A stretch of DNA of 64,000 nucleotides, taken from contig NZ_AUFV01000001.1 of the NCBI RefSeq assembly GCF_000426685.1, positions 186,001 through 250,000 of the forward strand, in the 5' to 3' direction. Positions 1 through 64,000 of this stretch are shown piece by piece. How positions within the stretch are numbered: position 1 is the first letter of the stretch; every line of letters starts with the position of its first letter. The stretch is from Solimonas flava DSM 18980 (lineage in GTDB: Bacteria > Pseudomonadota > Gammaproteobacteria > Nevskiales > Nevskiaceae). The position numbers and the translations under genes are program-made. The notes beneath the pieces are model-generated. The model was given only the letters and a program-made list of their open reading frames with translations, was not told the origin of the DNA and did no database searches.

Positions 1-949
1 CGAGCACATCGACGGCGCGCCGCTGAGCGACGACGTCAACGAGCTGATCGCGATCGGCCGGCGCGCGCTGCGCGAGAAGTTCGCGAGCGCGAAGATCGGT
101 GTCTCCGGCGTCAACTTCATGGTCGCCGAGACCGGCACGCTGGCGCTGGTCGAGAACGAGGGCAACGGCCGCTTGTGCACCTCGGTGCCGGACGTGCACG
201 TGGCGATCACCGGGCTCGAGAAGGTGGTCGACAGGCTGGAGCACGTGCTGCCGCTGTACGCGCTGCTGCCGAAGAGCGCGACCGGCCAGGCGGTGACGAC
301 CTACCTGAACCTGATTACCGGTCCGCGTCGCGCCGGCGAGAAGGACGGCCCGCGCGAGATGCACCTGATCCTGCTCGACAACGGCCGTACGCAGGCCTAC
401 CGCGAAGCACGCTTCCGCGCGACGCTGCAGTGCATCCGCTGCGGTGCCTGCATGAATCACTGCCCGGTCTACACGCGCGTCGGCGGGCTTTCGTACGGCA
501 CCACGTATCCGGGCCCGATCGGCGCGATCATCTCGCCGCACCTGATGGGCCTGCAGTCGACGCGCGATCTGCCGACCGCGTCGAGCCTGTGCGGCGCCTG
601 CGGCGACGTGTGCCCGGTCGGCATCCCGATACCCGACATGCTGATGAAGCTGCGCGAAGCGGGCCGCCATTCGGTCGCCGAATCGATCACGCCGCCGGCG
701 CAGGCGCTGGTCGGTCAGGGCAGCGTGCGCCGCGCCGGCGAAGTGCTGGCCTGGCGCGCCTGGCGCGTGCTCTATTCGCACGCGGCGCTGTACCGGCTGT
801 TCGCGTGGCTCGCGCCGCGGCTGCGCTGGCTGACGCCGGCCTGGCAGGGCGGCTGGACCGCGAGCCGCGCCGCGCTCAAGCCCGCGCCGCGCTCGCTGCG
901 CGAGCAGCTCGCCCGACGCCGCGCCGGCAGGACGGTGCCCGGCCGCTGA
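1..949 (+). CDS. lutB: LutB/LldF-type iron-sulfur protein, 3' part
   Basis: C-terminal 315 residues of a lactate-utilisation iron-sulfur protein; the start lies before the window and the first full codon is at base 2. LutB works with LutA and LutC in cytoplasmic oxidation of L-lactate to pyruvate. Two ferredoxin-like cysteine motifs are visible: CIRCGACMNHCP (about base 430) and CGACGDVCP (about base 592). Ahead of them is the LUD-type segment with GVSGVNFMVAETGTL. The next gene is a regulator rather than lutC, so any lutC must lie elsewhere or upstream. Family assignment is firm; the symbol rests on overall family resemblance and the twin 4Fe-4S motifs. Confidence 0.85.
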   Translation, partial: EHIDGAPLSDDVNELIAIGRRALREKFASAKIGVSGVNFMVAETGTLALVENEGNGRLCTSVPDVHVAITGLEKVVDRLEHVLPLYALLPKSATGQAVTTYLNLITGPRRAGEKDGPREMHLILLDNGRTQAYREARFRATLQCIRCGACMNHCPVYTRVGGLSYGTTYPGPIGAIISPHLMGLQSTRDLPTASSLCGACGDVCPVGIPIPDMLMKLREAGRHSVAESITPPAQALVGQGSVRRAGEVLAWRAWRVLYSHAALYRLFAWLAPRLRWLTPAWQGGWTASRAALKPAPRSLREQLARRRAGRTVPGR

Positions 950-1035
950 GCGGGCCGCGCCGCCGCCGGCGCTACACTGCGGCCAGACGGTGTCGCGCGA
1001 GCAGACGCCGCGGAACCGATAAGGAGAGAGAGGCG

Positions 1036-3015
<1,980 letters not shown>

Positions 3016-3105
3016 CGGTCCGTTCCGCTGCATGCAGCTGGCGGCGTGTGTGCGGCCCGGATGAGCGCCGGTTCCGGCGAGCAGGGAGCGGATGCCGTTG
3101 CGCGA

Positions 3106-3756
3106 TCAGCGCGATGGCGGCCGAGTGTTGAACGCCCGCTGCGCCTCGAACGCGCGCCGATACGCGGGCCGTGCCTCGCCGCGCGCGACGTAGGCGGCGA
3201 GGGCGGGGAATTCGTCGAGCAGTCCCGAGCCGCGCAGGCGCAGCAGCACCGACGCCATCATCAGATCGCCGGCGCTGAACGCGCCATCGAGCCAGTCGGC
3301 GTCGCCGAGCCGGGCGGCGAGCTGCCGCAGGCGGCCGCGCACGCGCTCGTGCATCAGGGGCATGCGCTCCCGTGTCCATGGCCGGTCGCCCTCCTGGAAC
3401 AGGGCCGTCTGGATTTCGAGGATCGGCGGCTCCACCGTGTTGAGCGCGGCGAACATCCAGGCGATCGCGCGAGCCCGCGCATCGGCCTCGTCCGGCAGCA
3501 GGCCGGCGTGGCGATCGGCGATGTGCAGGACGATCGCGCCGGTCTCGAACAGCGTCAGATCACCGTCCTCGAAGGTCGGAATCTGGCCGAACGGATGCCG
3601 CGCCAGGTGCGCCGGCGCTTTCATCTCGGCCCACGCCACCGGGCGCACCTCGTACGGCGCACCTACTTCTTCGAGTGCCCAGCGCACGCGCGTGTCCCGC
3701 GCCAGCCCGCGGCCGCCGTCGGGCGAATGGTCGAAGGCGGTAATGGTGATCGTCAT
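3106..3756 (-). CDS. Glutathione S-transferase family protein
   Basis: 216-aa protein with the two-domain GST layout: an N-terminal thioredoxin-fold part (VRWALEEVGAPYEVRPV, then GQIPTFEDGDLTLFETGAIVLHIAD, the glutathione-binding cis-Pro and Glu-Thr/Ser region) and an all-helical C-terminal part. It would conjugate or otherwise use glutathione in the cytosol. Two ATGs sit close together, at 3762 and 3756. The AAGGAG lies one base from the first and seven from the second, so I chose 3756. It is transcribed towards the activator gene and stands alone. The natural substrate cannot be told from sequence. Confidence 0.85.
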   Translation of the reverse strand: MTITITAFDHSPDGGRGLARDTRVRWALEEVGAPYEVRPVAWAEMKAPAHLARHPFGQIPTFEDGDLTLFETGAIVLHIADRHAGLLPDEADARARAIAWMFAALNTVEPPILEIQTALFQEGDRPWTRERMPLMHERVRGRLRQLAARLGDADWLDGAFSAGDLMMASVLLRLRGSGLLDEFPALAAYVARGEARPAYRRAFEAQRAFNTRPPSR

Positions 3757-3762
3757 CGTCAT

Positions 3763-4130
3763 GCTCCTTGTTCAGGCTCCGCAGCCGGCGGGCAGCGGAC
3801 GATGCTGCCCCAAGAGCCGGCTGATACCTGCACGTCGATCGGGGCCTGCATGAATCGACACGCTCCGGTGTGAAAGTTCCGGTTCAGCGCGTCGGCGCGG
3901 CGGGGAATGAGTCGCCGCCCGTGTCGAATCCGCCGGTTGGCTCGACGATTTCACGAGGGCGGAGGCCTCGTCGTGCCGGCGGCGTTCGCATGCTCGTCAA
4001 GACCGGCCTGGCGAGCATACGACGGCCGCGCCACGGCGCGGCCGTCACTCATCGAGGCATACGCCGGATGACGTTCTGCGGGCGGCGAACCGATGGTGAG
4101 AATGACGCTCCGGCATGACGAGCGGCTCCG
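3763..4130. other. Intergenic region with one strong hairpin
   Basis: Between the GST gene and trhO. I see no convincing coding frame. The only clear structure is an 11-bp perfect inverted repeat, GACGGCCGCGC (4021-4031) and GCGCGGCCGTC (4036-4046), with a CACG loop. No T-run follows on either strand, so it is not a standard intrinsic terminator. Confidence 0.5.
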
Positions 4131-4159
4131 CTGAGATGCAGTGCCCGAACGACTACAAT
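4131..4159 (+). promoter_or_regulatory. Probable sigma-70 promoter of trhO
   Basis: A -10 element TACAAT (4154-4159) with CTGAGA (4131-4136, four of six matches to TTGACA) 17 bp upstream. Transcription would begin near 4166, just ahead of the ATG at 4189. This argues against the in-frame GTG at 4141, which would lie upstream of the transcript start. Confidence 0.5.
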
Positions 4160-4188
4160 CCGCGCCCCCGGATCAGTCGTTGCCGCCG

Positions 4189-5058
4189 ATGTCCCAGTTC
4201 GTTGTCGCTGCCCTCTATCACTTCGCGCGCCTGCCGGATTGCGCCGAACTCCGCGAGCCGCTGCTGGCCGTCTGCCGGCAGGCCGGCGTGCGCGGCACCT
4301 TGCTGCTGGCCGCGGAAGGCATCAACGGCACCATCGCCGGCACGCGCGCCGGCATCGACGCCGTGCTCGCGCATCTGCGCGCCGATCCGCGCCTCGCCGG
4401 ACTCGAACACAAGGAGTCGCCGGCCGCGGAACTGCCGTTCGCGCGGCTGAAGGTCAAGCTCAAGCAGGAGATCGTGACGATGGGCGTGCCCGGCATCGAC
4501 CCGGCACGCATCGTCGGCACCTACATCGATCCGCAGCAGTGGAACGAATTGCTGGCCCAGCCCGACGTGCTCGTCATCGACACGCGCAACGACTACGAGG
4601 TGAAGATCGGCACGTTCGAAAACGCCGTCTCGCCCGAGACGCACAGCTTTCGCGAATTCCCCGACTACGTCGAACGCGAACTGCGCGGCCAGGAACAGCG
4701 CCCGATCGCCATGTTCTGCACCGGCGGCATCCGCTGCGAGAAGGCCACGGCCTATTTGCGCGAACGCGGCTTCGAGCAGGTCTACCACCTGCGCGGCGGC
4801 ATCCTCAAATACCTGGAAGAAGTGCCGGCCGAACAAAGCCTGTGGAACGGCGAGTGCTATGTCTTCGACGACCGCGTCGCCGTCGGCCACGGCTTGCAGC
4901 CAGGAAAGGCATGCCGCTGCGACGCCTGCGGCGAACCGCTCACGCCGGAAGAACAGCAATCAGCGGACTACGACCCCGGCATCCATTGCCCGCATTGCGT
5001 GGCGACGCTGACGCCGGAGCGGCGGGCGATGCTGGAGATGCGGCGGGCGCAGCAGTAG
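4189..5058 (+). CDS. trhO: tRNA uridine(34) hydroxylase TrhO (rhodanese family)
   Basis: 289-aa protein of the TrhO/YceA family, which catalyses oxygen-dependent 5-hydroxylation of wobble uridine 34 in a subset of tRNAs. The N-terminal acylphosphatase-like part carries [16 protein letters not shown]. The rhodanese domain holds the active loop [10 protein letters not shown] with the catalytic cysteine at about residue 177. A C-terminal cysteine-rich segment ([10 protein letters not shown], then CPHC) looks metal-binding, as in many members. ATG 4189 gives the family's usual N-terminus ([13 protein letters not shown]). The gene is the last chromosomal-type gene before the low-GC island. Confidence 0.93.
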
Positions 5059-5145
5059 GCGCAAGCGTCGTAAGGCGGTGCGACTTCTGCTGCGTGCCCC
5101 GCGTTCAGAAGTAGATAAGGTGTCGGATGGCGGCCGCTTTGTGCC

Positions 5146-5161
5146 GAGGCTGTGTGAAAAC
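5146..5161. repeat. Left terminal inverted repeat of the IS
   Basis: GAGGCTGTGTGAAAAC, exactly complementary to the right end at 6756-6771. Confidence 0.9.
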
Positions 5162-5256
5162 CAAAATTTCACGCTCGCCGACGTAACGTCAGCAGGTGGC
5201 CATCATCGGCAGGAAATCTCTCTGCTCTGGGCGGCAGATGATTTGAGTCGAGCGTT

Positions 5257-6702
5257 CTACGCTCTGATTATCTGCATCGTTTTCTGCATGCCCAGGATCT
5301 GCATTACACGCTTTATGTTGTACGCCAGAACATGCAGGCTCATCTCTGTGCTGACCTTCGGCAAGGTCTTCGTTAGAAAATGCGTTGCCCCCATCCAAGA
5401 CTTGAGCGTGGCGTAGGGATGCTCGACGGTTCGCCGTCGCACGCGCATCGCGTCAGGTGTGTCGTCCAATCGCTGCTGCATCGTGTCGAGCACATGCTCG
5501 TGTTCCCAGCGGGCGATGCGTCGATAGTCGCTGGTGGTACAGCGGGATTTAATCGGGCACCGCGGGCAGGATGATGACCAGTATTTGATGATCTTGCGGC
5601 CGTTCTCGACGGTTTCGAAACGACGGATCGCTTGCTGATTGGAAGGACACAAGAAGGTGTCGCTTTCAGCTTGGTAGCGAAAGTCCTGCTTGTCGAAGAG
5701 GCCTTTCGCGCGGTTATTCGAGGTCAGCGATTTCGGTACTAGTGCCGTGATGCCAGCTTCGGCACATTCCAGAATCTGATCGCCATTGAAGTAGCCGCGA
5801 TCCGCCAAGGCCGTGAAGGCCGCTTCCGGATCGCATCCCATCGCCTCGCGGGCCTTCTGCGCCATCGGCGCGAGCTGGGTCCGGTCGTTGCCGACATTGG
5901 TGACTTCGTGCGCCACGATCAGGTGATGTTGTGCATCGACGGCGGTCTGGACGTTGTAACCGACCATCGGCGTGTCGCGGCCTCGGCTCGCCATGCAACG
6001 AGCATCGGGATCGGTCAGTGCCACCTGACCGTCGGGAGCTGCTTCCAGCTGGACACGAATGCCGTCGAGTTCACGCATCCTGGTTTTGATCGTCTCCATT
6101 CGCTTCTGGATATGCGCGACTCGATCTTCCGTGATCCGAGTGGGCTCGCGATCCGCACGATCCAATTCGGCGAGATACCGGGCAACGTTCTCTTCAAGTT
6201 GCTCCTGGCGCACCTGCAGCTTGCGGGCGGTAAACGCACGATCGCTGTTATTCACGGCTTTGAACTTGCTGCCGTCGACAGCAGCGACGGCCTCGGTAAA
6301 CAGCTTGGCTTCACGGCACAGCTTCACAAAGTGGCCGCACACCTTCTGAATCGCCGGTCCATTGTCACGGCGAAAATCCGCGATGGTCTTGAAGTCGGGA
6401 CAGAGTCGACCGAGCAGCCACATGAGCTCGACGTTGCGCTGGGTTTCACGCTCCAGTCGACGACTGGACTGCAGGCGATTCAGATAGCCGTAGATGTAGA
6501 GCTTGAGTAGTGTGCTCGGATGATAGGACGGACGGCCCGTGGCCTCCGGCTCCGTGCCCACAAATCCGAGGTCGGCAAGGTGAAGCTCTTCAACGAAGAC
6601 GTCAACGATCCGAACCGGATTGTCTTCGACGATGTAGTCATCAAGACGCTCCGGAAAGAGCGCGCTTTGCGACCGTTCCTCGCCTTTGATAAATCGCTTC
6701 AT
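5257..6702 (-). CDS. IS1182-family transposase
   Basis: 481-aa DDE-type transposase. The N-terminus (MKRFIKGEERSQSALFPERLDDY) and the following DUF772-like segment (YHPSTLLKLYIYGYLNRLQSSRRLE) are typical of IS1182 transposases. Acidic catalytic positions are visible in VAAVDGSKFKAVN and NVQTAVDAQHHLIVAHEVTN. A cysteine-rich patch near the C-terminus (CPRCPIKSRC) matches the family's zinc-like motif. ATG 6702 is preceded by GGCGGAG; an upstream in-frame ATG at 6750 lies next to the terminal repeat and is less likely. The frame is intact, so the element may still be active. Confidence 0.92.
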   Translation of the reverse strand: MKRFIKGEERSQSALFPERLDDYIVEDNPVRIVDVFVEELHLADLGFVGTEPEATGRPSYHPSTLLKLYIYGYLNRLQSSRRLERETQRNVELMWLLGRLCPDFKTIADFRRDNGPAIQKVCGHFVKLCREAKLFTEAVAAVDGSKFKAVNNSDRAFTARKLQVRQEQLEENVARYLAELDRADREPTRITEDRVAHIQKRMETIKTRMRELDGIRVQLEAAPDGQVALTDPDARCMASRGRDTPMVGYNVQTAVDAQHHLIVAHEVTNVGNDRTQLAPMAQKAREAMGCDPEAAFTALADRGYFNGDQILECAEAGITALVPKSLTSNNRAKGLFDKQDFRYQAESDTFLCPSNQQAIRRFETVENGRKIIKYWSSSCPRCPIKSRCTTSDYRRIARWEHEHVLDTMQQRLDDTPDAMRVRRRTVEHPYATLKSWMGATHFLTKTLPKVSTEMSLHVLAYNIKRVMQILGMQKTMQIIRA

Positions 6703-6755
6703 CGGCCGCTCCGCCTTACATATGACGGAATAAAGACTCGCAAGCTTCACACCAC

Positions 6756-6771
6756 GTTTTCACACAGCCTC
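6756..6771. repeat. Right terminal inverted repeat of the IS
   Basis: GTTTTCACACAGCCTC, exactly complementary to the left end at 5146-5161. It lies 43 bp beyond the stop codon of the nuclease-STAND gene. Confidence 0.9.
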
Positions 6772-6813
6772 TGCCAGAAGCGGCCATCCGGTTTACTCAT
6801 TCTCTACGCCCGA

Positions 6814-9078
6814 TCAAACATCGACATCCTCGAATATGCTCCGAGAGCAATGCGGCCTAGCGATGGTCTCGGTCGTACCTAGTGATCGGGGCGCCCTATC
6901 TGGCCATTCACGTTCATTATCACTGATCCATCCTGTCGCCAGATCAATCTCGCGTTCAATGATCCGAACAGCTTCCGCGTCGTCGCCGAACTTGTCCTTC
7001 AGCGTCTTGAAGCTCTCGAGCAAGTGTTCCATGTATTCGTCGGCAGGCTCGTCAGATCTGTATCCATCTTGCTGCCCTTCGCGCACCATACCTAGCTTGG
7101 GCAACAGCTCTGCGCGAACTCTGGCGACGAGCGCTTTGAATTCGGGCTCGGTAAACATACTGCGAATGTCCTTGCTTTCGAGCGCGTACACGTCTTCGCC
7201 ATTAATCGCATATGTGCTGACAACTTGAACGAAGAGTTTCCGGTTCTCTTCCGGCAGCAACCCGAACGCATGTAAACGGATGGCGAGGGCCACCTCTGAT
7301 GAGGCGCTCAAAAGCAGGCCGGGGCAGCAAACCTTGTCAATCAAATCTGGGTTCGTTTGAAGGTAAAGCGTAAGAAACTCCTTCGAACACCTCCGGGTTA
7401 GGAAAGAATGCAGCGACCACTTCGCGCCCCAGATCGATAAATACGGGGACTTGTATTTCTCGCTTGCGGTAAACTCCGAGAGTCGCGCGATCATTTTCGG
7501 ATAGAGCGCCTTCGGCACCATCACCGCTTTCTCAATGCCGACATTGCCGCAGGTCACCTGCTCAATCAGATTTTCGGTGGAACTTCCCAGCAGGAAGATG
7601 CCTAGAAGATCTGGACTCCGTGCCAAAGCCGCAGCGAACGCGTCGCCAATCGTAGGGTGCTTGAAGCGCCATGCCGATTCACCATCGGCCTGCTGGTGCA
7701 GGACAAGACTGCCATTCAAGGATTCAAGCGCCGTAATGCATCCCCCTAGACTACTGCCCAGCCTGCGCAGGGCATCTTCTTCCGCTTCCTGCAATGAAAT
7801 TGGAGTTTCGAGACGGTCCTTTTTCATATAAATGAGCGCTAGTGCTGCCATGCTGTCGCTGTCGAGTCCGTCAAGTACTTCCTGCAGCAATTGTTCCCGC
7901 TTCTGCACGAACTGACCAAGGTGATGCTCCGTCACATAGAGCCGCTTGGTGAAGGTCGGGTCCGCAAGTCGTCTGGCGATTTCGGGGACAAAACGAGGGT
8001 GTGCAGCCACGGCGGGAAGATGCGCCTTGATCTCGGTCTTGAATGCAGGCGACTGACTGCCAAGCTTCAGATGGTTGTAGAGGATCTGCTGTTTTTCCTG
8101 GATTGAGAGATCGTGAACATCGATAACTACTTGGCTTTCGTTAAAAAGAGGAAAAGCACTTTCTTTAAGGTCACGCCGCGCACGCTTATAGATGTAGTCC
8201 CTGGAAGTCATCACGATCTTGGCCCCTCGGCGCAGCATCGTCCTTACCTGAGGCAGGATGGAGTTCCAAGAGTGCGCCAGAGATGATTCATATTGCATAA
8301 TGCCGAAGGCATCATCGACCCAAAAGAACTGCGACGGTTCTTCCGGATTCCATCGCTCCTCTACCTTCGCGGGCTCGTTCAGCTTCAGCACTGATGAACC
8401 CCATCTGTCGGCAGCAGCCATGGCCAACATGGAGGCGATCGTTGTTTTTCCTGCCGCGGGCTCACCGATCAGCATGACGAATCCGTGTTCGTTTATCGCC
8501 TCCACTGCTTTTCCATAAGAGGCCGTTATGACCACCTTTGCCAAGTCTTCGCGCATTGAATCCAGCACCGCTCGGGCTTGTGCGTAAGCGCGCTCATCTA
8601 GAATTTGGCTTAAATCCCCGAGACCATAAAGGCGCGGCACATGAATGCGCAGACTCTTCCTCTCACTGATTTGCTGACCGATCCAAGTGGAGCCAAAGAT
8701 CAAAACATGCTGAACCCCCGCTTGGTGCAGCAGGGACTTGACCTTAGTTGTCTGCACCCCCGACACTCCGGCATTCGTCATCAGTACGTAAATGTCGCAC
8801 TGACCTGCGGCGACGAGCTTCCGAACTTTCCCGATCTCGTCCCTGATGTCTGATGGCTTTAGGTTATGTCGAGCGTCCGCTGTGAACTTGCATTGGATCA
8901 CGAAGCGACCTGAATAGAACTCGCCTTGCGCAGGAGTCCAGGTGCCAGAAAATGCGCCGTCCTTGCCAGCGTCGTTGGAGTCAAGGAACGCTTCGACAGT
9001 TTGTCCTAAAACCTCGCGGCAGATCGTCTGGCATAACTGCTGAAAACTGTTCCACCCCAAGCGGTGCAATTCGTACAT
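6814..9078 (-). CDS. Mrr-like nuclease fused to a STAND-type (nSTAND3-like) NTPase
   Basis: 754-aa protein. Residues 1-130 look like a restriction-endonuclease fold of the Mrr type: GWNSFQQLC helix, DAGKDG (36-41) and FVIQCKF with the Q-x-K pair (Q62, K64). From about residue 195 there is a P-loop NTPase with Walker A GEPAAGKT (205-212), Walker B FFWVDD (251-256) and a sensor-like KIVMTSRD (287-294). After that comes a long helical C-terminal half with no repeat I can name. This layout is seen in STAND-type antiphage sensors, where the nuclease is the effector and the NTPase a switch. It is the last gene of the operon, 9 bp after the SMC-like gene. GC is clearly lower than in flanking genes. 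The exact family name is inferred without a search. Confidence 0.75.
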   Translation of the reverse strand: MYELHRLGWNSFQQLCQTICREVLGQTVEAFLDSNDAGKDGAFSGTWTPAQGEFYSGRFVIQCKFTADARHNLKPSDIRDEIGKVRKLVAAGQCDIYVLMTNAGVSGVQTTKVKSLLHQAGVQHVLIFGSTWIGQQISERKSLRIHVPRLYGLGDLSQILDERAYAQARAVLDSMREDLAKVVITASYGKAVEAINEHGFVMLIGEPAAGKTTIASMLAMAAADRWGSSVLKLNEPAKVEERWNPEEPSQFFWVDDAFGIMQYESSLAHSWNSILPQVRTMLRRGAKIVMTSRDYIYKRARRDLKESAFPLFNESQVVIDVHDLSIQEKQQILYNHLKLGSQSPAFKTEIKAHLPAVAAHPRFVPEIARRLADPTFTKRLYVTEHHLGQFVQKREQLLQEVLDGLDSDSMAALALIYMKKDRLETPISLQEAEEDALRRLGSSLGGCITALESLNGSLVLHQQADGESAWRFKHPTIGDAFAAALARSPDLLGIFLLGSSTENLIEQVTCGNVGIEKAVMVPKALYPKMIARLSEFTASEKYKSPYLSIWGAKWSLHSFLTRRCSKEFLTLYLQTNPDLIDKVCCPGLLLSASSEVALAIRLHAFGLLPEENRKLFVQVVSTYAINGEDVYALESKDIRSMFTEPEFKALVARVRAELLPKLGMVREGQQDGYRSDEPADEYMEHLLESFKTLKDKFGDDAEAVRIIEREIDLATGWISDNEREWPDRAPRSLGTTETIARPHCSRSIFEDVDV

Positions 9079-9087
9079 TCGCGTGAT

Positions 9088-11556
9088 CTAAGCCTTTTTC
9101 GAGAGCGCCTTGTAGTAGCGGAAGCCAGAGCTAGGCGGATCTTCAAACTGAAAGCAGCGGCAATAGTCCTCGATTGAGGACATGACGCCTGTCAGCGCTG
9201 CCGCTGTGAACGCATGAAGCTGTCCAGTCGACCAGTGGGCTAAGTAGTTGCCGACAATGGTCGCCAGCGCTGTATTGAGTCCCGTCTTCTGCACCGGCGT
9301 AAGGATCAACTTACCGGCGGCCTCGTGGAGTTCGACCTCGGCCTTGATAGCGCTGATGAGATTCCCTGCCATCCGTTTATCGTCGCTGAAGGCAATCTCT
9401 ATCGGCACAGCGATGTTGAGCTTTGAGATGACCTCCATGAGCTTAAATTCGAGGTACTGCCGGATGCGCGGTGCGGCGTCATCGACGTTGCCAGCATCCA
9501 GGTGTGCGATCGTGGCATCTCGGACTTTGGTGACCGCGTTCGACTGCGGCAGGACCGCTGTGCGCGGCGTCCCCTGAATATTTTGGTGGTACCAGCCGCC
9601 ACCATTGCTGTGGGTATTGAAAAGCTTTTCTAAGGCGGTGTCATGGCTAAGGATAATCACCTGCGGTCCCGCAGCATTGCCGGGACGAGCGAACTGGTCG
9701 CGCAGCACATTCATTAGTAGGAACTGGTGCCCTGAATCGAAGCTCGAGGTGATGTCGTCCAAGATCAGGAATCGTGCATCGCCGGCATACAGCGCTGCAG
9801 CCGCGAGATAAACGCTAATCGCGAAGGCATTACGAAAGCTCTCAGACAGCAGCGCAGGCGCGGACAGATCCTTCAATGTCCAGAACTCTGCGAGGGAAAT
9901 GTGCAGTTCTTCCGATCCCGTTTTTTTTGAAATAGCAGGCACCACATCCGCGTGCATGATGGCGCGGAAGAATTCGCGGAACTTTGGCTCGATAGCCTTG
10001 AGGCGTCGAGCGGCTGCCCGAGAGTCCGCACCAGCGATCTGCCTCGATGCGGCATCCAGGAAGACCTTGACCCGATTGATGGCCGCGATTTGCTCGTTGA
10101 GCTTCTTAAGATCAGCATCGGACTTACGCAGCACTTGTAGATTCGTCTGCAAACGTCTGGCGGCTTCGATCTTCTCGACGACAATGGTCAGCTTTTCCGG
10201 CAACTTCTTTTCGAGCGCGGTCTTTTCCTTGGCAATTTCGTCGAGCTTCGCCTTGGTGCGCGCCCGGATCAATTCGACCCGGTCCTTGAGTTGCTTGGCC
10301 TGGGCTTCGGTCAGCTCACCCTGCGAGCCAGCTCTGCCAACCGCTTCAATCAGACGCATTTCTCCGGCCGCGAGGCAGTCACCCTCGAGCTTTGCCGAGG
10401 CAAGGACATTGGCGGCTGTCCATTCGCCCGCCAATTTCGTTGCCGCGTCCTTGACAGCCTCGAACACATCCAAGCGCTTGCGGACGTAGTCTAGGACTGA
10501 ATCCTGGCCGGTGCGATCGCAGGTTGGACAGTGGGTCTTATCCGTCCATACCTCTGACGCCAGAATCTGTTCGCTCGTGGTATAGAGATCCCGGAAAACC
10601 TCCCCTTGGGTCTGCTGCAGGGCTTGGTCGCGTGCCTGCGAGCATAGAACCAACCGGTCCATGATCTCGGCCGTCGGTAGTTTTCCGATTGCTTCTAACC
10701 ATTCGGTCTGAGCTTTGACTAAGACAGAAAGGCGATCGCGCTCGGGGCCGCCCTCGGCGTTCTTGGCCGCTTCGTTACAGGCATTGGCATCGATCTCCTC
10801 GAACTTTTTTCCGGAACACAACTGCTTGAGAAGCTCGATGCCGCAGAGCGCGGAATAGGCCTTTAAGAGTAGGTCGGGCTCCTTGGAGGCAGGATCCAAG
10901 TCTTCTCCCACGAGACTCTTATAAGCCGCCGCAATATTTTCGGCCGCAACCCTTCGGCTGGCGGTCGCCGTGGCCTTCGCCTGGTCTTTGGTGGCCACCC
11001 CACAGTAATTGTTAAATGCCCGTGTATTGGACAGGCTCTGCAAGGCGAGGTTGAGCGTCGAATAAGGCCGGAGCCCCAGCAAGCCCGCGAAGGAACGTCC
11101 GCGGTCGGTAGGCTTCAGCTCAATGAATTCGCGGAACGTTTTTCCGTCGAGCAGAATAAACTCCCGCCTAAGTTCCGAGAGGATTTTCTCACCGTCGACA
11201 CCCGGCGATGCCTTGACGGTTCGCGCTCCGGCAGCATCACGGGTTACCGTGACCCTGACGGCCGCACCACCGGCTGCGGGAATCAGCGCCAACGAGATCT
11301 TCCCCATGGCGCCGGGGTGAAACCGGTTCAAGTAGTAGTCTTTGCCTTTCTCCGTCAGCGGCAGATCATCGAGTTTGGGAATTCTGCCGAAGACCGCGTA
11401 GTGCACCGCCTCGAAGATCGATGATTTACCGACTCCATTGGGCGCGAACACAGAGTTGACGTGATCCGTCTTGAACTTCAGTTCTAGGGGGGCGCCCTGG
11501 TTATTGATGCCGCGGAGCCCCTCGATTGCGACTTCCTGAATGTACCATCCGCTCAT
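9088..11556 (-). CDS. Rad50/SMC-like ATPase with zinc hook
   Basis: 822-aa ABC-type ATPase split by a coiled-coil region. Walker A is APNGVGKSS (38-46). A CPTC motif (343-346) lies in the middle of the coiled-coil part and resembles the Rad50 zinc hook. Helical arms follow (about 400-500), then a signature-like segment LLSESFRNAFAISVYLA and Walker B FLILDDITSSFD (597-608), in which the usual catalytic Glu is Asp. VIILSHDT gives the H-loop. About 180 residues extend beyond the ATPase core. Its ATG overlaps the stop of the 68-aa gene (ATGA), showing translational coupling. Related ATPases serve as the sensor in Lamassu and ABC-three-component defence systems; membership in either is not shown here. 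Confidence 0.8.
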   Translation of the reverse strand: MSGWYIQEVAIEGLRGINNQGAPLELKFKTDHVNSVFAPNGVGKSSIFEAVHYAVFGRIPKLDDLPLTEKGKDYYLNRFHPGAMGKISLALIPAAGGAAVRVTVTRDAAGARTVKASPGVDGEKILSELRREFILLDGKTFREFIELKPTDRGRSFAGLLGLRPYSTLNLALQSLSNTRAFNNYCGVATKDQAKATATASRRVAAENIAAAYKSLVGEDLDPASKEPDLLLKAYSALCGIELLKQLCSGKKFEEIDANACNEAAKNAEGGPERDRLSVLVKAQTEWLEAIGKLPTAEIMDRLVLCSQARDQALQQTQGEVFRDLYTTSEQILASEVWTDKTHCPTCDRTGQDSVLDYVRKRLDVFEAVKDAATKLAGEWTAANVLASAKLEGDCLAAGEMRLIEAVGRAGSQGELTEAQAKQLKDRVELIRARTKAKLDEIAKEKTALEKKLPEKLTIVVEKIEAARRLQTNLQVLRKSDADLKKLNEQIAAINRVKVFLDAASRQIAGADSRAAARRLKAIEPKFREFFRAIMHADVVPAISKKTGSEELHISLAEFWTLKDLSAPALLSESFRNAFAISVYLAAAALYAGDARFLILDDITSSFDSGHQFLLMNVLRDQFARPGNAAGPQVIILSHDTALEKLFNTHSNGGGWYHQNIQGTPRTAVLPQSNAVTKVRDATIAHLDAGNVDDAAPRIRQYLEFKLMEVISKLNIAVPIEIAFSDDKRMAGNLISAIKAEVELHEAAGKLILTPVQKTGLNTALATIVGNYLAHWSTGQLHAFTAAALTGVMSSIEDYCRCFQFEDPPSSGFRYYKALSKKA

Positions 11557-11759
11557 GAATTCTTCTCTGCGACGGTCAGCAACTCGCTCCAGATGTCGTC
11601 ATTCTTTACGGGCGTCCCCTGGCTTAATTCAGCCAGCCTTGCGGACAGGACAGCCGCCAACGGTGCATCGAGCTTCTCAAGGCTCTTGGCGAACTCTATG
11701 AGGTTGTCATCTGCCAGCTTGGCGTCATCAATGTCGAACGGGTTTTGCGGCGCAGTCAT
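11553..11759 (-). CDS. Small acidic protein, first gene of the SMC/nuclease operon
   Basis: 68-aa protein (MTAPQNPFDIDDAKLADDN at its start) rich in acidic residues and short helices; I do not recognise its family. The ATG at 11759 has AAGGGGAAAG upstream; an in-frame ATG at 11864 would extend it to 103 aa but lacks a ribosome site. Its TGA overlaps the next gene's ATG by 4 bp. A small protein tied to an SMC-like ATPase and an effector is the recurrent layout of multi-component defence systems, so an adaptor role is a reasonable inference. Confidence 0.6.
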   Translation of the reverse strand: MTAPQNPFDIDDAKLADDNLIEFAKSLEKLDAPLAAVLSARLAELSQGTPVKNDDIWSELLTVAEKNS

Positions 11760-11942
11760 GGCTTTCCCCTTCAGCCTTGCCTTCATGCAAGAGGAAGCTG
11801 CCATGTCTTTGCCTGTGGCGTCCAGCCGAAAATGGATGAGCGTTGCCGCCAACCCACCAAGCACTGTGACACGCCCCCAATCGGGCGCACTGTAACTGTC
11901 CGCTTCGGGCTGAAAACCGCCTCTCCAATCCCAGCCCCACTC
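11760..11942. other. Right edge of the low-GC island
   Basis: 183 bp between the operon and the TolB-like gene. The operon's promoter should be here, reading leftward, but I find no convincing -35/-10 pair. No tRNA, direct repeat or integrase marks this edge. Confidence 0.4.
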
Positions 11943-12878
11943 TCACCGCACCCAATCCGTCTCCTGCACCTCCGTCGCCGTGCTCATCATCACCCGCGGT
12001 ACGCCGTCGAACGTCAGCACGGCGAGATGGCCGCTCTGCGAGTAGAGCAGCGCATCGCCGGTCGGCGAGAAGCTGGGTCCGCTGTCGCGGGGGCCTTGGG
12101 TCAGCAGTTCGGTCTGCCCGGTCGAGATGCGGATGCGGGCGATGCGCAGCAGGCCTTCGCTGTTGCTGACGTAGGCGATCGATTTTCCGTCCGGCGACCA
12201 GCGCGGGCGCATGTTCTGGCCTTCGCGGGTCAGCATGCGTGGCTCGCTGCCGTCGGCGTTCATCAGCCAGATCTGCGGCGTGCCGCTGCGGTCGGAGGTG
12301 AAGGCGATGCTGCGGCCGTCCGGCGACCACGAGGCTTCGGTGTCGATGGCCGGCGAGTCGGTCAGCTTGCGGACGTCGGCGAAGGTTTTGGTTTCCTTGC
12401 GCGGGTCGATCAGGGCGATGTCGGTGTTGCCTTTGCCGTCGCTGATCGTCATCGCCAGCGTATTGCCGTCGGGCGACCACGCGGGCGAGCCGTTGATGCC
12501 GGGCAGGAACGTGATGCGCCGGAGGGCGCCGCTCGCCAGTTCGTAGAGGTAGAGGCCGGCCTGGCCGCGGTCGTAGGCGACGAGGGCGATGCGCTGCCGG
12601 TCCGGCGACCAGGCCGGCGACATCAGCAGGGCATCGGAGCGCATGACGGCGCGCGGTTCGCTGCCGTCGGCCTCGGCGATCACCAACTGCCAGTGCCGCG
12701 TCTGGCCGTGATCGACGGCGTCGATGTAGGCGATCTTGCTGCCGGGTGCGATGCCGGCGTCATCACCGGCCGCGGCCGGGAGCGCCGTGAGGCCCAGGGC
12801 CGCCAGCACGGCCGTCAGTGGAATCTTCAGCAGCGTCTTCAGCACGGCGTCACCGTCGGTCGATTGGGTGGTCGGCAT
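11943..12878 (-). CDS. TolB-like periplasmic beta-propeller protein
   Basis: 311-aa protein with a signal peptide (KTLLKIPLTAVLAALGL then LPAAA-GDD) and at least five propeller repeats built on the PD40/WD40-like motif: SPAWSPDRQRIAL, SPAWSPDGNTLAM, EASWSPDGRSIAFTSD, RPRWSPDGKSIAYVS and GPSFSPTGDALLYS. It has the propeller of TolB but not TolB's N-terminal domain. It is also not next to pal or tolA, so it is probably a paralogue rather than the Tol-Pal component. ATG 12878 has no clear ribosome site; a downstream GTG (VLKTLLKIPL) is an alternative start. A terminator at 13069-13103 separates it from the PQQ dehydrogenase. Confidence 0.75.
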   Translation of the reverse strand: MPTTQSTDGDAVLKTLLKIPLTAVLAALGLTALPAAAGDDAGIAPGSKIAYIDAVDHGQTRHWQLVIAEADGSEPRAVMRSDALLMSPAWSPDRQRIALVAYDRGQAGLYLYELASGALRRITFLPGINGSPAWSPDGNTLAMTISDGKGNTDIALIDPRKETKTFADVRKLTDSPAIDTEASWSPDGRSIAFTSDRSGTPQIWLMNADGSEPRMLTREGQNMRPRWSPDGKSIAYVSNSEGLLRIARIRISTGQTELLTQGPRDSGPSFSPTGDALLYSQSGHLAVLTFDGVPRVMMSTATEVQETDWVR

Positions 12879-13068
12879 TATGTGAGGCCGCACCGAGCCC
12901 GTCATTCCTCCAGCGGCATGATCCGCGCGGCGGCGTGTTGTCCTTGGCAAGCCGATGAGTCGATCACGTGGTGCGCCACCGGATTGCTTCGGCGCCTTCG
13001 GGATCTCGCAATGACGAATCGCCGGCGGTCGCGGATACCGGGTCGCCGCATCACGATCGACAACGCGC

Positions 13069-13103
13069 AAAAAAAAACCGCGCCCCGGAAGTCCGGGGCG
13101 CGG
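13069..13103 (-). terminator. Intrinsic terminator after the PQQ alcohol dehydrogenase gene
   Basis: Minus-strand hairpin with a perfect 12-bp stem (13078-13089 with 13092-13103, two-base loop) followed by nine T residues (13069-13077). It starts 28 bp beyond the dehydrogenase stop codon. Confidence 0.9.
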
Positions 13104-13130
13104 CGAATGCGCAGGGTGCGCAGGAGAGAC

Positions 13131-15308
<2,178 letters not shown>

Positions 15309-15361
15309 GGGCTTCTCCTCTGAGGACTTTGGGATACCGCTGTTGTGGTGCTGCATGCGCG

Positions 15362-16798
15362 TCAGCCGTGGTTGAGGTAGACGACGTGCGTCTCGGTGAA
15401 CTCGTAGAGCCCGTGCTTGCCGTCGGCGCCGCCGATGCCGGATTTCTTGCGCCCGGCGTGGAAGCCCTGCATCGCCTCGAAGTTCTCGCGGTTGATGTAG
15501 GTCTCGCCGAACTTCAGCGCGTTGACGGCGCGGAACGCCGACGCGAGGTCGCGCGTGTAGATCGAAGAGGTCAGGCCGTAGTCGGTGGCGTTGGCGAGTT
15601 CGATGGCTTCGTCGAGACCGTCGACGGCCTGCACCGGCAGCACCGGACCGAAGGTTTCCTTCGTCATGATTTCCGAGCCGCTGCGGCAGCCGGCGAGCAG
15701 CGTCGGTTCGTAGTGCCAGCCCTGCTCGATGTCGGCGACCTTGCCGCCGGTGACGAGCTGCGCGCCGGCCGCGATCGCGCGTTCGACGACGCCGACCAGC
15801 TTGTCGCGCGCCGCGCGGTTGATCAGCGGGCCCATTTCCAGATCGGGCGTCTGGCCCGGATCGCCGTAGCGCGTGGCCTTCATCAGCTTGGCGAGCCGCT
15901 CGACCAGCGCGCCCTCGACTTTCTTGTCGACATAGACGCGCTCGGCGCAGTTGCAGACCTGGCCGGTGTTGATGACGCGCGAGTCGTAGATGGCTTTGGC
16001 CGCCAGATCGAGATCGGCGTCGGCGAGGACGATGGCCGGCGCCTTGCCGCCGAGTTCGAGATTGACGCGCGTCAGGTTCGCGGCCGCGCCCTGCATGATG
16101 CGCGTGCCGGTCGCGACGCTGCCGGTGAAGGTGACGAGGTCGATGTCGCGGTGCGTCGACAGCGCGCTGCCGGTCGTCGCGCCGCGGCCGCCGACGAGGT
16201 TGAACACGCCGGCCGGCAACTCCGTTTCGGCCACGAGCCTGGCGAACTCGTAGGCGTTGATCGGCGTTTCCTCGCTCGGCTTGATGACGATGGTGTTGCC
16301 GGTGATGAGCGCCGGCGCGAGCTTGCGCGCGATCAGGAAGAACGGGAAGTTCCACGGCAGGATGCCGGCGACCACGCCGAGCGGCTTGCGCAGCAGGAAG
16401 ATGCTCTCGCCGGCGCGGTCGGAGCTCAGCACTTCGCCTTCGAGGCGCCGGGCCCACTCGGCCATGTAGTCGATGTAGTCGGCGGTGAAGTCGACCTCGA
16501 CCTGCGCGAGGCCCTGCGTCTTGCCCTGCTCGGCGACGATGATCGCGGCCAGGCGCGTGCGCTGCTCGCGGACCTTGGCCGAGATCTGGCGCAGCAGGCC
16601 GGCGCGCTGGATCGCCGGCAGCTTCTCCCACGCGGGCTGCGCGCGGCGGGCGGCGGCGACGGCGGCGTCGACGCTTGCCGTGTCGCTGTCGGGAACGCGC
16701 GCGAGCACTTCATGCGTCGCGGGATTCTCGACCTCGATCCATTGCGCGTGGTCGGCGGCGACGAAGCGGCCGTCGATGTAGTTCTGATAGTCGGTCAT
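15362..16798 (-). CDS. aldA: Aldehyde dehydrogenase, AldA type
   Basis: 478-aa NAD-dependent aldehyde dehydrogenase very close in length and sequence pattern to E. coli AldA (lactaldehyde/glycolaldehyde dehydrogenase). Shared stretches include FTADYIDYMAEWARR, GILPWNFPFFLIARK, LELGGKAPAIV and NTGQVCNCAERVYV with catalytic Cys282. It would convert the aldehyde made by the PQQ dehydrogenase to the acid, although the PQQ enzyme is periplasmic and AldA cytosolic. It lies between the outer-membrane protein gene and the dehydrogenase gene, probably in one sigma-54-driven transcript. The physiological substrate is not fixed by sequence. Confidence 0.92.
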   Translation of the reverse strand: MTDYQNYIDGRFVAADHAQWIEVENPATHEVLARVPDSDTASVDAAVAAARRAQPAWEKLPAIQRAGLLRQISAKVREQRTRLAAIIVAEQGKTQGLAQVEVDFTADYIDYMAEWARRLEGEVLSSDRAGESIFLLRKPLGVVAGILPWNFPFFLIARKLAPALITGNTIVIKPSEETPINAYEFARLVAETELPAGVFNLVGGRGATTGSALSTHRDIDLVTFTGSVATGTRIMQGAAANLTRVNLELGGKAPAIVLADADLDLAAKAIYDSRVINTGQVCNCAERVYVDKKVEGALVERLAKLMKATRYGDPGQTPDLEMGPLINRAARDKLVGVVERAIAAGAQLVTGGKVADIEQGWHYEPTLLAGCRSGSEIMTKETFGPVLPVQAVDGLDEAIELANATDYGLTSSIYTRDLASAFRAVNALKFGETYINRENFEAMQGFHAGRKKSGIGGADGKHGLYEFTETHVVYLNHG

Positions 16799-16978
16799 GC
16801 GGACTCCGGACTCTGGGGGTTGAAGGGGAAGGCGACGCAGGCGCGGACGGCATCGGTCATCGCGAAGCCGCGCAGCGGCCGCGGCGATGCAGTCCTGCGT
16901 TCGGGGATGGCGGTGCGGGACGGCGTCGTCGCCTGCGCCGCCGCGCCATGACGGGCAACGTTGCGCTGCACCGTGCGC

Positions 16979-17851
16979 TCACCAGGCATATGCGTACTTC
17001 AGGTTGGCGCTGTTGTTGACGACATGGTTCCTGCCGCCGAGGCTGGTCGAGTAGCGCAGGCTGAGCGACTGGTTCTCGAAGGTGTGCAGCATCAGGCCGG
17101 GGCCGGCGTCGACGACCCAGCCGCTGGCCAGGCCGTCGCGGCCGTCGCTGTACTCGGCGTCGAGCGCGAGATAGGGCTCGAACAGCTCGGTCGCGCGCCA
17201 GGCGAAGCGCTGGTTGGTATGCCAGTTGAGGCCGGGGCGCACGCGGTCGTGCGTGCGGCGGCTCTGGTAGACGAAGCCGGCATCGGCGGTCCAGCCGAGC
17301 CTGGCCGGCAGACGCAGATCCCAGAACAGCGAGCTGAGGTTCTTCCAGTTGCTGTCGCTGACCTCGTCGCTGCCGACCGGCATCTGCAGGAAGGACTGGA
17401 AACCGAGCGTCGCGCCTTCGCCGGGCTTGAACCAGACCGCGAAGCCGGTCAGCGGATCGCCGAGGCCGCTGGCCTGGCGTTCGTCGGCGCTCGCCGCCGC
17501 GCGGTCGCGGATCGACACCTCCGGCACGATCACCTCCCAGGCCAGACCGATGCGGCGGTCGAAGCCGGGCGTCCAGAAGCGTACGTACTTGGACATGCCG
17601 ACCAGCCGTTCGAGGCCGGAGCCGTCGACGCGGTCGCCGTCGGCGTCGAAGGCGCGGTCGTCGTTCTGGACCATCGCGTACTGCACGAAGACGTTGAACG
17701 GCTGGAAGTCGACCGGCAGCTCGTATTCGCGCGGGCCGATCACGTCGAAGGTCGTGTCGGCGGCGGCGTGGCCGGCGTACAGGCCGGCGAGCGCCGCGAG
17801 GCTGCGTCCGGCAAGGGTCAGGCCGCGGGCGGCCCGGGATGAAAACGGCAT
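16979..17851 (-). CDS. Outer-membrane beta-barrel protein (phenol-degradation MetA/SphA-like)
   Basis: 290-aa protein with a signal peptide (AGRSLAALAGLYAGHAAA) and an alternating beta-strand pattern ending in an aromatic residue (LKYAYAW), as outer-membrane barrels do. Conserved pieces such as GLGDPLTGFAVWF and GFQSFLQMPVGS match the 'transporter' family found beside aromatic and alcohol catabolic genes, where a substrate-uptake role is assumed. ATG 17851 has AGGAGGAGC upstream. It is the first gene after the sigma-54 promoter at 17923-17938, so it probably leads the transporter-aldA-dehydrogenase transcript. Confidence 0.75.
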   Translation of the reverse strand: MPFSSRAARGLTLAGRSLAALAGLYAGHAAADTTFDVIGPREYELPVDFQPFNVFVQYAMVQNDDRAFDADGDRVDGSGLERLVGMSKYVRFWTPGFDRRIGLAWEVIVPEVSIRDRAAASADERQASGLGDPLTGFAVWFKPGEGATLGFQSFLQMPVGSDEVSDSNWKNLSSLFWDLRLPARLGWTADAGFVYQSRRTHDRVRPGLNWHTNQRFAWRATELFEPYLALDAEYSDGRDGLASGWVVDAGPGLMLHTFENQSLSLRYSTSLGGRNHVVNNSANLKYAYAW

Positions 17852-17922
17852 CGTTGCTCCTCCTGTTTGGCTTCTGATGCCGGAGCGCTGCGCGGGCGCT
17901 TCCGGCTTTGTGCCGGCAGGAG

Positions 17923-17938
17923 GGCAACGCCCGTGCCA
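17923..17938 (-). promoter_or_regulatory. Sigma-54 promoter of the alcohol-oxidation operon
   Basis: Minus strand reads TGGCACGGGCGTTGCC, an exact match to the -24 (TGGCACG) and a near-exact match to the -12 (TTGC) elements with correct spacing. Predicted start is near 17912, about 60 bases before the ATG at 17851. Confidence 0.85.
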
Positions 17939-18064
17939 TGCCGCGGGCACGTTGCGCCCTCACGGCAAGCTCATGAATCCAGGAGGTTTGTCTGAAAGGC
18001 GAGGCGGCCGGCCTGGGCGGCCGTGCGCGCCAGATGTCGCAGCTCGGCGCGTGCGCCGCGGCAG
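17939..18064. other. Upstream region of the alcohol operon
   Basis: Part of the 342-bp gap between the outer-membrane protein gene and the cytochrome c gene. No coding frame is credible; the gap holds the sigma-54 promoter, the candidate enhancer and the cytochrome terminator listed separately. Confidence 0.5.
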
Positions 18065-18085
18065 CTGTCGCAGCGGCGGCGACAG
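18065..18085. promoter_or_regulatory. Candidate enhancer site for a sigma-54 activator
   Basis: Inverted repeat CTGTCGC-N7-GCGACAG, about 150 bp upstream of the predicted sigma-54 start. A further TGTCGC half-site lies at 18035-18040. A partial copy (TGTCGCGCGA) occurs at 991-1000, just before the AcoR-like gene, which is compatible with that protein binding both. This link is inference. Confidence 0.4.
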
Positions 18086-18140
18086 CAATTCAGGGGGATG
18101 GAAGCGGCGGCGGGCCGCTCGCCTGCGGCGCGCGCCACGC

Positions 18141-18180
18141 AAGAAAAAGCCGGACGGCGCCGCTCGGCGTCCGCCCGGCT
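18141..18180 (-). terminator. Intrinsic terminator after the cytochrome c gene
   Basis: GC-rich minus-strand hairpin whose outer arms are AGCCGG and CCGGCT, with an inner GGACG/CGTCC pairing, followed by TTTTTCTT. It starts 13 bp past the cytochrome stop codon. Confidence 0.75.
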
Positions 18181-18193
18181 GGCGGGGAAAGCC

Positions 18194-18565
18194 TTACTTC
18201 AGGCTCAGGATCCAGTCGACCAGCTGTTTGACGTCCTCGTCCGAGAGCTTGACGCCGCGCACCGCCGGCGCTGGCATCTGGCCCGGCCAGGGGCCGCTCT
18301 TCCAGTGCATCTCGGTGCCGTGCGCGACCGCGTCGCGCAGGAAGATGTCGCCGTTCTTGCGCGAACGGTTGCGGCGCGCGATTTCGAGGAACGACGGACC
18401 GATCACTTCGTGGCGCACGCCGTGGCAGCGCAGGCAGTCCTTCTCGTTGGCCAGCGCCTCGCCCGGGCTCATCGGCTCGGACGGCTTTTCGGCCGACTTG
18501 TCGGCCGCGAACGCGGGGCCGGCGGCTGCCAGCATCAGCAGTGCAGATGAAACCAGAATCCGCAT
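18194..18565 (-). CDS. Monohaem c-type cytochrome (class I)
   Basis: 123-aa secreted cytochrome. It has a signal peptide (MRILVSSALLMLAAAGPAFA), haem attachment motif CLRCH, and a distal methionine candidate in PGQMPAPA, as in the c551 group. Such cytochromes take electrons from quinoproteins in the periplasm, and the PQQ dehydrogenase operon is the neighbour on the same strand. ATG 18565 has GGGAGGAG upstream. It has its own terminator, so it forms a separate transcript ahead of the sigma-54 promoter. Partnership with the dehydrogenase is inferred from position. Confidence 0.88.
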   Translation of the reverse strand: MRILVSSALLMLAAAGPAFAADKSAEKPSEPMSPGEALANEKDCLRCHGVRHEVIGPSFLEIARRNRSRKNGDIFLRDAVAHGTEMHWKSGPWPGQMPAPAVRGVKLSDEDVKQLVDWILSLK

Positions 18566-18842
18566 GGTCGCTCCTCCCAGAGTTATTTTGCCTTGTGGCC
18601 TTCCTATCATAGCTGCCGCCATCTGCGACGCCATGACGACGGTCAATCCCGGGCTGCGGCTTTCGCGATTGCTGCGCCTGCGGCCTTGCGGCGAGAATGC
18701 CGCGGCGCCCTTCCTGCGCATCACTTTTTCGCGACCGCATGCACCCTGGCTCCGCTGCTCCGGCCCGCCGGCCGCTACCCGAGGCCGGCCCTGAGGTGCC
18801 GCAGCGCCGTGCCTGGACGCCGGTCCGCGGCGGCTCCCGGCG

Positions 18843-20543
18843 ATGAACGGCAACGGCGAACGCTTCGGCCGCGAGGCCTGGCTGCGCGTCGCGCGCTATC
18901 TGCGGCTGTTCGTGGCGACGCCGGAGGGCCTCAAGGCGCTGGCGATGCTGGGCCTGCTGGTCGCCTCGCTGATCTCGTTCAACGCGCTCAACGTGCTGAA
19001 CAGCTATGTCGGCCGCGACTTCATGTCGGCGATCGAGCGTCGCGATTTCGCCGCTTTCATCCGCGAGGCCTGGCTGTACGTGGCGGTATTCGCCGCCTCG
19101 ACGGTCGTGGCCGTGACCTGGCGCTATCTGGAGGAACGGCTGGCGCTGCTGTGGCGCACCTGGCAGACGCGGCAGCTGCTCGACCGCTACCTCGCGCAGC
19201 GGCGCTATTTCCGCATCGAGGAAAACGGCCAGCTGCCGAACCCGGACCAGCGCATCGCCGAGGACGTGCGCTCGTTCACGACCACCTCGCTGTCGTTCCT
19301 GCTGCTGGTGCTCAACGCCTCGTTCACGATCATCGCGTTTTCCGGCGTGCTGTGGTCGATCAGTCCGCAGCTGTTCATCGTCGCCGTCACCTACGCGCTG
19401 GTCGGCTCGCTGATCGCGGTGCTGCTCGGCCGGCGCCTGATCGGCCTCAACAGCGCGCAGCTCGACAAGGAAGCGAACTTCCGCACCGAGCTGATCCTGG
19501 TCCGCGACAACGCCGCGCCGCTGGCGCTGACGCACGGCGAGGAGCACGAGCACCGGCGGCTGCTGCAGCGGCTCGGCGCGATCGTCGACAACACGCGGCG
19601 GATGATCTCGATCAACCGCAACCTCAACGGCTTCACCAACGGCTACAACTACCTCGTGCAGATCATCCCGACGCTGATCGTCGCGCCGATGTTCATTCGC
19701 GGCGAGGTGCAGTTCGGCGTCGTCACGCAGGCGGCGATGGCGTTCTCGACGCTGATGGGCGCGTTCTCGATCGCCATCACGCAGTTCCAGTCGATCTCGA
19801 CCTACGCGGCGGTGGTCGGCCGTCTCGGCAAGCTGGCGGAATCGCTGGAGCAGGCCGGTCCGCATCCGACCGCGCTTGAGATCCGCGAGGAGGACGGCCG
19901 GCTGGCTTACGAAGGCCTGAGCCTGCGTCGTCCCGACGGCCGCCTGCTGCTCGACCAGCTGACGCTGGCGATCGACGCCGGTGCGCGGGTGCTCGTCACC
20001 GGCACCTTTGGCCACGCCAAGGTCGCGCTGTTCAAGGCCACCGCCGGCTTGCTGGCCGAAGGCGAGGGCCAGGGCCGCATCATCCGTCCCGGCGCCGAGG
20101 GCCTGCTGTTCGTGCCCGACATGCCGTTTTTGCCGCGCGGCAGCGTGCGCGAGCTGCTGCGCCGCGACGACGGCCGCGACGCGGGCGTCGACAGCGAGAT
20201 CTGGGCGGCGCTCGAACAGATGCATCTCGACGCCGCGGTCCGGCAGGCCGGCGGCCTCGACGCCGAGCACGACTGGAGCGGTCTGCTCGGTGCCGGCGAG
20301 CAGCTGTCGATGGCGGTCGTGCGCGTGCTGCTCGATCGCCCGCAGTTCGTGTTCTTCGACCGCATGAGCCTGGCGTTCCATCCCGACCAGGTCGCCCGCG
20401 TGCTGCAGGCGGTCGCCGCCTGCGGCATCGGCTACCTCGTGCTCGGCAAGCCCGAGGACGTGGCCGGCGGCCACTTCAACGCGCTGCTCGACATCGACGG
20501 CGAAGGCCGCTGGAGCTGGCGGCCGCTGAGCGCCGTCAGGTAG
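18843..20543 (+). CDS. SbmA/BacA-like ABC transporter with a degenerate ATPase domain
   Basis: 566-aa fused transporter of the SbmA/BacA/YddA group. The N-terminal membrane half (about 1-330) has the family's FNALNVLNSYVGRDFMSAIERRD and PNPDQRIAEDV segments. The C-terminal nucleotide-binding part has lost key residues. The Walker A position reads GTFGHAKVA (387-395; Gly to Ala and Ser/Thr to Val around Lys393). The signature is LGAGEQ (482-487), Walker B is FVFFDR (Arg507 in place of the catalytic Glu) and the H-loop His is Lys536. ATP hydrolysis is therefore unlikely. SbmA itself is proton-driven, so the membrane half may still work. Its end overlaps the convergent GH94 gene by 8 bp. Confidence 0.85.
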   Translation: MNGNGERFGREAWLRVARYLRLFVATPEGLKALAMLGLLVASLISFNALNVLNSYVGRDFMSAIERRDFAAFIREAWLYVAVFAASTVVAVTWRYLEERLALLWRTWQTRQLLDRYLAQRRYFRIEENGQLPNPDQRIAEDVRSFTTTSLSFLLLVLNASFTIIAFSGVLWSISPQLFIVAVTYALVGSLIAVLLGRRLIGLNSAQLDKEANFRTELILVRDNAAPLALTHGEEHEHRRLLQRLGAIVDNTRRMISINRNLNGFTNGYNYLVQIIPTLIVAPMFIRGEVQFGVVTQAAMAFSTLMGAFSIAITQFQSISTYAAVVGRLGKLAESLEQAGPHPTALEIREEDGRLAYEGLSLRRPDGRLLLDQLTLAIDAGARVLVTGTFGHAKVALFKATAGLLAEGEGQGRIIRPGAEGLLFVPDMPFLPRGSVRELLRRDDGRDAGVDSEIWAALEQMHLDAAVRQAGGLDAEHDWSGLLGAGEQLSMAVVRVLLDRPQFVFFDRMSLAFHPDQVARVLQAVAACGIGYLVLGKPEDVAGGHFNALLDIDGEGRWSWRPLSAVR

Positions 20544-23500
20544 GCGGCGCGCGTCCCTCGGCGGCGCCGAGTTCGAGCGTGACGCGGTGCGTGCCGCCGT
20601 CGTCGCGCAGCGGCACGCGGGCGACGCCGTTCTCGATCGCCAGCGCGGCGCCGTCGAGCGTCGCCGCGATCACCGTTGCGGCGCAGCGTCGCGGGTTGCG
20701 GACCTCGATCGCGTAGCGCGTCGCACGGCCGGGAACACGGTAGTCGATGCGATAGCCGGGCCAGTCGTCCGGCACGCAGGGCTGCAGGCGCAGCGTGCGG
20801 CCGTCTTCGAGCGACAGGCCGAGCACCGATTCGATCGCGACGCGGTAGGCCCAGCCGGCCGAGCCGGTGTACCAGGTCCAGCCGCCGCGGCCGGCATGCG
20901 GGGCGACGCTGTAGATGTCGGCGGCGATCACGTAGGGCTCGACCTGATAGCGGGCGATCGCCTCGGCGTCGCGCGTGTGCCACAGCGGTCCGAGCCGCGC
21001 GAGCAGCGCGGCGGCGCGATCGCGGCGGCCGAGCGCGGCCAAGGCGGCGACCATCCAGCAGGCCGCGTGCGTGTACTGGCCGCCGTTCTCGCGCACGCCG
21101 GCGACGTAGCCCTTGATGTAGCCGGGGTCTTCGGCGGCGTCGACGAAGGCCGGCGTCAGCAGGCGGATCAGGCCGTGCTCGTCGTCGACGAGCTGCGCCT
21201 CGACGGCGTCCATCGCCTGCGCGGCGCGGGCCGGCGGCGCGATGCCGGACAGCACTGCCCAGGCCTGCGCGAGGCCGTCGATGCGGCATTCGGATGCGCT
21301 GTGCGTGCCGAGCGGCGTGCCGTCGTCGTAGTAGGCGCGGCGATACCAAGCGCCGTCCCAGCCGCTGTCGTTGAGCGCCAGCGCGAGCCGTTCGCGGTAG
21401 GCGGCGCAGCGCTGCGCGCGGGCGACGTCGCCGCGCGCGCGGGCGAGCGGGATGAAGCCGGCCAGGATTTCGCAAAGGAAGAAGCCCAGCCACACGCTCT
21501 CGCCGCGACCCTCGCGGCCGACGCGGTTCATGCCGTCGTTCCAGTCGCCGGTGCCCATCAGCGGCAGGCCGTGCGCGCCGGCGCTCAGCGAGCGCTCGAT
21601 GGCGCGCGCGCAATGTTCGTAGACGCTCGCGCTTTCGGTGCCGCTGGCGAACGCCGCGTAGCGCTCGTCCTCGCCGGTGGCGAGCGGGGCGCCGCTGAGA
21701 AACGGCACCAGCTCATCGAGCACGGTGGCGTCGCCGGTTTCGCGCACGTAGCGCAGCGCCACGAACGGCAGCCACAGCAGATCGTCGGAGAAGCGCGTGC
21801 GCACGCCGCGCGGCGGCGTTTCTTCGTGCCACCAGTGCAGCACGTCGCCCTCGGCGAACTGGCGGCTGGCGTGCAGCAGGATCTGCGCGCGCGTCAGCTG
21901 CGGCCACAGCAGGCTCAGGTTGCCGGCATCCTGCAACTGGTCGCGGAAGCCGTAGGCGCCGCTCGACTGATACAGCGCGCTGCGGCCGTGGATGCGGCAG
22001 GACAGCGTCTGATACGGCAGCCAGCCGTTGAGCATCGCGTCGATCTCCGGCGCCGGCGTCTGCACACGCAGGCCGTCGAGCCCGTCGCGCCACGCGGCGC
22101 TGACGGCGGCCCAGGCGGCATCGACCGCACCGGGTCGCCGGTACGCGACCAGCAGGCGTTCGAGTTCATCGGCGTCGGCGGCGGCGCCGAGCGCGATGCA
22201 GCAATCGATGCTGCCGCCGGGCGGCAGATGCAGTCCGATCTGCTGCGCGAAACAGGGATCGAGCCCGGCGCCGAACGGGCCGTCGAGGCGTGCGTCGCCG
22301 AGCGCGCGCGGTGCGCGCGGGCTGCCGCCAATGCCGAGGAAGTGCGCGCGGTCGGCGGCAGCGCCGAGCGTTTCGCCGCCGCCGAGCGCCAGCGCGAACG
22401 CGATCGGGCCGCCGTCGCGCTGCGCGCAGAGCACGCCGTCGGCGTGCCAGCTGTGCACGCCGGCGGCGTCCGGCAGCGTGCCGAGGACGAGGCGCTGGTA
22501 GGCGAACAGCGACAGGCGACGCGGCCGCGCGCCGTCGTTGCGCAGGCGCAAGCGCACCAGCTTGAGCGGGTCCTGCGCGGCGACGAAGACCGTGGTCTCG
22601 TGGTGCAGGTCGTCGGCCCGCAGTTCGTAGCGCGAGTAGCCGAAGCCGTGATGGACCTCGTAGGACTGCGCGGCCGGCAGCGGTCCCGGCAGCGGCGACC
22701 AGCGGCGGCCGTCGTCCTCGTCGCGCAGGTAGAGGGCTTCGTCATGCGGATCGCCGATCGGGTCGTTGGCCCAGGGCGTCAGGCGCCCGGCCTGGCTGTT
22801 GCCGGCCCAGGTGCAGGCCGCACCGGTTTCGCTGAGCAGCGTGCCGAAGCGCGGATTGGCGATGACGTTGATCCACGGCATCGGCGGCAGGCGCAGGCCG
22901 TCGTCGCCGGCTTCGAGCGTGATGCGGTATTCGCGACCGTCGGCGCTGAAGCCGGAGCGGATCGCGCAGGTCGCAAGGCCGGTGTCCGTGGCCGGCGCGG
23001 CGGCGCTGGCATCGGCGGCGTGACGTTGCAGCAGCATGCGTGCGCCGTCGGGATCGGCGGCGGCGCCGAGCAGGAAGTCCAGCGTGCGCGTCTCGCCGGG
23101 CGCGAGCTCGATCTGCGTGCGCAGGCAGAACGCGGCGTCGAGTACGTTGCCGACGCTGCCGTGCAGGTCGAGCGCCGGCTGCGCGACGCTGCGGCCGCGG
23201 CCGATGCAGCGCGCGCGGTCGGTCTCCCACTGCAGGATCGGCGCGCCGCGCAGCGTGTGGAACAAGGTCGGCCAGTGCTCGCCGGCGGCGCGCGGCCGGC
23301 GCTGCGCGAACAGGGCGGCGGGCGCGGCCTGCCACGCGGTCTGCACGAACAGCTTGAGGAACGCGGGATGGCCGAGATCGGCCTGCGGCGGCGCCAGCGC
23401 GACTTCGAGCAGGCTGGTCAGCTCGAGGCGGCGGCGGCGTGGTGAGTCGTTGCGCAGCTGCAGGCGGCGGCGTTCGACGCTGTCGTCGATCAGCTCGACG

Positions 23501-23799
23501 TCGAGCGTCGTCGCGATGCCGGCGTCGCGACGCGCGATGCGCAGGCGCTGCGGCTGGGCGTCGAAGGCGTAGTGCTCGGGCACGGTCGCCGTCGGTCGCT
23601 GCGCCGCCGACCAGAGGCGGCCGTCGTCGAGATCGCGCAGATAGATGAAGAAGCCGTGCGCATCCTCGACGGGGTCCGCGGCCCAGCGGTTCAGCGCCAG
23701 GCCGTTCCACAGCGAGCCGCCGCCGCCGGCCTCGCCGAGGTGGACGCGGTACTCGCCGCGCGCGAGTTCGTGCAGCGGGATCGCCGATGGAGCGTTCAT
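20536..23799 (-). CDS. GH94 family glycoside phosphorylase (beta-glucan type)
   Basis: 1087-aa protein resembling the C-terminal GH94 part of cyclic beta-1,2-glucan synthase and stand-alone 1,2-beta-oligoglucan phosphorylases of similar length. Two beta-sandwich-like halves (repeated segments with 'WANDPIGDPHDEALYLRD' and 'VEDAHGFFIYLRD') precede the (alpha/alpha)6 barrel. The barrel carries MGTGDWNDGM with the general-acid Asp near residue 750, CRIDGLAQAWAVLSG and QYTHAACWM. It has no signal peptide or membrane segments. The ATG at 23799 is one base past the stop of the upstream discoidin gene, so the two are coupled. The precise glucan linkage is inferred. Confidence 0.82.
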   Translation of the reverse strand: MNAPSAIPLHELARGEYRVHLGEAGGGGSLWNGLALNRWAADPVEDAHGFFIYLRDLDDGRLWSAAQRPTATVPEHYAFDAQPQRLRIARRDAGIATTLDVELIDDSVERRRLQLRNDSPRRRRLELTSLLEVALAPPQADLGHPAFLKLFVQTAWQAAPAALFAQRRPRAAGEHWPTLFHTLRGAPILQWETDRARCIGRGRSVAQPALDLHGSVGNVLDAAFCLRTQIELAPGETRTLDFLLGAAADPDGARMLLQRHAADASAAAPATDTGLATCAIRSGFSADGREYRITLEAGDDGLRLPPMPWINVIANPRFGTLLSETGAACTWAGNSQAGRLTPWANDPIGDPHDEALYLRDEDDGRRWSPLPGPLPAAQSYEVHHGFGYSRYELRADDLHHETTVFVAAQDPLKLVRLRLRNDGARPRRLSLFAYQRLVLGTLPDAAGVHSWHADGVLCAQRDGGPIAFALALGGGETLGAAADRAHFLGIGGSPRAPRALGDARLDGPFGAGLDPCFAQQIGLHLPPGGSIDCCIALGAAADADELERLLVAYRRPGAVDAAWAAVSAAWRDGLDGLRVQTPAPEIDAMLNGWLPYQTLSCRIHGRSALYQSSGAYGFRDQLQDAGNLSLLWPQLTRAQILLHASRQFAEGDVLHWWHEETPPRGVRTRFSDDLLWLPFVALRYVRETGDATVLDELVPFLSGAPLATGEDERYAAFASGTESASVYEHCARAIERSLSAGAHGLPLMGTGDWNDGMNRVGREGRGESVWLGFFLCEILAGFIPLARARGDVARAQRCAAYRERLALALNDSGWDGAWYRRAYYDDGTPLGTHSASECRIDGLAQAWAVLSGIAPPARAAQAMDAVEAQLVDDEHGLIRLLTPAFVDAAEDPGYIKGYVAGVRENGGQYTHAACWMVAALAALGRRDRAAALLARLGPLWHTRDAEAIARYQVEPYVIAADIYSVAPHAGRGGWTWYTGSAGWAYRVAIESVLGLSLEDGRTLRLQPCVPDDWPGYRIDYRVPGRATRYAIEVRNPRRCAATVIAATLDGAALAIENGVARVPLRDDGGTHRVTLELGAAEGRAPPT

Positions 23800-23800
23800 G

Positions 23801-26788
23801 TCAGTCGGTCTTCGTGAGATGGAGGCGCAGGCGCGCCGGCGCCGAGGCCAGCGTCACGGACTGCGCGTCGAAGTGGAATTCGCCGCCGTCTTCGGCGTCG
23901 ACGGCGACGATCGCGGCGCCGCCGAGCGGCGGCCGCAGGACCAGCGCGCCGTGCACGCCGCCGCCGATCTCGCAGTGCAGGCTGCCGTCGCCGAGGCGGC
24001 GCAGGACGTAGCGCAGCGCGCCGGCGCCGGTCGGCACGTCGCGGACCTGCACGCCGTCGCCGTCGAGCCATTCGGGCGCGAGGCCGGCGCCGAGCACCAG
24101 CGCCTGTTCGAGATCGCTTTCGTAGACGAACAGCGCGCGTAGCGCGAGCACGTACTCGGCGGCGATCCAGGTATGCGGCAGGTCGCCGAGGTGCGCCGGT
24201 GCGCCGCGCTCGCGCCAGACGATTTCGGGCCACTGGTTCCAGGCCGGCGGATCGCGCTCGTCGAGAAAGTAGCGCAGCAGATCGAGCGCGTCGTCGCGAC
24301 GGCCGAGGCGCACGAGCGCGCCGATGATGCGGATCTCGTACGGCGTGTAGTTGGACCAGGCCAGCGTGCCGTCGCGCCGTGCGCGCCAGTTGTCGAGGTA
24401 GCGGTCGAAGGTGCGGTTGATGGCGGTGCGGTCGAGGCCCGGCGGCACTTCGAGCCGCGAGATGCCGTCGGCGGTGGCGGTCGGGTCGAGGTCGTGGTTC
24501 TCGACGCTGCCGGGCACGTAGTCGATGCCATGGTCGGCGCGGGTCTTGCGGATCGACGCCAGCGTCGCGGTGGCCAGCCGCTCGTAGAGCGCCTGCCAGT
24601 GGCGGGCGAGGTCGGCGCGGCCGCGCAGCGCGGCGAGATGGCCGCCGTCGCGCAGTGCGCGCAGCGCCCAGAAGTCGTCCCAGTACGAGTGCGAGGGATT
24701 GCCGAGATAGCCTTCGTGGCTCGCCGAGCGCGGCAGCAGGCCGCTGTCGTCGAGCAGGTTTTCGATGCAGGCGAGCGCGCGTTCCAGATGCGGCCAGTGG
24801 CGGTCGAGCGCGGCGCGGTCGCCGCCGAAGCGGTAGAGATCGGCGATCAGGGCGACGAGCTGGCCGTGGCTGTCATGCTCGACCAGCCAGTCCGGGCCGT
24901 TGCGGTCGATGCAGCAGGGCACGAAGCCGTCGGCGCGCTGGTAGGGCGCATACCAGTCGACGAACTCGCGCACCGGCGCGTCGATGCCCATGCGCAGCAG
25001 CGCGCCGCCCATCGTCGCGCCGTCGCGGATCCACGCGCGCGTGTAGCGGCGCGGCCCCGGCTGCAGCGCCGCGCCGCTGCGCGTGACGAGGATGTGCGCG
25101 GCGGCCGTGTGCATGCAGCGCAGCGCGTCGCCGCCCCAGCCGGGCGCCGACCAGCGCGAGGTGTCGAACAGCGTGTTCCAGTCGTAGGCCGGGCGCGTGG
25201 CGGCGTCGCCGTCGCTCCATTCGGCGGTCTCGGCGGGGCAGTACAGCGTCACTTCGGCGGTCTCGCCGGCGGCCGGCGCGAGGTCGAAGCGCAGCGCGCC
25301 GCTGGCGAAGCTGAACGCGTCCTCCGTTTGCGCGGCGGCCGGCACGTCGCCGCCGGCGAGGCTCGCGGCGATCGGGCCCTGCGCGAAGTTTTGCGCGCCG
25401 AAGCGTGTCGGGGCCTGTCGGGGCCGCACGCGCGCCCGGCCGTCGATCTCGACGGCGCCGTCGCGCCAGGCCAGCGTGCGGATCGGCCGCACGCCGCCGA
25501 TCTCGTCGAAGTGCTGCCACGGCGGCGTGACCTGGAACGGCCGCAGCACGACGAACAGCCGCGCCGCGAGCGGGCTGGCGCCGTCATGCGCGAAACGATA
25601 GTGCACGCGCGGCGTGCCCTGCGTGTCGACGTCGAGCTCGATCTGCAGATGCCAGCGCTCGTGCTCCCAGTTCACGCTCGGCTGCGGCATCCAGCCGGCT
25701 TTCAGCGCCGGACGGGTCTGCACGTCGGCCCAGGTGTACAGGTGGCCGCCGATCCACAGCATCGGCTCCAGCGTGTAGGCGCCGCGTTGCGGTTCGACGC
25801 TGCCGTCGGCCGACAGCAGTGCGCAGTCGTGGCCGTGCGCGCTGCCGGTCGGCGTCCACGGCCGCTGCTCGCGATGCAGCCAGCGCGGATGCCAGCCGCG
25901 CGGCTCGTGCTGCGCGATGTGCTGCCAGAACGATTCGAGCGAGCGCGAGAACTCGAAATCCTGCAGCTGCAGGTGAGCGCCGGGTGACGATTCGTGCACT
26001 TCGATGCGCAGATGCCGCGTGCGCAGCCCCGGCAGGAACACGTAACTGCGCTCGCCGCCGGCGCGATCGGTGGCGTAGACGGTCTGCCAGCGCCGGCCGC
26101 TGGCCGAGATGCGCACCCGAAAGCCGCGCGCCGGCGCGCCGCCGTGCCAGTCGAGCTGCAGGCCACCGAGCTCACGCGGCGTGTGCAGGTCGAGCGCGAG
26201 CCAGGGCGCGGTATCGGCGCGGTCCGGCTGCCAGTCGAGCGTCAGCGGCGTGGCGCCGTCGAGCGGCGTGTGTCCGCTCGACGTGACGGCTTTCGGCGCG
26301 GTGCGCACCGTTTCGTCGATCAGTTCGACGTCGGCGATGCTGAGCGTGCCGCGTCCGCCTTCGCCGGCGACCACGGCGAACTCGATCGAGCCGAGTTCTT
26401 CGAGCCGTCCGCCGCTGGCCGGGCCCCAGGCGAACGGGATCGCGCTGCTCGGAATGCGGATGCGATGCCAGCGCGCCGGCAGCTGCAGATCGTGCAGGAC
26501 GTGGCGCCAGACATTGAGGCCGCTCGGGTCGGCGAACTTGATTTCGAGATGGTTCAGCGGACCCTGTCCGCGCAGGCGCAGCACCAGGGTGTAGGTCTCC
26601 GGCATGCGCCGGTGCCAGTCGCGATGGGCAATGACATAGCCGCTGCCGTCGAGGAAGTCGAAGGCCAGGCGCAGGGCGGGGCGTTCGGCGACACGGGCCT
26701 GCGTCAGTGCGAGCTGGGCGGTGCCCGGCGTGATGCGGCGCCAGCTGGCGACGTCGAGCAGATCGGCGGGGGCGATGTTGTGGGACAT
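23801..26788 (-). CDS. Discoidin-domain six-hairpin glycosidase-like protein
   Basis: 995-aa protein without a signal peptide. The N-terminal 160 residues look like a carbohydrate-binding beta-sandwich. Residues about 165-285 resemble an F5/8 type C (discoidin) domain, with LALDLHTPRELGGLQLDW and GLRTRHLRIEVHES. From about residue 530 an (alpha/alpha)6 toroid follows, with YTRAWIRDGATMGGALLRMG near residue 585 and YWDDFWALRAL. I cannot assign a numbered GH family. Coupling to the GH94 gene suggests both act on the same oligosaccharide in the cytosol. The convergent end of the SbmA-like transporter gene lies beyond GH94. A terminator between this gene and the tRNAs was not seen. Confidence 0.7.
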   Translation of the reverse strand: MSHNIAPADLLDVASWRRITPGTAQLALTQARVAERPALRLAFDFLDGSGYVIAHRDWHRRMPETYTLVLRLRGQGPLNHLEIKFADPSGLNVWRHVLHDLQLPARWHRIRIPSSAIPFAWGPASGGRLEELGSIEFAVVAGEGGRGTLSIADVELIDETVRTAPKAVTSSGHTPLDGATPLTLDWQPDRADTAPWLALDLHTPRELGGLQLDWHGGAPARGFRVRISASGRRWQTVYATDRAGGERSYVFLPGLRTRHLRIEVHESSPGAHLQLQDFEFSRSLESFWQHIAQHEPRGWHPRWLHREQRPWTPTGSAHGHDCALLSADGSVEPQRGAYTLEPMLWIGGHLYTWADVQTRPALKAGWMPQPSVNWEHERWHLQIELDVDTQGTPRVHYRFAHDGASPLAARLFVVLRPFQVTPPWQHFDEIGGVRPIRTLAWRDGAVEIDGRARVRPRQAPTRFGAQNFAQGPIAASLAGGDVPAAAQTEDAFSFASGALRFDLAPAAGETAEVTLYCPAETAEWSDGDAATRPAYDWNTLFDTSRWSAPGWGGDALRCMHTAAAHILVTRSGAALQPGPRRYTRAWIRDGATMGGALLRMGIDAPVREFVDWYAPYQRADGFVPCCIDRNGPDWLVEHDSHGQLVALIADLYRFGGDRAALDRHWPHLERALACIENLLDDSGLLPRSASHEGYLGNPSHSYWDDFWALRALRDGGHLAALRGRADLARHWQALYERLATATLASIRKTRADHGIDYVPGSVENHDLDPTATADGISRLEVPPGLDRTAINRTFDRYLDNWRARRDGTLAWSNYTPYEIRIIGALVRLGRRDDALDLLRYFLDERDPPAWNQWPEIVWRERGAPAHLGDLPHTWIAAEYVLALRALFVYESDLEQALVLGAGLAPEWLDGDGVQVRDVPTGAGALRYVLRRLGDGSLHCEIGGGVHGALVLRPPLGGAAIVAVDAEDGGEFHFDAQSVTLASAPARLRLHLTKTD

Positions 26789-26900
26789 GACGCAGCAGAT
26801 TAATGGCCGGCCGCGGGTCGCGCATGGATCGCCGTCAAGCCGGAACGACGGGCGGCGCGTGCGCCGAAAAACATTCTTGAAGCGAAGATGAAAAATGGGC

Positions 26901-26928
26901 TTCCCAAGGCGCTTTCATTGGGTATAAT
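26901..26928 (+). promoter_or_regulatory. Promoter of the tRNA-Ala/tRNA-Glu unit
   Basis: Perfect -10 TATAAT (26923-26928) preceded by GG, with a weak TTCCCA at 26901-26906 as -35. It lies 15 bp before the first tRNA. Confidence 0.65.
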
Positions 26929-26943
26929 GCGCGCCCCTGTTGT

Positions 26944-27019
<76 letters not shown>

Positions 27020-27034
27020 TTTCAGGATTGCCTC

Positions 27035-27110
27035 GTCCCCATCGTCTAGAGGCCTAGGACATTACCCTTTCACGGTAAGTACCGGGGTTCGAATCCCCGT
27101 GGGGACGCCA
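27035..27110 (+). tRNA. tRNA-Glu (TTC)
   Basis: 76-nt cloverleaf. Acceptor GTCCCC pairs with GGGGAC, the anticodon loop CTTTCAC gives TTC, the T arm is GGGGTTCGAATCCCC and CCA is encoded. It lies 15 bp after tRNA-Ala, so the two are probably cotranscribed. Confidence 0.95.
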
Positions 27111-27214
27111 TCATGGCCGCGCAATGCGGCGCATGGCGATCTGCTTCGAACGTTTCCCTTGCTCTGTCATCGGCTGTTTTCAGCGCTTGCTTCGTGCGCG
27201 CGCGTCGGCGGCGT

Positions 27215-27610
27215 TCAGCGCGCGGCGAGTGCTTCGCGCTGCGTGGCGTCGTGCAGCGTCGAAAAGAGCTCGCGGTCCGTGACCGGCTTGAACAGGACGC
27301 GATAGGCGCCGGCCTGCTGTGCGTGTACGACGGCGCGGCTGTCGGGCCAGTGCGCGGTGAGGACGATCACCGGAATGTCGGCATGCTGTTCGGCGAGCGC
27401 GGTGATGAGTTCGATGCCACCGCCGTCCGGCATGCTGAGGTCGGTGAGGATGCAGGCTGGTGTCTCGCTGTGCGTGGCGGCGATGCAACTGGCGATCGAG
27501 TCGAACTCGCGGACCCGCCACGCATCGAACTTGAGCAGGCTCGCGAGCGAGTTGCGCACCGGTCCGTCGTCGTCGACGACATAAATCAAACGCTGCGGAT
27601 CGGTATGCAT
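27215..27610 (-). CDS. Single-domain response regulator (FixJ-type receiver)
   Basis: 131-aa stand-alone receiver domain. The acidic pair is in IYVVDDDGPVR, the phosphorylatable Asp is in ILTDLSMPDGGG, the conserved Thr in VIVLTAHWPDS and the Lys in LFKPV. No output domain follows. Such lone receivers act in phosphorelays or by protein contact. No histidine kinase is next to it; the nearest, at 35.7-37.0 kb, has its own regulator. ATG 27610 has GAGGAAC upstream. Confidence 0.85.
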   Translation of the reverse strand: MHTDPQRLIYVVDDDGPVRNSLASLLKFDAWRVREFDSIASCIAATHSETPACILTDLSMPDGGGIELITALAEQHADIPVIVLTAHWPDSRAVVHAQQAGAYRVLFKPVTDRELFSTLHDATQREALAAR

Positions 27611-27782
27611 GACGGCGGTTCCTCACGATGCGCAGGCAGTGTGAGGGCGGCGGTCGATGACGGAACTGACGCAGGTCAAGTCGCGCCGGACGCGCCATAG
27701 AGATTTCGTACCGGCACTCGGCGGGCGGCCACCGCTGCTGGCTTCGAGGTCGCGCACGATCGGTGCGCGTGACGGCGGTCTT

Positions 27783-28403
27783 CTAGCGGTTCGGCCGCAG
27801 CACGACCTGGTCGCGGCAGCGATCGTCGAGATCGGCGCCGCAGGCGCGCGGATTCAGCGCGGTGTCGAAACACAGCCGCACCTCGCGCAGCCAGCGGCCG
27901 CGGCATTGCACGGCGATGCCGTCGGCATCGAAGCCGCGGTTCTCGCGCGCGAAGCTGCGTTCGATGTCGGTCACGCTGGTGCTGAGGTAATCGTCCGGCG
28001 CCTGGTAGGCGCTCGGGATCGCGACCTTGCGGCGCACGCGCTCGATGAGCGTGAAGTATTCGTCCTGGCTGAGACCCGAGCAGGTGCCGTGTGTGTCCCA
28101 CTCGTGCTGGATGAGCTTTTCGCTCGGCATCGTCGGCAGCAGGCGCGTGACGAGATCCTTCGGCACGCGCCCGCGACCGCCGCAGCGCGAGGGGTAGCCG
28201 CGCTCGTACTGCGGCCACAAGCCGTGCACGACGAAGCCGTAACGCTGCCGGCACTGCTCGTCACCGACATTGAGTTCGCAGTATTCGGGCGACCAGGACA
28301 GCGCCAGCACCCAGTAATCAAAGCGCCCGGGCTGGCCGTCGGCGGCCGTCCGGGCGCTGCACAACAGAAGCAGCAGCGCCGGCAGGAATCCGCTGCGCCG
28401 CAT
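27783..28403 (-). CDS. Secreted ribonuclease T2 family protein
   Basis: 206-aa secreted RNase. It has a signal peptide (LPALLLLLCSARTAADG), then WVLALSWSPEYC and the two catalytic segments CAS-1 FVVHGLWPQ and CAS-2 HEWDTHGTC, each with its catalytic His. It has many cysteines, as expected of a disulfide-bonded extracytoplasmic enzyme. It would degrade RNA in the periplasm or outside the cell with little base preference, releasing nucleotides for use. ATG 28403 begins the canonical signal peptide. It lies downstream of ppsA on the same strand but behind two hairpins, so it is probably transcribed separately. Confidence 0.92.
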   Translation of the reverse strand: MRRSGFLPALLLLLCSARTAADGQPGRFDYWVLALSWSPEYCELNVGDEQCRQRYGFVVHGLWPQYERGYPSRCGGRGRVPKDLVTRLLPTMPSEKLIQHEWDTHGTCSGLSQDEYFTLIERVRRKVAIPSAYQAPDDYLSTSVTDIERSFARENRGFDADGIAVQCRGRWLREVRLCFDTALNPRACGADLDDRCRDQVVLRPNR

Positions 28404-28448
28404 GCGCCCTCAGGCCTTCTGGCCGGCCGAGGTGAGCGGGAACCAGGT

Positions 28449-28501
28449 AAACGTCCGGCGGACGTTTTCCCCCGTGAACGCTCCGCCATCAATGGCGGAG
28501 C
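28449..28501 (-). terminator. Two tandem hairpins downstream of ppsA
   Basis: First stem AAACGTCC/GGACGTTT (28449-28467, GGC loop); second stem GCTCCGCCAT/ATGGCGGAGC (28480-28501). They begin 28 bp past the ppsA stop. Neither is followed by a long T-run on the minus strand, so termination strength is uncertain. Confidence 0.5.
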
Positions 28502-28528
28502 AGGTCACGGCGCCATGGATGGCTCCAC

Positions 28529-30901
28529 TCATTTGGCTTGCTGGGAGAGATAGAGCCAGGTTTCCACCACGGTGTCCGGGTTCAGCGACATCGACTCGAT
28601 GCCTTCGTCGAGCAGCCAGCGCGCGAGGTCCGGATGGTCGGAAGGGCCCTGACCGCAGATGCCGACGTACTTGCCGTGCTTGCGGCAGGCTTCGATCGCC
28701 ATGTGCAACATGCGCTTGACCGCCTCGTCGCGCTCGTCGAACAGGTGCGCGACCAGACCCGAGTCGCGGTCCAGGCCGAGGGTCAGCTGGGTCATGTCGT
28801 TCGAGCCGATCGAGAAGCCGTCGAAGTATTCGAGGAACTTGTCGGCGAGCACGGCGTTGCTCGGCAGCTCGCACATCATGATCAGCTGCAGGCCGTTGTC
28901 GCCACGCTTGAGGCCGTTGGCGGCGAGGATTTCGTTGACCTGACGGGCCTCGTCGAGCGTGCGCACGAACGGGATCATGATCTTGATGTTGGTCAGGCCC
29001 ATCTCGTCGCGCACGTACTTGAGCGCCTTGCACTCGAGTTCGAAGCACGGACGGAACGACGGCGCGATGTAGCGCGAGGCGCCGCGGAAGCCGATCATCG
29101 GGTTCTCTTCGTGCGGCTCGTAGCGCTTGCCGCCGATGAGGTTGGCGTACTCGTTCGACTTGAAGTCGGACATGCGCACGATCACCGGCTCCGGCGCGAA
29201 GGCCGCGGCGATCGTCGCGACGCCTTCGGCGAGGCGCTTGACGAAGTAGTCCACCGGGCTGCCGTACGGCGCGATCATCGGGTCGATGATGCGGCGCAGG
29301 TCGGCCGGCTGCTGGTCGAGTTCGAGCAGCGCCTGCGGGTGGATGCCGATCTGGCGGTTGATGATGAACTCGAGGCGGGCCAGGCCGACGCCCTTGTGCG
29401 GCAGCGCGGCGAAGCCGAAGGCCTGCTCCGGCGTGCCGACGTTCATCATGATCTTGACCGGGATGTCCGGCATCTTGTCGAGGGCGATCTCGTCGACCGC
29501 GAAGTCGATGTTGCCGTCGTAGACGAAGCCGGTGTCGCCTTCGGCGCAGGAGACCGTGACCTTGGCGCCGTCCTTCAGCACCTCGGTTGCGTTACCACAG
29601 CCGACGACCGCCGGGATGCCGAGCTCGCGGGCGATGATCGCCGCGTGGCAGGTGCGGCCGCCGCGGTTGGTGACGATCGCGCTGGCGCGCTTCATGATCG
29701 GCTCCCAGTCCGGGTCGGTCATGTCGGTGACGAGCACGTCGCCGGCCTGCACGCGGTGCATCTCGCTGATCGAGCTCAGCAGGCGCACGGTGCCGGCGCC
29801 GATCTTCTGGCCGATGGCGCGGCCTTCGGCCAGCTTCGGACCCTTGCCCTTGAGCTTGTAGCGGCGCAGCACGTTGGCGCTGGCGCGCGACTGCACGGTC
29901 TCCGGACGGGCCTGCAGGATATAGAGCTGGCCGTCGATGCCGTCCTTGCCCCACTCGATGTCCATCGGCCGGCCGTAGTGCTCCTCGATCGTCAGGGCCT
30001 GCACGGCGAGCGCTTCGACCTCGGCATCGTTCAGCGAGAAGCGGATACGGTCTTCCGTCGCCACCGGCGCGAATTCGATGGTCTTGCCGACCGACCGGTC
30101 GGCCGAGTAGATGAGCTTCTTGGCCTTTTCGCCGAGGCCGCGCTTGAGGATCGCCGGGCGCTTGGCGCGGATGTTCGGCTTGTAGACGTAGAACTCGTCC
30201 GGATTGACCGAGCCCTGCACGACGGCTTCGCCGAGGCCGTAGCTGGAGGTGACGAACACGGCGTCGCGGAAGCCTGATTCGGTGTCCATCGTGAACATGA
30301 CGCCCGAGGCGCCGAGGTCCGAACGGACCATGCGCTGCACACCGGCCGACAGGGCGACGGCGGCGTGGTCGAAGTGATGGTGCACGCGGTAGGCGATCGC
30401 GCGGTCGTTGTACAGCGACGCGAACACTTCCTTGATCGCGTGCAGGACGTTGTCGATGCCGTGCACGTTGAGGAAGGTCTCCTGCTGGCCGGCGAACGAG
30501 GCGTCCGGCAGGTCCTCGGCGGTGGCCGACGAGCGCACGGCGACCGAGATCTCGGCGCCCGACTCGGCGACCAGCTGCGCGTAGTGCTCGCGGATTTCCT
30601 GCTCGAGCGCGGCCGGGAACGGCGCCTTGAGCACCGCCTCGCGGATCGCCTTGCCGGTCTGCGCCAGCGCGGTGACGTCCTCGATATCGAGCTTGGCCAG
30701 CATTTCGTTGATGCGCTGGGCGAGACCCTCGTGCGCCAGGAAGTGGCGGTACGCCTCGGCCGTGGTCGCGAACCCGTTCGGCACGCGCACGCCGGACTGC
30801 GCGAGGTTGCGGATCATTTCGCCGAGCGAGGCATTCTTGCCGCCGACGATCTCGACGTCGTGCATGCCAAGTTCGGAGTACCAGAGGACGTTGCGGGTCA
30901 C
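28529..30901 (-). CDS. ppsA: Phosphoenolpyruvate synthase
   Basis: 790-aa enzyme making PEP, AMP and phosphate from pyruvate, ATP and water, the entry to gluconeogenesis from lactate, acetate or alcohols. It begins with [25 protein letters not shown], the ATP-grasp nucleotide-binding part. The swivelling phosphohistidine domain carries [15 protein letters not shown] with catalytic His near residue 415. The C-terminal PEP/pyruvate TIM barrel includes [15 protein letters not shown] and [16 protein letters not shown] chose the GTG at 30901; an ATG at 30961 would add about 20 unconserved residues, and a TTG two codons before the GTG is also possible. It is divergent from its regulator ppsR. Confidence 0.95.
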
Positions 30902-31157
30902 GATCAAATCTCGCTGCTGTACGGGGTGATGCGCACGGCGCCCGGTCGGACGCACATGCACGGACTGTCGGGTAACAGGACGCTCATCAGGGTGGGGGAG
31001 GCGGGGACGCGGCCGGCCGGGATCCGGGGGCGGCGCCGAGGCGCAACGCGGGTTCCGACGAGTCGCGGCTGCCGCTGGGGCCGACCGTGAAGACGCCTAT
31101 TTTCCCTCGCCGCGGACCGGACTGGAAAGCCCGACGAAAAAAATCGAAACTGCATCG

Positions 31158-31970
31158 ATGACACAACGCACGGTTTTCTTCGTTTCGGACGGCACGGGCA
31201 TCACCGCCGAAACCCTTGGCAACACGCTCCTGACGCAATTCGACGGCCTTGGTGTCGAAAAGACCACCCTGCCGTTCATCAACTCCGTCGAGCGGGCGCG
31301 AAGCATAGTCGACTATATCAATTTCGTCGCTACCCAAAGCGGGGTGAGGCCGCTTGTCTTCAGCACCACGGTCAACGATGAGGTTCGCGAAATCCTTCGC
31401 AGCGTCAATGGCTTGTTCCTCGACCTCTTCGATCATTTCATTCACCTGCTGGAGGCCGAGATCGGCCTGGCCTCCTCGCATGCGACCGGCCGCGCGCACG
31501 GCGGCGCCAACACCGCCCGCTACACCGCCCGCATCGCGGCGATGAACTACTCGATGGAGCACGACGACGGCGCCTCGACGCGCGACCTCGGCCGTGCCGA
31601 CGTGATCCTCATCGCCCCGTCGCGCTGCGGCAAGACGCCGACCTCGCTGTATCTGGCGCTGCAGCAGGGCCTGTTCGCCGCCAACTTCCCGCTCACCGAG
31701 GACGATCTCGAGCACCTGCGCCTGCCGAACGCGCTGCAGGGCCTGGAATCGCGCTGCTTCGGCCTGATCATCGACGCCGAGCGCCTGATGCAGATTCGCA
31801 ACGAGCGCCGGCCCGGTTCGCGCTACGCCTCGCTCGCGCAGTGCTCGTACGAGCTGCGTCAGGCGCAGCAGCTCTATGCCCGCTACAACATCCCGTATGT
31901 CGATTCGACGAACATGTCGGTCGAGGAGATCGCGGCCACTGTCATGCAGGAGAAACAGTTGCGCCGCTGA
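31158..31970 (+). CDS. ppsR: PEP synthase regulatory protein (kinase/pyrophosphorylase)
   Basis: 270-aa DUF299 protein that inactivates PEP synthase by ADP-dependent phosphorylation and reactivates it by Pi-dependent pyrophosphorolysis. Diagnostic parts are the N-terminal VFFVSDGTGITAETLG and the P-loop APSRCGKTPTS (about residue 155). It is divergently placed from ppsA with a 256-bp shared upstream region, the common arrangement. ATG 31158 fits the family length of about 270 aa; no strong ribosome site precedes it. Confidence 0.95.
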   Translation: MTQRTVFFVSDGTGITAETLGNTLLTQFDGLGVEKTTLPFINSVERARSIVDYINFVATQSGVRPLVFSTTVNDEVREILRSVNGLFLDLFDHFIHLLEAEIGLASSHATGRAHGGANTARYTARIAAMNYSMEHDDGASTRDLGRADVILIAPSRCGKTPTSLYLALQQGLFAANFPLTEDDLEHLRLPNALQGLESRCFGLIIDAERLMQIRNERRPGSRYASLAQCSYELRQAQQLYARYNIPYVDSTNMSVEEIAATVMQEKQLRR

Positions 31971-32085
31971 AGCCGGCAGCGCGGCGGAAACTGTCAAGCC
32001 GCCGCAACATCGCCGTCATATGCTGGGCCTTTCGTCAAGCAGATCGGCGGCGCGATGCACCGCCGCCGGGGAATCGGGGGTTTCA

Positions 32086-33780
32086 ATGTCGGGTCCACGC
32101 AAGCCGCGCCGCCGCGGCCTCAGCCGTCGTTCGTTTCTGAAAAAGGCCGGCCTGTCGTCGGCCGCGGTCGGGCTGATGCCGATCCTGCCGGGCTGCGGCA
32201 GCAGCTCGCCCGGCGGCCGCGGCGATGCCGGGCCGGTCGAATTCCGCCACGGCGTCGCCAGTGGCGACCCGCTGCCGGACCGCGTGATCCTCTGGACCCG
32301 CGTCAGCGGCGCGACGCGCGCGCTCGACGTGCACTATGTGATCGCTCGCGACCCGGCGCTGACCGAGGTCGTCCAGCGCGGCTCGGCGCGCGCGGAAAGC
32401 GCCAGCGACTACACCGTCAAGGTCGATCCGACCGGGCTCGAACCGGCGACGACCTATTACTACCGCTTCAGTGCCGGCAGCGCGCAGTCGCCGGTCGGCC
32501 GCACCCGGACCGCGCCGGAAGGCAGCGTCGAGCGCCTGCGCGTCGGCGTGGTCTCCTGCGCCAGTCTCGCGCACGGCTACTTCAATGCCTACAGCCGCCT
32601 GGCCGCGCGTGCCGACCTCGACGTCGTGCTGCACCTCGGCGACTACATCTACGAGTACGGCAGCGGCGAGTACGGCGATGCGCGCGCGTACGAGCCGGCG
32701 CACGAGATTCTCACGCTTGAGGACTACCGCACCCGCCACGGCCAGTACAAGGGCGACGGCGACGTGCAGGCGCTGCATCGCCAGCACCCGATGATCGCGG
32801 TCTGGGACGATCACGAAACCGCCGACAACTCCTGGCGCGACGGCGCCCACAACCACACCGAGGGCGCCGAGGGTGCCTGGGTCGACCGCAAGGCGGCCGC
32901 GATCCAGGCCTACTACGAGTGGATGCCGATCCGGCAGGTCGACGCGAACACGCGCGAGCGCATCTTCCGCCGCTTCCGCTACGGCGATCTGGCCGATTTC
33001 ATCATGCTCGACACGCGGCTCTATGATCGCGATCTGCAGGCCAGCCTCGTCGACGCCGGTTCGATCAACGACGACAGCCGTCACCTGATCGGCAGCACGC
33101 AGATGGCTTTTCTCGGCGAGCAGCTCGCGGCGCCCGGCGTGACCTGGAAGATCATCGGCCAGCAGGTGATGTTCGGGCAGCTGCGCGTTCCGAGCCTGCC
33201 GGAGCTGTCGCTGCTGACCAATATCCCGGTCGAGCAGCTGCAGGCGCTGCTGCAGGGCTTGCCGATCGTCAGCACCGGCGGCCTGGTCATCAATACCGAC
33301 CAGTGGGACGGCTACCGTGCCGAACGCAGCCGCGTGTTCGACCTGCTCGAGGCGTACAGCGTCGCCAATCCGGTCGTGCTGACCGGCGACATCCACTCCT
33401 CCTGGGCGATGGATCTGTCGCGCGATCCGGGCAATCCGCTGGTCTACAACGCGCTGACCGGCATGGGCTCGCTGGGCGTCGAGTTCGTGGCGACCTCCGT
33501 CACCTCGCCGGGCCTGGAGGCGGCGGCGGCGCTGGCGCCGGTGCTGCAGCTGCTCAATCCGCACATGAAGTACGTGAATCTCGCCAAGAAGGGCTATCTG
33601 CTGCTCGACATCACGCCGGAGCGCACGCAGGGCGAATGGTGGTATGTCGACGCCATCGACGCGCCGAACGAGGGTGAGAGCTACGGCGCCGGCTATCGGG
33701 TCGCGGCCGGCAGCCAGCATCTGGTCGCCGCCGACGCGCCGTCCGATTCGATCGCCGAGGCGCCGGCACCGGCGCCGTAA
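32086..33780 (+). CDS. PhoD-like alkaline phosphatase/phosphodiesterase, Tat-exported
   Basis: 564-aa protein. The N-terminus has a textbook twin-arginine signal (SRRSFLKKAGLSSAAVGLM), followed by a Gly-Cys-Gly that could be a lipobox (LPGCG). A fibronectin-like N-terminal part (FRHGVASGDPLPDRVILWTRV) and the metal-binding core LHLGDYIYEYG, WDDHETADNSW and LTGDIHSSW identify the PhoD family, which uses Fe/Ca to hydrolyse phosphomono- and diesters outside the cytoplasm. ATG 32086 has GGGGG upstream; the longer open frame from 31876 overlaps ppsR and lacks a Tat context. No Pho box was identified. Confidence 0.9.
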   Translation: MSGPRKPRRRGLSRRSFLKKAGLSSAAVGLMPILPGCGSSSPGGRGDAGPVEFRHGVASGDPLPDRVILWTRVSGATRALDVHYVIARDPALTEVVQRGSARAESASDYTVKVDPTGLEPATTYYYRFSAGSAQSPVGRTRTAPEGSVERLRVGVVSCASLAHGYFNAYSRLAARADLDVVLHLGDYIYEYGSGEYGDARAYEPAHEILTLEDYRTRHGQYKGDGDVQALHRQHPMIAVWDDHETADNSWRDGAHNHTEGAEGAWVDRKAAAIQAYYEWMPIRQVDANTRERIFRRFRYGDLADFIMLDTRLYDRDLQASLVDAGSINDDSRHLIGSTQMAFLGEQLAAPGVTWKIIGQQVMFGQLRVPSLPELSLLTNIPVEQLQALLQGLPIVSTGGLVINTDQWDGYRAERSRVFDLLEAYSVANPVVLTGDIHSSWAMDLSRDPGNPLVYNALTGMGSLGVEFVATSVTSPGLEAAAALAPVLQLLNPHMKYVNLAKKGYLLLDITPERTQGEWWYVDAIDAPNEGESYGAGYRVAAGSQHLVAADAPSDSIAEAPAPAP

Positions 33781-33873
33781 GCGGCCGCGGGCGCCTGCCG
33801 GCCCGCGGCGGTCCACGCTATTCTTATGGTCTTGCGCCCGGCTGCGGGCGCCGAGCCATCGTCCTTCGCGCCC

Positions 33874-34473
33874 GTGAGTCTGTACAGCCCCCGCCTCAAC
33901 CGCCTGATCGAGGCCCTGCGCCGCCTGCCCGGCGTCGGCCCGAAATCCGCACAGCGCATGGCCTTCCACCTGCTCGACCGTGACCGCGAAGCGGCCGCGC
34001 AGCTGGCCGCCAGCCTCGGCGACGCGCTCACCGGCATCGGCCGCTGCCCGAAATGCCGCATGTTCTGCGAGGACGAAGCCTGCCGCTATTGCAGCGACGC
34101 GCGCGCCGGACACGGCCAGCTTTGCATCGTCGAGGGCCCGGCCGATCTGATGGCGATCGAGCAGGGCACGCCGTATCGCGGTCGCTACTTCGTGCTGATG
34201 GGGCGCTTGTCGCCGCTCGACGGCATCGGCCCGGACGAACTCGGCCTGCCGCAGCTCGGCGCCCTGCTCGACGAGGGCTGGGTGCAGGAACTCATCATCG
34301 CCACCAACCCCACGGTCGAGGGCGAGGCGACGGCCTACTATCTGGCCGAAATGGCGAAGACCCGCAGCCTGCGCGTCACCCGCATCGCGCACGGCGTGCC
34401 GATGGGCGGCGAACTCGAATACATCGACGGCGGCACCCTCGCGCATGCGCTGAGCGATCGTCGCGCGGTGTGA
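33874..34473 (+). CDS. recR: Recombination mediator protein RecR
   Basis: 199-aa RecR: N-terminal helix-hairpin-helix (LRRLPGVGPKSAQRMA), a four-cysteine zinc finger (CPKC and CRYC), then a Toprim domain (IVEGPADLMAIEQ, VLMGRLSPLDGIGP). It acts with RecO and RecF in loading RecA on gapped DNA. GTG 33874 gives the usual start (SLYSPRLNRLIEAL); an upstream ATG at 33826 adds 16 atypical residues. It is not next to dnaX or ybaB here, unlike in many gammaproteobacteria. Confidence 0.93.
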   Translation: MSLYSPRLNRLIEALRRLPGVGPKSAQRMAFHLLDRDREAAAQLAASLGDALTGIGRCPKCRMFCEDEACRYCSDARAGHGQLCIVEGPADLMAIEQGTPYRGRYFVLMGRLSPLDGIGPDELGLPQLGALLDEGWVQELIIATNPTVEGEATAYYLAEMAKTRSLRVTRIAHGVPMGGELEYIDGGTLAHALSDRRAV

Positions 34474-34529
34474 TCCGCGCGCGCCGCATCGGCCCGCGCG
34501 CGGGCCCGAACGGCGTCGTGGCGCGGCTG

Positions 34530-34865
34530 CTAGTCGAGCAGCGCGTCGATCTTCGCGGCGCAGATGAAATCGTTCTCGGTGAGCCCGTCGACGGCGTGCG
34601 TCCAGTAGCTGACGCTGCACTTGTTGTAGCCGAAGCTGATATCGGGGTGATGGTCGGCGGTATGCGCGATCCACGCCACTGCGTTCACGAAAGCGGTCGT
34701 CTGCCAGTAGTTGTCGAACTCGAACGCGGCTTCGATCGCCTTGCCGTCGCGCGCCCACTTCCAGCGTCTGGCCAGCTGCTCCTTGAGCTTGGTCGCCGCA
34801 GCGAGGTCGAGCGCGGGCACGCCGCCTTCGCAGGGCTTGCAGCGTCGTTCGGCCAGTTTGTCCAT
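34530..34865 (-). CDS. phhB: 4a-hydroxytetrahydrobiopterin dehydratase (pterin carbinolamine dehydratase)
   Basis: 111-aa protein with the family's HTADHHPDISFGYNKCSVSYWTH core, including the catalytic His pair. It dehydrates 4a-hydroxy-tetrahydropterin during phenylalanine hydroxylation. The N-terminus (CKPCEGGVPAL) is also typical. No phenylalanine hydroxylase gene is adjacent. It is convergent with recR; the 56 bp between them hold a GC palindrome (about 34490-34505) without a T-run. Confidence 0.92.
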   Translation of the reverse strand: MDKLAERRCKPCEGGVPALDLAAATKLKEQLARRWKWARDGKAIEAAFEFDNYWQTTAFVNAVAWIAHTADHHPDISFGYNKCSVSYWTHAVDGLTENDFICAAKIDALLD

Positions 34866-35062
34866 CGTCGTGCTCCGGTTCGCCTGCGGGGGGCGGATTC
34901 TAGCGCGTCATTCATGTCGGTCAGCCGGGCGCACGCTGCGCCCGTGCCGCCTTCGTGCAAGACCGATGCGCGCCTCGCGCTCGGCTCCGCGCTCGGTGTC
35001 GCGGGCCCGCCGTGATCGTGCCTGAGGCGCGGGCACGATAACATCGCGCCCGAACTCGACGA

Positions 35063-35635
35063 ATGAAAGAAAACCCCGTGACCGAGCAGAACCCGCTGAA
35101 CCTGATCTGGATCGACCTCGAAATGACGGGACTGATCCCGGAGCATCACCGCATCATCGAGATCGCCACCATCGTCACCGACCTGCATCTCAACATCCTT
35201 GCCGAAGGTCCGGTGCTGGCGATCCGCCGCAGCAGCGAGGAGCTGGCGATCATGGACGACTGGAATGTCGCCCAGCACGGCAAATCCGGGCTGATCAAGC
35301 GCGTGCACGAAAGCCAGACCGACGACGCCGAAGCCGAGCGCCAGACGATCGCCTTTCTCGAAAAATGGGTGCCGCCGGGCAAGTCGCCGATGTGCGGCAA
35401 CTCGATCTGCCAGGACCGCCGCTTCCTGGCGCGCTGGATGCCGAAGCTGGAGCACTTCTTCCACTACCGCAACCTCGATGTCAGCACGCTCAAGGAGCTG
35501 TGCGTGCGCTGGGCGCCGGACATTGCGCGCGGCTACAACAAGCAGTCCCGGCACCTCGCGCTCGACGACATCAAGGAATCGATCGAGGAACTGCGCTATT
35601 ACCGCAACCACTTCCTGCGCTTTCCGGCGATCTGA
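35063..35635 (+). CDS. orn: Oligoribonuclease
   Basis: 190-aa DEDDh 3'-5' exonuclease that degrades di- and oligoribonucleotides, including pGpG from c-di-GMP turnover. Visible motifs: [11 protein letters not shown] (Exo I), [15 protein letters not shown] (Exo II) and [20 protein letters not shown] (Exo III with the catalytic His). ATG 35063 or the GTG at 35078 could start it. Its stop codon is embedded in a 28-bp palindrome shared with the convergent sensor kinase gene. Confidence 0.95.
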
Positions 35636-35659
35636 GCACCGCCGCGCGGCGGTGCTCAG
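35632..35659. terminator. Perfect 28-bp palindrome between convergent orn and the sensor kinase gene
   Basis: Arms CTGAGCACCGCCG and CGGCGGTGCTCAG around CG. It contains the stop codon of orn (35633-35635) and that of the kinase gene (35656-35658, minus). It is probably a bidirectional terminator, although no T-run follows on either side. Confidence 0.6.
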
Positions 35660-37035
35660 CGCAGCGGCAGCACGACGCTGACGCGGGCGCCGCCGAGCGG
35701 CGAGTGTTCGAGCAGCAGGCGCCCGCCGTAGGCCTGCACGATCTCGCTGACCGAAGCCAGGCCGATGCCCTGGCCGGGCTGGCGCGTGTCGGCGCGCGCT
35801 CCGCGCTCCAGCAGTTTCTCCGGCGCCTCGGGAAAGCCCGGGCCGTCGTCGTCGATGTCGAGGCGGCAGAACTTCTTGTCGACCTGCGCCGACAGGCGTA
35901 CCTGGCGATCGCCGTACTTCGCGGCGTTGTCGAGCAGGTTGCCGAGCAGCTCATAGAGATCGCCCTGGTCGGCGCGCAGCTTCAGCGCCGCGTCGAGCGC
36001 GTTGTCGAACTGGATCTGGCGATCGCCGTAGACCTTGGCGAGCGCGGCGATCAGCTTGTCGGCGAGCGGCTTGAGCTGGACCGGTTCGGTCAGCGTGCGG
36101 CTGCCGGCGGCGGCGGCGCGACGCAACTGGTGGTCGACGATGTGCTGCATGCGCCCGACCTGTTCGTGCAGCTGCTGACGCTGCGTTTGCGGAATCTCGG
36201 CCTCGCCGCTGATGCCGCGCAGCACCGCGAGCGGCGTCTTCAGCGTGTGCGCGAGATCGCCGAGCGCATTGCGGTAGCGCGTCTGCTGGCTGCGTTCGCT
36301 GACGATCATCGCGTTGAGGTCGCGCGTCAGCGGCTTGAGCTCGTCGGGGTAGGAGCCCTCGATCTCGGTTTGCACGCCGGATTCGATGCGGTGCAGCTCG
36401 CGACCGAGGCGGCGCAGCGGCGCCAGGCTCCAGCGCAGGATCAGCAGCAGGATCGCGACCAGCGTCAGCGCCGTGCCGCCGAGCCAGGCCCACAGCGTGC
36501 GGCGGAAGATCTTCAGCTGCCGGTCGAAGGCGCTGGTGTCGTCGATCACGCTGACCGTGTACTGGCGCGGCGCGTCGCTTTCGGAGTCAATCCAGCGCAG
36601 GCCGAAGCTCAGGCGGAATGCGTCCGGCTTGCTCAGGCGCTGGAAATACCACTCGCCGACCTTGAGTGGCGGCGGCGGCGAGATGTCGAGCGAGCGCGAC
36701 GAACTCCAGACCATGACGCCGAGCTCGTTGAACAGCGCCGCCTGCAGACCGGACAGCGGCTCGCGCAGACGGCGGTCGGGGACGGCATCGAGCGCGATCG
36801 TCAGTTCGCCATCGGCGGTCGTCGAGGCGGCGCCGAGCAGCGCGTAAATCAGGCCTTCGAGCTTGTCCTGCTGCGCCTGCAGCAGCGAGCTTTCGAAGGC
36901 TTTTTCGAGCGCCAGGCCGCCGAGCCCGACGAAGGCGAACAGGACCACCGCCGTCGACAGCAGCAGGCGCGCCCGCAGCGATGTGACGCGCGGGCGGCGG
37001 GCAGCTCCCGCTTTCAGGCGCGCGGCAGGTCCCAC
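35656..37035 (-). CDS. PhoQ-like sensor histidine kinase
   Basis: 459-aa membrane kinase. TM1 is at about 24-42 and TM2 at about 183-201, enclosing a periplasmic sensor of about 140 residues. A HAMP segment follows, then the H-box NALGDLAHTLKTPLAVL with His263, N-box ELLGNLLDNAAKYG, G1 DIDDDGPGFP and G2 GQGIGLASV. The regulator gene upstream ends 22 bp inside it, so they are coupled. The periplasmic domain and partner resemble PhoQ-type magnesium or antimicrobial-peptide sensors, but the ligand is not known. Assignment as 'PhoQ' is by resemblance and operon layout with a PepSY protein. Confidence 0.85.
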   Translation of the reverse strand: MGPAARLKAGAARRPRVTSLRARLLLSTAVVLFAFVGLGGLALEKAFESSLLQAQQDKLEGLIYALLGAASTTADGELTIALDAVPDRRLREPLSGLQAALFNELGVMVWSSSRSLDISPPPPLKVGEWYFQRLSKPDAFRLSFGLRWIDSESDAPRQYTVSVIDDTSAFDRQLKIFRRTLWAWLGGTALTLVAILLLILRWSLAPLRRLGRELHRIESGVQTEIEGSYPDELKPLTRDLNAMIVSERSQQTRYRNALGDLAHTLKTPLAVLRGISGEAEIPQTQRQQLHEQVGRMQHIVDHQLRRAAAAGSRTLTEPVQLKPLADKLIAALAKVYGDRQIQFDNALDAALKLRADQGDLYELLGNLLDNAAKYGDRQVRLSAQVDKKFCRLDIDDDGPGFPEAPEKLLERGARADTRQPGQGIGLASVSEIVQAYGGRLLLEHSPLGGARVSVVLPLR

Positions 37036-37691
37036 CGGTAGCCCGCGCCGCGCAGCGTCGTGATCGGGTTGTACTGGCTGTCCGGGTCCAGCTTGGCGCG
37101 CAGGCGGCGGATGAAGACCTCGATGACGTTGCTGTCGCGCTCCTCGTCTTCGGTATAGAGGTGCTCGGTCAGCTCGCTCTTGGAGATCACCTTGCCGGCG
37201 TGCGTCAGCAGATATTCGAGGACGCGGAACTCGTAGCTGGTCAGGTCGACCGGCTTGCCGTCGACCAGCACCGACTTGGCGCTGGTGTCGACCGCGTACG
37301 GCCCGGAGTTGAGCGTCGCCTGCGTCCAGCCGCCGACGCGGCGCACCAGGGCGCGCACGCGGGCGATCAGTTCTTCCTTGTGGAACGGCTTGACGAGGTA
37401 GTCGTCGGCGCCGGCTTCCAGGCCTTCGACCTTGCTCTGCCAGCCGTCGCGCGCGGTCAGGATCAGGATCGGGTACTTGCGGCCGGCCTTGCGCACGCGG
37501 CGGATCAGCTCGATGCCGGGCAGGCCGGGCAGGCCGAGGTCGATGATGGCGACGTCGGCCGGATATTCCTCGGCCATGTACGCGCCGTTGTCGCCGTCGG
37601 CGGCGACGTCGACGGCGAAGCCCTCGTCGCCGAGAAAGCGGGCGACCTGCTCGCGCAGGTCCGGATCATCTTCAATCACGAGGGCACGCAT
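37014..37691 (-). CDS. PhoP-like OmpR-family response regulator
   Basis: 225-aa regulator: receiver with VIEDDPDLREQV, phospho-Asp in AIIDLGLPGLPG, Thr in ILILTARDGW and Lys in YLVKPFH. The OmpR winged helix follows, with LTSYEFRVLEYLLTHAGKVISKSELTEHLY and RDSNVIEVFIRRLRAKL. ATG 37691 has AGGGAGAAAT upstream. It is the middle gene of PepSY-regulator-kinase. A candidate direct-repeat box lies at 38241-38257 upstream of the operon. Confidence 0.92.
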   Translation of the reverse strand: MRALVIEDDPDLREQVARFLGDEGFAVDVAADGDNGAYMAEEYPADVAIIDLGLPGLPGIELIRRVRKAGRKYPILILTARDGWQSKVEGLEAGADDYLVKPFHKEELIARVRALVRRVGGWTQATLNSGPYAVDTSAKSVLVDGKPVDLTSYEFRVLEYLLTHAGKVISKSELTEHLYTEDEERDSNVIEVFIRRLRAKLDPDSQYNPITTLRGAGYRWDLPRA

Positions 37692-37743
37692 GCCATTTCT
37701 CCCTGGTGCTGCGTTGTGGTGGTGGGCGGACGCGACGCGTCGC

Positions 37744-38043
37744 TCACGGGTCGACCTGGTAGATCCGCACTTCACCGTCCTTGAGGAGCTTGACCCGGTA
37801 CCCGGCGCCGTCCGGCTGTACGGCGAGCACGCGACCGCCGTGGCGGCGCTGGATCTCGCGCGCCGCCTCGTCCGGCGTGAACGTCGATGGCGGACTCGTG
37901 TCGCGCGTGCTCGGCAGCAGGGTGGTCGGCGGCATCAGTCCCGGGCGCTCCCGTTCCTTGCCCGCCGGGCGCGCAAGGCCCGTGCCGGCGTGCAGCAGCA
38001 CACCGCTGAGCACGAAGGCGGCGAGGGTCCGATTCAAGCGCAT
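37744..38043 (-). CDS. Small secreted PepSY-type protein
   Basis: 99-aa protein with a signal peptide (LAAFVLSGVLLHAGTGLA) and a C-terminal half (DEAAREIQRRHGGRVLAVQPDGAGYRVKLLKDGEVRIYQVDP-like pattern) that fits a single PepSY unit. Such proteins often precede PhoPQ-like pairs in gammaproteobacteria and may modulate the sensor from the periplasm. It starts the operon 52 bp before the regulator gene. Function is inferred from position. Confidence 0.7.
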   Translation of the reverse strand: MRLNRTLAAFVLSGVLLHAGTGLARPAGKERERPGLMPPTTLLPSTRDTSPPSTFTPDEAAREIQRRHGGRVLAVQPDGAGYRVKLLKDGEVRIYQVDP

Positions 38044-38240
38044 CGCGGAAATTTACTGATCGGCGTCCGGCGCGTCCACGCGGACGGCGGCCGGCGCCGC
38101 TTTGATGCCGCCGTCATGCGGCCGCCGCGGCCCCTCACGGTGCCCGCGCGCGGTGATCGACGACTGATCCATGGGCGTGCCTCCGCTGAGGCCAGGGCGC
38201 CCGCGATGGCGGGCTGATGCGCGAAGCCTAGCCTGAGAAA

Positions 38241-38257
38241 CTGAATTCGCCCTTAAT
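38241..38257. promoter_or_regulatory. Candidate PhoP/PmrA-type direct-repeat box
   Basis: CTGAAT-N5-CTTAAT, one mismatch from the (C)TTAA(T/G)-N5-(C)TTAA(T/G) pattern of this regulator class. It lies in the AT-richest part of the gap (38044-38291) upstream of the PepSY-regulator-kinase operon, about 200 bp from its first codon. Autoregulation is a guess. Confidence 0.3.
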
Positions 38258-38291
38258 TTTTCACGAAATTTCAGCGACTTCTTGCACCGGC

Positions 38292-39638
38292 CTACTGCTG
38301 CGCGGTGGTCGCGAAGCGCTTCAGCGTGGCCGGCGAGAAGTAGGACGGCTCCGCCTTCCAGTCGTATTCGATCAGCTTGCGCTCCTCGTTCGTCAGGTTG
38401 ATGACGACGTAGCGCCGCGACTGCAGGTCATAGTGCACCTGCACGCCGTTGACGACGACCGGCACGTTGGCGAAGGCGATCGAATGCGATTCGGCGGTGC
38501 GCCAGAACTGGTCGCGCTCGTCGTAGATGTCCTGCGCATGGACGATCCACAAATCCTCGTCGAGATAGAACACGCGCTTTTTGTAGCGGTGCGCGAAGCC
38601 CGGCTTGACGCTGGCCTCGATGACCCAGACGCGGTGCAGCTCGTAGCGCGCGAGGTCCTGGTTGATGTGGCCGCGGGTGACGATGTCCTTGTACTTCAGC
38701 TTCGGGTCGTAGAGCCGGTAGCTGTTGTACGGAATCAGCATTTCCTTCTTGCCGACCAGCTTGATCGTGTAGCGGTCGAGCGGACCGTTGAACATGTCGA
38801 GCTGGTCGTGCGTCATCAGGCCGTCGAACAGCGGGTTGTCGTAGCCGACCTCGCCGATGCGGCGCGCGCGGCCGACGGTGTTGTTGTAGACCCAGACGTT
38901 GGTCTGGTTGGCGATGCGGTCGATCGGCACGTGCAGCAGATGCGCCTCGCCGGCCAGATTCGGCGGCGCGATCGTCTTCTGGAACGCGTACAGGTTCATG
39001 CCCTTGATCGAGTCCGGCGTCGCCGTCGGGTCGTTGTACATGAATGCCAGTTCGACGTAGTCGCGCTGCACGACGAAGCTGCCGTCGGCGGCGGTCGCCG
39101 CCGAGTTCAGATAGCCGCGGAAGCCGCGCGTGTTGTAGCGCATGATGTGGTTCCACATCACTTCCGTGCCGTTCTTCGGGATCGGGAACGGATAGCCCTG
39201 CGCGGCGCAGCAGAAGCCGTAGCCGTTGTCGGTCAGCTCGACGCTGGTCGCGTTGCGCCGCGTCGCATCGTAGAACCACTGCGGATACGACGCGCTGCGA
39301 TGCGTCGGGTAGACGATCATCTTGTAGTCGGGGAAGGTCTTGAACAGCGCCTTGTAGCCTTCGGTGAGGATCTCGCCGTGCTGCGCGGCGTTCTGCGCCG
39401 TGATCGTGTACAGCGGCTTGTCCGATGCGTACGGATTGCTGCCGCGCGGCATGTCGGCTTTGGGCAGGCCGCCGCTCCATTTCGGGATCGTGCCTTGGGC
39501 GTTGCCGGCGGTTTCGGCCCCGAGCGGCGTCAGCTCGTGGCCGAGCTGCGCTGCTTCGTCGGCACCGACCTTGGCCGGCGCGGGACCGGCCAGCAGGATG
39601 CAGAGCGCAGCGGCGAGCGGGGCAATGCCTTTTTTCAT
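38292..39638 (-). CDS. DUF1329 family outer-membrane-associated protein
   Basis: 448-aa secreted protein (signal MKKGIAPLAAALCILLAGPAPA) of the DUF1329 family, whose fold relates to lipoprotein-localisation factors such as LolA/LolB. Typical segments are LGAETAGNAQGTIPKWSGGLP, YKMIVYPTHRSASYP and LDEDLWIVHAQDIYDERDQFWR. DUF1329 genes are commonly found beside RND/MMPL exporters, as here, and are thought to serve lipid or hydrophobic compound transfer across the envelope. It lies 52 bp downstream of the RND gene and is probably cotranscribed. Confidence 0.88.
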   Translation of the reverse strand: MKKGIAPLAAALCILLAGPAPAKVGADEAAQLGHELTPLGAETAGNAQGTIPKWSGGLPKADMPRGSNPYASDKPLYTITAQNAAQHGEILTEGYKALFKTFPDYKMIVYPTHRSASYPQWFYDATRRNATSVELTDNGYGFCCAAQGYPFPIPKNGTEVMWNHIMRYNTRGFRGYLNSAATAADGSFVVQRDYVELAFMYNDPTATPDSIKGMNLYAFQKTIAPPNLAGEAHLLHVPIDRIANQTNVWVYNNTVGRARRIGEVGYDNPLFDGLMTHDQLDMFNGPLDRYTIKLVGKKEMLIPYNSYRLYDPKLKYKDIVTRGHINQDLARYELHRVWVIEASVKPGFAHRYKKRVFYLDEDLWIVHAQDIYDERDQFWRTAESHSIAFANVPVVVNGVQVHYDLQSRRYVVINLTNEERKLIEYDWKAEPSYFSPATLKRFATTAQQ

Positions 39639-39690
39639 TTCGTTTTCCTCGCCGCGCCTGCGGCGGTCTCCTGGCTCGATCGTACGGCTT

Positions 39691-42057
39691 TCAGGCTTGG
39701 ACTGCCGCCGGCGGTGCCGGGTTCTGGCGTCGGCCCAGCGCCAGCCAGGCGAGCGCCGGCAGCAGCAGGATGGCGCCGAGCAGGTTGGTGCTGAACATGA
39801 ACAGCAGCAGCAGGCCCATGTCGGCCTGGAACTGCAGGCCCGAGAACAGCCAGGTGAAGACGCTCAGCAGCAGCGAGGCCGAGGTGAACACCACGGCCTT
39901 GCCGGTATGGCGCAGCGCTTCGTAGTAGGCGTCGCGCAGCGCGGCGCCGAGTTCGAGATGGCGGGCGAATACGCTCCACAGGTAGATGCTGTAGTCGACG
40001 CCGATGCCGACGCCGAACGCGGCGACCGGCAGCGTCGCCGGCTTCATGCCGATGCCGAGCATCGCCATCAGGCCGTAGGTCAGCAGCGAGCACAGCACCA
40101 GCGGCGTGAGGATGCACAGCACCGCGACGCCGCTGCGAAAGCTCAGCCAGGCGAACAGCGCGAGCGTGGCGTGGACCCAGATGATGACGAGCAGCTCGCG
40201 CGCGCGAATTTCCTCGTTGGTCGCCGCCCACACGCCGACGTTGCCGGACGCCAGCTGGAAGTCGACGCCGGCGCCGGCGTTGGCCTTGTTGAAAGACTTC
40301 ACGGCGGCGACGACGCGGTCGATGGTCTCGGCGCGATGGTCGCGCGTGAACACCAGCACCGGCATGACGCTGCAGTCCGGATTGGCGAGGCCGAGCTGGC
40401 TCGGGATCGGCGAGACCAGCTGCGACAGATCCTGGTTGCGCGGCAGCACTCGCCATTTCGGCGCGCCCTCGAACCAGCCGGCGCGCACCTGCCTGGCGAT
40501 CTGCGGCAGCGACAGCACCGACTGCACGCCGTCGGTGTTCTGCAGGTGCCAGGCGAGGCGATCGACGACGTCCATCTTGTGCGGGTCGACGCAGCCGTAC
40601 GGACCGGCGACCGACAGCACCTTGAGCACGTCGACGCCGATCGCGAAGTTGCGGCCGATCTCGCGCGAATCGACGTTGTAGCGGCTGTCGGGGCGCAGCT
40701 CCGGCACGCCGGCCTGGCGATCGCCGACGATCAGCTTCGGGTACATCCACAGCGCCCAGGCGAGCGCGGCGAGGGCCAGCAGCAGCGCCGGCACCGCGGC
40801 GCGCGCGGTCGCGAAGACCGACAGGCGCCGCCAGAGATGGTCGGAGAACGCGACGCGGGCGCGCTGCCGCGTGCGGAAGCGGGCGACGTCGTCGACACGT
40901 ACCCAGGACAGCACGATCGGCAGCATGAACTTGTTGGTGACGATCACCGCCGCCATGCCCATCGCCGCGTTGAGCGCCATCTCGCGCACGATCTCGATCT
41001 GGATGAAGGCCAGCGTCGCGAAGCCGATCACGTCGGTCAGGATCGCGACGGTGCCGGGAATGAACAGCTGGCGGAAGGTCGCGACCGAGGCGTGGTAGGA
41101 GTCGAGGCTGTTGACGGCGACCTCGAAGCGCCAGGCGTTGACGTACTGCACGCCGTGCGAGACGCCGATCGCCAGGATCAGGAACGGCACGAGGATCGCG
41201 AACGGATCGAGGCCGAAGCCGGCGAGGTGCAGCAGGCCCAGCTCCCAGATCACCGCGGTCAGTGCCGCGAACAGCGGCAGCAGCGCAAGCCGCCAGCTGC
41301 CGCAGAAGATCCACAGCAGGAAGAAGGTCGCCAGCAGTGCGAACGCGAAGAAGGCGATGACCTCGTGGCTGGCGTCGCCGACGTCGCCGACCACCTTGGC
41401 AAAACCGATGATGCGAATGTCGACGGTGTCGCTCTGGTAGCGCGAGCGGATCGCCTCGAGCTGACGGGCGACTTCGCGGTAATCGAGCTTGGCGCCGCTC
41501 GAAGGATCGTGTTCGAGCAGTTCGGCGACGACCAGCGCGCCGCGCTGGTCGAGCGACACCAGGCGGCCGATCAGGCCGGCCTTGCCGACGTTGGCGCGAA
41601 TGCGCGCCAGCATCGCCGGCGTCGGCTGGTAGTCGCGCGGCACCACGTCGCCGGATTCGAAGCCGCCCTCGACGTTCTCCAGGTAGCGCACGCCGGGCGT
41701 GAACAGCGAGGTGACGCGCGAGCGGTCGACGCCCGGCAGGAAGAAGACGTCGTCGGTGACCTTGCGCAGGGTGTCGAGAAAGCCGGGCTCGTAGATGTCG
41801 CCCGCCGCGCCGGGCTTGCGCATCACGGCGATCGACACGAGGTTGGCGCCGCCGAAGGCCTGCTCGTAGCGCTTGAACACCTGCATGTACGGGTGGTCGA
41901 GCGGAATCTGCTTCTCGAAGCCGGCGTCCGGCTGCAGGTGCAGCGCCAGCCACGCCATCCAGATCGTGAAGCCGAGCAGCACGCCGAACGTCAGCCAGCG
42001 CCGCGCATAGATGAGCGGTTCGACGAAGCGCAGTACGCGTCCGGCGTATTGACCCAC
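39691..42057 (-). CDS. RND/MMPL-type exporter
   Basis: 788-aa membrane protein with the duplicated RND layout: one TM segment, a large periplasmic loop, five TM segments, then the same again (TM1 near residues 20-38; sterol-sensing-like clusters near 230-380 and 640-770). The motif FGVGIGVDYSIYLWSVFARH in the second half is characteristic. Such proteins export hydrophobic molecules or lipids and are paired with DUF1329 proteins. GTG start at 42057 with GGGAGGAG upstream. A TetR-type gene lies 138 bp upstream, reading the same way. Confidence 0.88.
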   Translation of the reverse strand: MGQYAGRVLRFVEPLIYARRWLTFGVLLGFTIWMAWLALHLQPDAGFEKQIPLDHPYMQVFKRYEQAFGGANLVSIAVMRKPGAAGDIYEPGFLDTLRKVTDDVFFLPGVDRSRVTSLFTPGVRYLENVEGGFESGDVVPRDYQPTPAMLARIRANVGKAGLIGRLVSLDQRGALVVAELLEHDPSSGAKLDYREVARQLEAIRSRYQSDTVDIRIIGFAKVVGDVGDASHEVIAFFAFALLATFFLLWIFCGSWRLALLPLFAALTAVIWELGLLHLAGFGLDPFAILVPFLILAIGVSHGVQYVNAWRFEVAVNSLDSYHASVATFRQLFIPGTVAILTDVIGFATLAFIQIEIVREMALNAAMGMAAVIVTNKFMLPIVLSWVRVDDVARFRTRQRARVAFSDHLWRRLSVFATARAAVPALLLALAALAWALWMYPKLIVGDRQAGVPELRPDSRYNVDSREIGRNFAIGVDVLKVLSVAGPYGCVDPHKMDVVDRLAWHLQNTDGVQSVLSLPQIARQVRAGWFEGAPKWRVLPRNQDLSQLVSPIPSQLGLANPDCSVMPVLVFTRDHRAETIDRVVAAVKSFNKANAGAGVDFQLASGNVGVWAATNEEIRARELLVIIWVHATLALFAWLSFRSGVAVLCILTPLVLCSLLTYGLMAMLGIGMKPATLPVAAFGVGIGVDYSIYLWSVFARHLELGAALRDAYYEALRHTGKAVVFTSASLLLSVFTWLFSGLQFQADMGLLLLFMFSTNLLGAILLLPALAWLALGRRQNPAPPAAVQA

Positions 42058-42195
42058 CGTGCTCCTCCCGACGTTCTTGGTTTGACGCGGCGATCCTGTC
42101 CGCGCGCGCTCGATTGTCGGCGCGCGCCGCCCGCGCCGACAAGCGCCGTGCCGGCAGCCGGCTGTGGCGACGGCGTCAGCCGCCGCCGCGCCGCC

Positions 42196-42831
42196 TCAGA
42201 TGCTGCGCGCGAGCTGCAGCAGCTCGTCGGACTTGGCGTAGGCGCGGAACAGGGTGCGCGCGAGCACGGCGAGGATGCCGCGCATCTCCTCGCTGCTGTA
42301 ATGCCGCAGCGGCACCACGCAGGCTTCGATCAGGGCGATCACGGCGCGCGCCATCTCGTCGGCGTCGCCGCCGAGTTCCAGCAGCTTGCGCTCGCTGGCC
42401 TGCGCCAGGGCCTGGCGCAGCGTGTCGACCGAGGCGGCCTCGAACGCGCGCTGCGCGGCGGTCAGCGCCGCGGTTTCCGGGCGCGACGGGATCAGCCAGT
42501 AGCCGGCCACGCCCTTGTCGACGCGCGGGTCCTGCAGCAGTTTCTGCAGGCCGCTGAAGATATGCAGGATCGCGCGCACCGGATCGGTTTCGGTGCGCAT
42601 CGGCGTGAACACGTACTGGTCGAAGATCGCGTGCAGGCGCTTCAGGCAGTCGAGGTACAGCGCTTCCTTGCCCTTGAAGTGCCAGTACAGCGCGCCTTTC
42701 GACAGCTTGGCGGCCTTGGCGATATCGCCGATCGAGACGCCCTCGTAGCCGTAGCGGCCGAACAGCTCGAAGGCGTGTTCTTCGATGGCTTTCAGCGTGT
42801 CGAACTGTTCGTGGACGGGTTTGCGCGGCAT
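42196..42831 (-). CDS. TetR/AcrR-family regulator
   Basis: 211-aa repressor-type protein. Its N-terminal helix-turn-helix has the TetR pattern (FELFGRYGYEGVSIGDIAKAAKLSKGALYWHFKGKEALYL), followed by a helical ligand-binding part. ATG 42831 fits the family start (MPRKPVHEQFDTLKAIEEHA). It probably controls the RND/DUF1329 genes just downstream. The inducing ligand is unknown. Confidence 0.9.
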   Translation of the reverse strand: MPRKPVHEQFDTLKAIEEHAFELFGRYGYEGVSIGDIAKAAKLSKGALYWHFKGKEALYLDCLKRLHAIFDQYVFTPMRTETDPVRAILHIFSGLQKLLQDPRVDKGVAGYWLIPSRPETAALTAAQRAFEAASVDTLRQALAQASERKLLELGGDADEMARAVIALIEACVVPLRHYSSEEMRGILAVLARTLFRAYAKSDELLQLARSI

Positions 42832-42926
42832 GGCGGTGGATCTGGGGCGCGCGGATTGTCGGCGAAACCGCCACCGCATGCCAGCGCCGCCGCCGCGACC
42901 GCACGCGGCGGCGGCCGTTCGCAACC

Positions 42927-43136
42927 TCAGGCCGTGCGCCGGTAACCGAGCAGACGTGCCGGCAGGAACAGCAGCGCGCCGATCAGCGCGAACGTCGCGC
43001 CGACACCGATGCCGAGCAGGCGCAGCGGCAGCGAGATCAGCCAGACCAGCGGCGCCAGCAGCAGCGCAAGCAGGGCCAGCGGCCAGCACAGCGCCAGCAG
43101 CAGGCACCAGCCGACGAACAGGAGCAGGGCGTTCAT
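42927..43136 (-). CDS. Small two-TM membrane protein at the end of the psp operon
   Basis: 69-aa hydrophobic protein with two predicted membrane helices (LLLFVGWCLLLALCWPLALLALLLAPLVW region and LLGIGVGATFALIGALLFLP). It follows pspC by 14 bp and would be the last cistron of the psp transcript. Small membrane proteins in this position occur in other psp operons (for example PspD or PspG), but I cannot equate it with one of them. Confidence 0.65.
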   Translation of the reverse strand: MNALLLFVGWCLLLALCWPLALLALLLAPLVWLISLPLRLLGIGVGATFALIGALLFLPARLLGYRRTA

Positions 43137-43150
43137 GGTGCGCTCCGGAT

Positions 43151-43588
43151 TCAGGCTTCGAGATTCTTGAACTGGCGGCGCAGCTCGAGCTCTTCCTGCG
43201 TCACGCAGGCTTCGATCTGTTGCAGGCGCCGCTCCAGTTTCTCGAAGCGGGCTTTGGCTTCGTTCGCCGAGACCCCGGCGCCGTTGCGGTCGCCGCCGGA
43301 GCCCGACGGCGCCGGACGGTCGCCGCCGTCGGCCGGGCGCGGGCGGCCGTAGTCGGCCGGCGCGTCGGCGGGGTCCATCAGGTACCACAGCGCCAGATAG
43401 ACGATGCCGACCGGGAAGAAGCCGCTGAACAGCAGTGCGAGGATCACCAGCACGCGGATCAGCTTGACGCTCCAGCCGAAGTAGTCGGCGATGCCGGCGC
43501 AGACGCCGGCAACCCAGCCTTCGCCGGGATAGCGGCGCATCGACGCCAGCATGCCGTCGGAGTTGCGCGGGGCTTTAGTGTTGGTCAT
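43151..43588 (-). CDS. pspC: Phage-shock protein PspC
   Basis: 145-aa inner-membrane protein. The PspC domain (MRRYPGEGWVAGVCAGIADYFGWSVKLIRVLVILALL then IVYLALWYLMDP) is followed by a charged linker and a C-terminal coiled coil (ARFEKLERRLQQIEACV). With PspB it senses envelope stress and releases PspA from PspF. Its start overlaps the end of pspB by 14 bp. Confidence 0.93.
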   Translation of the reverse strand: MTNTKAPRNSDGMLASMRRYPGEGWVAGVCAGIADYFGWSVKLIRVLVILALLFSGFFPVGIVYLALWYLMDPADAPADYGRPRPADGGDRPAPSGSGGDRNGAGVSANEAKARFEKLERRLQQIEACVTQEELELRRQFKNLEA

Positions 43589-43817
43589 GGTGCTTCTGTC
43601 TCCAGCCGGGTGCCTCCACGTCGAGCAGGCGCTCGAGCGTGTCGATGCGTTTTTCCAGTCGGTCCGCCAGCTCGACGAGTTCCCCGCCGGCGACCGTCTT
43701 GTGCTGCAGTTCGAGTTCGCGGCGCCGCGAGATGGCGCGGAACACCAGCAGCGGGATGACGATGAAGATGCCCGTGACGGCGATCAGCGGGATCAAGTTC
43801 TCGAAGAAAGTTTCCAC
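43575..43817 (-). CDS. pspB: Phage-shock protein PspB
   Basis: 80-aa protein with one N-terminal membrane helix (LIPLIAVTGIFIVIPLLVF) and a cytoplasmic coiled coil (ELVELADRLEKRIDTLERLL), the PspB layout. It lies 3 bp after pspA and overlaps pspC. Confidence 0.9.
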   Translation of the reverse strand: METFFENLIPLIAVTGIFIVIPLLVFRAISRRRELELQHKTVAGGELVELADRLEKRIDTLERLLDVEAPGWRQKHHDQH

Positions 43818-43820
43818 CCC

Positions 43821-44507
43821 TTACTCCTGCGCGTTGTCTTTGTTCGCCGGCGCGTTCTGGCCGACCTTGGCGCGCAATCTTGCCAGCTCGTCATCGAGCT
43901 TGTCGTCGGCGAGACGGGCGAATTCGTCACGCAGGCGATCGGCGCCCAGATCGTAGGCGTCGACGCGCGATTCGAGCTCGTCGGCGGCGCGCTCGGCCTG
44001 ATCGAGCGCGGCCCGGGTCGCCGCCGAACGCTTGTCGTCCATCTGCTCGCGCAGCTTGATGCGCGAGCTGGCCGACTGGCTGCGCAGATTGATGTTCTTC
44101 TGCCGCTGCCGGGCTTCCGAGAGCTTGCCGCGCAGCTTGCCGATGTCCTCGTCGAGCTTGCCGATCTCGGTCTCGACGTGCGCGAGCTCGCGGCCCGCCT
44201 CGTCGAGGCGCTCGCCGGCGCGGCGCTTGGCGGTGAGCGCGCCGCGCGCCAGATCCTCGCGCTCCTTGCGGATCGCCAGTTCGGCCTTGGCCTCCCAGTC
44301 GGCGGCTTCCGCGCGCAGCGTGTCGATCGCCCGCTGCAGCTCTTTCTTGCGCGCCAGGAAGCGGACCGCGGTCGAGCGGACTTCCACGAGCGTGTCCTCC
44401 ATCTCCTGGATGATCAGACGCGCCATCTTCTCCGGATCCTCGGCCTTGTTGAGCAAGGCCCCCAGATTCGAATCAATGACGTCCCGCGTTCTGGAAAAAA
44501 TTCCCAT
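43821..44507 (-). CDS. pspA: Phage-shock protein PspA
   Basis: 228-aa PspA/IM30 coiled-coil protein: amphipathic N-terminus MGIFSRTRDVIDSNLGALL, then EDPEKMARLIIQEMEDTLVEVRS and long helical arms. PspA binds and inhibits PspF and also stabilises the inner membrane under stress. It is preceded in the transcript by a small secreted-protein gene instead of being first, as it is in E. coli. Confidence 0.95.
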   Translation of the reverse strand: MGIFSRTRDVIDSNLGALLNKAEDPEKMARLIIQEMEDTLVEVRSTAVRFLARKKELQRAIDTLRAEAADWEAKAELAIRKEREDLARGALTAKRRAGERLDEAGRELAHVETEIGKLDEDIGKLRGKLSEARQRQKNINLRSQSASSRIKLREQMDDKRSAATRAALDQAERAADELESRVDAYDLGADRLRDEFARLADDKLDDELARLRAKVGQNAPANKDNAQE

Positions 44508-44560
44508 CCATCAATCCTCGAAAACCGCCGTGCTCCGGCAGCGTATCGTGTCGCAGGGCC

Positions 44561-44836
44561 TCAGCGGCGCGCGATCACCATCAGCGTCGGCACTTCGACC
44601 GACACCGGCGGCAGCATGGCCTGCAGGTTGGTCAGTACATTGTCCCGCACTTCGCGCTGGGTTTGGCGCAGGCTGCGCTGCAGCTGCGCCTCGACGCTGG
44701 CGGCGGCGACGTGCTGCGACGCGGCGGCGACTTCGACGCGCTTGACGTGCGCGGCATAGCCGTCGATGCCGCCGAAAGTGGCGACGGTCATGGCGATGGC
44801 GACAGCGGCGCCGGCGAGATGCATTTGAATGTTCAT
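44561..44836 (-). CDS. Small secreted protein, first gene of the psp operon
   Basis: 91-aa protein with a signal-like N-terminus (MHLAGAAVAIAMTVATFG) and a helical, Gln/Arg-rich middle (QRSLRQTQREVRDNVLTNLQAML). I do not recognise a family. ATG 44836 has AAAGGGGAAC upstream. It is the first open frame after the sigma-54 promoter at 44880-44895 and ends 53 bp before pspA, so it should be induced with the psp genes. Confidence 0.65.
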   Translation of the reverse strand: MNIQMHLAGAAVAIAMTVATFGGIDGYAAHVKRVEVAAASQHVAAASVEAQLQRSLRQTQREVRDNVLTNLQAMLPPVSVEVPTLMVIARR

Positions 44837-44879
44837 GTCAGTTCCCCTTTGGGTTTGGTGTTGACGACGGGACAGATAA

Positions 44880-44895
44880 CGCCAGCTCCGTGCCA
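44880..44895 (-). promoter_or_regulatory. Sigma-54 promoter of the psp operon
   Basis: Minus strand TGGCACGGAGCTGGCG: consensus -24 element, -12 GC in register. Predicted start near 44869. psp operons elsewhere are known to be PspF/sigma-54 driven. Confidence 0.85.
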
Positions 44896-44976
44896 TCTCG
44901 TTGTCGATATTCAAGCTATTGATATTTAAAAGATTATAATCGGACGTTCGGAGCGAAGCCGATCGGCTGTTGGCAT

Positions 44977-45007
44977 CTGGCGCCGCCAGTTGGCGATATT
45001 CGCCAAC
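44977..45007. promoter_or_regulatory. Tandem palindromes, candidate PspF enhancer sites
   Basis: CTGGCG-C-CGCCAG (44977-44989) directly abutting GTTGGCGA-TAT-TCGCCAAC (44989-45007). They lie about 110-140 bp upstream of the predicted psp start and end 18 bp before the pspF ATG. In E. coli two PspF sites sit similarly between pspF and pspA and also repress pspF. Confidence 0.55.
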
Positions 45008-45025
45008 ATCGAGCACAATGCCGCA

Positions 45026-46084
<1,059 letters not shown>

Positions 46085-46129
46085 GAATTTGCCGACATCG
46101 CGCGCGGCGGGCTGCCTGGACGGCGACGC

Positions 46130-46145
46130 TGGCACGGAATTGGCA
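46130..46145 (+). promoter_or_regulatory. Sigma-54 promoter of nasT-nasS
   Basis: TGGCACGGAATTGGCA: consensus -24 element, -12 GC in register; predicted start near 46156. It lies 45 bp past the pspF stop. Confidence 0.75.
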
Positions 46146-46164
46146 CACGAAAATCCCAGGGATT

Positions 46165-46271
46165 GCGGCAACGACGCCGCGCCGGTGCCTCCGGCTCCAG
46201 ATCCCTGATCCGTTGGGTTTCGATCGCAGGACAAGGGCGTCCGCTGCGCAACAGGCAGCCGACGCCTTTTT
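46165..46271 (+). promoter_or_regulatory. ANTAR-type antitermination leader of nasT-nasS
   Basis: Hairpin P1: arms GCGGC/GCCGC with hexaloop AACGAC (46165-46180). Hairpin P2: arms GGAC/GTCC with hexaloop AAGGGC (46229-46242), extendable by GCA/TGC across a 2-nt bulge. Both loops have A at position 1 and G at position 4, the known ANTAR target signature. P2 shares bases 46236-46247 with the following terminator stem, so the two exclude each other. NasT, encoded just downstream, is an ANTAR protein, hence predicted autogenous antitermination. Confidence 0.7.
46236..46271 (+). terminator. Intrinsic terminator within the nasT leader
   Basis: Stem GGCGTC-C-GCTGC paired with GCAGC-C-GACGCC (one C/C mismatch), loop GCAACAG, then TTTTT. 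It lies 53 bp before the nasT ATG, so it must be read through for nasT expression. Confidence 0.8.
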
Positions 46272-46323
46272 CGTTTGCGGGCAGGCGTCGGTCGGATGCA
46301 GGGAAGGACAGACACCGGGGAAG

Positions 46324-47019
46324 ATGGAGATGCGTACGCTGGATGAAGCCGAACCGTCGTGGGACAAGCGAGCTGCCGCCATGAACCGGCCGGCCGCCAG
46401 CCTGCGCGTGGTGCTCGTCGACGACGACGGCGCGCGCGCCGCGTTCGTGACGCAGGCGCTGCGCGCCGCCGGCCACGATGTGGTGGCACGCCTCTCCGCC
46501 AACGAAGACCTGCTCGCCGCCGTGCGGCGCGTGCGTCCGGACGTGATCCTCGTCGACATGGACAATCCGGCGCGCGACGTGCTCGATAACTGTGCGGCAG
46601 TGACCCAACAAGTGCCGCGTCCGATCATTTTCTTCGCCCGCGATTCCGATCCGGACACGATCTCGCGCGCGGTGCGCGCCGGCGTCTCCGCCTACATCGT
46701 CGACGGCATGGCGGCGCATCGCCTGAAGCCGATCCTCGATGTCGCGATCGCGCGTTTCCACGAACACCAGAAGCTGCGCAACGAACTCGACGAAATGCGC
46801 ACGCGTCTGGCCGACCGCCGCGACGTCGAGCGTGCCAAGGCGCTGCTGGTGCGCCTGCGCAAGCTCGACGAATCGCAGGCCTACACGCTGTTGCGCAAGA
46901 GCGCGATGGCGCGCCGCATCACCATCGGCGAGGCCGCACGCACCGTGCTCGCCGCCGCCGAACTGCTCGACGCCGGCCAGGAACCGCTGGGCGGTGCCGC
47001 GCCGGAGGAGTCTTCATGA
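46324..47019 (+). CDS. nasT: ANTAR-domain antiterminator NasT
   Basis: 231-aa regulator. The receiver-like domain (LRVVLVDDDGARAAFV, DVILVDMDNP) spans about residues 25-140, followed by a coiled coil and a C-terminal ANTAR domain (about 165-220: LADRRDVERAKALLV, DESQAYTLLRKSAM). NasT binds two-hairpin leader RNAs and lets transcription continue into nitrate assimilation genes when NasS releases it. ATGs at 46324 and 46330 share a GGGGAAG region; either could be used. It overlaps nasS by 4 bp (ATGA). Confidence 0.92.
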   Translation: MEMRTLDEAEPSWDKRAAAMNRPAASLRVVLVDDDGARAAFVTQALRAAGHDVVARLSANEDLLAAVRRVRPDVILVDMDNPARDVLDNCAAVTQQVPRPIIFFARDSDPDTISRAVRAGVSAYIVDGMAAHRLKPILDVAIARFHEHQKLRNELDEMRTRLADRRDVERAKALLVRLRKLDESQAYTLLRKSAMARRITIGEAARTVLAAAELLDAGQEPLGGAAPEESS

Positions 47020-48230
47020 ATCTGGTTCTGCCGTTTCGTCCCGAGATCAGCCACCTCACGGTCGGCTACATGCCGCTGCTCGATTCGGCGCCGCTGCTGT
47101 GGGCGGCGCACCGCGGCTATTTCCGCGCTGCCGGCCTCGACGTCGAACTGGTCCGCGAAGTGTCGTGGGCGAGCCTGCGCGACCGGCTCGCGTACGGCGC
47201 GCTCGACGCTGCGCAGTGCCTGGCGCCGATGCCGGTCGCGGCGACGCTCGGCGCCGACGGCGTCGGCGTGCCGATGGTCACCGGCCTGTGTCTCTCGCAG
47301 GGCGGCTCGGCGATCACCTTCTCGCGCACGATGGCCGATCGCATCGGCCTGCGCAGCGGCATGAGCGTGGTCGACAGCGCCGCCGCCGTCGCGCAGTACG
47401 TGCGCGGCGGCGGGCGCCTGCGTCTCGCGCACGTGTTCGCGTTCTCGATGCACCACTACCTGCTGCGCGACTGGCTCGCGCTCGGAGGGCTCGAAGGCGA
47501 TGTGCCCGGCATCGAATTCACCGTCGCGCCGCCGCCGCAGATGGTGCGCCTGCTCGAAAGCGGCGCGGTCGACGGCTTCTGCGTCGGCGAGCCGTGGAAC
47601 ACGGCCGCGGTCAAGGGCGGGCTCGGCTTCGTGGTGACGCCGACCAGCAACATCTGGGACGGCGGCGCCGAGAAGGTGCTCGGCGTCACCCGCGAATGGG
47701 CGCAGCAGTTCCCGCACACGCATCGCGCGCTGCTGGCCGCGGTGATGGCGGCGCTGCAGGAACTTTCCAGCCGCGACGTGACCCGCGAACTCGCCGCGCT
47801 GCTGCACCGCCTGCAGGTGCTGGCGGTGCCGGATTCCTGGGTCGAGGCGGTGCTGCGCGGCCAGGGCGTCGGCGCCGCGCCGCGCTTCACCAGCGGCCTG
47901 CAGGCGTTTCCGCGCCGCTCGCAGCTGATGTGGTGCGCGCTGCAGATGCTGCGCTGGCGGCAGTGGAGCCGGCCGTTGAGTCTTGCGCAGCTGACGTCCT
48001 CGGTTTGCGACGTCGCGGCGTTCTGCGACGCCGCGGCGACGCTCGATCTGCCGCTGCCGCTCGTCGATTCGATCCGCGAAGGGGCCGGCGCCGTCGCGCT
48101 CGGCGCCGACGGCGCGACCGTCGAATCGCGTTTCATCGACGGCGGCGAGCTCGACCCGGCCGACCCGGCCGCGTATCTCGCCGCGCGCGGCTGGAACCGC
48201 GAGGCGGCGCGCGCCGCGGTCGCCGGTTGA
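47016..48230 (+). CDS. nasS: Nitrate/nitrite sensor protein NasS
   Basis: 404-aa protein of the NrtA/CmpA periplasmic-binding family but without a signal peptide, as expected of the cytosolic sensor NasS. Typical parts are LTVGYMPLLDSAPLLWAAHRGYF, EVSWASLRDRLAYGALDAAQCLAPMP and VDGFCVGEPWNTAAV. NasS holds NasT inactive until nitrate or nitrite binds. Coupled to nasT by an ATGA overlap. Expected targets narK and nirB lie at 61.5-64 kb. Confidence 0.93.
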   Translation: MNLVLPFRPEISHLTVGYMPLLDSAPLLWAAHRGYFRAAGLDVELVREVSWASLRDRLAYGALDAAQCLAPMPVAATLGADGVGVPMVTGLCLSQGGSAITFSRTMADRIGLRSGMSVVDSAAAVAQYVRGGGRLRLAHVFAFSMHHYLLRDWLALGGLEGDVPGIEFTVAPPPQMVRLLESGAVDGFCVGEPWNTAAVKGGLGFVVTPTSNIWDGGAEKVLGVTREWAQQFPHTHRALLAAVMAALQELSSRDVTRELAALLHRLQVLAVPDSWVEAVLRGQGVGAAPRFTSGLQAFPRRSQLMWCALQMLRWRQWSRPLSLAQLTSSVCDVAAFCDAAATLDLPLPLVDSIREGAGAVALGADGATVESRFIDGGELDPADPAAYLAARGWNREAARAAVAG

Positions 48231-48369
48231 GGTGCGGGCGCCGGATGCGCCGGCGCCCGTCGTGATGCAGCTGTCGAAGTACCGGCGGATCGCAGCCGAT
48301 CCGCCCGCCAATGATGCGGCCAACGCTGTCCGCGACTGTCCCAGCTCTCGTTCGCCAGGAGTCGTCGTC

Positions 48370-48579
48370 ATGTCGGAAGCCGCCCTGTTCCCGTTCATCG
48401 ATCCCGCCGTGCAGGTCATCGTCGTCTGCGCCGGCGGATTCGTCCTGCTGTTCTTCTGTTTCTCGCTGAGCGACGCCTGGCGCGCCCGCGAACGCCGCGT
48501 GCGGCGGACGCAGGCGCCGAGGCGCGCCGATCCGGTATCCCATGCCCAGGACTCCACCTCCGAACGCGAGCCGCACTGA
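48370..48579 (+). CDS. Small single-TM protein before the TPR cluster
   Basis: 69-aa protein with one membrane helix (VQVIVVCAGGFVLLFFCFSL) and a basic cytoplasmic tail (WRARERRVRRTQAPRR). ATG 48370 has AGGAG upstream with 8-bp spacing. Its end overlaps the next gene's start by 38 bp. I do not recognise a family. Confidence 0.5.
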   Translation: MSEAALFPFIDPAVQVIVVCAGGFVLLFFCFSLSDAWRARERRVRRTQAPRRADPVSHAQDSTSEREPH

Positions 48580-50221
48580 AGCGCGCCGGTCGCGCTGGCT
48601 GGCCGCGGCCGTCGCCGGCGCGCTGAGCCTGTGCGCCGGTCCCGCGGCGGCCGCCGCCGACACCCTGCCGGCGCTGACCCGCACCACGCTGGAGCTGGCC
48701 GCCGAGGTCGGACGCCGCAGCGCCGAGCCGCGACCGTCGCTGTACGCCGGCGTCGCCGCCGACGGTGTGCTGCTGCGCGAGCTGCGCGTGCAGCTCGACG
48801 ATGACGCAGCGCTGCGCTACCAGTTCAGCGAGGACGAGGCGCGTGCGCTCGCCGCCGGTGCGCTCAAGCCCTTGCTGGCGCTGGCGCCGGGCGCGCATCG
48901 GCTGCGCGCCGAGTTCGTCGCCCGCGCCGCCGGCGACAAGCCCGGCGCGACTCGCTACGCCGCCCAGCTCGACCGCCGCTTCACGGCCGACGACGCGCCG
49001 CTCGAACTGCGCTTCAGCGCCGGCAGCCTGCTGGCCGGCGCCAGCCTCGAACTGCAGGCCGCGGCTGGCGACGTCGCGCTGCGCGAAGTCGACTACCTGC
49101 TCGGCAGCGAGCGGCCGTTCGAGGCGGCGCTGCGTCTCGCCGTCAGCGGCCGCGACGACGCGCCGCGCCGCGACGCCGCCTGGCAAGCGCTCGGGCTGTC
49201 GGCCGCGGCGAGCGACGCGGCGGCGCCGGCCGAGCGCTACCGCCAGGCGCTCACCGCAGCCGACGGCGACGCGGCGCTGCGCGCGCTCGGCGACGCCGGC
49301 GCGCTGTCGCCGCAGGGGCTGCGTCTGCGCGATCTGGCCAACGTCACGCTCGGCTATCGCGAGCTGCGCGCCGGTCGCGGCGCGGCGGCGATCGAGCATT
49401 TCCAGCGCGTGCGCAGTCCAGGGCCGTATTCGAACGCGGCGATGCTCGGTCTCGGCTGGTGCTATCTGTGGCCGAGCGCCGAGGGCGCACGCCCGGGCGA
49501 CGCGCCGCTGCGGCCGGCCTCGGCCGACGCGCTGGCCGCGGCGCGGCGCCAGTCGCCGTTCCGCTACCTGCAGGCGGTGGCGAGCGGTGCGCGCGCCGAC
49601 GACCTGCGCCGCGCGCTGATTCCGTGGGCCGAGCTGCTCGGCCGCGATCCACTCGACCCGGCGGTGCAGGAAGGCATGCTGGCGATCCCGTACGCGCTCG
49701 ATCATCTCGGCGCGCACGAGCAGGCCGAGCGCCACTACGCGCGCGCGATCACCGCGCTCGAAGGCGCCCGCGCCACGCTCGCCGCGGCGCGCGCCGAGAT
49801 CGCCGACGGCCGCCTGCTCGCGGCGCTCGACGCGCGCGACGCCGACACCGCGAGCGGCTGGCCGCGCCAGCTGGTCGAACAGCGCGACGATGCCGAGGCG
49901 GTGCCGCTGCGGGTGTTCGCCGCCGCCGACGAGGCTGCCGCGCCGCTGCGCGAGTACCGCCAGCTGCGCAGCCTGACGCGCGCGCTCGACGCCGCCGCCG
50001 CGCAGCTCGCCGCGCACGACGGCGACGCTGCGCTGGCGGCGCGCATCAACGCGCAGCGCGCGCGGCTGGCGCGGGCCGGTGACGAGGCCGCGGCCCGCCT
50101 GCGCGCGGCGCTGCAGGCGGTGCTGCTGGGTCTCGACCGGCAGACCACGCGCGCGCTCGCCGAAGCCGAGTTCGCGCTTGCCCGCGTCTACGACCGCGAC
50201 CCGCACGGAGACGGCTCATGA
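48542..50221 (+). CDS. Secreted TPR-type helical repeat protein
   Basis: 559-aa protein, Ala/Arg-rich, with a signal peptide (RWLAAAVAGALSLCAGPAAAAA) and helical repeats in the middle, for example LGYRELRAGRGAAAIEHFQRVRSPGPYSNAAMLGLGW. No catalytic motif is seen. Its TGA overlaps the ATG of the next TPR gene. The cluster resembles TPR genes that accompany ExbB/ExbD-type motors (AglT/PglI-like in Myxococcus gliding loci), but no motor gene is in this window. Confidence 0.7.
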   Translation: MPRTPPPNASRTEARRSRWLAAAVAGALSLCAGPAAAAADTLPALTRTTLELAAEVGRRSAEPRPSLYAGVAADGVLLRELRVQLDDDAALRYQFSEDEARALAAGALKPLLALAPGAHRLRAEFVARAAGDKPGATRYAAQLDRRFTADDAPLELRFSAGSLLAGASLELQAAAGDVALREVDYLLGSERPFEAALRLAVSGRDDAPRRDAAWQALGLSAAASDAAAPAERYRQALTAADGDAALRALGDAGALSPQGLRLRDLANVTLGYRELRAGRGAAAIEHFQRVRSPGPYSNAAMLGLGWCYLWPSAEGARPGDAPLRPASADALAAARRQSPFRYLQAVASGARADDLRRALIPWAELLGRDPLDPAVQEGMLAIPYALDHLGAHEQAERHYARAITALEGARATLAAARAEIADGRLLAALDARDADTASGWPRQLVEQRDDAEAVPLRVFAAADEAAAPLREYRQLRSLTRALDAAAAQLAAHDGDAALAARINAQRARLARAGDEAAARLRAALQAVLLGLDRQTTRALAEAEFALARVYDRDPHGDGS

Positions 50222-53043
50222 TCCGCCGCATCGGTCTGGCCCTGCTGTGCCTGACGGCCGCGCTGCCGGCGCGCGCCGACGAGCCGCCGACGGTCGGCTC
50301 GGTGACGCGCAACAACGGCCTGCAGGAAAACGGCCGCTTCATCGTGCGCACGCCGGGCATCCTGCGCGTCGAGACCTCGGCGCCGGTCGCGCCCGATGCG
50401 GTGCGCGCGATCGCGCACTACGACCGCCTGATCGCGCTCGACGGCGTCGATCCGGCGCTGCGCGCCGAGGCGATGCGCCGCGCCGCCTATCTGCGCGTGC
50501 GCCGCTTCGACCAAGGACAGGCCGATGCCGCCGAGCTGCAGCAGGCGATCGCGCTCTACCGCCGCCTGCTCGCCGAGCATCCGCAGGACCCGGCCAACGA
50601 TCTGGCGCTGTACCAGCTGGCGCGTGCCGAGCAGATCGCCGGCGACAGCGAAGCGGCGATCACGGCGCTGCGCAGACTCGGTGCCGAGCATCCGCAATCG
50701 ACGCTGGTCGCCGACGCGCGCTTTCGCGCCGCCGAGCTGCTGTATCTGGCGCGCCGCTACGACGAGGCCGAACCGCTCTACGCCGCGGTCGTTGCGCAGG
50801 GCAGCGGCACGCCGTACTTCGTGCCGGCGCGCGGCAAGTACGGCTGGACGCTGTATCAGCAGGGCCGCTACGAGGCGGCGCTGCCGGTGCTGCTGGCGAT
50901 TCTCGACAGCGACCTGCCGCCCGGCACGCTGGAGGATCCGAAGACCGCGCTGGCCGCCGTCGACCGGCGCAAGGGCGATTTCGCCGCCGACGCGCTGAAC
51001 CTCGCCGGCCGCTCGTTCGCGGCGCTCGGCGGCGGCGCGGCGATGAACGCCTACTTCGCGCAGCGCGGCGACCCGCGCTTCTCGACGCTGCTCTATGCGG
51101 CGCTCGGCGGCGCGCTGCTCGAACAGCGCCGCTATCACGACGCCGCGCGCGTCTACGCCGCGTTCATCGAACGCCATCCGCAGCACCGCCTGGCGCCGGA
51201 CTTCCAGCAGCGCGTGATCGCCGCCTACGAAGGCGGCGGCTTCGCCGAGCCGACGATCGTCGCGCAGGAGGTGTATGTGGAGCGCTACAGCCCCGGCGCG
51301 CCGTACTGGAACGGCGCCGCGCCGCCCGCGGCCGTGCTCGATGCGCTGCGCGCCGATCTCGACGATCTCGGGCGCTGGCATCAGGCGCGCGCGCAGCGCC
51401 TGCCGGCGTCCGAAGCGGCGGCGCGCCAGGCCGGCTTTCTGGCGGCCGCCGAGTGGTATCGGCGCCGGCTCGCGCTGGAGGCGCCGGGCGAGACGGCCGC
51501 CGCCATCGCCATGCTGCGCGCCGACGCGCTCTACGACGGCGGGCGCACGCGCGAGGCGGCGCAGGCCTACGAGCAGGTCGCCTACGAACGGCCCAACGCG
51601 CGTTCGGCCGAGGCCGCGTATGCCGCCGTGCAGGCCTGGCAACGCCTGGGCACCGAACTGCCGCCGGCGCAGCGGCCGGAGGCGCTGCGTGCGTCGATCG
51701 CCGCGACGCAGCGCTTCGCCGACGCCTACGCCGAGCACCCGCAGTGGAGCGCGGCACTGACGCGCGGCGCGCAGGATCTCTACGAGATCGGCGACGAGGC
51801 GCAGGCGGTCGCGGTCGCGCAGCGCACGCTCACCGCCGGCCGCGCGACGCCGGCGCAGCGGGTCGAGCTCTATGGCGTGGTCGCCGCAGCGCAGTTCGCG
51901 CAGCGCGACTACGCGCAGGCCGAGACCGCCTACGTGGCGCTGCTGCGCGAGAGCGCGCTGCCGGCCGAGGCGCGCAGTGCGGCGTCCGAGCAGCTCGCCG
52001 CCGCCGTCTACCGCCAGGGCGAGGCGGCGCGCGCCGGCGGCGACCTGCGCGGCGCGGCGCGCCATTTCCAGCGCGTCGGCGCACTGGTGCCGGATGCGCG
52101 CATCCGCGCCACCGCCGAATACGACGCCGCCGCGGCGCTGATGGGCCTGCAGGACTGGCACGCCGCGGCGGCGGCGCTGGAGACTTTCCGCTCGCGCTAT
52201 CCGCAGCACGCCTTGAGCGCCGAGGCCGACAAGAAACTCGCCTACGCCTACGAGCAGGACGCGCAGCCGGCCGCCGCCGCCGAGGTCTATCGCCGCGTCG
52301 CCGCGCGCGACGGCGAGACGCCGGCACTGCGCCGCGACGCCGCCTGGCAGGCGGCACTGCTCTACGACCGCGCGCAGCAGACGGCCGCCGCGGTGCAGGC
52401 CTACGAGGCCTGCCTCGACGCCTATCCGCAGCCGCTCGAACGCAGTCTGCAGGCGCGCCGCCGGCTCGCCGATCTGGCCCGCGACGCGCAGGACGACGAG
52501 GGCCGCTACCGTCACTGGCTGCAGACGCTGGTCGCGGTCGACGCCGGCGCCGCGCACAACGCGCAAACCGCGCTGATGGCGGCGCAGGCCAATCTCGAAC
52601 TCGGCCGCCTCGACGCCGAAGCGGCGCGCCGCATCGCGCTGGCCGCGCCGATCGCCAGGAACCTGACGCGGCGCCAGCAGGCCAGCGAGACGGCGATCGC
52701 CGCGCTGCTGCGCGCCGCCGGCAGCGACGATGCCGAGATCACGACGGCGGCGACCTACGAGATCGGCGCGGTCTATCGCGACTTCGGCAGCGCGCTGCTC
52801 GACTCCGAGCGCCCGGCGAAGCTGCAGGGCGACGCGCTGGAGCAATACCAGATCCTGCTCGAGGAGCAGGCCGATCCGTTCGAGCAGAAATCGATCGAGG
52901 CGCATGCGGCCAATCTGCAGCGCGCGCGCCAGGGTCTGTGGAACGAGTGGATCCGGCGCAGCGCCGCGTCGCTGACCGAACTGGCGCCGGCCCGCTACGG
53001 CAAACACGAACTGCGCGAGGATCGCTATGAAGCGCTGCCCTGA
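50218..53043 (+). CDS. Large periplasmic TPR protein
   Basis: 941-aa protein with a signal peptide (MIRRIGLALLCLTAALPARADE) and many TPR-like helical pairs through its whole length, for example EAAITALRRLGAEHPQSTLVADARFRAAELLYLARRYDEAEPLY and ALETFRSRYPQHALSAEADKKLAYAYEQD. It is probably a scaffold in an envelope complex with its TPR neighbours. It overlaps the previous gene by 4 bp and the next by 17 bp, showing a tight operon. Confidence 0.8.
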   Translation: MIRRIGLALLCLTAALPARADEPPTVGSVTRNNGLQENGRFIVRTPGILRVETSAPVAPDAVRAIAHYDRLIALDGVDPALRAEAMRRAAYLRVRRFDQGQADAAELQQAIALYRRLLAEHPQDPANDLALYQLARAEQIAGDSEAAITALRRLGAEHPQSTLVADARFRAAELLYLARRYDEAEPLYAAVVAQGSGTPYFVPARGKYGWTLYQQGRYEAALPVLLAILDSDLPPGTLEDPKTALAAVDRRKGDFAADALNLAGRSFAALGGGAAMNAYFAQRGDPRFSTLLYAALGGALLEQRRYHDAARVYAAFIERHPQHRLAPDFQQRVIAAYEGGGFAEPTIVAQEVYVERYSPGAPYWNGAAPPAAVLDALRADLDDLGRWHQARAQRLPASEAAARQAGFLAAAEWYRRRLALEAPGETAAAIAMLRADALYDGGRTREAAQAYEQVAYERPNARSAEAAYAAVQAWQRLGTELPPAQRPEALRASIAATQRFADAYAEHPQWSAALTRGAQDLYEIGDEAQAVAVAQRTLTAGRATPAQRVELYGVVAAAQFAQRDYAQAETAYVALLRESALPAEARSAASEQLAAAVYRQGEAARAGGDLRGAARHFQRVGALVPDARIRATAEYDAAAALMGLQDWHAAAAALETFRSRYPQHALSAEADKKLAYAYEQDAQPAAAAEVYRRVAARDGETPALRRDAAWQAALLYDRAQQTAAAVQAYEACLDAYPQPLERSLQARRRLADLARDAQDDEGRYRHWLQTLVAVDAGAAHNAQTALMAAQANLELGRLDAEAARRIALAAPIARNLTRRQQASETAIAALLRAAGSDDAEITTAATYEIGAVYRDFGSALLDSERPAKLQGDALEQYQILLEEQADPFEQKSIEAHAANLQRARQGLWNEWIRRSAASLTELAPARYGKHELREDRYEALP

Positions 53044-53686
53044 TGCCACTGCCGCTCTTGCCGCCCTGCTGACGGGCGCGCTGCTCGCCGCCTGCGCGAG
53101 CCAGAGTCCGGTCCCGACGCCAACGCGCGCGCGCGCCCTGCCGCCGCCGGCGGCAGCCGCGCCGGTCGATCCCGACAAGGCCGATCCGCAGCAGCGCTTC
53201 GCCGCCGCGCTGCAGCTGATGCGGGAAGGACGGCGCGACGAGGCGATCACCGTCCTGCAGGTGCTGACCAGCGATTTCCCGCAGTACTCGGGGCCGTGGA
53301 CCGATCTCGGCATCCTCTATGCGCAGCTGCGCCGGCCGCGCGAGGCCGGCGACGCGTTCGACAGGGCGGTGCGCGCCAATCCCGACAACGCCGTCGCCTG
53401 GAACGCGCGCGGCGTGCTCTACCGCGAAGGCGGTGACGCCGCGCGTGCCGAGCAGTGCTACCGGCGCGCGCTGGCGGCGCAGCCGGACTACGCCAAGGCG
53501 CATTACAACCTCGCGATCCTCTACGACCTGACGCTGCGCCGGCCGCAGGACGCGCTCGCGCATTACCGCCAGTACCAGCAGCTCGCCGGCGACGAGGCGC
53601 AGCCGATGGTCGCCGTGTGGATACGCGAACTCGAATCGCGCACCATCGCCGCCGCCGGCGGCGCGCCGGCCGGAGCGCAGAAATGA
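53027..53686 (+). CDS. TPR lipoprotein
   Basis: 219-aa protein with a lipobox (LLAAC, about residues 19-23) and three or more TPR units (GPWTDLGILYAQLRRPREAGDAFDRAVRANPDNAVAWNARGVLYREGGDAARAEQCYRRALAAQPDYAKAHYNLAILYDL pattern). It is probably anchored in the outer membrane as the third TPR member of the cluster. Its TGA overlaps the ATG of the following small gene. Confidence 0.85.
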   Translation: MKRCPDATAALAALLTGALLAACASQSPVPTPTRARALPPPAAAAPVDPDKADPQQRFAAALQLMREGRRDEAITVLQVLTSDFPQYSGPWTDLGILYAQLRRPREAGDAFDRAVRANPDNAVAWNARGVLYREGGDAARAEQCYRRALAAQPDYAKAHYNLAILYDLTLRRPQDALAHYRQYQQLAGDEAQPMVAVWIRELESRTIAAAGGAPAGAQK

Positions 53687-53970
53687 AGCGGCTCTTCAGC
53701 CTCGTACTGTTCGCAACGGCGATCGCGGCGCCGGCGTTCGCCGAGCCGCCGCCGGCGGACGGCGGCGGCACCACCATCGTCGGCGAACGCGAGACCGCGG
53801 TCGGTCTCTATCTGCTGCCCTGGCAGGAGGAAGCGCCGAGCGACATCGATCGCCCGCCGGCGCACTTCGAGATGCCGGCGCAGGCGCCCGACGGCGAACG
53901 ACTGCGCGCGCTGAGTCAGGCCGACGAGGCCGGCGCTGCCTATCGGCGCGTGCGCACCGAGCCGCGCTGA
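53683..53970 (+). CDS. Small secreted protein closing the TPR operon
   Basis: 95-aa protein with a signal peptide (LFSLVLFATAIAAPAFA) and the segment TTIVGERETAVGLYLLPWQEE followed by DIDRPP, a pattern I associate with small proteins near ExbBD/TPR clusters. ATG 53683 overlaps the previous stop (ATGA). Function unknown. Confidence 0.6.
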   Translation: MKRLFSLVLFATAIAAPAFAEPPPADGGGTTIVGERETAVGLYLLPWQEEAPSDIDRPPAHFEMPAQAPDGERLRALSQADEAGAAYRRVRTEPR

Positions 53971-54082
53971 GACGCATCGATACGGCGGTGCGGCGCCACG
54001 GCGCGCGTTCGCTTGCTACACCGCGCACGCGGCCGCCGCGGTGCCGTCCGACGTGCCGACGGTTGATCCGCCGGGCGCGGCG

Positions 54083-55084
54083 TCAGCGCTCGACGCAGCG
54101 AATGCGCACGCCGGGTTGTGCGCGCAGTCGCGGCGCGAGCGCCGGCGTCGCCAGCAGTTCGCCGTCGTCGGTGAGCGCGAGCGCCTGACCGACGCCGAGG
54201 CGCGCGGCGAGCGCCCGCCAGCCGGCGGCGCCGGCGACGAACAGCGCGCCGCCGGCGGCATCGGCGAAGGCGGCGTCGGCGTGCACGACGGTCAGGCTGC
54301 GCAGGCCACGGCACGGCCAGCCGCTGCGCGGATCGAGCAGGTGCGCGTAGCGCGTGCCGCGATGCTCGAAATAGCGCTGGTCGTCGCCGTGGGTGATGAC
54401 CGCTTCATCGCAGGCGTCCATCGTCGCCAGCAGGCGCGGCGCGTCGGGGCGGCGCGGATCGCGGATGCCGATGCGCCAGGCGCGTTCGTTGCGACGGCCG
54501 CGCACGGCGAGGTTGCCGCCGGCGTCGATGCTGATATTGGCGTAGCCGCGCGACTGCAGGCGTTCGAGCATGCAGTCGACGATATAGCCCTTGCCGATGC
54601 CGCCGAAATCCCAGGCGGTGTCCGGTGCCGGGCCGTAGTGCTCGCCGCCGTCGTAGGCCGGCGCCGCGCGCAGCGCCGTCAGCAACGCATCGATCTGCGT
54701 CGCGGCCGGCGGCTCGGCGCGCAGCCGCGCGATGTCGTCGAAGCCCCAGAGGCGCACGAGCGCGCCGATGCGCGGCTCGAACAGGCCGTCGCTGTGTTCA
54801 CGGATCTGCCAGGCGCGGCGGAACAGCGGGCGCAGCGCGGGCGGCACCGCGACGCGCTCGCCGGCGGCGACGCGACGATTGAACTGCGCCAGCGCGCCCT
54901 GGCCCCAGGCCCAGGCATCGCGGCCGAAATCGTCGATCTCGCGCTCGATCGCGCTGATCGCCGCATCGGCCGTGACCCGGCCGCGCGGCTCGGTCATCAC
55001 GGTGACGGTAACGAATGTGCCCATCGCCATGAAGCGACGCTGCAACGGCGATGGCCGGCGTAGCCAGCCCATGGTCGGAATCAT
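54083..55084 (-). CDS. apbE: FAD:protein FMN transferase (ApbE)
   Basis: 333-aa ApbE-family enzyme that moves FMN from FAD onto a Thr or Ser of target proteins. Motifs are FGGIGKGYIVD, SIDAGGNLAVRG and YAHLLDPRSGWP. The usual lipoprotein signal is not evident, so its compartment is uncertain. A likely substrate, the FMN-binding protein with an SGAT site, lies three genes upstream. The start is ATG 55084 or 55072; neither has a strong ribosome site. Confidence 0.88.
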   Translation of the reverse strand: MIPTMGWLRRPSPLQRRFMAMGTFVTVTVMTEPRGRVTADAAISAIEREIDDFGRDAWAWGQGALAQFNRRVAAGERVAVPPALRPLFRRAWQIREHSDGLFEPRIGALVRLWGFDDIARLRAEPPAATQIDALLTALRAAPAYDGGEHYGPAPDTAWDFGGIGKGYIVDCMLERLQSRGYANISIDAGGNLAVRGRRNERAWRIGIRDPRRPDAPRLLATMDACDEAVITHGDDQRYFEHRGTRYAHLLDPRSGWPCRGLRSLTVVHADAAFADAAGGALFVAGAAGWRALAARLGVGQALALTDDGELLATPALAPRLRAQPGVRIRCVER

Positions 55085-55156
55085 GTTGAGCGGGAAGCGG
55101 GCAGGGCTGGCGGGCGGCCGCGATCCGGCCGCCCGCCGCTGCCGCGCTTCATCCAC

Positions 55157-55444
55157 TCATTTCGGCGGATAGTATTCGTCCTGGGTGAGCTGGCCGTCAT
55201 GATTGGTATCGCGGCGCTCGAAGCGCTTGTCGAGTTGCGAGCCCGGCACGACTTCGTCGCGCTGGATGATGCCGTCGCCGTTCTTGTCGACCCACAGCTC
55301 GCTGGCGGGAGCGGTGCCGCCGGGCGCGCCGACCGAGGCCGAGCCCGGCGCGTCGGTGCTGTGCCCGGGCAGCGTGCCGGTTCCCGCCGAGGCGGCACCG
55401 GCAACGGCGAACAATGCGATGAACAGCAGGTGCGACCGATCCAT
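55157..55444 (-). CDS. Secreted EF-hand calcium-binding protein
   Basis: 95-aa protein with a signal peptide (LLFIALFAVAGAASA) and two EF-hand loops, DKNGDGIIQRDE and DTNHDGQLTQDE, each with the acidic positions intact. ATG 55444 has AGGGAG upstream. It lies between the PepSY protein and apbE genes; its partner is unknown. Confidence 0.85.
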   Translation of the reverse strand: MDRSHLLFIALFAVAGAASAGTGTLPGHSTDAPGSASVGAPGGTAPASELWVDKNGDGIIQRDEVVPGSQLDKRFERRDTNHDGQLTQDEYYPPK

Positions 55445-55568
55445 GTCTATCTCCCTGTCGAATCCGTGAGTCCCACGTGGTCGCCGACGCGGCGCCGCGC
55501 GGCCCGTCCATGGGCCGTGCGGCGCCGCCATGCGCGCGAAGCGGCGGCGAATCCGCCTCGCGTCGTGT

Positions 55569-56459
55569 TCAGCGCGGCGCCAGACGCTTGCGGTTCTGGC
55601 GGATGCGCCACCACATCCAGATGCCGCTGACCGCCAGCACCATCGCGACCAGGCCGATCAGCGTGATCAGCCACGCCCCGATCGGTCCGAACAGGCGGCC
55701 GCTGTGCAGATCGATCAGCACCTGCTCGACGATCACGCGCGGCTTGGCATACGGCAGTGCCTTCTCGCGTTCGGCCTCGGGCAGGGCCTGCGGCTGCGAC
55801 CAGTCGACTTCGGTCGGCGAGACCGGCGCCCAACTGTTGCCCTCGTCGCCGCTCTGGTAGGCGTCGAGGTCCTGCACGGCGATGATCTGCGGGTCGCGCT
55901 TGAGCACGCCGACGCGGCGGATCGTCGACACCGGCAGGATCGGCGGCGTCAGCTCGTCGACGCGCTCGCCGTCCGGGCGCAGCAGCACCAGGCTCGCCGG
56001 CCCCGCGACGTACAGCAGCGGACTGCTCTTGCCGGCGACGACGAAGCCGAGCGGCGCCGCGATCTGCGTGGCCAGCGGCTTGCCGTCGATCAGCGTGTAG
56101 TCGTTGGTCGCGCTGAGCCAGTGCCCGCCGGCGCTGAAGCCGCTCTGCGGCGGCTCGGCATGCAGGCCGTACATCTGCATCAGCCACGGCCAGTCGACGC
56201 GCGCGGTGTCGAGGCCGAGTTCGACGCTGCGCGTCAGCAGCACGCCGGTGCAGGCCAGCCAGATCAGGAACGCGAAGGCGACGAGGCCGGCGCGCGAATG
56301 CCATTCGCGCAGCAGCGCGATGATGTTGCGCTTGGGCTTCGGCGCCTTGTGCGGCGGGCGCGCGCTGCGCCAGCCGCGCAGGCGCGGCAGCAGCTTCTGC
56401 CGCGCCGGCGCCGGATGCGGGGACAAGGGCTCCTTCATCGCCACGTGTGCCGGGTTCAT
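55569..56459 (-). CDS. PepSY-associated TM helix protein
   Basis: 296-aa membrane protein with one helix near residues 57-77 (SRAGLVAFAFLIWLACTGVLL) and another near the C-terminus (IGAWLITLIGLVAMVLAVSGIWMWW), between which lies a periplasmic region of about 180 residues. His residues next to the helices (EWHSRAG, LIDLHSGR) are candidates for haem ligation, as in PepSY-type membrane reductases linked to flavinylated proteins. It lies 5 bp after the FMN-binding protein gene, so the two likely work together. Confidence 0.8.
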   Translation of the reverse strand: MNPAHVAMKEPLSPHPAPARQKLLPRLRGWRSARPPHKAPKPKRNIIALLREWHSRAGLVAFAFLIWLACTGVLLTRSVELGLDTARVDWPWLMQMYGLHAEPPQSGFSAGGHWLSATNDYTLIDGKPLATQIAAPLGFVVAGKSSPLLYVAGPASLVLLRPDGERVDELTPPILPVSTIRRVGVLKRDPQIIAVQDLDAYQSGDEGNSWAPVSPTEVDWSQPQALPEAEREKALPYAKPRVIVEQVLIDLHSGRLFGPIGAWLITLIGLVAMVLAVSGIWMWWRIRQNRKRLAPR

Positions 56460-56464
56460 GGCGT

Positions 56465-57097
56465 TCAGGCGGTCAGCGAGTCGAACACCAGCGCGGTGCG
56501 GGCCATGCGCTGCATCATCTTCACCGACAGCGTCGCGCCGGAGATGTTGTCGACCTTCTTGTCGATGCCGCCGCCGGCGGCTCTGGCGCCGATCAGCTGC
56601 TGCAGGAAGCTCGGCTGTGCGATCTGTTCGCCGCGCGATTCGCGGTAGATCAGCACGCGCGCGTGCTCGATCGCGCCGCCGGCGACGACGAAGCCGCAGG
56701 TCGTCGGCACGTAACCCTCTTTGCCGATGTCGTCGAAGATCCAGGCGCTGCGGCCGTCGGCCTTCCAGTAGCGCAGGCGCGCCTGCGGATACGGACGGCC
56801 GAACACGGCGCCGATCTGCGCCTGCTTGGCGGCGTCGAGATCGAGGACGGTGGGGGGCGGGGGAGTGCCGGGTGCGAACGCCTCGGCGATGAAGGCGTCG
56901 GGCGTCTGGAAAGTCTTGTAGATGTCGATCGCCTCGGCCTTGCGCGAGGCCAGGCCGAGCAGCGGCAGCGCGGCCAGCGCCTGCAGCAGGCGGCGGCGAT
57001 CAAAAAGAGCCCCGGCGGACGAAGCCGCGCGGGGATTTGGGAAGTCGGGACTGGCGGTCGTGAGGCGGGCGGGACGCTTTGCTTTATGAATTGTCAC
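56465..57097 (-). CDS. Exported FMN-binding domain protein (ApbE substrate)
   Basis: 210-aa protein. The N-terminus has RRRLLQALAALPLLGLA, compatible with a Tat-type signal. The FMN-binding domain ends with DNISGATLS (183-191), in which Thr189 is the expected site of covalent FMN attachment by ApbE. Related domains occur in NqrC, RnfG and NosR. Together with the downstream PepSY and apbE genes it forms a flavin electron-transfer module outside the cytoplasm. Confidence 0.88.
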   Translation of the reverse strand: MTIHKAKRPARLTTASPDFPNPRAASSAGALFDRRRLLQALAALPLLGLASRKAEAIDIYKTFQTPDAFIAEAFAPGTPPPPTVLDLDAAKQAQIGAVFGRPYPQARLRYWKADGRSAWIFDDIGKEGYVPTTCGFVVAGGAIEHARVLIYRESRGEQIAQPSFLQQLIGARAAGGGIDKKVDNISGATLSVKMMQRMARTALVFDSLTA

Positions 57098-57223
57098 GGC
57101 GGTTCTCGAAACGGGAAGGGCGGCCGGGATGCGGAAGGGCGGAACACGCCGCGCCGGACGTTGGCGCGTGCGAGGCGGCGTGCTCCGCTTCCGGATCTCC
57201 TCCAGGCCGGTGTGCGGCGCTCC

Positions 57224-57694
57224 TTACTTGGTGACGATCACGCGCGTGAACGGCGCCAGCGCGGCGATCAGGTGGTTGCAGCTGTAGTACGGGATCTGGT
57301 TGCGCTCGCAGGCGTTGTACGCGGCTTCGACGACGGCGTTGAACTGCGTCATCGTGATGCCGAGGTCGGCGTGCGCGGCGCTCATGCTGGCGCCCTGGTA
57401 CTCGACCTTGGCGCCGAGCACCATCTGCTCCAACTGCGTGTTCAGCGCGATCTGGCGCTCGACGTTGCCGAACTCCTTGAAGATGTAGTTGATGCGGTTG
57501 TCGAGCATGATGTAGTAGAACAGCGACTCGACCCAGTTGTGGACGCCGTACTCGCCGCCGAAGCTGGCGACTGCCGAGCTGGGGATGCCGAGGATCGGTT
57601 TGGTCTTCTGCTCGGCGGCGAAGGCCGGTTGCAGGGAGGCGATCATCAGCGCCGTGCCGGCCGCGATCGCGAGTTTTGCCTTGCTGACTTTCAT
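57224..57694 (-). CDS. Secreted group 1 truncated haemoglobin
   Basis: 156-aa protein with a signal peptide (LAIAAGTALMIASLQPAFA) and a truncated-globin core: DNRINYIFKEF, LEQMVLGAKVEY and AHADLGITMTQFNAVV, in which the His is the expected proximal haem ligand. Export is unusual for this globin class. Gas binding (NO, O2) or redox with the nearby flavoprotein is possible. It lies 25 bp after the DUF3034 gene. Confidence 0.82.
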   Translation of the reverse strand: MKVSKAKLAIAAGTALMIASLQPAFAAEQKTKPILGIPSSAVASFGGEYGVHNWVESLFYYIMLDNRINYIFKEFGNVERQIALNTQLEQMVLGAKVEYQGASMSAAHADLGITMTQFNAVVEAAYNACERNQIPYYSCNHLIAALAPFTRVIVTK

Positions 57695-57719
57695 CGAAGA
57701 TCTCCTGTTGCGGTCCGGA

Positions 57720-58772
57720 TCAGAACGTCAGGTGGGTGGAGAAGTAGAAGCCGTTGTTGTCCTGCGACACCGAGATGTTGCCGAGCATCAGGTAGGCGAC
57801 GACGAACGAGATGTTCTTGTTCGGCGCGTAGGCCATGAAGATGTCGTACCAGTCGCCTTCCTTCTTCTGCTGCAGCGTGTTCGACAGGCCGCCGAGGCCG
57901 ATGCTGCCGAGGATGTCGGTGATGCTGGTCAGATCGAGACCGGCGACCTTGACGCTCTTGCCGTCGAGATTGTTGCCGTGCTGCTGCCACTCGGCGCCGA
58001 TCGCCGTGTTCTTGGCCACCAGGTGCGCGATCGACACTTCCCAGCGCACTTCCTTCTTCGAGTCGCAGTCGCCCTGGGTGAGCAGGCGGCTGTCGCAGGA
58101 GCCGAAGCCGGTCAGGCCGATTTCGTTGGCGGCGGTGTAGCGCGCCGCGACGTTGACCAGCGTGCTGATCGGGAAGAAGATCTTGGTCGCCGCGATATAG
58201 GCTTCCCAGTCCTTGGTCTTGTCGGCGCCGAGCGTGTGGACCAGCGCCTCGCTGTGGTTCTTCTTGTACAGGCCGCCGATCGAAACCTGCGGAATCCAGC
58301 TGTCCGAGGTGTAGACCGCGTCGCCGAACAGGCGCAGCTTGGCGCCGAAGACGTCCATCTGCAGCGTCGAGTTCCACGGGTCGGTGCCGCCGCCGATGCC
58401 GAGCGTGTTGAGCAGCAGCGCCACGGTGTCGAGGTTCGACAGGTTCAGCGACAGCTTGTGCGAGGCGTACGACAGTTCGAGGCGATCGTAGAAACCGATG
58501 TTCACGCCGAACACCGAGTCCTGCAGGGCCGGCACGTTCACGTAGGTGAAGCCGGCGCTGGCATTGATGCCGTCGCGCGTCTCGTAGCCGCTGATCGTCG
58601 CCCACGGCACCGCGCCGCCGCCGCCGGCGCCGTCGACCGTGAACACGCCGCCGGTCAGCAGCACCTTGCCGTTGTTGTACCAGTCGGCGTGCGCGGCGCC
58701 GCTGGCCAGTCCCGCCAGCAGCAGCGCTACGCCACGCAGGCCCCGCCATTTGTTCGTGTGTGCCCGATTCAT
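57720..58772 (-). CDS. DUF3034 family outer-membrane-type protein
   Basis: 350-aa protein with a signal peptide (GVALLLAGLASGAAHA) and an amphipathic beta pattern ending in F (GFYFSTHLTF), consistent with an outer-membrane barrel. DUF3034 has no known function. ATG 58772 has AAAAGGAG upstream. It leads the globin-FMN-PepSY-EF-hand-apbE series. The strong terminator at 58886-58929 lies upstream, between it and the sigma-54 promoter at 59016-59031. Confidence 0.8.
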   Translation of the reverse strand: MNRAHTNKWRGLRGVALLLAGLASGAAHADWYNNGKVLLTGGVFTVDGAGGGGAVPWATISGYETRDGINASAGFTYVNVPALQDSVFGVNIGFYDRLELSYASHKLSLNLSNLDTVALLLNTLGIGGGTDPWNSTLQMDVFGAKLRLFGDAVYTSDSWIPQVSIGGLYKKNHSEALVHTLGADKTKDWEAYIAATKIFFPISTLVNVAARYTAANEIGLTGFGSCDSRLLTQGDCDSKKEVRWEVSIAHLVAKNTAIGAEWQQHGNNLDGKSVKVAGLDLTSITDILGSIGLGGLSNTLQQKKEGDWYDIFMAYAPNKNISFVVAYLMLGNISVSQDNNGFYFSTHLTF

Positions 58773-58885
58773 TTGCCCCAACTCCTTTTGTTTGAATGAA
58801 AAGCAAAGCCTGAAATGACCGCGCCCTTGCGTGGCGCGTGAGTCAGCCGACGTGCTCCGTCGGTACCGCTGCGGACATCGCGAAC

Positions 58886-58929
58886 AAAAAAAAACGTCCA
58901 CGTGCTGGGGTCTCCAGCGACGTGGACGT
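58886..58929 (-). terminator. Strong intrinsic terminator, minus strand
   Basis: 10-bp stem (58894-58903 with 58920-58929), one bulged base, then a 5-bp GCTGG/CCAGC stem, followed by nine T residues (plus-strand A9 at 58886-58894). It ends about 114 bp before the DUF3034 start codon. Confidence 0.9.
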
Positions 58930-59005
58930 CGATGTCCGGTTTGAAATCGAGCGGCTTTGCCCGACTCCCTTTGACGCGTCTCGTGTGCCTATCCGTGGCG
59001 CACGG
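58886..59005 (-). ncRNA. Candidate sigma-54-dependent small RNA or attenuated leader (left)
   Basis: From the predicted start of the sigma-54 promoter (59016-59031) to the T9 terminator, about 120 nt. No credible open frame. It is either a free small RNA or the leader of the DUF3034 operon controlled by readthrough. Confidence 0.5.
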
Positions 59006-59015
59006 TGGAACGAAA

Positions 59016-59031
59016 CGCAAAGCCTGTGCCA
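59016..59031 (-). promoter_or_regulatory. Sigma-54 promoter, leftward
   Basis: Minus strand TGGCACAGGCTTTGCG: -24 TGGCACA, -12 TTGC, correct spacing. Predicted start near 59005. Confidence 0.8.
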
Positions 59032-59530
59032 ATCATTGCGAAACGATGGCAGCCGCACGCCGGTCCGGGCCGCGAGCCGCGTCGGTCACGCGGCCTTGAA
59101 AACGCGTCTCTGCGTAGGAGAAATCGACACGTGTCGCGATGCCGGACGACAGCGCGCGCGCACGCTTGCGATGCGCGCGCGTGCATCGCATACGCGCGAC
59201 AAGCCTCGCCAAGTGCCGGTGCGCGCTGCCGCATGCTGGCGCAGAAATGTTTCGTGCTGGGGCGCTGCGCACCGCGCTGTGGCGATGCGCGCGCCGCATG
59301 CAGCTCGCTTCGCGCGGCGGCGCATCGTGTTCCGCGCGCGTGTGGAATGCGTGCGCGCCCGCGATCGTGAGCGCGAGCGCGATGCGCGAGGAGGCGCGGC
59401 GCCGCGCCGCGGCACGTGATCGCGCTCCTTAAATAGCGGAGCGTGATCGACGCGCACTTGCGGCGCACCGGGTCGTGCCGCTGCGACGCTGCGTCGCGCG
59501 CTCGCATCGGCAAGACCTGCATTCGGTTTG
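59032..59530. other. Gene-free block rich in alternating GC/CG steps
   Basis: About 500 bp between two divergent sigma-54 promoters. Frames on both strands give Arg/Ala-rich translations without family features, so I call no gene. It is dense in GCGC runs and inverted repeats, for example TGCGATGC...GCATCGCA (59167-59190). Confidence 0.5.
59418..59448. promoter_or_regulatory. Inverted repeat, candidate enhancer site
   Basis: GATCGCGCTCC and GGAGCGTGATC, 11-bp arms with one mismatch around a 9-bp AT-rich spacer. It lies about 110-140 bp upstream of the start predicted for the promoter at 59531-59546, a usual distance for sigma-54 activators. Confidence 0.4.
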
Positions 59531-59546
59531 TGGCATAACGCTTGCA
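59531..59546 (+). promoter_or_regulatory. Sigma-54 promoter, rightward
   Basis: TGGCATAACGCTTGCA: -24 TGGCATA, -12 TTGCA, correct spacing. Predicted start near 59557. Confidence 0.8.
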
Positions 59547-59556
59547 GCGCATTTCG

Positions 59557-59650
59557 CGCGCGTGATAAGAATCAGCGCACGAGCAGGCATCGTCGCCCGT
59601 TCACGGACATCGAAGTCCACGCCGGTCCCCCGACCGGCGTGGACTTTTTT
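59557..59650 (+). ncRNA. Candidate sigma-54-dependent small RNA or attenuated leader (right)
   Basis: About 94 nt from the predicted start to the T6 tract. It includes a hairpin TGAT-AAGA-ATCA (59563-59574) and the terminator. Either an independent small RNA or a leader of the OmpA-cupredoxin gene, which begins 107 bp further on. Confidence 0.5.
59615..59650 (+). terminator. Strong intrinsic terminator, plus strand
   Basis: Perfect 13-bp stem GTCCACGCCGGTC/GACCGGCGTGGAC (59615-59627, 59632-59644), CCCC loop, then six T residues. Its base sequence GTCCACG matches that of the left terminator. Confidence 0.95.
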
Positions 59651-59757
59651 GTTGCGCCAACGAAAAGCGTGCGATGCGTGGCTCGCGCATCGCGTCGGCT
59701 CACGCGGCGCGGCCGCGGCGTCGCTCGTCCACCACAAGAGCGCTGCAAGGGGATTGC

Positions 59758-61182
59758 ATGAAGACGTTAAGAAAAGGATTTCGACGCGGCCTGGTGCCGA
59801 TGGCGGTGCTGACATCGTTCGCGGCGCCGGCCGCGCAGGCGCAGGAGAGCTGGCTCGACGACACCTATGTCGCGCCGATGGCGTCGTACTCGATCGCCGA
59901 CAGCGATCGCCATACCGACGATGCGTTCGGCGGTACGCTGGGTCTGGGCTGGCGGCTGTCCGATCGCGTCGAAGTCGAACTGCTCGGCACCTATCTGAAG
60001 TACAAGGCCGACGACGGCAACTCCAACGAGCCCTGCGGTCTGCTGCGGCGCTGCACGCCTTACGAGGATCAGGAAGTGTCCGGCGGTGGCGTCGGCACCA
60101 ACCTGTTCCTGACGCCTTACACCTTCGGCGGCCTGTTCCTGCATCTCGACGTGATGGCCGCGAGCAATGCCGTCTACCACGCCGGTCTGGGCCTCGACCT
60201 GCCTCTCAACGACCGCGGCTTCGCGGTGCGCGCCGAGGCGCTGTGGCAGTCGAACTACGACTGGGATTTGAAGGAGCCGGTCTTCAACCTCGGCCTGCGC
60301 ATTCCGCTCGGTCCGCATCGCGAGCCCAAGGTCTATCAGCCGGCCGAGCCGGTGCAGGTCGTCGAGCCGGTCGCGCCGCCGCCACCACCGCCGCCACCGC
60401 CGGCGCCGTGCACGATGGGCGCCGACGGCAGCGTCGACCTCAGCGGCTGCAAGACCGGCGACACGGTCGTGCTGCGCGGCGTGAACTTCGAGTTCGACAA
60501 GTGGAATCTCACGCTCAACGCCAAGGGTCTGCTCGACATGGTCGTGGCCGCGCTGCAGAAGCGTGCCGATATCAAGGTCGAGATCGACGGTCATACCGAC
60601 AGCAAGGGCTCCGACAGCTACAACCTGAAGCTCTCGGATCGACGCGCCAAATCGGTGATGGACTATCTGCTCGCCAAGGGCGTCGCGCCGTCGCGGTTGT
60701 CGTCGAAGGGCTTCGGCGAATCGATGCCGATCGCCGACAACACGAGCGATGAAGGTCGCGCGATCAATCGTCGCGTCGAACTCAAGGTCGTCGAATCGAG
60801 CCAGGGTGCGGTGACGGTCGAGCAGGCCGGCCAGCCGGCGCAGCGCTATGCGCCGCCCGCCGCGCCGCACGAGCACGAGGCGCCGATGCCGATGGCGACA
60901 CCGGCCCCGGCGCCGGCACCGGTCGCGGCGGCCACCGGCGGCACGACGGTGACGATCGAGAACATGGCGTTCGGTCCCGGCGTGCTGACGGTCGCCGCCG
61001 GCAGCACCGTGACGTTCCTGAACAACGACGGCTCGAATCACATCGTGCGCTTCGCCGACGGTCAGCAGAGCCCGCGTCTGCCGATGGGCCGCACGTGGAC
61101 GCGGACCTTCACGGCGCCGGGCGAGTATCCGTACGTGTGCATGATTCACCCGACGATGAGCGGCAAGATCATCGTGCAGTAA
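59758..61182 (+). CDS. OmpA-like barrel/peptidoglycan-binding protein fused to a cupredoxin
   Basis: 474-aa protein. It has a signal peptide (to about residue 28), an OmpA-type beta-barrel (about 30-185) and a proline linker with nine consecutive prolines (207-215). An OmpA C-terminal peptidoglycan-binding domain follows (about 238-345: VNFEFDKWNLT, VEIDGHTDSKGSDSYN, RAINRRVEL). After a Pro/Ala linker comes a plastocyanin-like domain (395-474) with type 1 copper ligands H428, C461, H464 and M467 (PYVCMIHPTMSG). The fusion suggests a copper electron carrier fixed to the outer membrane and cell wall. ATG 59758 has AAGGGG upstream. It faces the flavin/globin operon across the gene-free block. 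Confidence 0.88.
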   Translation: MKTLRKGFRRGLVPMAVLTSFAAPAAQAQESWLDDTYVAPMASYSIADSDRHTDDAFGGTLGLGWRLSDRVEVELLGTYLKYKADDGNSNEPCGLLRRCTPYEDQEVSGGGVGTNLFLTPYTFGGLFLHLDVMAASNAVYHAGLGLDLPLNDRGFAVRAEALWQSNYDWDLKEPVFNLGLRIPLGPHREPKVYQPAEPVQVVEPVAPPPPPPPPPAPCTMGADGSVDLSGCKTGDTVVLRGVNFEFDKWNLTLNAKGLLDMVVAALQKRADIKVEIDGHTDSKGSDSYNLKLSDRRAKSVMDYLLAKGVAPSRLSSKGFGESMPIADNTSDEGRAINRRVELKVVESSQGAVTVEQAGQPAQRYAPPAAPHEHEAPMPMATPAPAPAPVAAATGGTTVTIENMAFGPGVLTVAAGSTVTFLNNDGSNHIVRFADGQQSPRLPMGRTWTRTFTAPGEYPYVCMIHPTMSGKIIVQ

Positions 61183-61402
61183 GCGTCGCGGCCCGGGTGC
61201 GCCGGCCCGCAAGGACCGGCGCATCCCGAGCGGGGACGTCGCGCAGTCTTTTGTGGTGCGGCTTTCGCTCTCTGGCGGAGCGGCATGCGCGGATGCAGGG
61301 CGCAGAGGGCGGATGGCAGCGCGTCGCCATCGCCGGCGTGTTCCGTTGCGAGGCAAGCGGGGCCCGGATCTGCACCGTTTTTAGTAGAGCTGTCACATTT
61401 TC
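61183..61402. other. Gap before the narK promoter
   Basis: Between the cupredoxin fusion and the narK promoter. A GC-rich inverted repeat (GGTGCGCCGG...CCGGCGCATC, about 61196-61225) follows the cupredoxin stop and may end its transcript, though without a T-run. No gene seen. Confidence 0.4.
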
Positions 61403-61418
61403 TGGCATACGCTTTGCG
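61403..61418 (+). promoter_or_regulatory. Sigma-54 promoter of narK-nirB
   Basis: TGGCATACGCTTTGCG: -24 TGGCATA, -12 TTGC in register; predicted start near 61429, the first base region of the leader hairpin. Confidence 0.85.
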
Positions 61419-61427
61419 ATATGCCAG

Positions 61428-61477
61428 GCAGGATCAGCGACGATCTTGCATTACCGTCTGCGGTCAACGACGCCCGC
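61428..61477 (+). promoter_or_regulatory. ANTAR-type two-hairpin leader of narK
   Basis: Hairpin 1: arms GCAGGATC/GATCTTGC (8 bp, one wobble) with hexaloop AGCGAC (61428-61449). Hairpin 2: arms GCGGTC/GCCCGC (one T/C mismatch) with hexaloop AACGAC (61460-61477), the same loop as in the nasT leader. Both loops have A1 and G4. Hairpin 2 competes with ACCG-TCTG-CGGT (61453-61464). A T-rich tract (GTTTCTTCTTTT) follows, but I see no clean terminator stem. Confidence 0.65.
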
Positions 61478-61506
61478 GCCCCGTTTCTTCTTTTGGGAGC
61501 ACGAGC

Positions 61507-62862
61507 ATGTCGAAGGCCACATCCATTCAGCTGTTCAGTCTGTCCAGCCCGCAGATGCGGGCGTTCCATCTTTCCTGGCTGGCGTTTTTCGTCTGTTTCT
61601 TCGCCTGGTTCGCGGTCGCACCGCTGATGCCGGTCATCAAGGGCGAGTTCGGTCTGAGCAAGGACCAGATCGCCAACATCAACATCGCCGCGGTCGCGAT
61701 CACCATCCTCACGCGTCTCATCATCGGGCCGCTGTGCGACAAGTACGGTCCGCGCAAGGTCTACACCGCGCTGCTCGCGATCGGCGCGATTCCGGTACTC
61801 GGCATCGCGCTGGTGAAGAGCTATGAAGGCTTCCTGTTCTTCCGCCTGCTGATCGGTTCGATCGGCGCCAGCTTCGTCATCACGCAGTACCACACCTCGG
61901 TGATGTTCGCGCCGAACGTGGTCGGTACCGCCAATGCGGCGTCGGCCGGCTGGGGCAACGCCGGCGGCGGCGTCACGCAGACGGTCATGCCGCTGGTGCT
62001 CGCCGCGGTCATCAGCCTCGGCGTCGACCATGTGTACGGCTGGCGCGTGTCGATGCTCGTGCCCGGCGTGCTGATGCTGATCGTCGCGGTGCTGTACTGG
62101 CGCTACACGCAGGACTGCCCGGACGGCAACTACCAGGAACTGCGCGCGCGCGGCGTCGAGATCGAGAGCGGCAAGAAAGGCGGCTGGGCGGTATTCAAGG
62201 CGGCCGCGGCGAACTACCGCGTGTGGATGCTGTTCGTCACCTACGGCGCCTGCTTCGGCCTCGAACTGTTCGTCCACAACGTCGCGGCGAGCTACTACGT
62301 CGACAAGTTCGATCTCGACCTCAAGACCGCGGGCCTGGCGGCCGGCAGCTTCGGCCTGCTCGCCCTGTTCGCGCGCGCGCTCGGCGGCTGGATCTCCGAC
62401 CGCGTCGCCAGCCGCAAGGGCCTCGATGCGCGCACGCTGCTGCTGTTCGCGCTGATGCTGGGCGAGGGCATCGGCCTGCTGTGGTTCTCGACGACCACCT
62501 CGGTGACGATGGCGGTGGTCGCGATGCTGACCTTCGGCCTTTGCACGCACATGGCCTGCGGCGCGACCTATGCGCTGGTGCCGTTCATCGACCGCGCTTC
62601 GCTCGGCGGCGTCGCCGGCATCATCGGCGCGGGCGGCAACGTCGGCGCGGTCGCGGCCGGCTTCGTGATGAAGGGCGTCGGCGACGTGCAGCAGACCTTC
62701 GCCTGGCTCGGCGGCTTCGTCGTGCTGTCCTCGCTGTGCGCGATCGCGGTGCGCTTCAGTGCCACGCACAAGGCGCGCGAGAACACGCTCTACGAGGAAG
62801 CGCTCGCGCAGCGCCAGGCGCTGCGGCAGTCGACGGCGGGAGCGGTACCGGAAGCGGCCTGA
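61507..62862 (+). CDS. Nitrate/nitrite MFS transporter (NarK/NasA family)
   Basis: 451-aa, 12-TM major facilitator. The NNP-family signature is visible twice: GWGNAGGGVTQTVMPLV and GIIGAGGNVGAVAAG. LTRLIIGPLCDKYGPRK is the loop 2-3 motif, with the substrate-binding Arg in the TM2 region. It imports nitrate for assimilation. ATG 61507 has GGGAG upstream with 7-bp spacing. It is followed 38 bp later by nirB, so both are probably on the NasT-controlled transcript. Confidence 0.93.
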   Translation: MSKATSIQLFSLSSPQMRAFHLSWLAFFVCFFAWFAVAPLMPVIKGEFGLSKDQIANINIAAVAITILTRLIIGPLCDKYGPRKVYTALLAIGAIPVLGIALVKSYEGFLFFRLLIGSIGASFVITQYHTSVMFAPNVVGTANAASAGWGNAGGGVTQTVMPLVLAAVISLGVDHVYGWRVSMLVPGVLMLIVAVLYWRYTQDCPDGNYQELRARGVEIESGKKGGWAVFKAAAANYRVWMLFVTYGACFGLELFVHNVAASYYVDKFDLDLKTAGLAAGSFGLLALFARALGGWISDRVASRKGLDARTLLLFALMLGEGIGLLWFSTTTSVTMAVVAMLTFGLCTHMACGATYALVPFIDRASLGGVAGIIGAGGNVGAVAAGFVMKGVGDVQQTFAWLGGFVVLSSLCAIAVRFSATHKARENTLYEEALAQRQALRQSTAGAVPEAA

Positions 62863-62900
62863 AAGCGCACGCGATCCACCCGCGAGGCATAAGAATCAAA

Positions 62901-64000
62901 ATGAATCATCGCAAGATTGTCGTCGTCGGCCACGGCATGGTCGGCCACAAGCTGCTCGAGGCGCTCGTCGAGCGCCCCGAGCTTTCCCTGACCGTGCTCG
63001 CCGAGGAACCCCGTCCGGCCTACGACCGCGTCCATCTGACCGATTTCTTCTCCGGCCGCAGCGCCGACGATCTGCTGCTGGCGCGGCCGGACTTCGCCGA
63101 GGCCTATGGGGTCGATCTGCGGCTGTCGGCGAAGGCCACCGCGATCGATCGCGCGGCGAAGACGGTGACGCTCGCCGACGGTGCGAGCGTGCCGTACGAC
63201 ATGCTGGTGCTGGCGACCGGCTCGTATCCGTTCGTGCCGCCGATTCCGGGCAAGGATCGTCCCGGCTGCTTCGTCTATCGCACGATCGAGGATCTCGAAG
63301 CGATGCGCGCGGCGGCGGCAGGCGCGAAGAGCGGCGTCGTCATCGGCGGCGGCCTGCTCGGCCTCGAAGCGGCGAAGGCGCTGAAGGATCTGGGTCTGGC
63401 CACGCACGTCGTCGAATTCGCGCCGCGCCTGATGGCGGTGCAGGTCGACGACGGCGGCGGCCGGCTGCTGCGCCGGAAGATCGAGGAACTCGGCGTCACC
63501 GTGCACACGCAGAAGAGCACGACCGAGATCGTCGACGGCGATCCATCAAATGGCGGGGCCAGGCACAAGCTGAAGTTCGCCGACGGCAGCGAACTCGAGA
63601 CCGACATGATCGTGTTCTCGGCCGGCATCCGCCCGCGCGACGAGCTGGCGCGGCAGGCCGGCCTCGAAGTCGGGCCGCGTGGCGGCATCGTCGTCGACAA
63701 CGCCTGCCGCACCTCCGATCCGGACATCTACGCGATCGGCGAGTGCGCGCTGTGGGACGGCAAGATTTACGGTCTGGTCGCGCCGGGCTACGAGATGGCG
63801 CGCGTCGCCGCCGACCACATCGCCGGCGAGTCGACGCTGGCCTTCGCCGGCGCCGACATGAGCACCAAGCTCAAGCTGATGGGCGTCGACGTCGCGTCGA
63901 TCGGCGATGCGCACGGCACCACCGCCGGCGCGCTGTCGTACCAGTTCGCCGACGAGGTCAGACAGGTCTACAAGAAGCTGGTCGTCTCGGCCGATCGCCA
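62901..64000 (+). CDS. nirB: Nitrite reductase (NADH) large subunit, 5' part
   Basis: First 366 residues of NirB, cut by the window end. The FAD/NAD(P)H disulfide-reductase-like domain is visible: VVVGHGMVGHKLLEAL (FAD), ATGSYPFVPPIPG, GVVIGGGLLGLEAAKAL (NADH) and DIYAIGECALW. NirB reduces nitrite to ammonium in the cytosol with NADH, using FAD, a 4Fe-4S cluster and sirohaem. The cluster and sirohaem parts lie beyond the window. It follows the transporter gene. Confidence 0.95.
   Translation, partial: MNHRKIVVVGHGMVGHKLLEALVERPELSLTVLAEEPRPAYDRVHLTDFFSGRSADDLLLARPDFAEAYGVDLRLSAKATAIDRAAKTVTLADGASVPYDMLVLATGSYPFVPPIPGKDRPGCFVYRTIEDLEAMRAAAAGAKSGVVIGGGLLGLEAAKALKDLGLATHVVEFAPRLMAVQVDDGGGRLLRRKIEELGVTVHTQKSTTEIVDGDPSNGGARHKLKFADGSELETDMIVFSAGIRPRDELARQAGLEVGPRGGIVVDNACRTSDPDIYAIGECALWDGKIYGLVAPGYEMARVAADHIAGESTLAFAGADMSTKLKLMGVDVASIGDAHGTTAGALSYQFADEVRQVYKKLVVSADR

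Follow-up and report, generated by a model that had tools for sequence, protein, structure and literature searches.

Two divergent units at positions 58773-59757 of the 64,000-nucleotide stretch of Solimonas flava DSM 18980 that we analyzed (the window) are, judging from sequence comparison, very probably antiterminator leaders of the ANTAR/NasT kind that are transcribed from sigma-54 promoters. We favor this reading because both units carry ANTAR hairpins, because a NasT gene lies nearby, and because matches to a covariance model of the leaders co-occur with ANTAR genes in the order and in the class. A preliminary description of this DNA had offered attenuated leaders of a flavin/globin operon and an OmpA-cupredoxin gene as one of two readings; our analysis supports that reading and points specifically to antitermination of the ANTAR/NasT type.

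Boxes, hairpins and terminators of the two units

As listed in Table 1, each unit combines a GG-N10-GC box of the sigma-54 type with an intrinsic terminator, and the genome encodes sigma-54 (two RpoN genes) as well as one NtrC above the model's cut-off. The left box is kept at the same place in five other Solimonas genomes. The preliminary description had located both boxes and both terminators correctly (the left terminator spans 58886-58928), and its view that no open frame fits seems fair, as only mechanical ORFs cross the units. It had also recognized that the stems are built on GTCCACG/CGTGGAC, and the stretch common to both units proved longer still (GGACATCGAnGTCCACG); the motif is shared because the 3′ arm of the second hairpin, P2, doubles as the 5′ arm of the terminator. 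What its list of elements lacked were the P1 and P2 hairpins, the NasT gene within the window, and the nasTS and narK leaders. Elsewhere in the genome, three places similar to GGACATCGAnGTCCACG (L003, L007, and L008) were all found to be without the P1/P2/terminator arrangement.

Table 1. Positions of leader elements and genes in the window, with leaders before globin genes in relatives
Feature	Position	Strand	Details
Left-unit sigma-54-type box	59016-59031	-	TGGCACAGGCTTTGCG, GG-N10-GC
Left-unit P1 hairpin	58943-58968	-	loop AAAGCC (A1, G4); folds as drawn
Left-unit P2 hairpin	58924-58937	-	GGAC[AUCGAC]GUCC; 3′ arm is terminator 5′ arm
Left-unit intrinsic terminator	58886-58928	-	run of nine U
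Right-unit sigma-54-type box	59531-59546	+	TGGCATAACGCTTGCA, GG-N10-GC
Right-unit P1 hairpin	59581-59602	+	loop AUCGUC (A1, G4); one A.C stem mismatch
Right-unit P2 hairpin	59605-59618	+	GGAC[AUCGAA]GUCC; 3′ arm is terminator 5′ arm
Right-unit intrinsic terminator	59615-59650	+	
nasTS leader	46130-46271	+	box 46130-46145, P1 46165-46180 (AACGAC), P2 46229-46242 (AAGGGC)
nasTS leader terminator-like hairpin	46236-46271	+	long P1-P2 linker upstream
NasT (putative), receiver + ANTAR domain	46324-47019	+	only ANTAR gene found in genome
NasS-like NMT1_2 protein	47016-48230	+	overlaps nasT
ApbE (FMN transferase)	54083-55156	-	
Small EF-hand protein	55157-55444	-	
PepSY_TM protein	55569-56459	-	
FMN_bind protein	56465-57097	-	
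Group 1 truncated haemoglobin	57224-57694	-	signal-peptide-like N-terminus (by eye)
DUF3034 gene (PF11231)	57720-58772	-	first gene past left leader
OmpA-cupredoxin gene	59758-61182	+	first gene past right leader
narK leader	61403-61500	+	box 61403-61418, P1 61428-61449 (AGCGAC), ribosome-binding site about 61495
narK leader P2	61460-61477	+	AACGAC, one mismatch; identified by eye
NarK nitrate/nitrite transporter	61507-62862	+	TIGR00886
ANTAR-type leaders before globin genes (relatives)	L144:4435-4506, L164:138-211, L142:840-912		

Sigma-54-type boxes alone are unremarkable in this GC-rich window, which holds 12 sites with at most two mismatches and shows no excess of looser matches (84 against 117.7 expected). 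A generic terminator scan of 58000-60600 likewise returned 3 sites against 1.8 expected and missed the left terminator. Folding of the two leaders was compared with dinucleotide shuffles and gave z scores of -6.2 and -6.6, with 0 of 200 shuffles equally good. When box, P1, P2, and overlapping terminator were required together, the window yielded two matches, exactly the two units, and 1.67 Mb of shuffled sequence yielded none; across 556 kb comprising the window and stretches from relatives, the combined pattern was found in 47 rows. The hairpin/terminator scan run without the box also returned only the two units in the window, and nothing in 10 shuffled windows. Taken together, the boxes, hairpins, and terminators are far beyond chance.

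PMC3369931 describes the ANTAR target RNA as a pair of small hairpins whose loops carry A1 and G4 and of which the second cannot form together with the terminator. Both units have two hairpins of at least 3 bp with six-base loops, A1 and G4 are present in all four loops, and P2 overlaps and excludes the terminator through its 3′ arm, GUCC. To this description, the SELEX work reported in PMC7496416 added a C:G closing pair of the loops, which we found at P1 in 27/27 aligned leaders and at P2 in 19/27, the remaining 8 P2 loops being closed by U-G. P1 and P2 are separated by linkers of 5 nt (left unit), 2 nt (right unit), and about 48 nt (nasTS leader); for eut ANTAR RNAs, linkers of 5-12 nt are reported to work and those of 3 and 14 nt to fail (Ramesh et al. 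2012, PMC3369931), and the working range of NasT may differ from that of eut.

NasT and two further leaders in the window

The nasT gene lies within the window, ∼12 kb from the two units. We use the name NasT for its product on the strength of its domains and the neighboring gene, as the receiver + ANTAR gene adjoins that of an NMT1-type nitrate sensor, an arrangement that suggests a NasS-NasT pair; no NasT-named model is among the matches listed (25 of 38 NCBIfam matches). Upstream of nasT, the box and A1/G4 loops of the nasTS leader are kept in 4 of the 6 nasT upstream regions fetched (L126-L129) and absent from L130 and L131. Its U run was seen in the window and L126 only, and L126 is nearly identical to the window.

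The narK leader has no U-run terminator in the window. Its box was present in all six Solimonas genomes seen and absent in L083 and L089, and for P1 a scripted search identified the hairpin in the window as well as in L043, L045, and L078 (plus duplicates), with L044 added by eye; in L084 the loop starts with G, and P2 was identified by eye throughout the relatives. Downstream of narK, nirB- and nasA-like genes follow in the stretch L010. For ANTAR RNAs lacking a terminator, Ramesh et al. suggested an action on translation (PMC3369931), and by analogy the narK leader may act on translation. The covariance model, which includes the terminator, missed both the nasTS and narK leaders, and these rest on the separate comparison given here.

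Other genes of the region were noted in passing. A PspF-like sigma-54 activator gene (44990-46084, Sigma54_activat) adjoins nasTS, with PspA- and PspC-like ORFs recognized by eye beside it (region 43151-46084), and the interval from nasTS to apbE (48542-53686) encodes a secreted 559-aa protein without a Pfam match and two TPR proteins.

Leaders and ANTAR genes in the order and class

DUF3034 was found in 45/85 genomes of the order, and in 39 of the 46 DUF3034 stretches fetched it occurs together with homologues of the haemoglobin, FMN-bind, and PepSY genes, several of the other 7 stretches being cut by contig ends. Starting from 31 unique leaders of the scan and excluding L050 and three L091 rows as odd, we aligned 27 leaders, all preselected for hairpins and box. 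Pairing in this alignment reached 94.2% for P1 and P2, where 16 cells showed changes on both sides against 5.4 in shuffled controls, and 98.4% for the terminator, with 10 such cells against 2.6. These counts lean toward pairing because the 27 rows had been selected for it. Covariation was located in P1 and the terminator, while P2 hardly varied, and the covariance model was built on P1 and the terminator. In the Solimonas flava genome it recovered the two units at E values of 5e-12 and 1.1e-8, the next matches reaching only 0.27 and 0.53.

Across the order, the model matched in 44/85 genomes and ANTAR genes were present in 63/85; matches occurred in 43/63 genomes with an ANTAR gene versus 1/22 without, and that one genome is 84% complete. 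We compiled 116 distinct model places in the 44 genomes (82 fetched sources), to which 8 places outside this list would be added, one each in G008, G009, G010, G015, G021, G022, G029, and G036. The gene that follows is DUF3034 in 42 cases, OmpA-cupredoxin in 30, and one for a secreted protein ∼600 aa long in 11; a transglycosylase (PF01464), an NrtA-like protein, a globin (PF00042), and FMN-bind follow in 3 cases each, and NirB-like in 2. The downstream genes of the other 19 are unassigned, some through selection of the wrong ORF frame. Among the 45 genomes with DUF3034, 4 had no model match. The preliminary description had proposed looking for conservation of the block in relatives, and the divergent DUF3034/OmpA-cupredoxin leader pair is retained in 9 genomes. 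In G045, DUF3034 and its leader occur twice, 12 kb apart and with identical scores (L051 and L052), and G008 likewise has DUF3034 in two equal copies. Proteins of a different kind, secreted and with LGSLPL-type leucine/glycine/serine/proline repeats, lie behind the leaders L137:1552-1630 and L145:3005-3084.

For a test of the box that was not circular, we used the 81 places that had not been selected through the sigma-54 scan. A box score of at least 16 was found at 79 of these and of at least 18 at 77, compared to 475 and 55, respectively, of 3760 random positions. When two A1/G4 hairpins were strictly required, only 74/122 model matches passed, versus 29/2440 random places. Upstream of the relatives' leaders, NtrC-like GCAC-N7-GTGC sites with at most one mismatch were present in 53/88 regions versus 12, 20, and 18 in shuffles, and other GCAC/GTGC spacings gave 24-35 of 88 versus 12-23 shuffled. 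Between the two promoters of the window itself there is one such site with 1 mismatch, not above chance.

In a set spread across the class Gammaproteobacteria, the model matched in 15/273 other genomes, all 15 of which have an ANTAR gene. With Solimonas flava itself counted, this makes 16/274 genomes with a match, 16/16 of them with an ANTAR gene, against 87/274 overall (hypergeometric p 4e-9), and 14 of the 17 places outside its own genome lie within 2 kb of the ANTAR gene. By similarity to representatives, the gene following these 17 places was labeled NrtA-like at 12, NirB-like at 3, and a porin of the Alginate_exp type at the other 2. A model trained on leaders of envelope genes thus finds classical nitrate-assimilation leaders. 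Box scores of at least 16 were seen at 10/17 places and not at the other 7, so the pairing of leader and sigma-54 box is strongest in this order. The class set included 15 genomes with DUF3034, of which only G000 and G109 had model matches.

These distributions bear on the alternatives. Since the leaders hold both P1 and P2 and number up to 9 model matches per genome in the order, the terminated RNAs could be decoys that titrate NasT, in the way that ANTAR-binding small RNAs titrate the regulator in eut systems. The terminator consumes P2, however, and the fold of the full leader leaves only P1, and we therefore consider decoys very unlikely; on the antitermination reading, terminated leaders would be present as short RNAs, probably by-products. 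The other reading in the preliminary description, two sigma-54-dependent small RNAs of the NrsZ/CrcZ kind that act in trans and have the terminators as their true 3′ ends, fared poorly. It draws on the strong promoter-like box and the terminator lying about 100-130 nt apart, and on a weak likeness of the minus strand of the right terminator to Pseudomonas P6 RNA (Rfam, E 0.006, 19.5 bits versus a gathering score of 50), but no Rfam family reached its gathering score for either unit, and in relatives the element recurs directly before same-strand genes, with ANTAR hairpins and in genomes with ANTAR genes, which makes such RNAs highly improbable. The terminators could also serve a ligand riboswitch or leader-peptide (ribosome-dependent) attenuation, and mechanical ORFs do cross both units, but we give these readings almost no credence: no Rfam riboswitch matched, and neither the two-hairpin pattern nor the tie to ANTAR genes would be expected.

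Targets, proposed control and known systems

The small protein called a globin in the preliminary description does match group 1 truncated haemoglobins: it has no Pfam match, but PDB 3aq7 was recovered at E 1.5e-14 with a profile built from 10 homologues. The DUF3034 protein of the window is 99% identical to the copy in S. variicoloris DSM 15731, and an AlphaFold model of DUF3034 (4 sequences) was uninformative (mean pLDDT 28). By sequence, the haemoglobin, FMN-bind, PepSY, and ApbE proteins resemble the PepSY-like flavinylated electron chains described in PMC8238504, which likewise bring together ApbE, a PepSY protein, and an exported flavin-binding protein. The typical substrate there is DUF2271, however, and the main text of that paper is without the words "globin" or "DUF3034."

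Under NasT-type antitermination, control would probably work as an AND gate with nitrogen limitation and nitrate as its two inputs. Nitrogen limitation would cause an activator, probably NtrC, to fire both sigma-54 promoters. Without nitrate, NasS would hold NasT and RNA polymerase would stop about 105-130 nt into the transcript. When nitrate is present, the NasT set free would bind the two A1/G4 loops and keep P2, in which state the terminator could not form; transcription would then run on into the DUF3034-haemoglobin-FMN-PepSY-ApbE operon on one side and into the OmpA-cupredoxin gene on the other. If the leaders block transcription unless NasT is bound, then nitrate and nitrogen shortage jointly would switch on envelope redox genes, among them the gene of the apparently exported haemoglobin.

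The mechanism and the family are already known, and the targets are new. In Klebsiella oxytoca, initiation at nasF is under Ntr control and is combined with nitrate-dependent ANTAR antitermination (PMC5424462, PMC7496416), and the nasF leader also has two A1/G4 hairpins with a C:G closing pair; its regulator is a single protein, NasR (NIT + ANTAR), whereas Solimonas appears to use NasT (receiver + ANTAR) with NasS, and directs it at envelope redox genes. In Paracoccus denitrificans, according to PMC3795266, NasT is bound by NasS until nitrate or nitrite is present and binds the nasA leader RNA, and nasT is under NtrC-type control (PMC5424462), a scheme like the one proposed here for Solimonas. 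The Paracoccus target is the nas operon; in Solimonas the OmpA-cupredoxin gene and the DUF3034/haemoglobin/flavin operon would be further targets. Earlier work had already predicted sigma-54 promoters for genes of the nasT type (PMC12316311).

The NasT-linked narK-bjgb-flp-nasC operon of Bradyrhizobium joins nitrate assimilation to an NO-removing haemoglobin and a flavoprotein, and is described as removing NO that arises in nitrate assimilation (PMC4724949). Bjgb belongs to the single-domain haemoglobins of Hmp type and has Flp as its partner, whereas the Solimonas haemoglobin is of truncated group 1, apparently exported, and accompanied by a membrane flavin chain. A parallel to bjgb is offered by three Solimonas genomes in which an ANTAR-type leader precedes the gene of a single-domain globin (the representative tested matched PF00042). 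The direction of NasT control can differ, since narK-bjgb-flp was reported as higher in a Bradyrhizobium nasT mutant under denitrification (PMC6759348).

We hypothesize that the left operon has a role in NO handling. A wider proposal, which we put forward tentatively and with more doubt than confidence, is that nitrate assimilation in Solimonas and its relatives is coupled, through a multi-leader sigma-54 and NasT AND gate, to an extracytoplasmic electron chain for NO or nitrite handling, in which the PepSY protein of the membrane and the flavinylated FMN-binding protein would supply the exported group 1 truncated haemoglobin and the OmpA-anchored cupredoxin. If true, the Bjgb/Flp system of Bradyrhizobium, which is cytoplasmic, would have its envelope counterpart in this chain. 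Our searches of the open-licence literature showed no link of DUF3034, an apparently exported truncated haemoglobin, or the PepSY/ApbE module to nitrate, and the leaders would provide a regulatory handle, nitrate together with nitrogen limitation, on all three. They also indicate that an ANTAR regulon can comprise as many as 9 leaders within a single genome. Because nearly every leader in this order has a sigma-54 box, membership of the regulon can be read from sequence.
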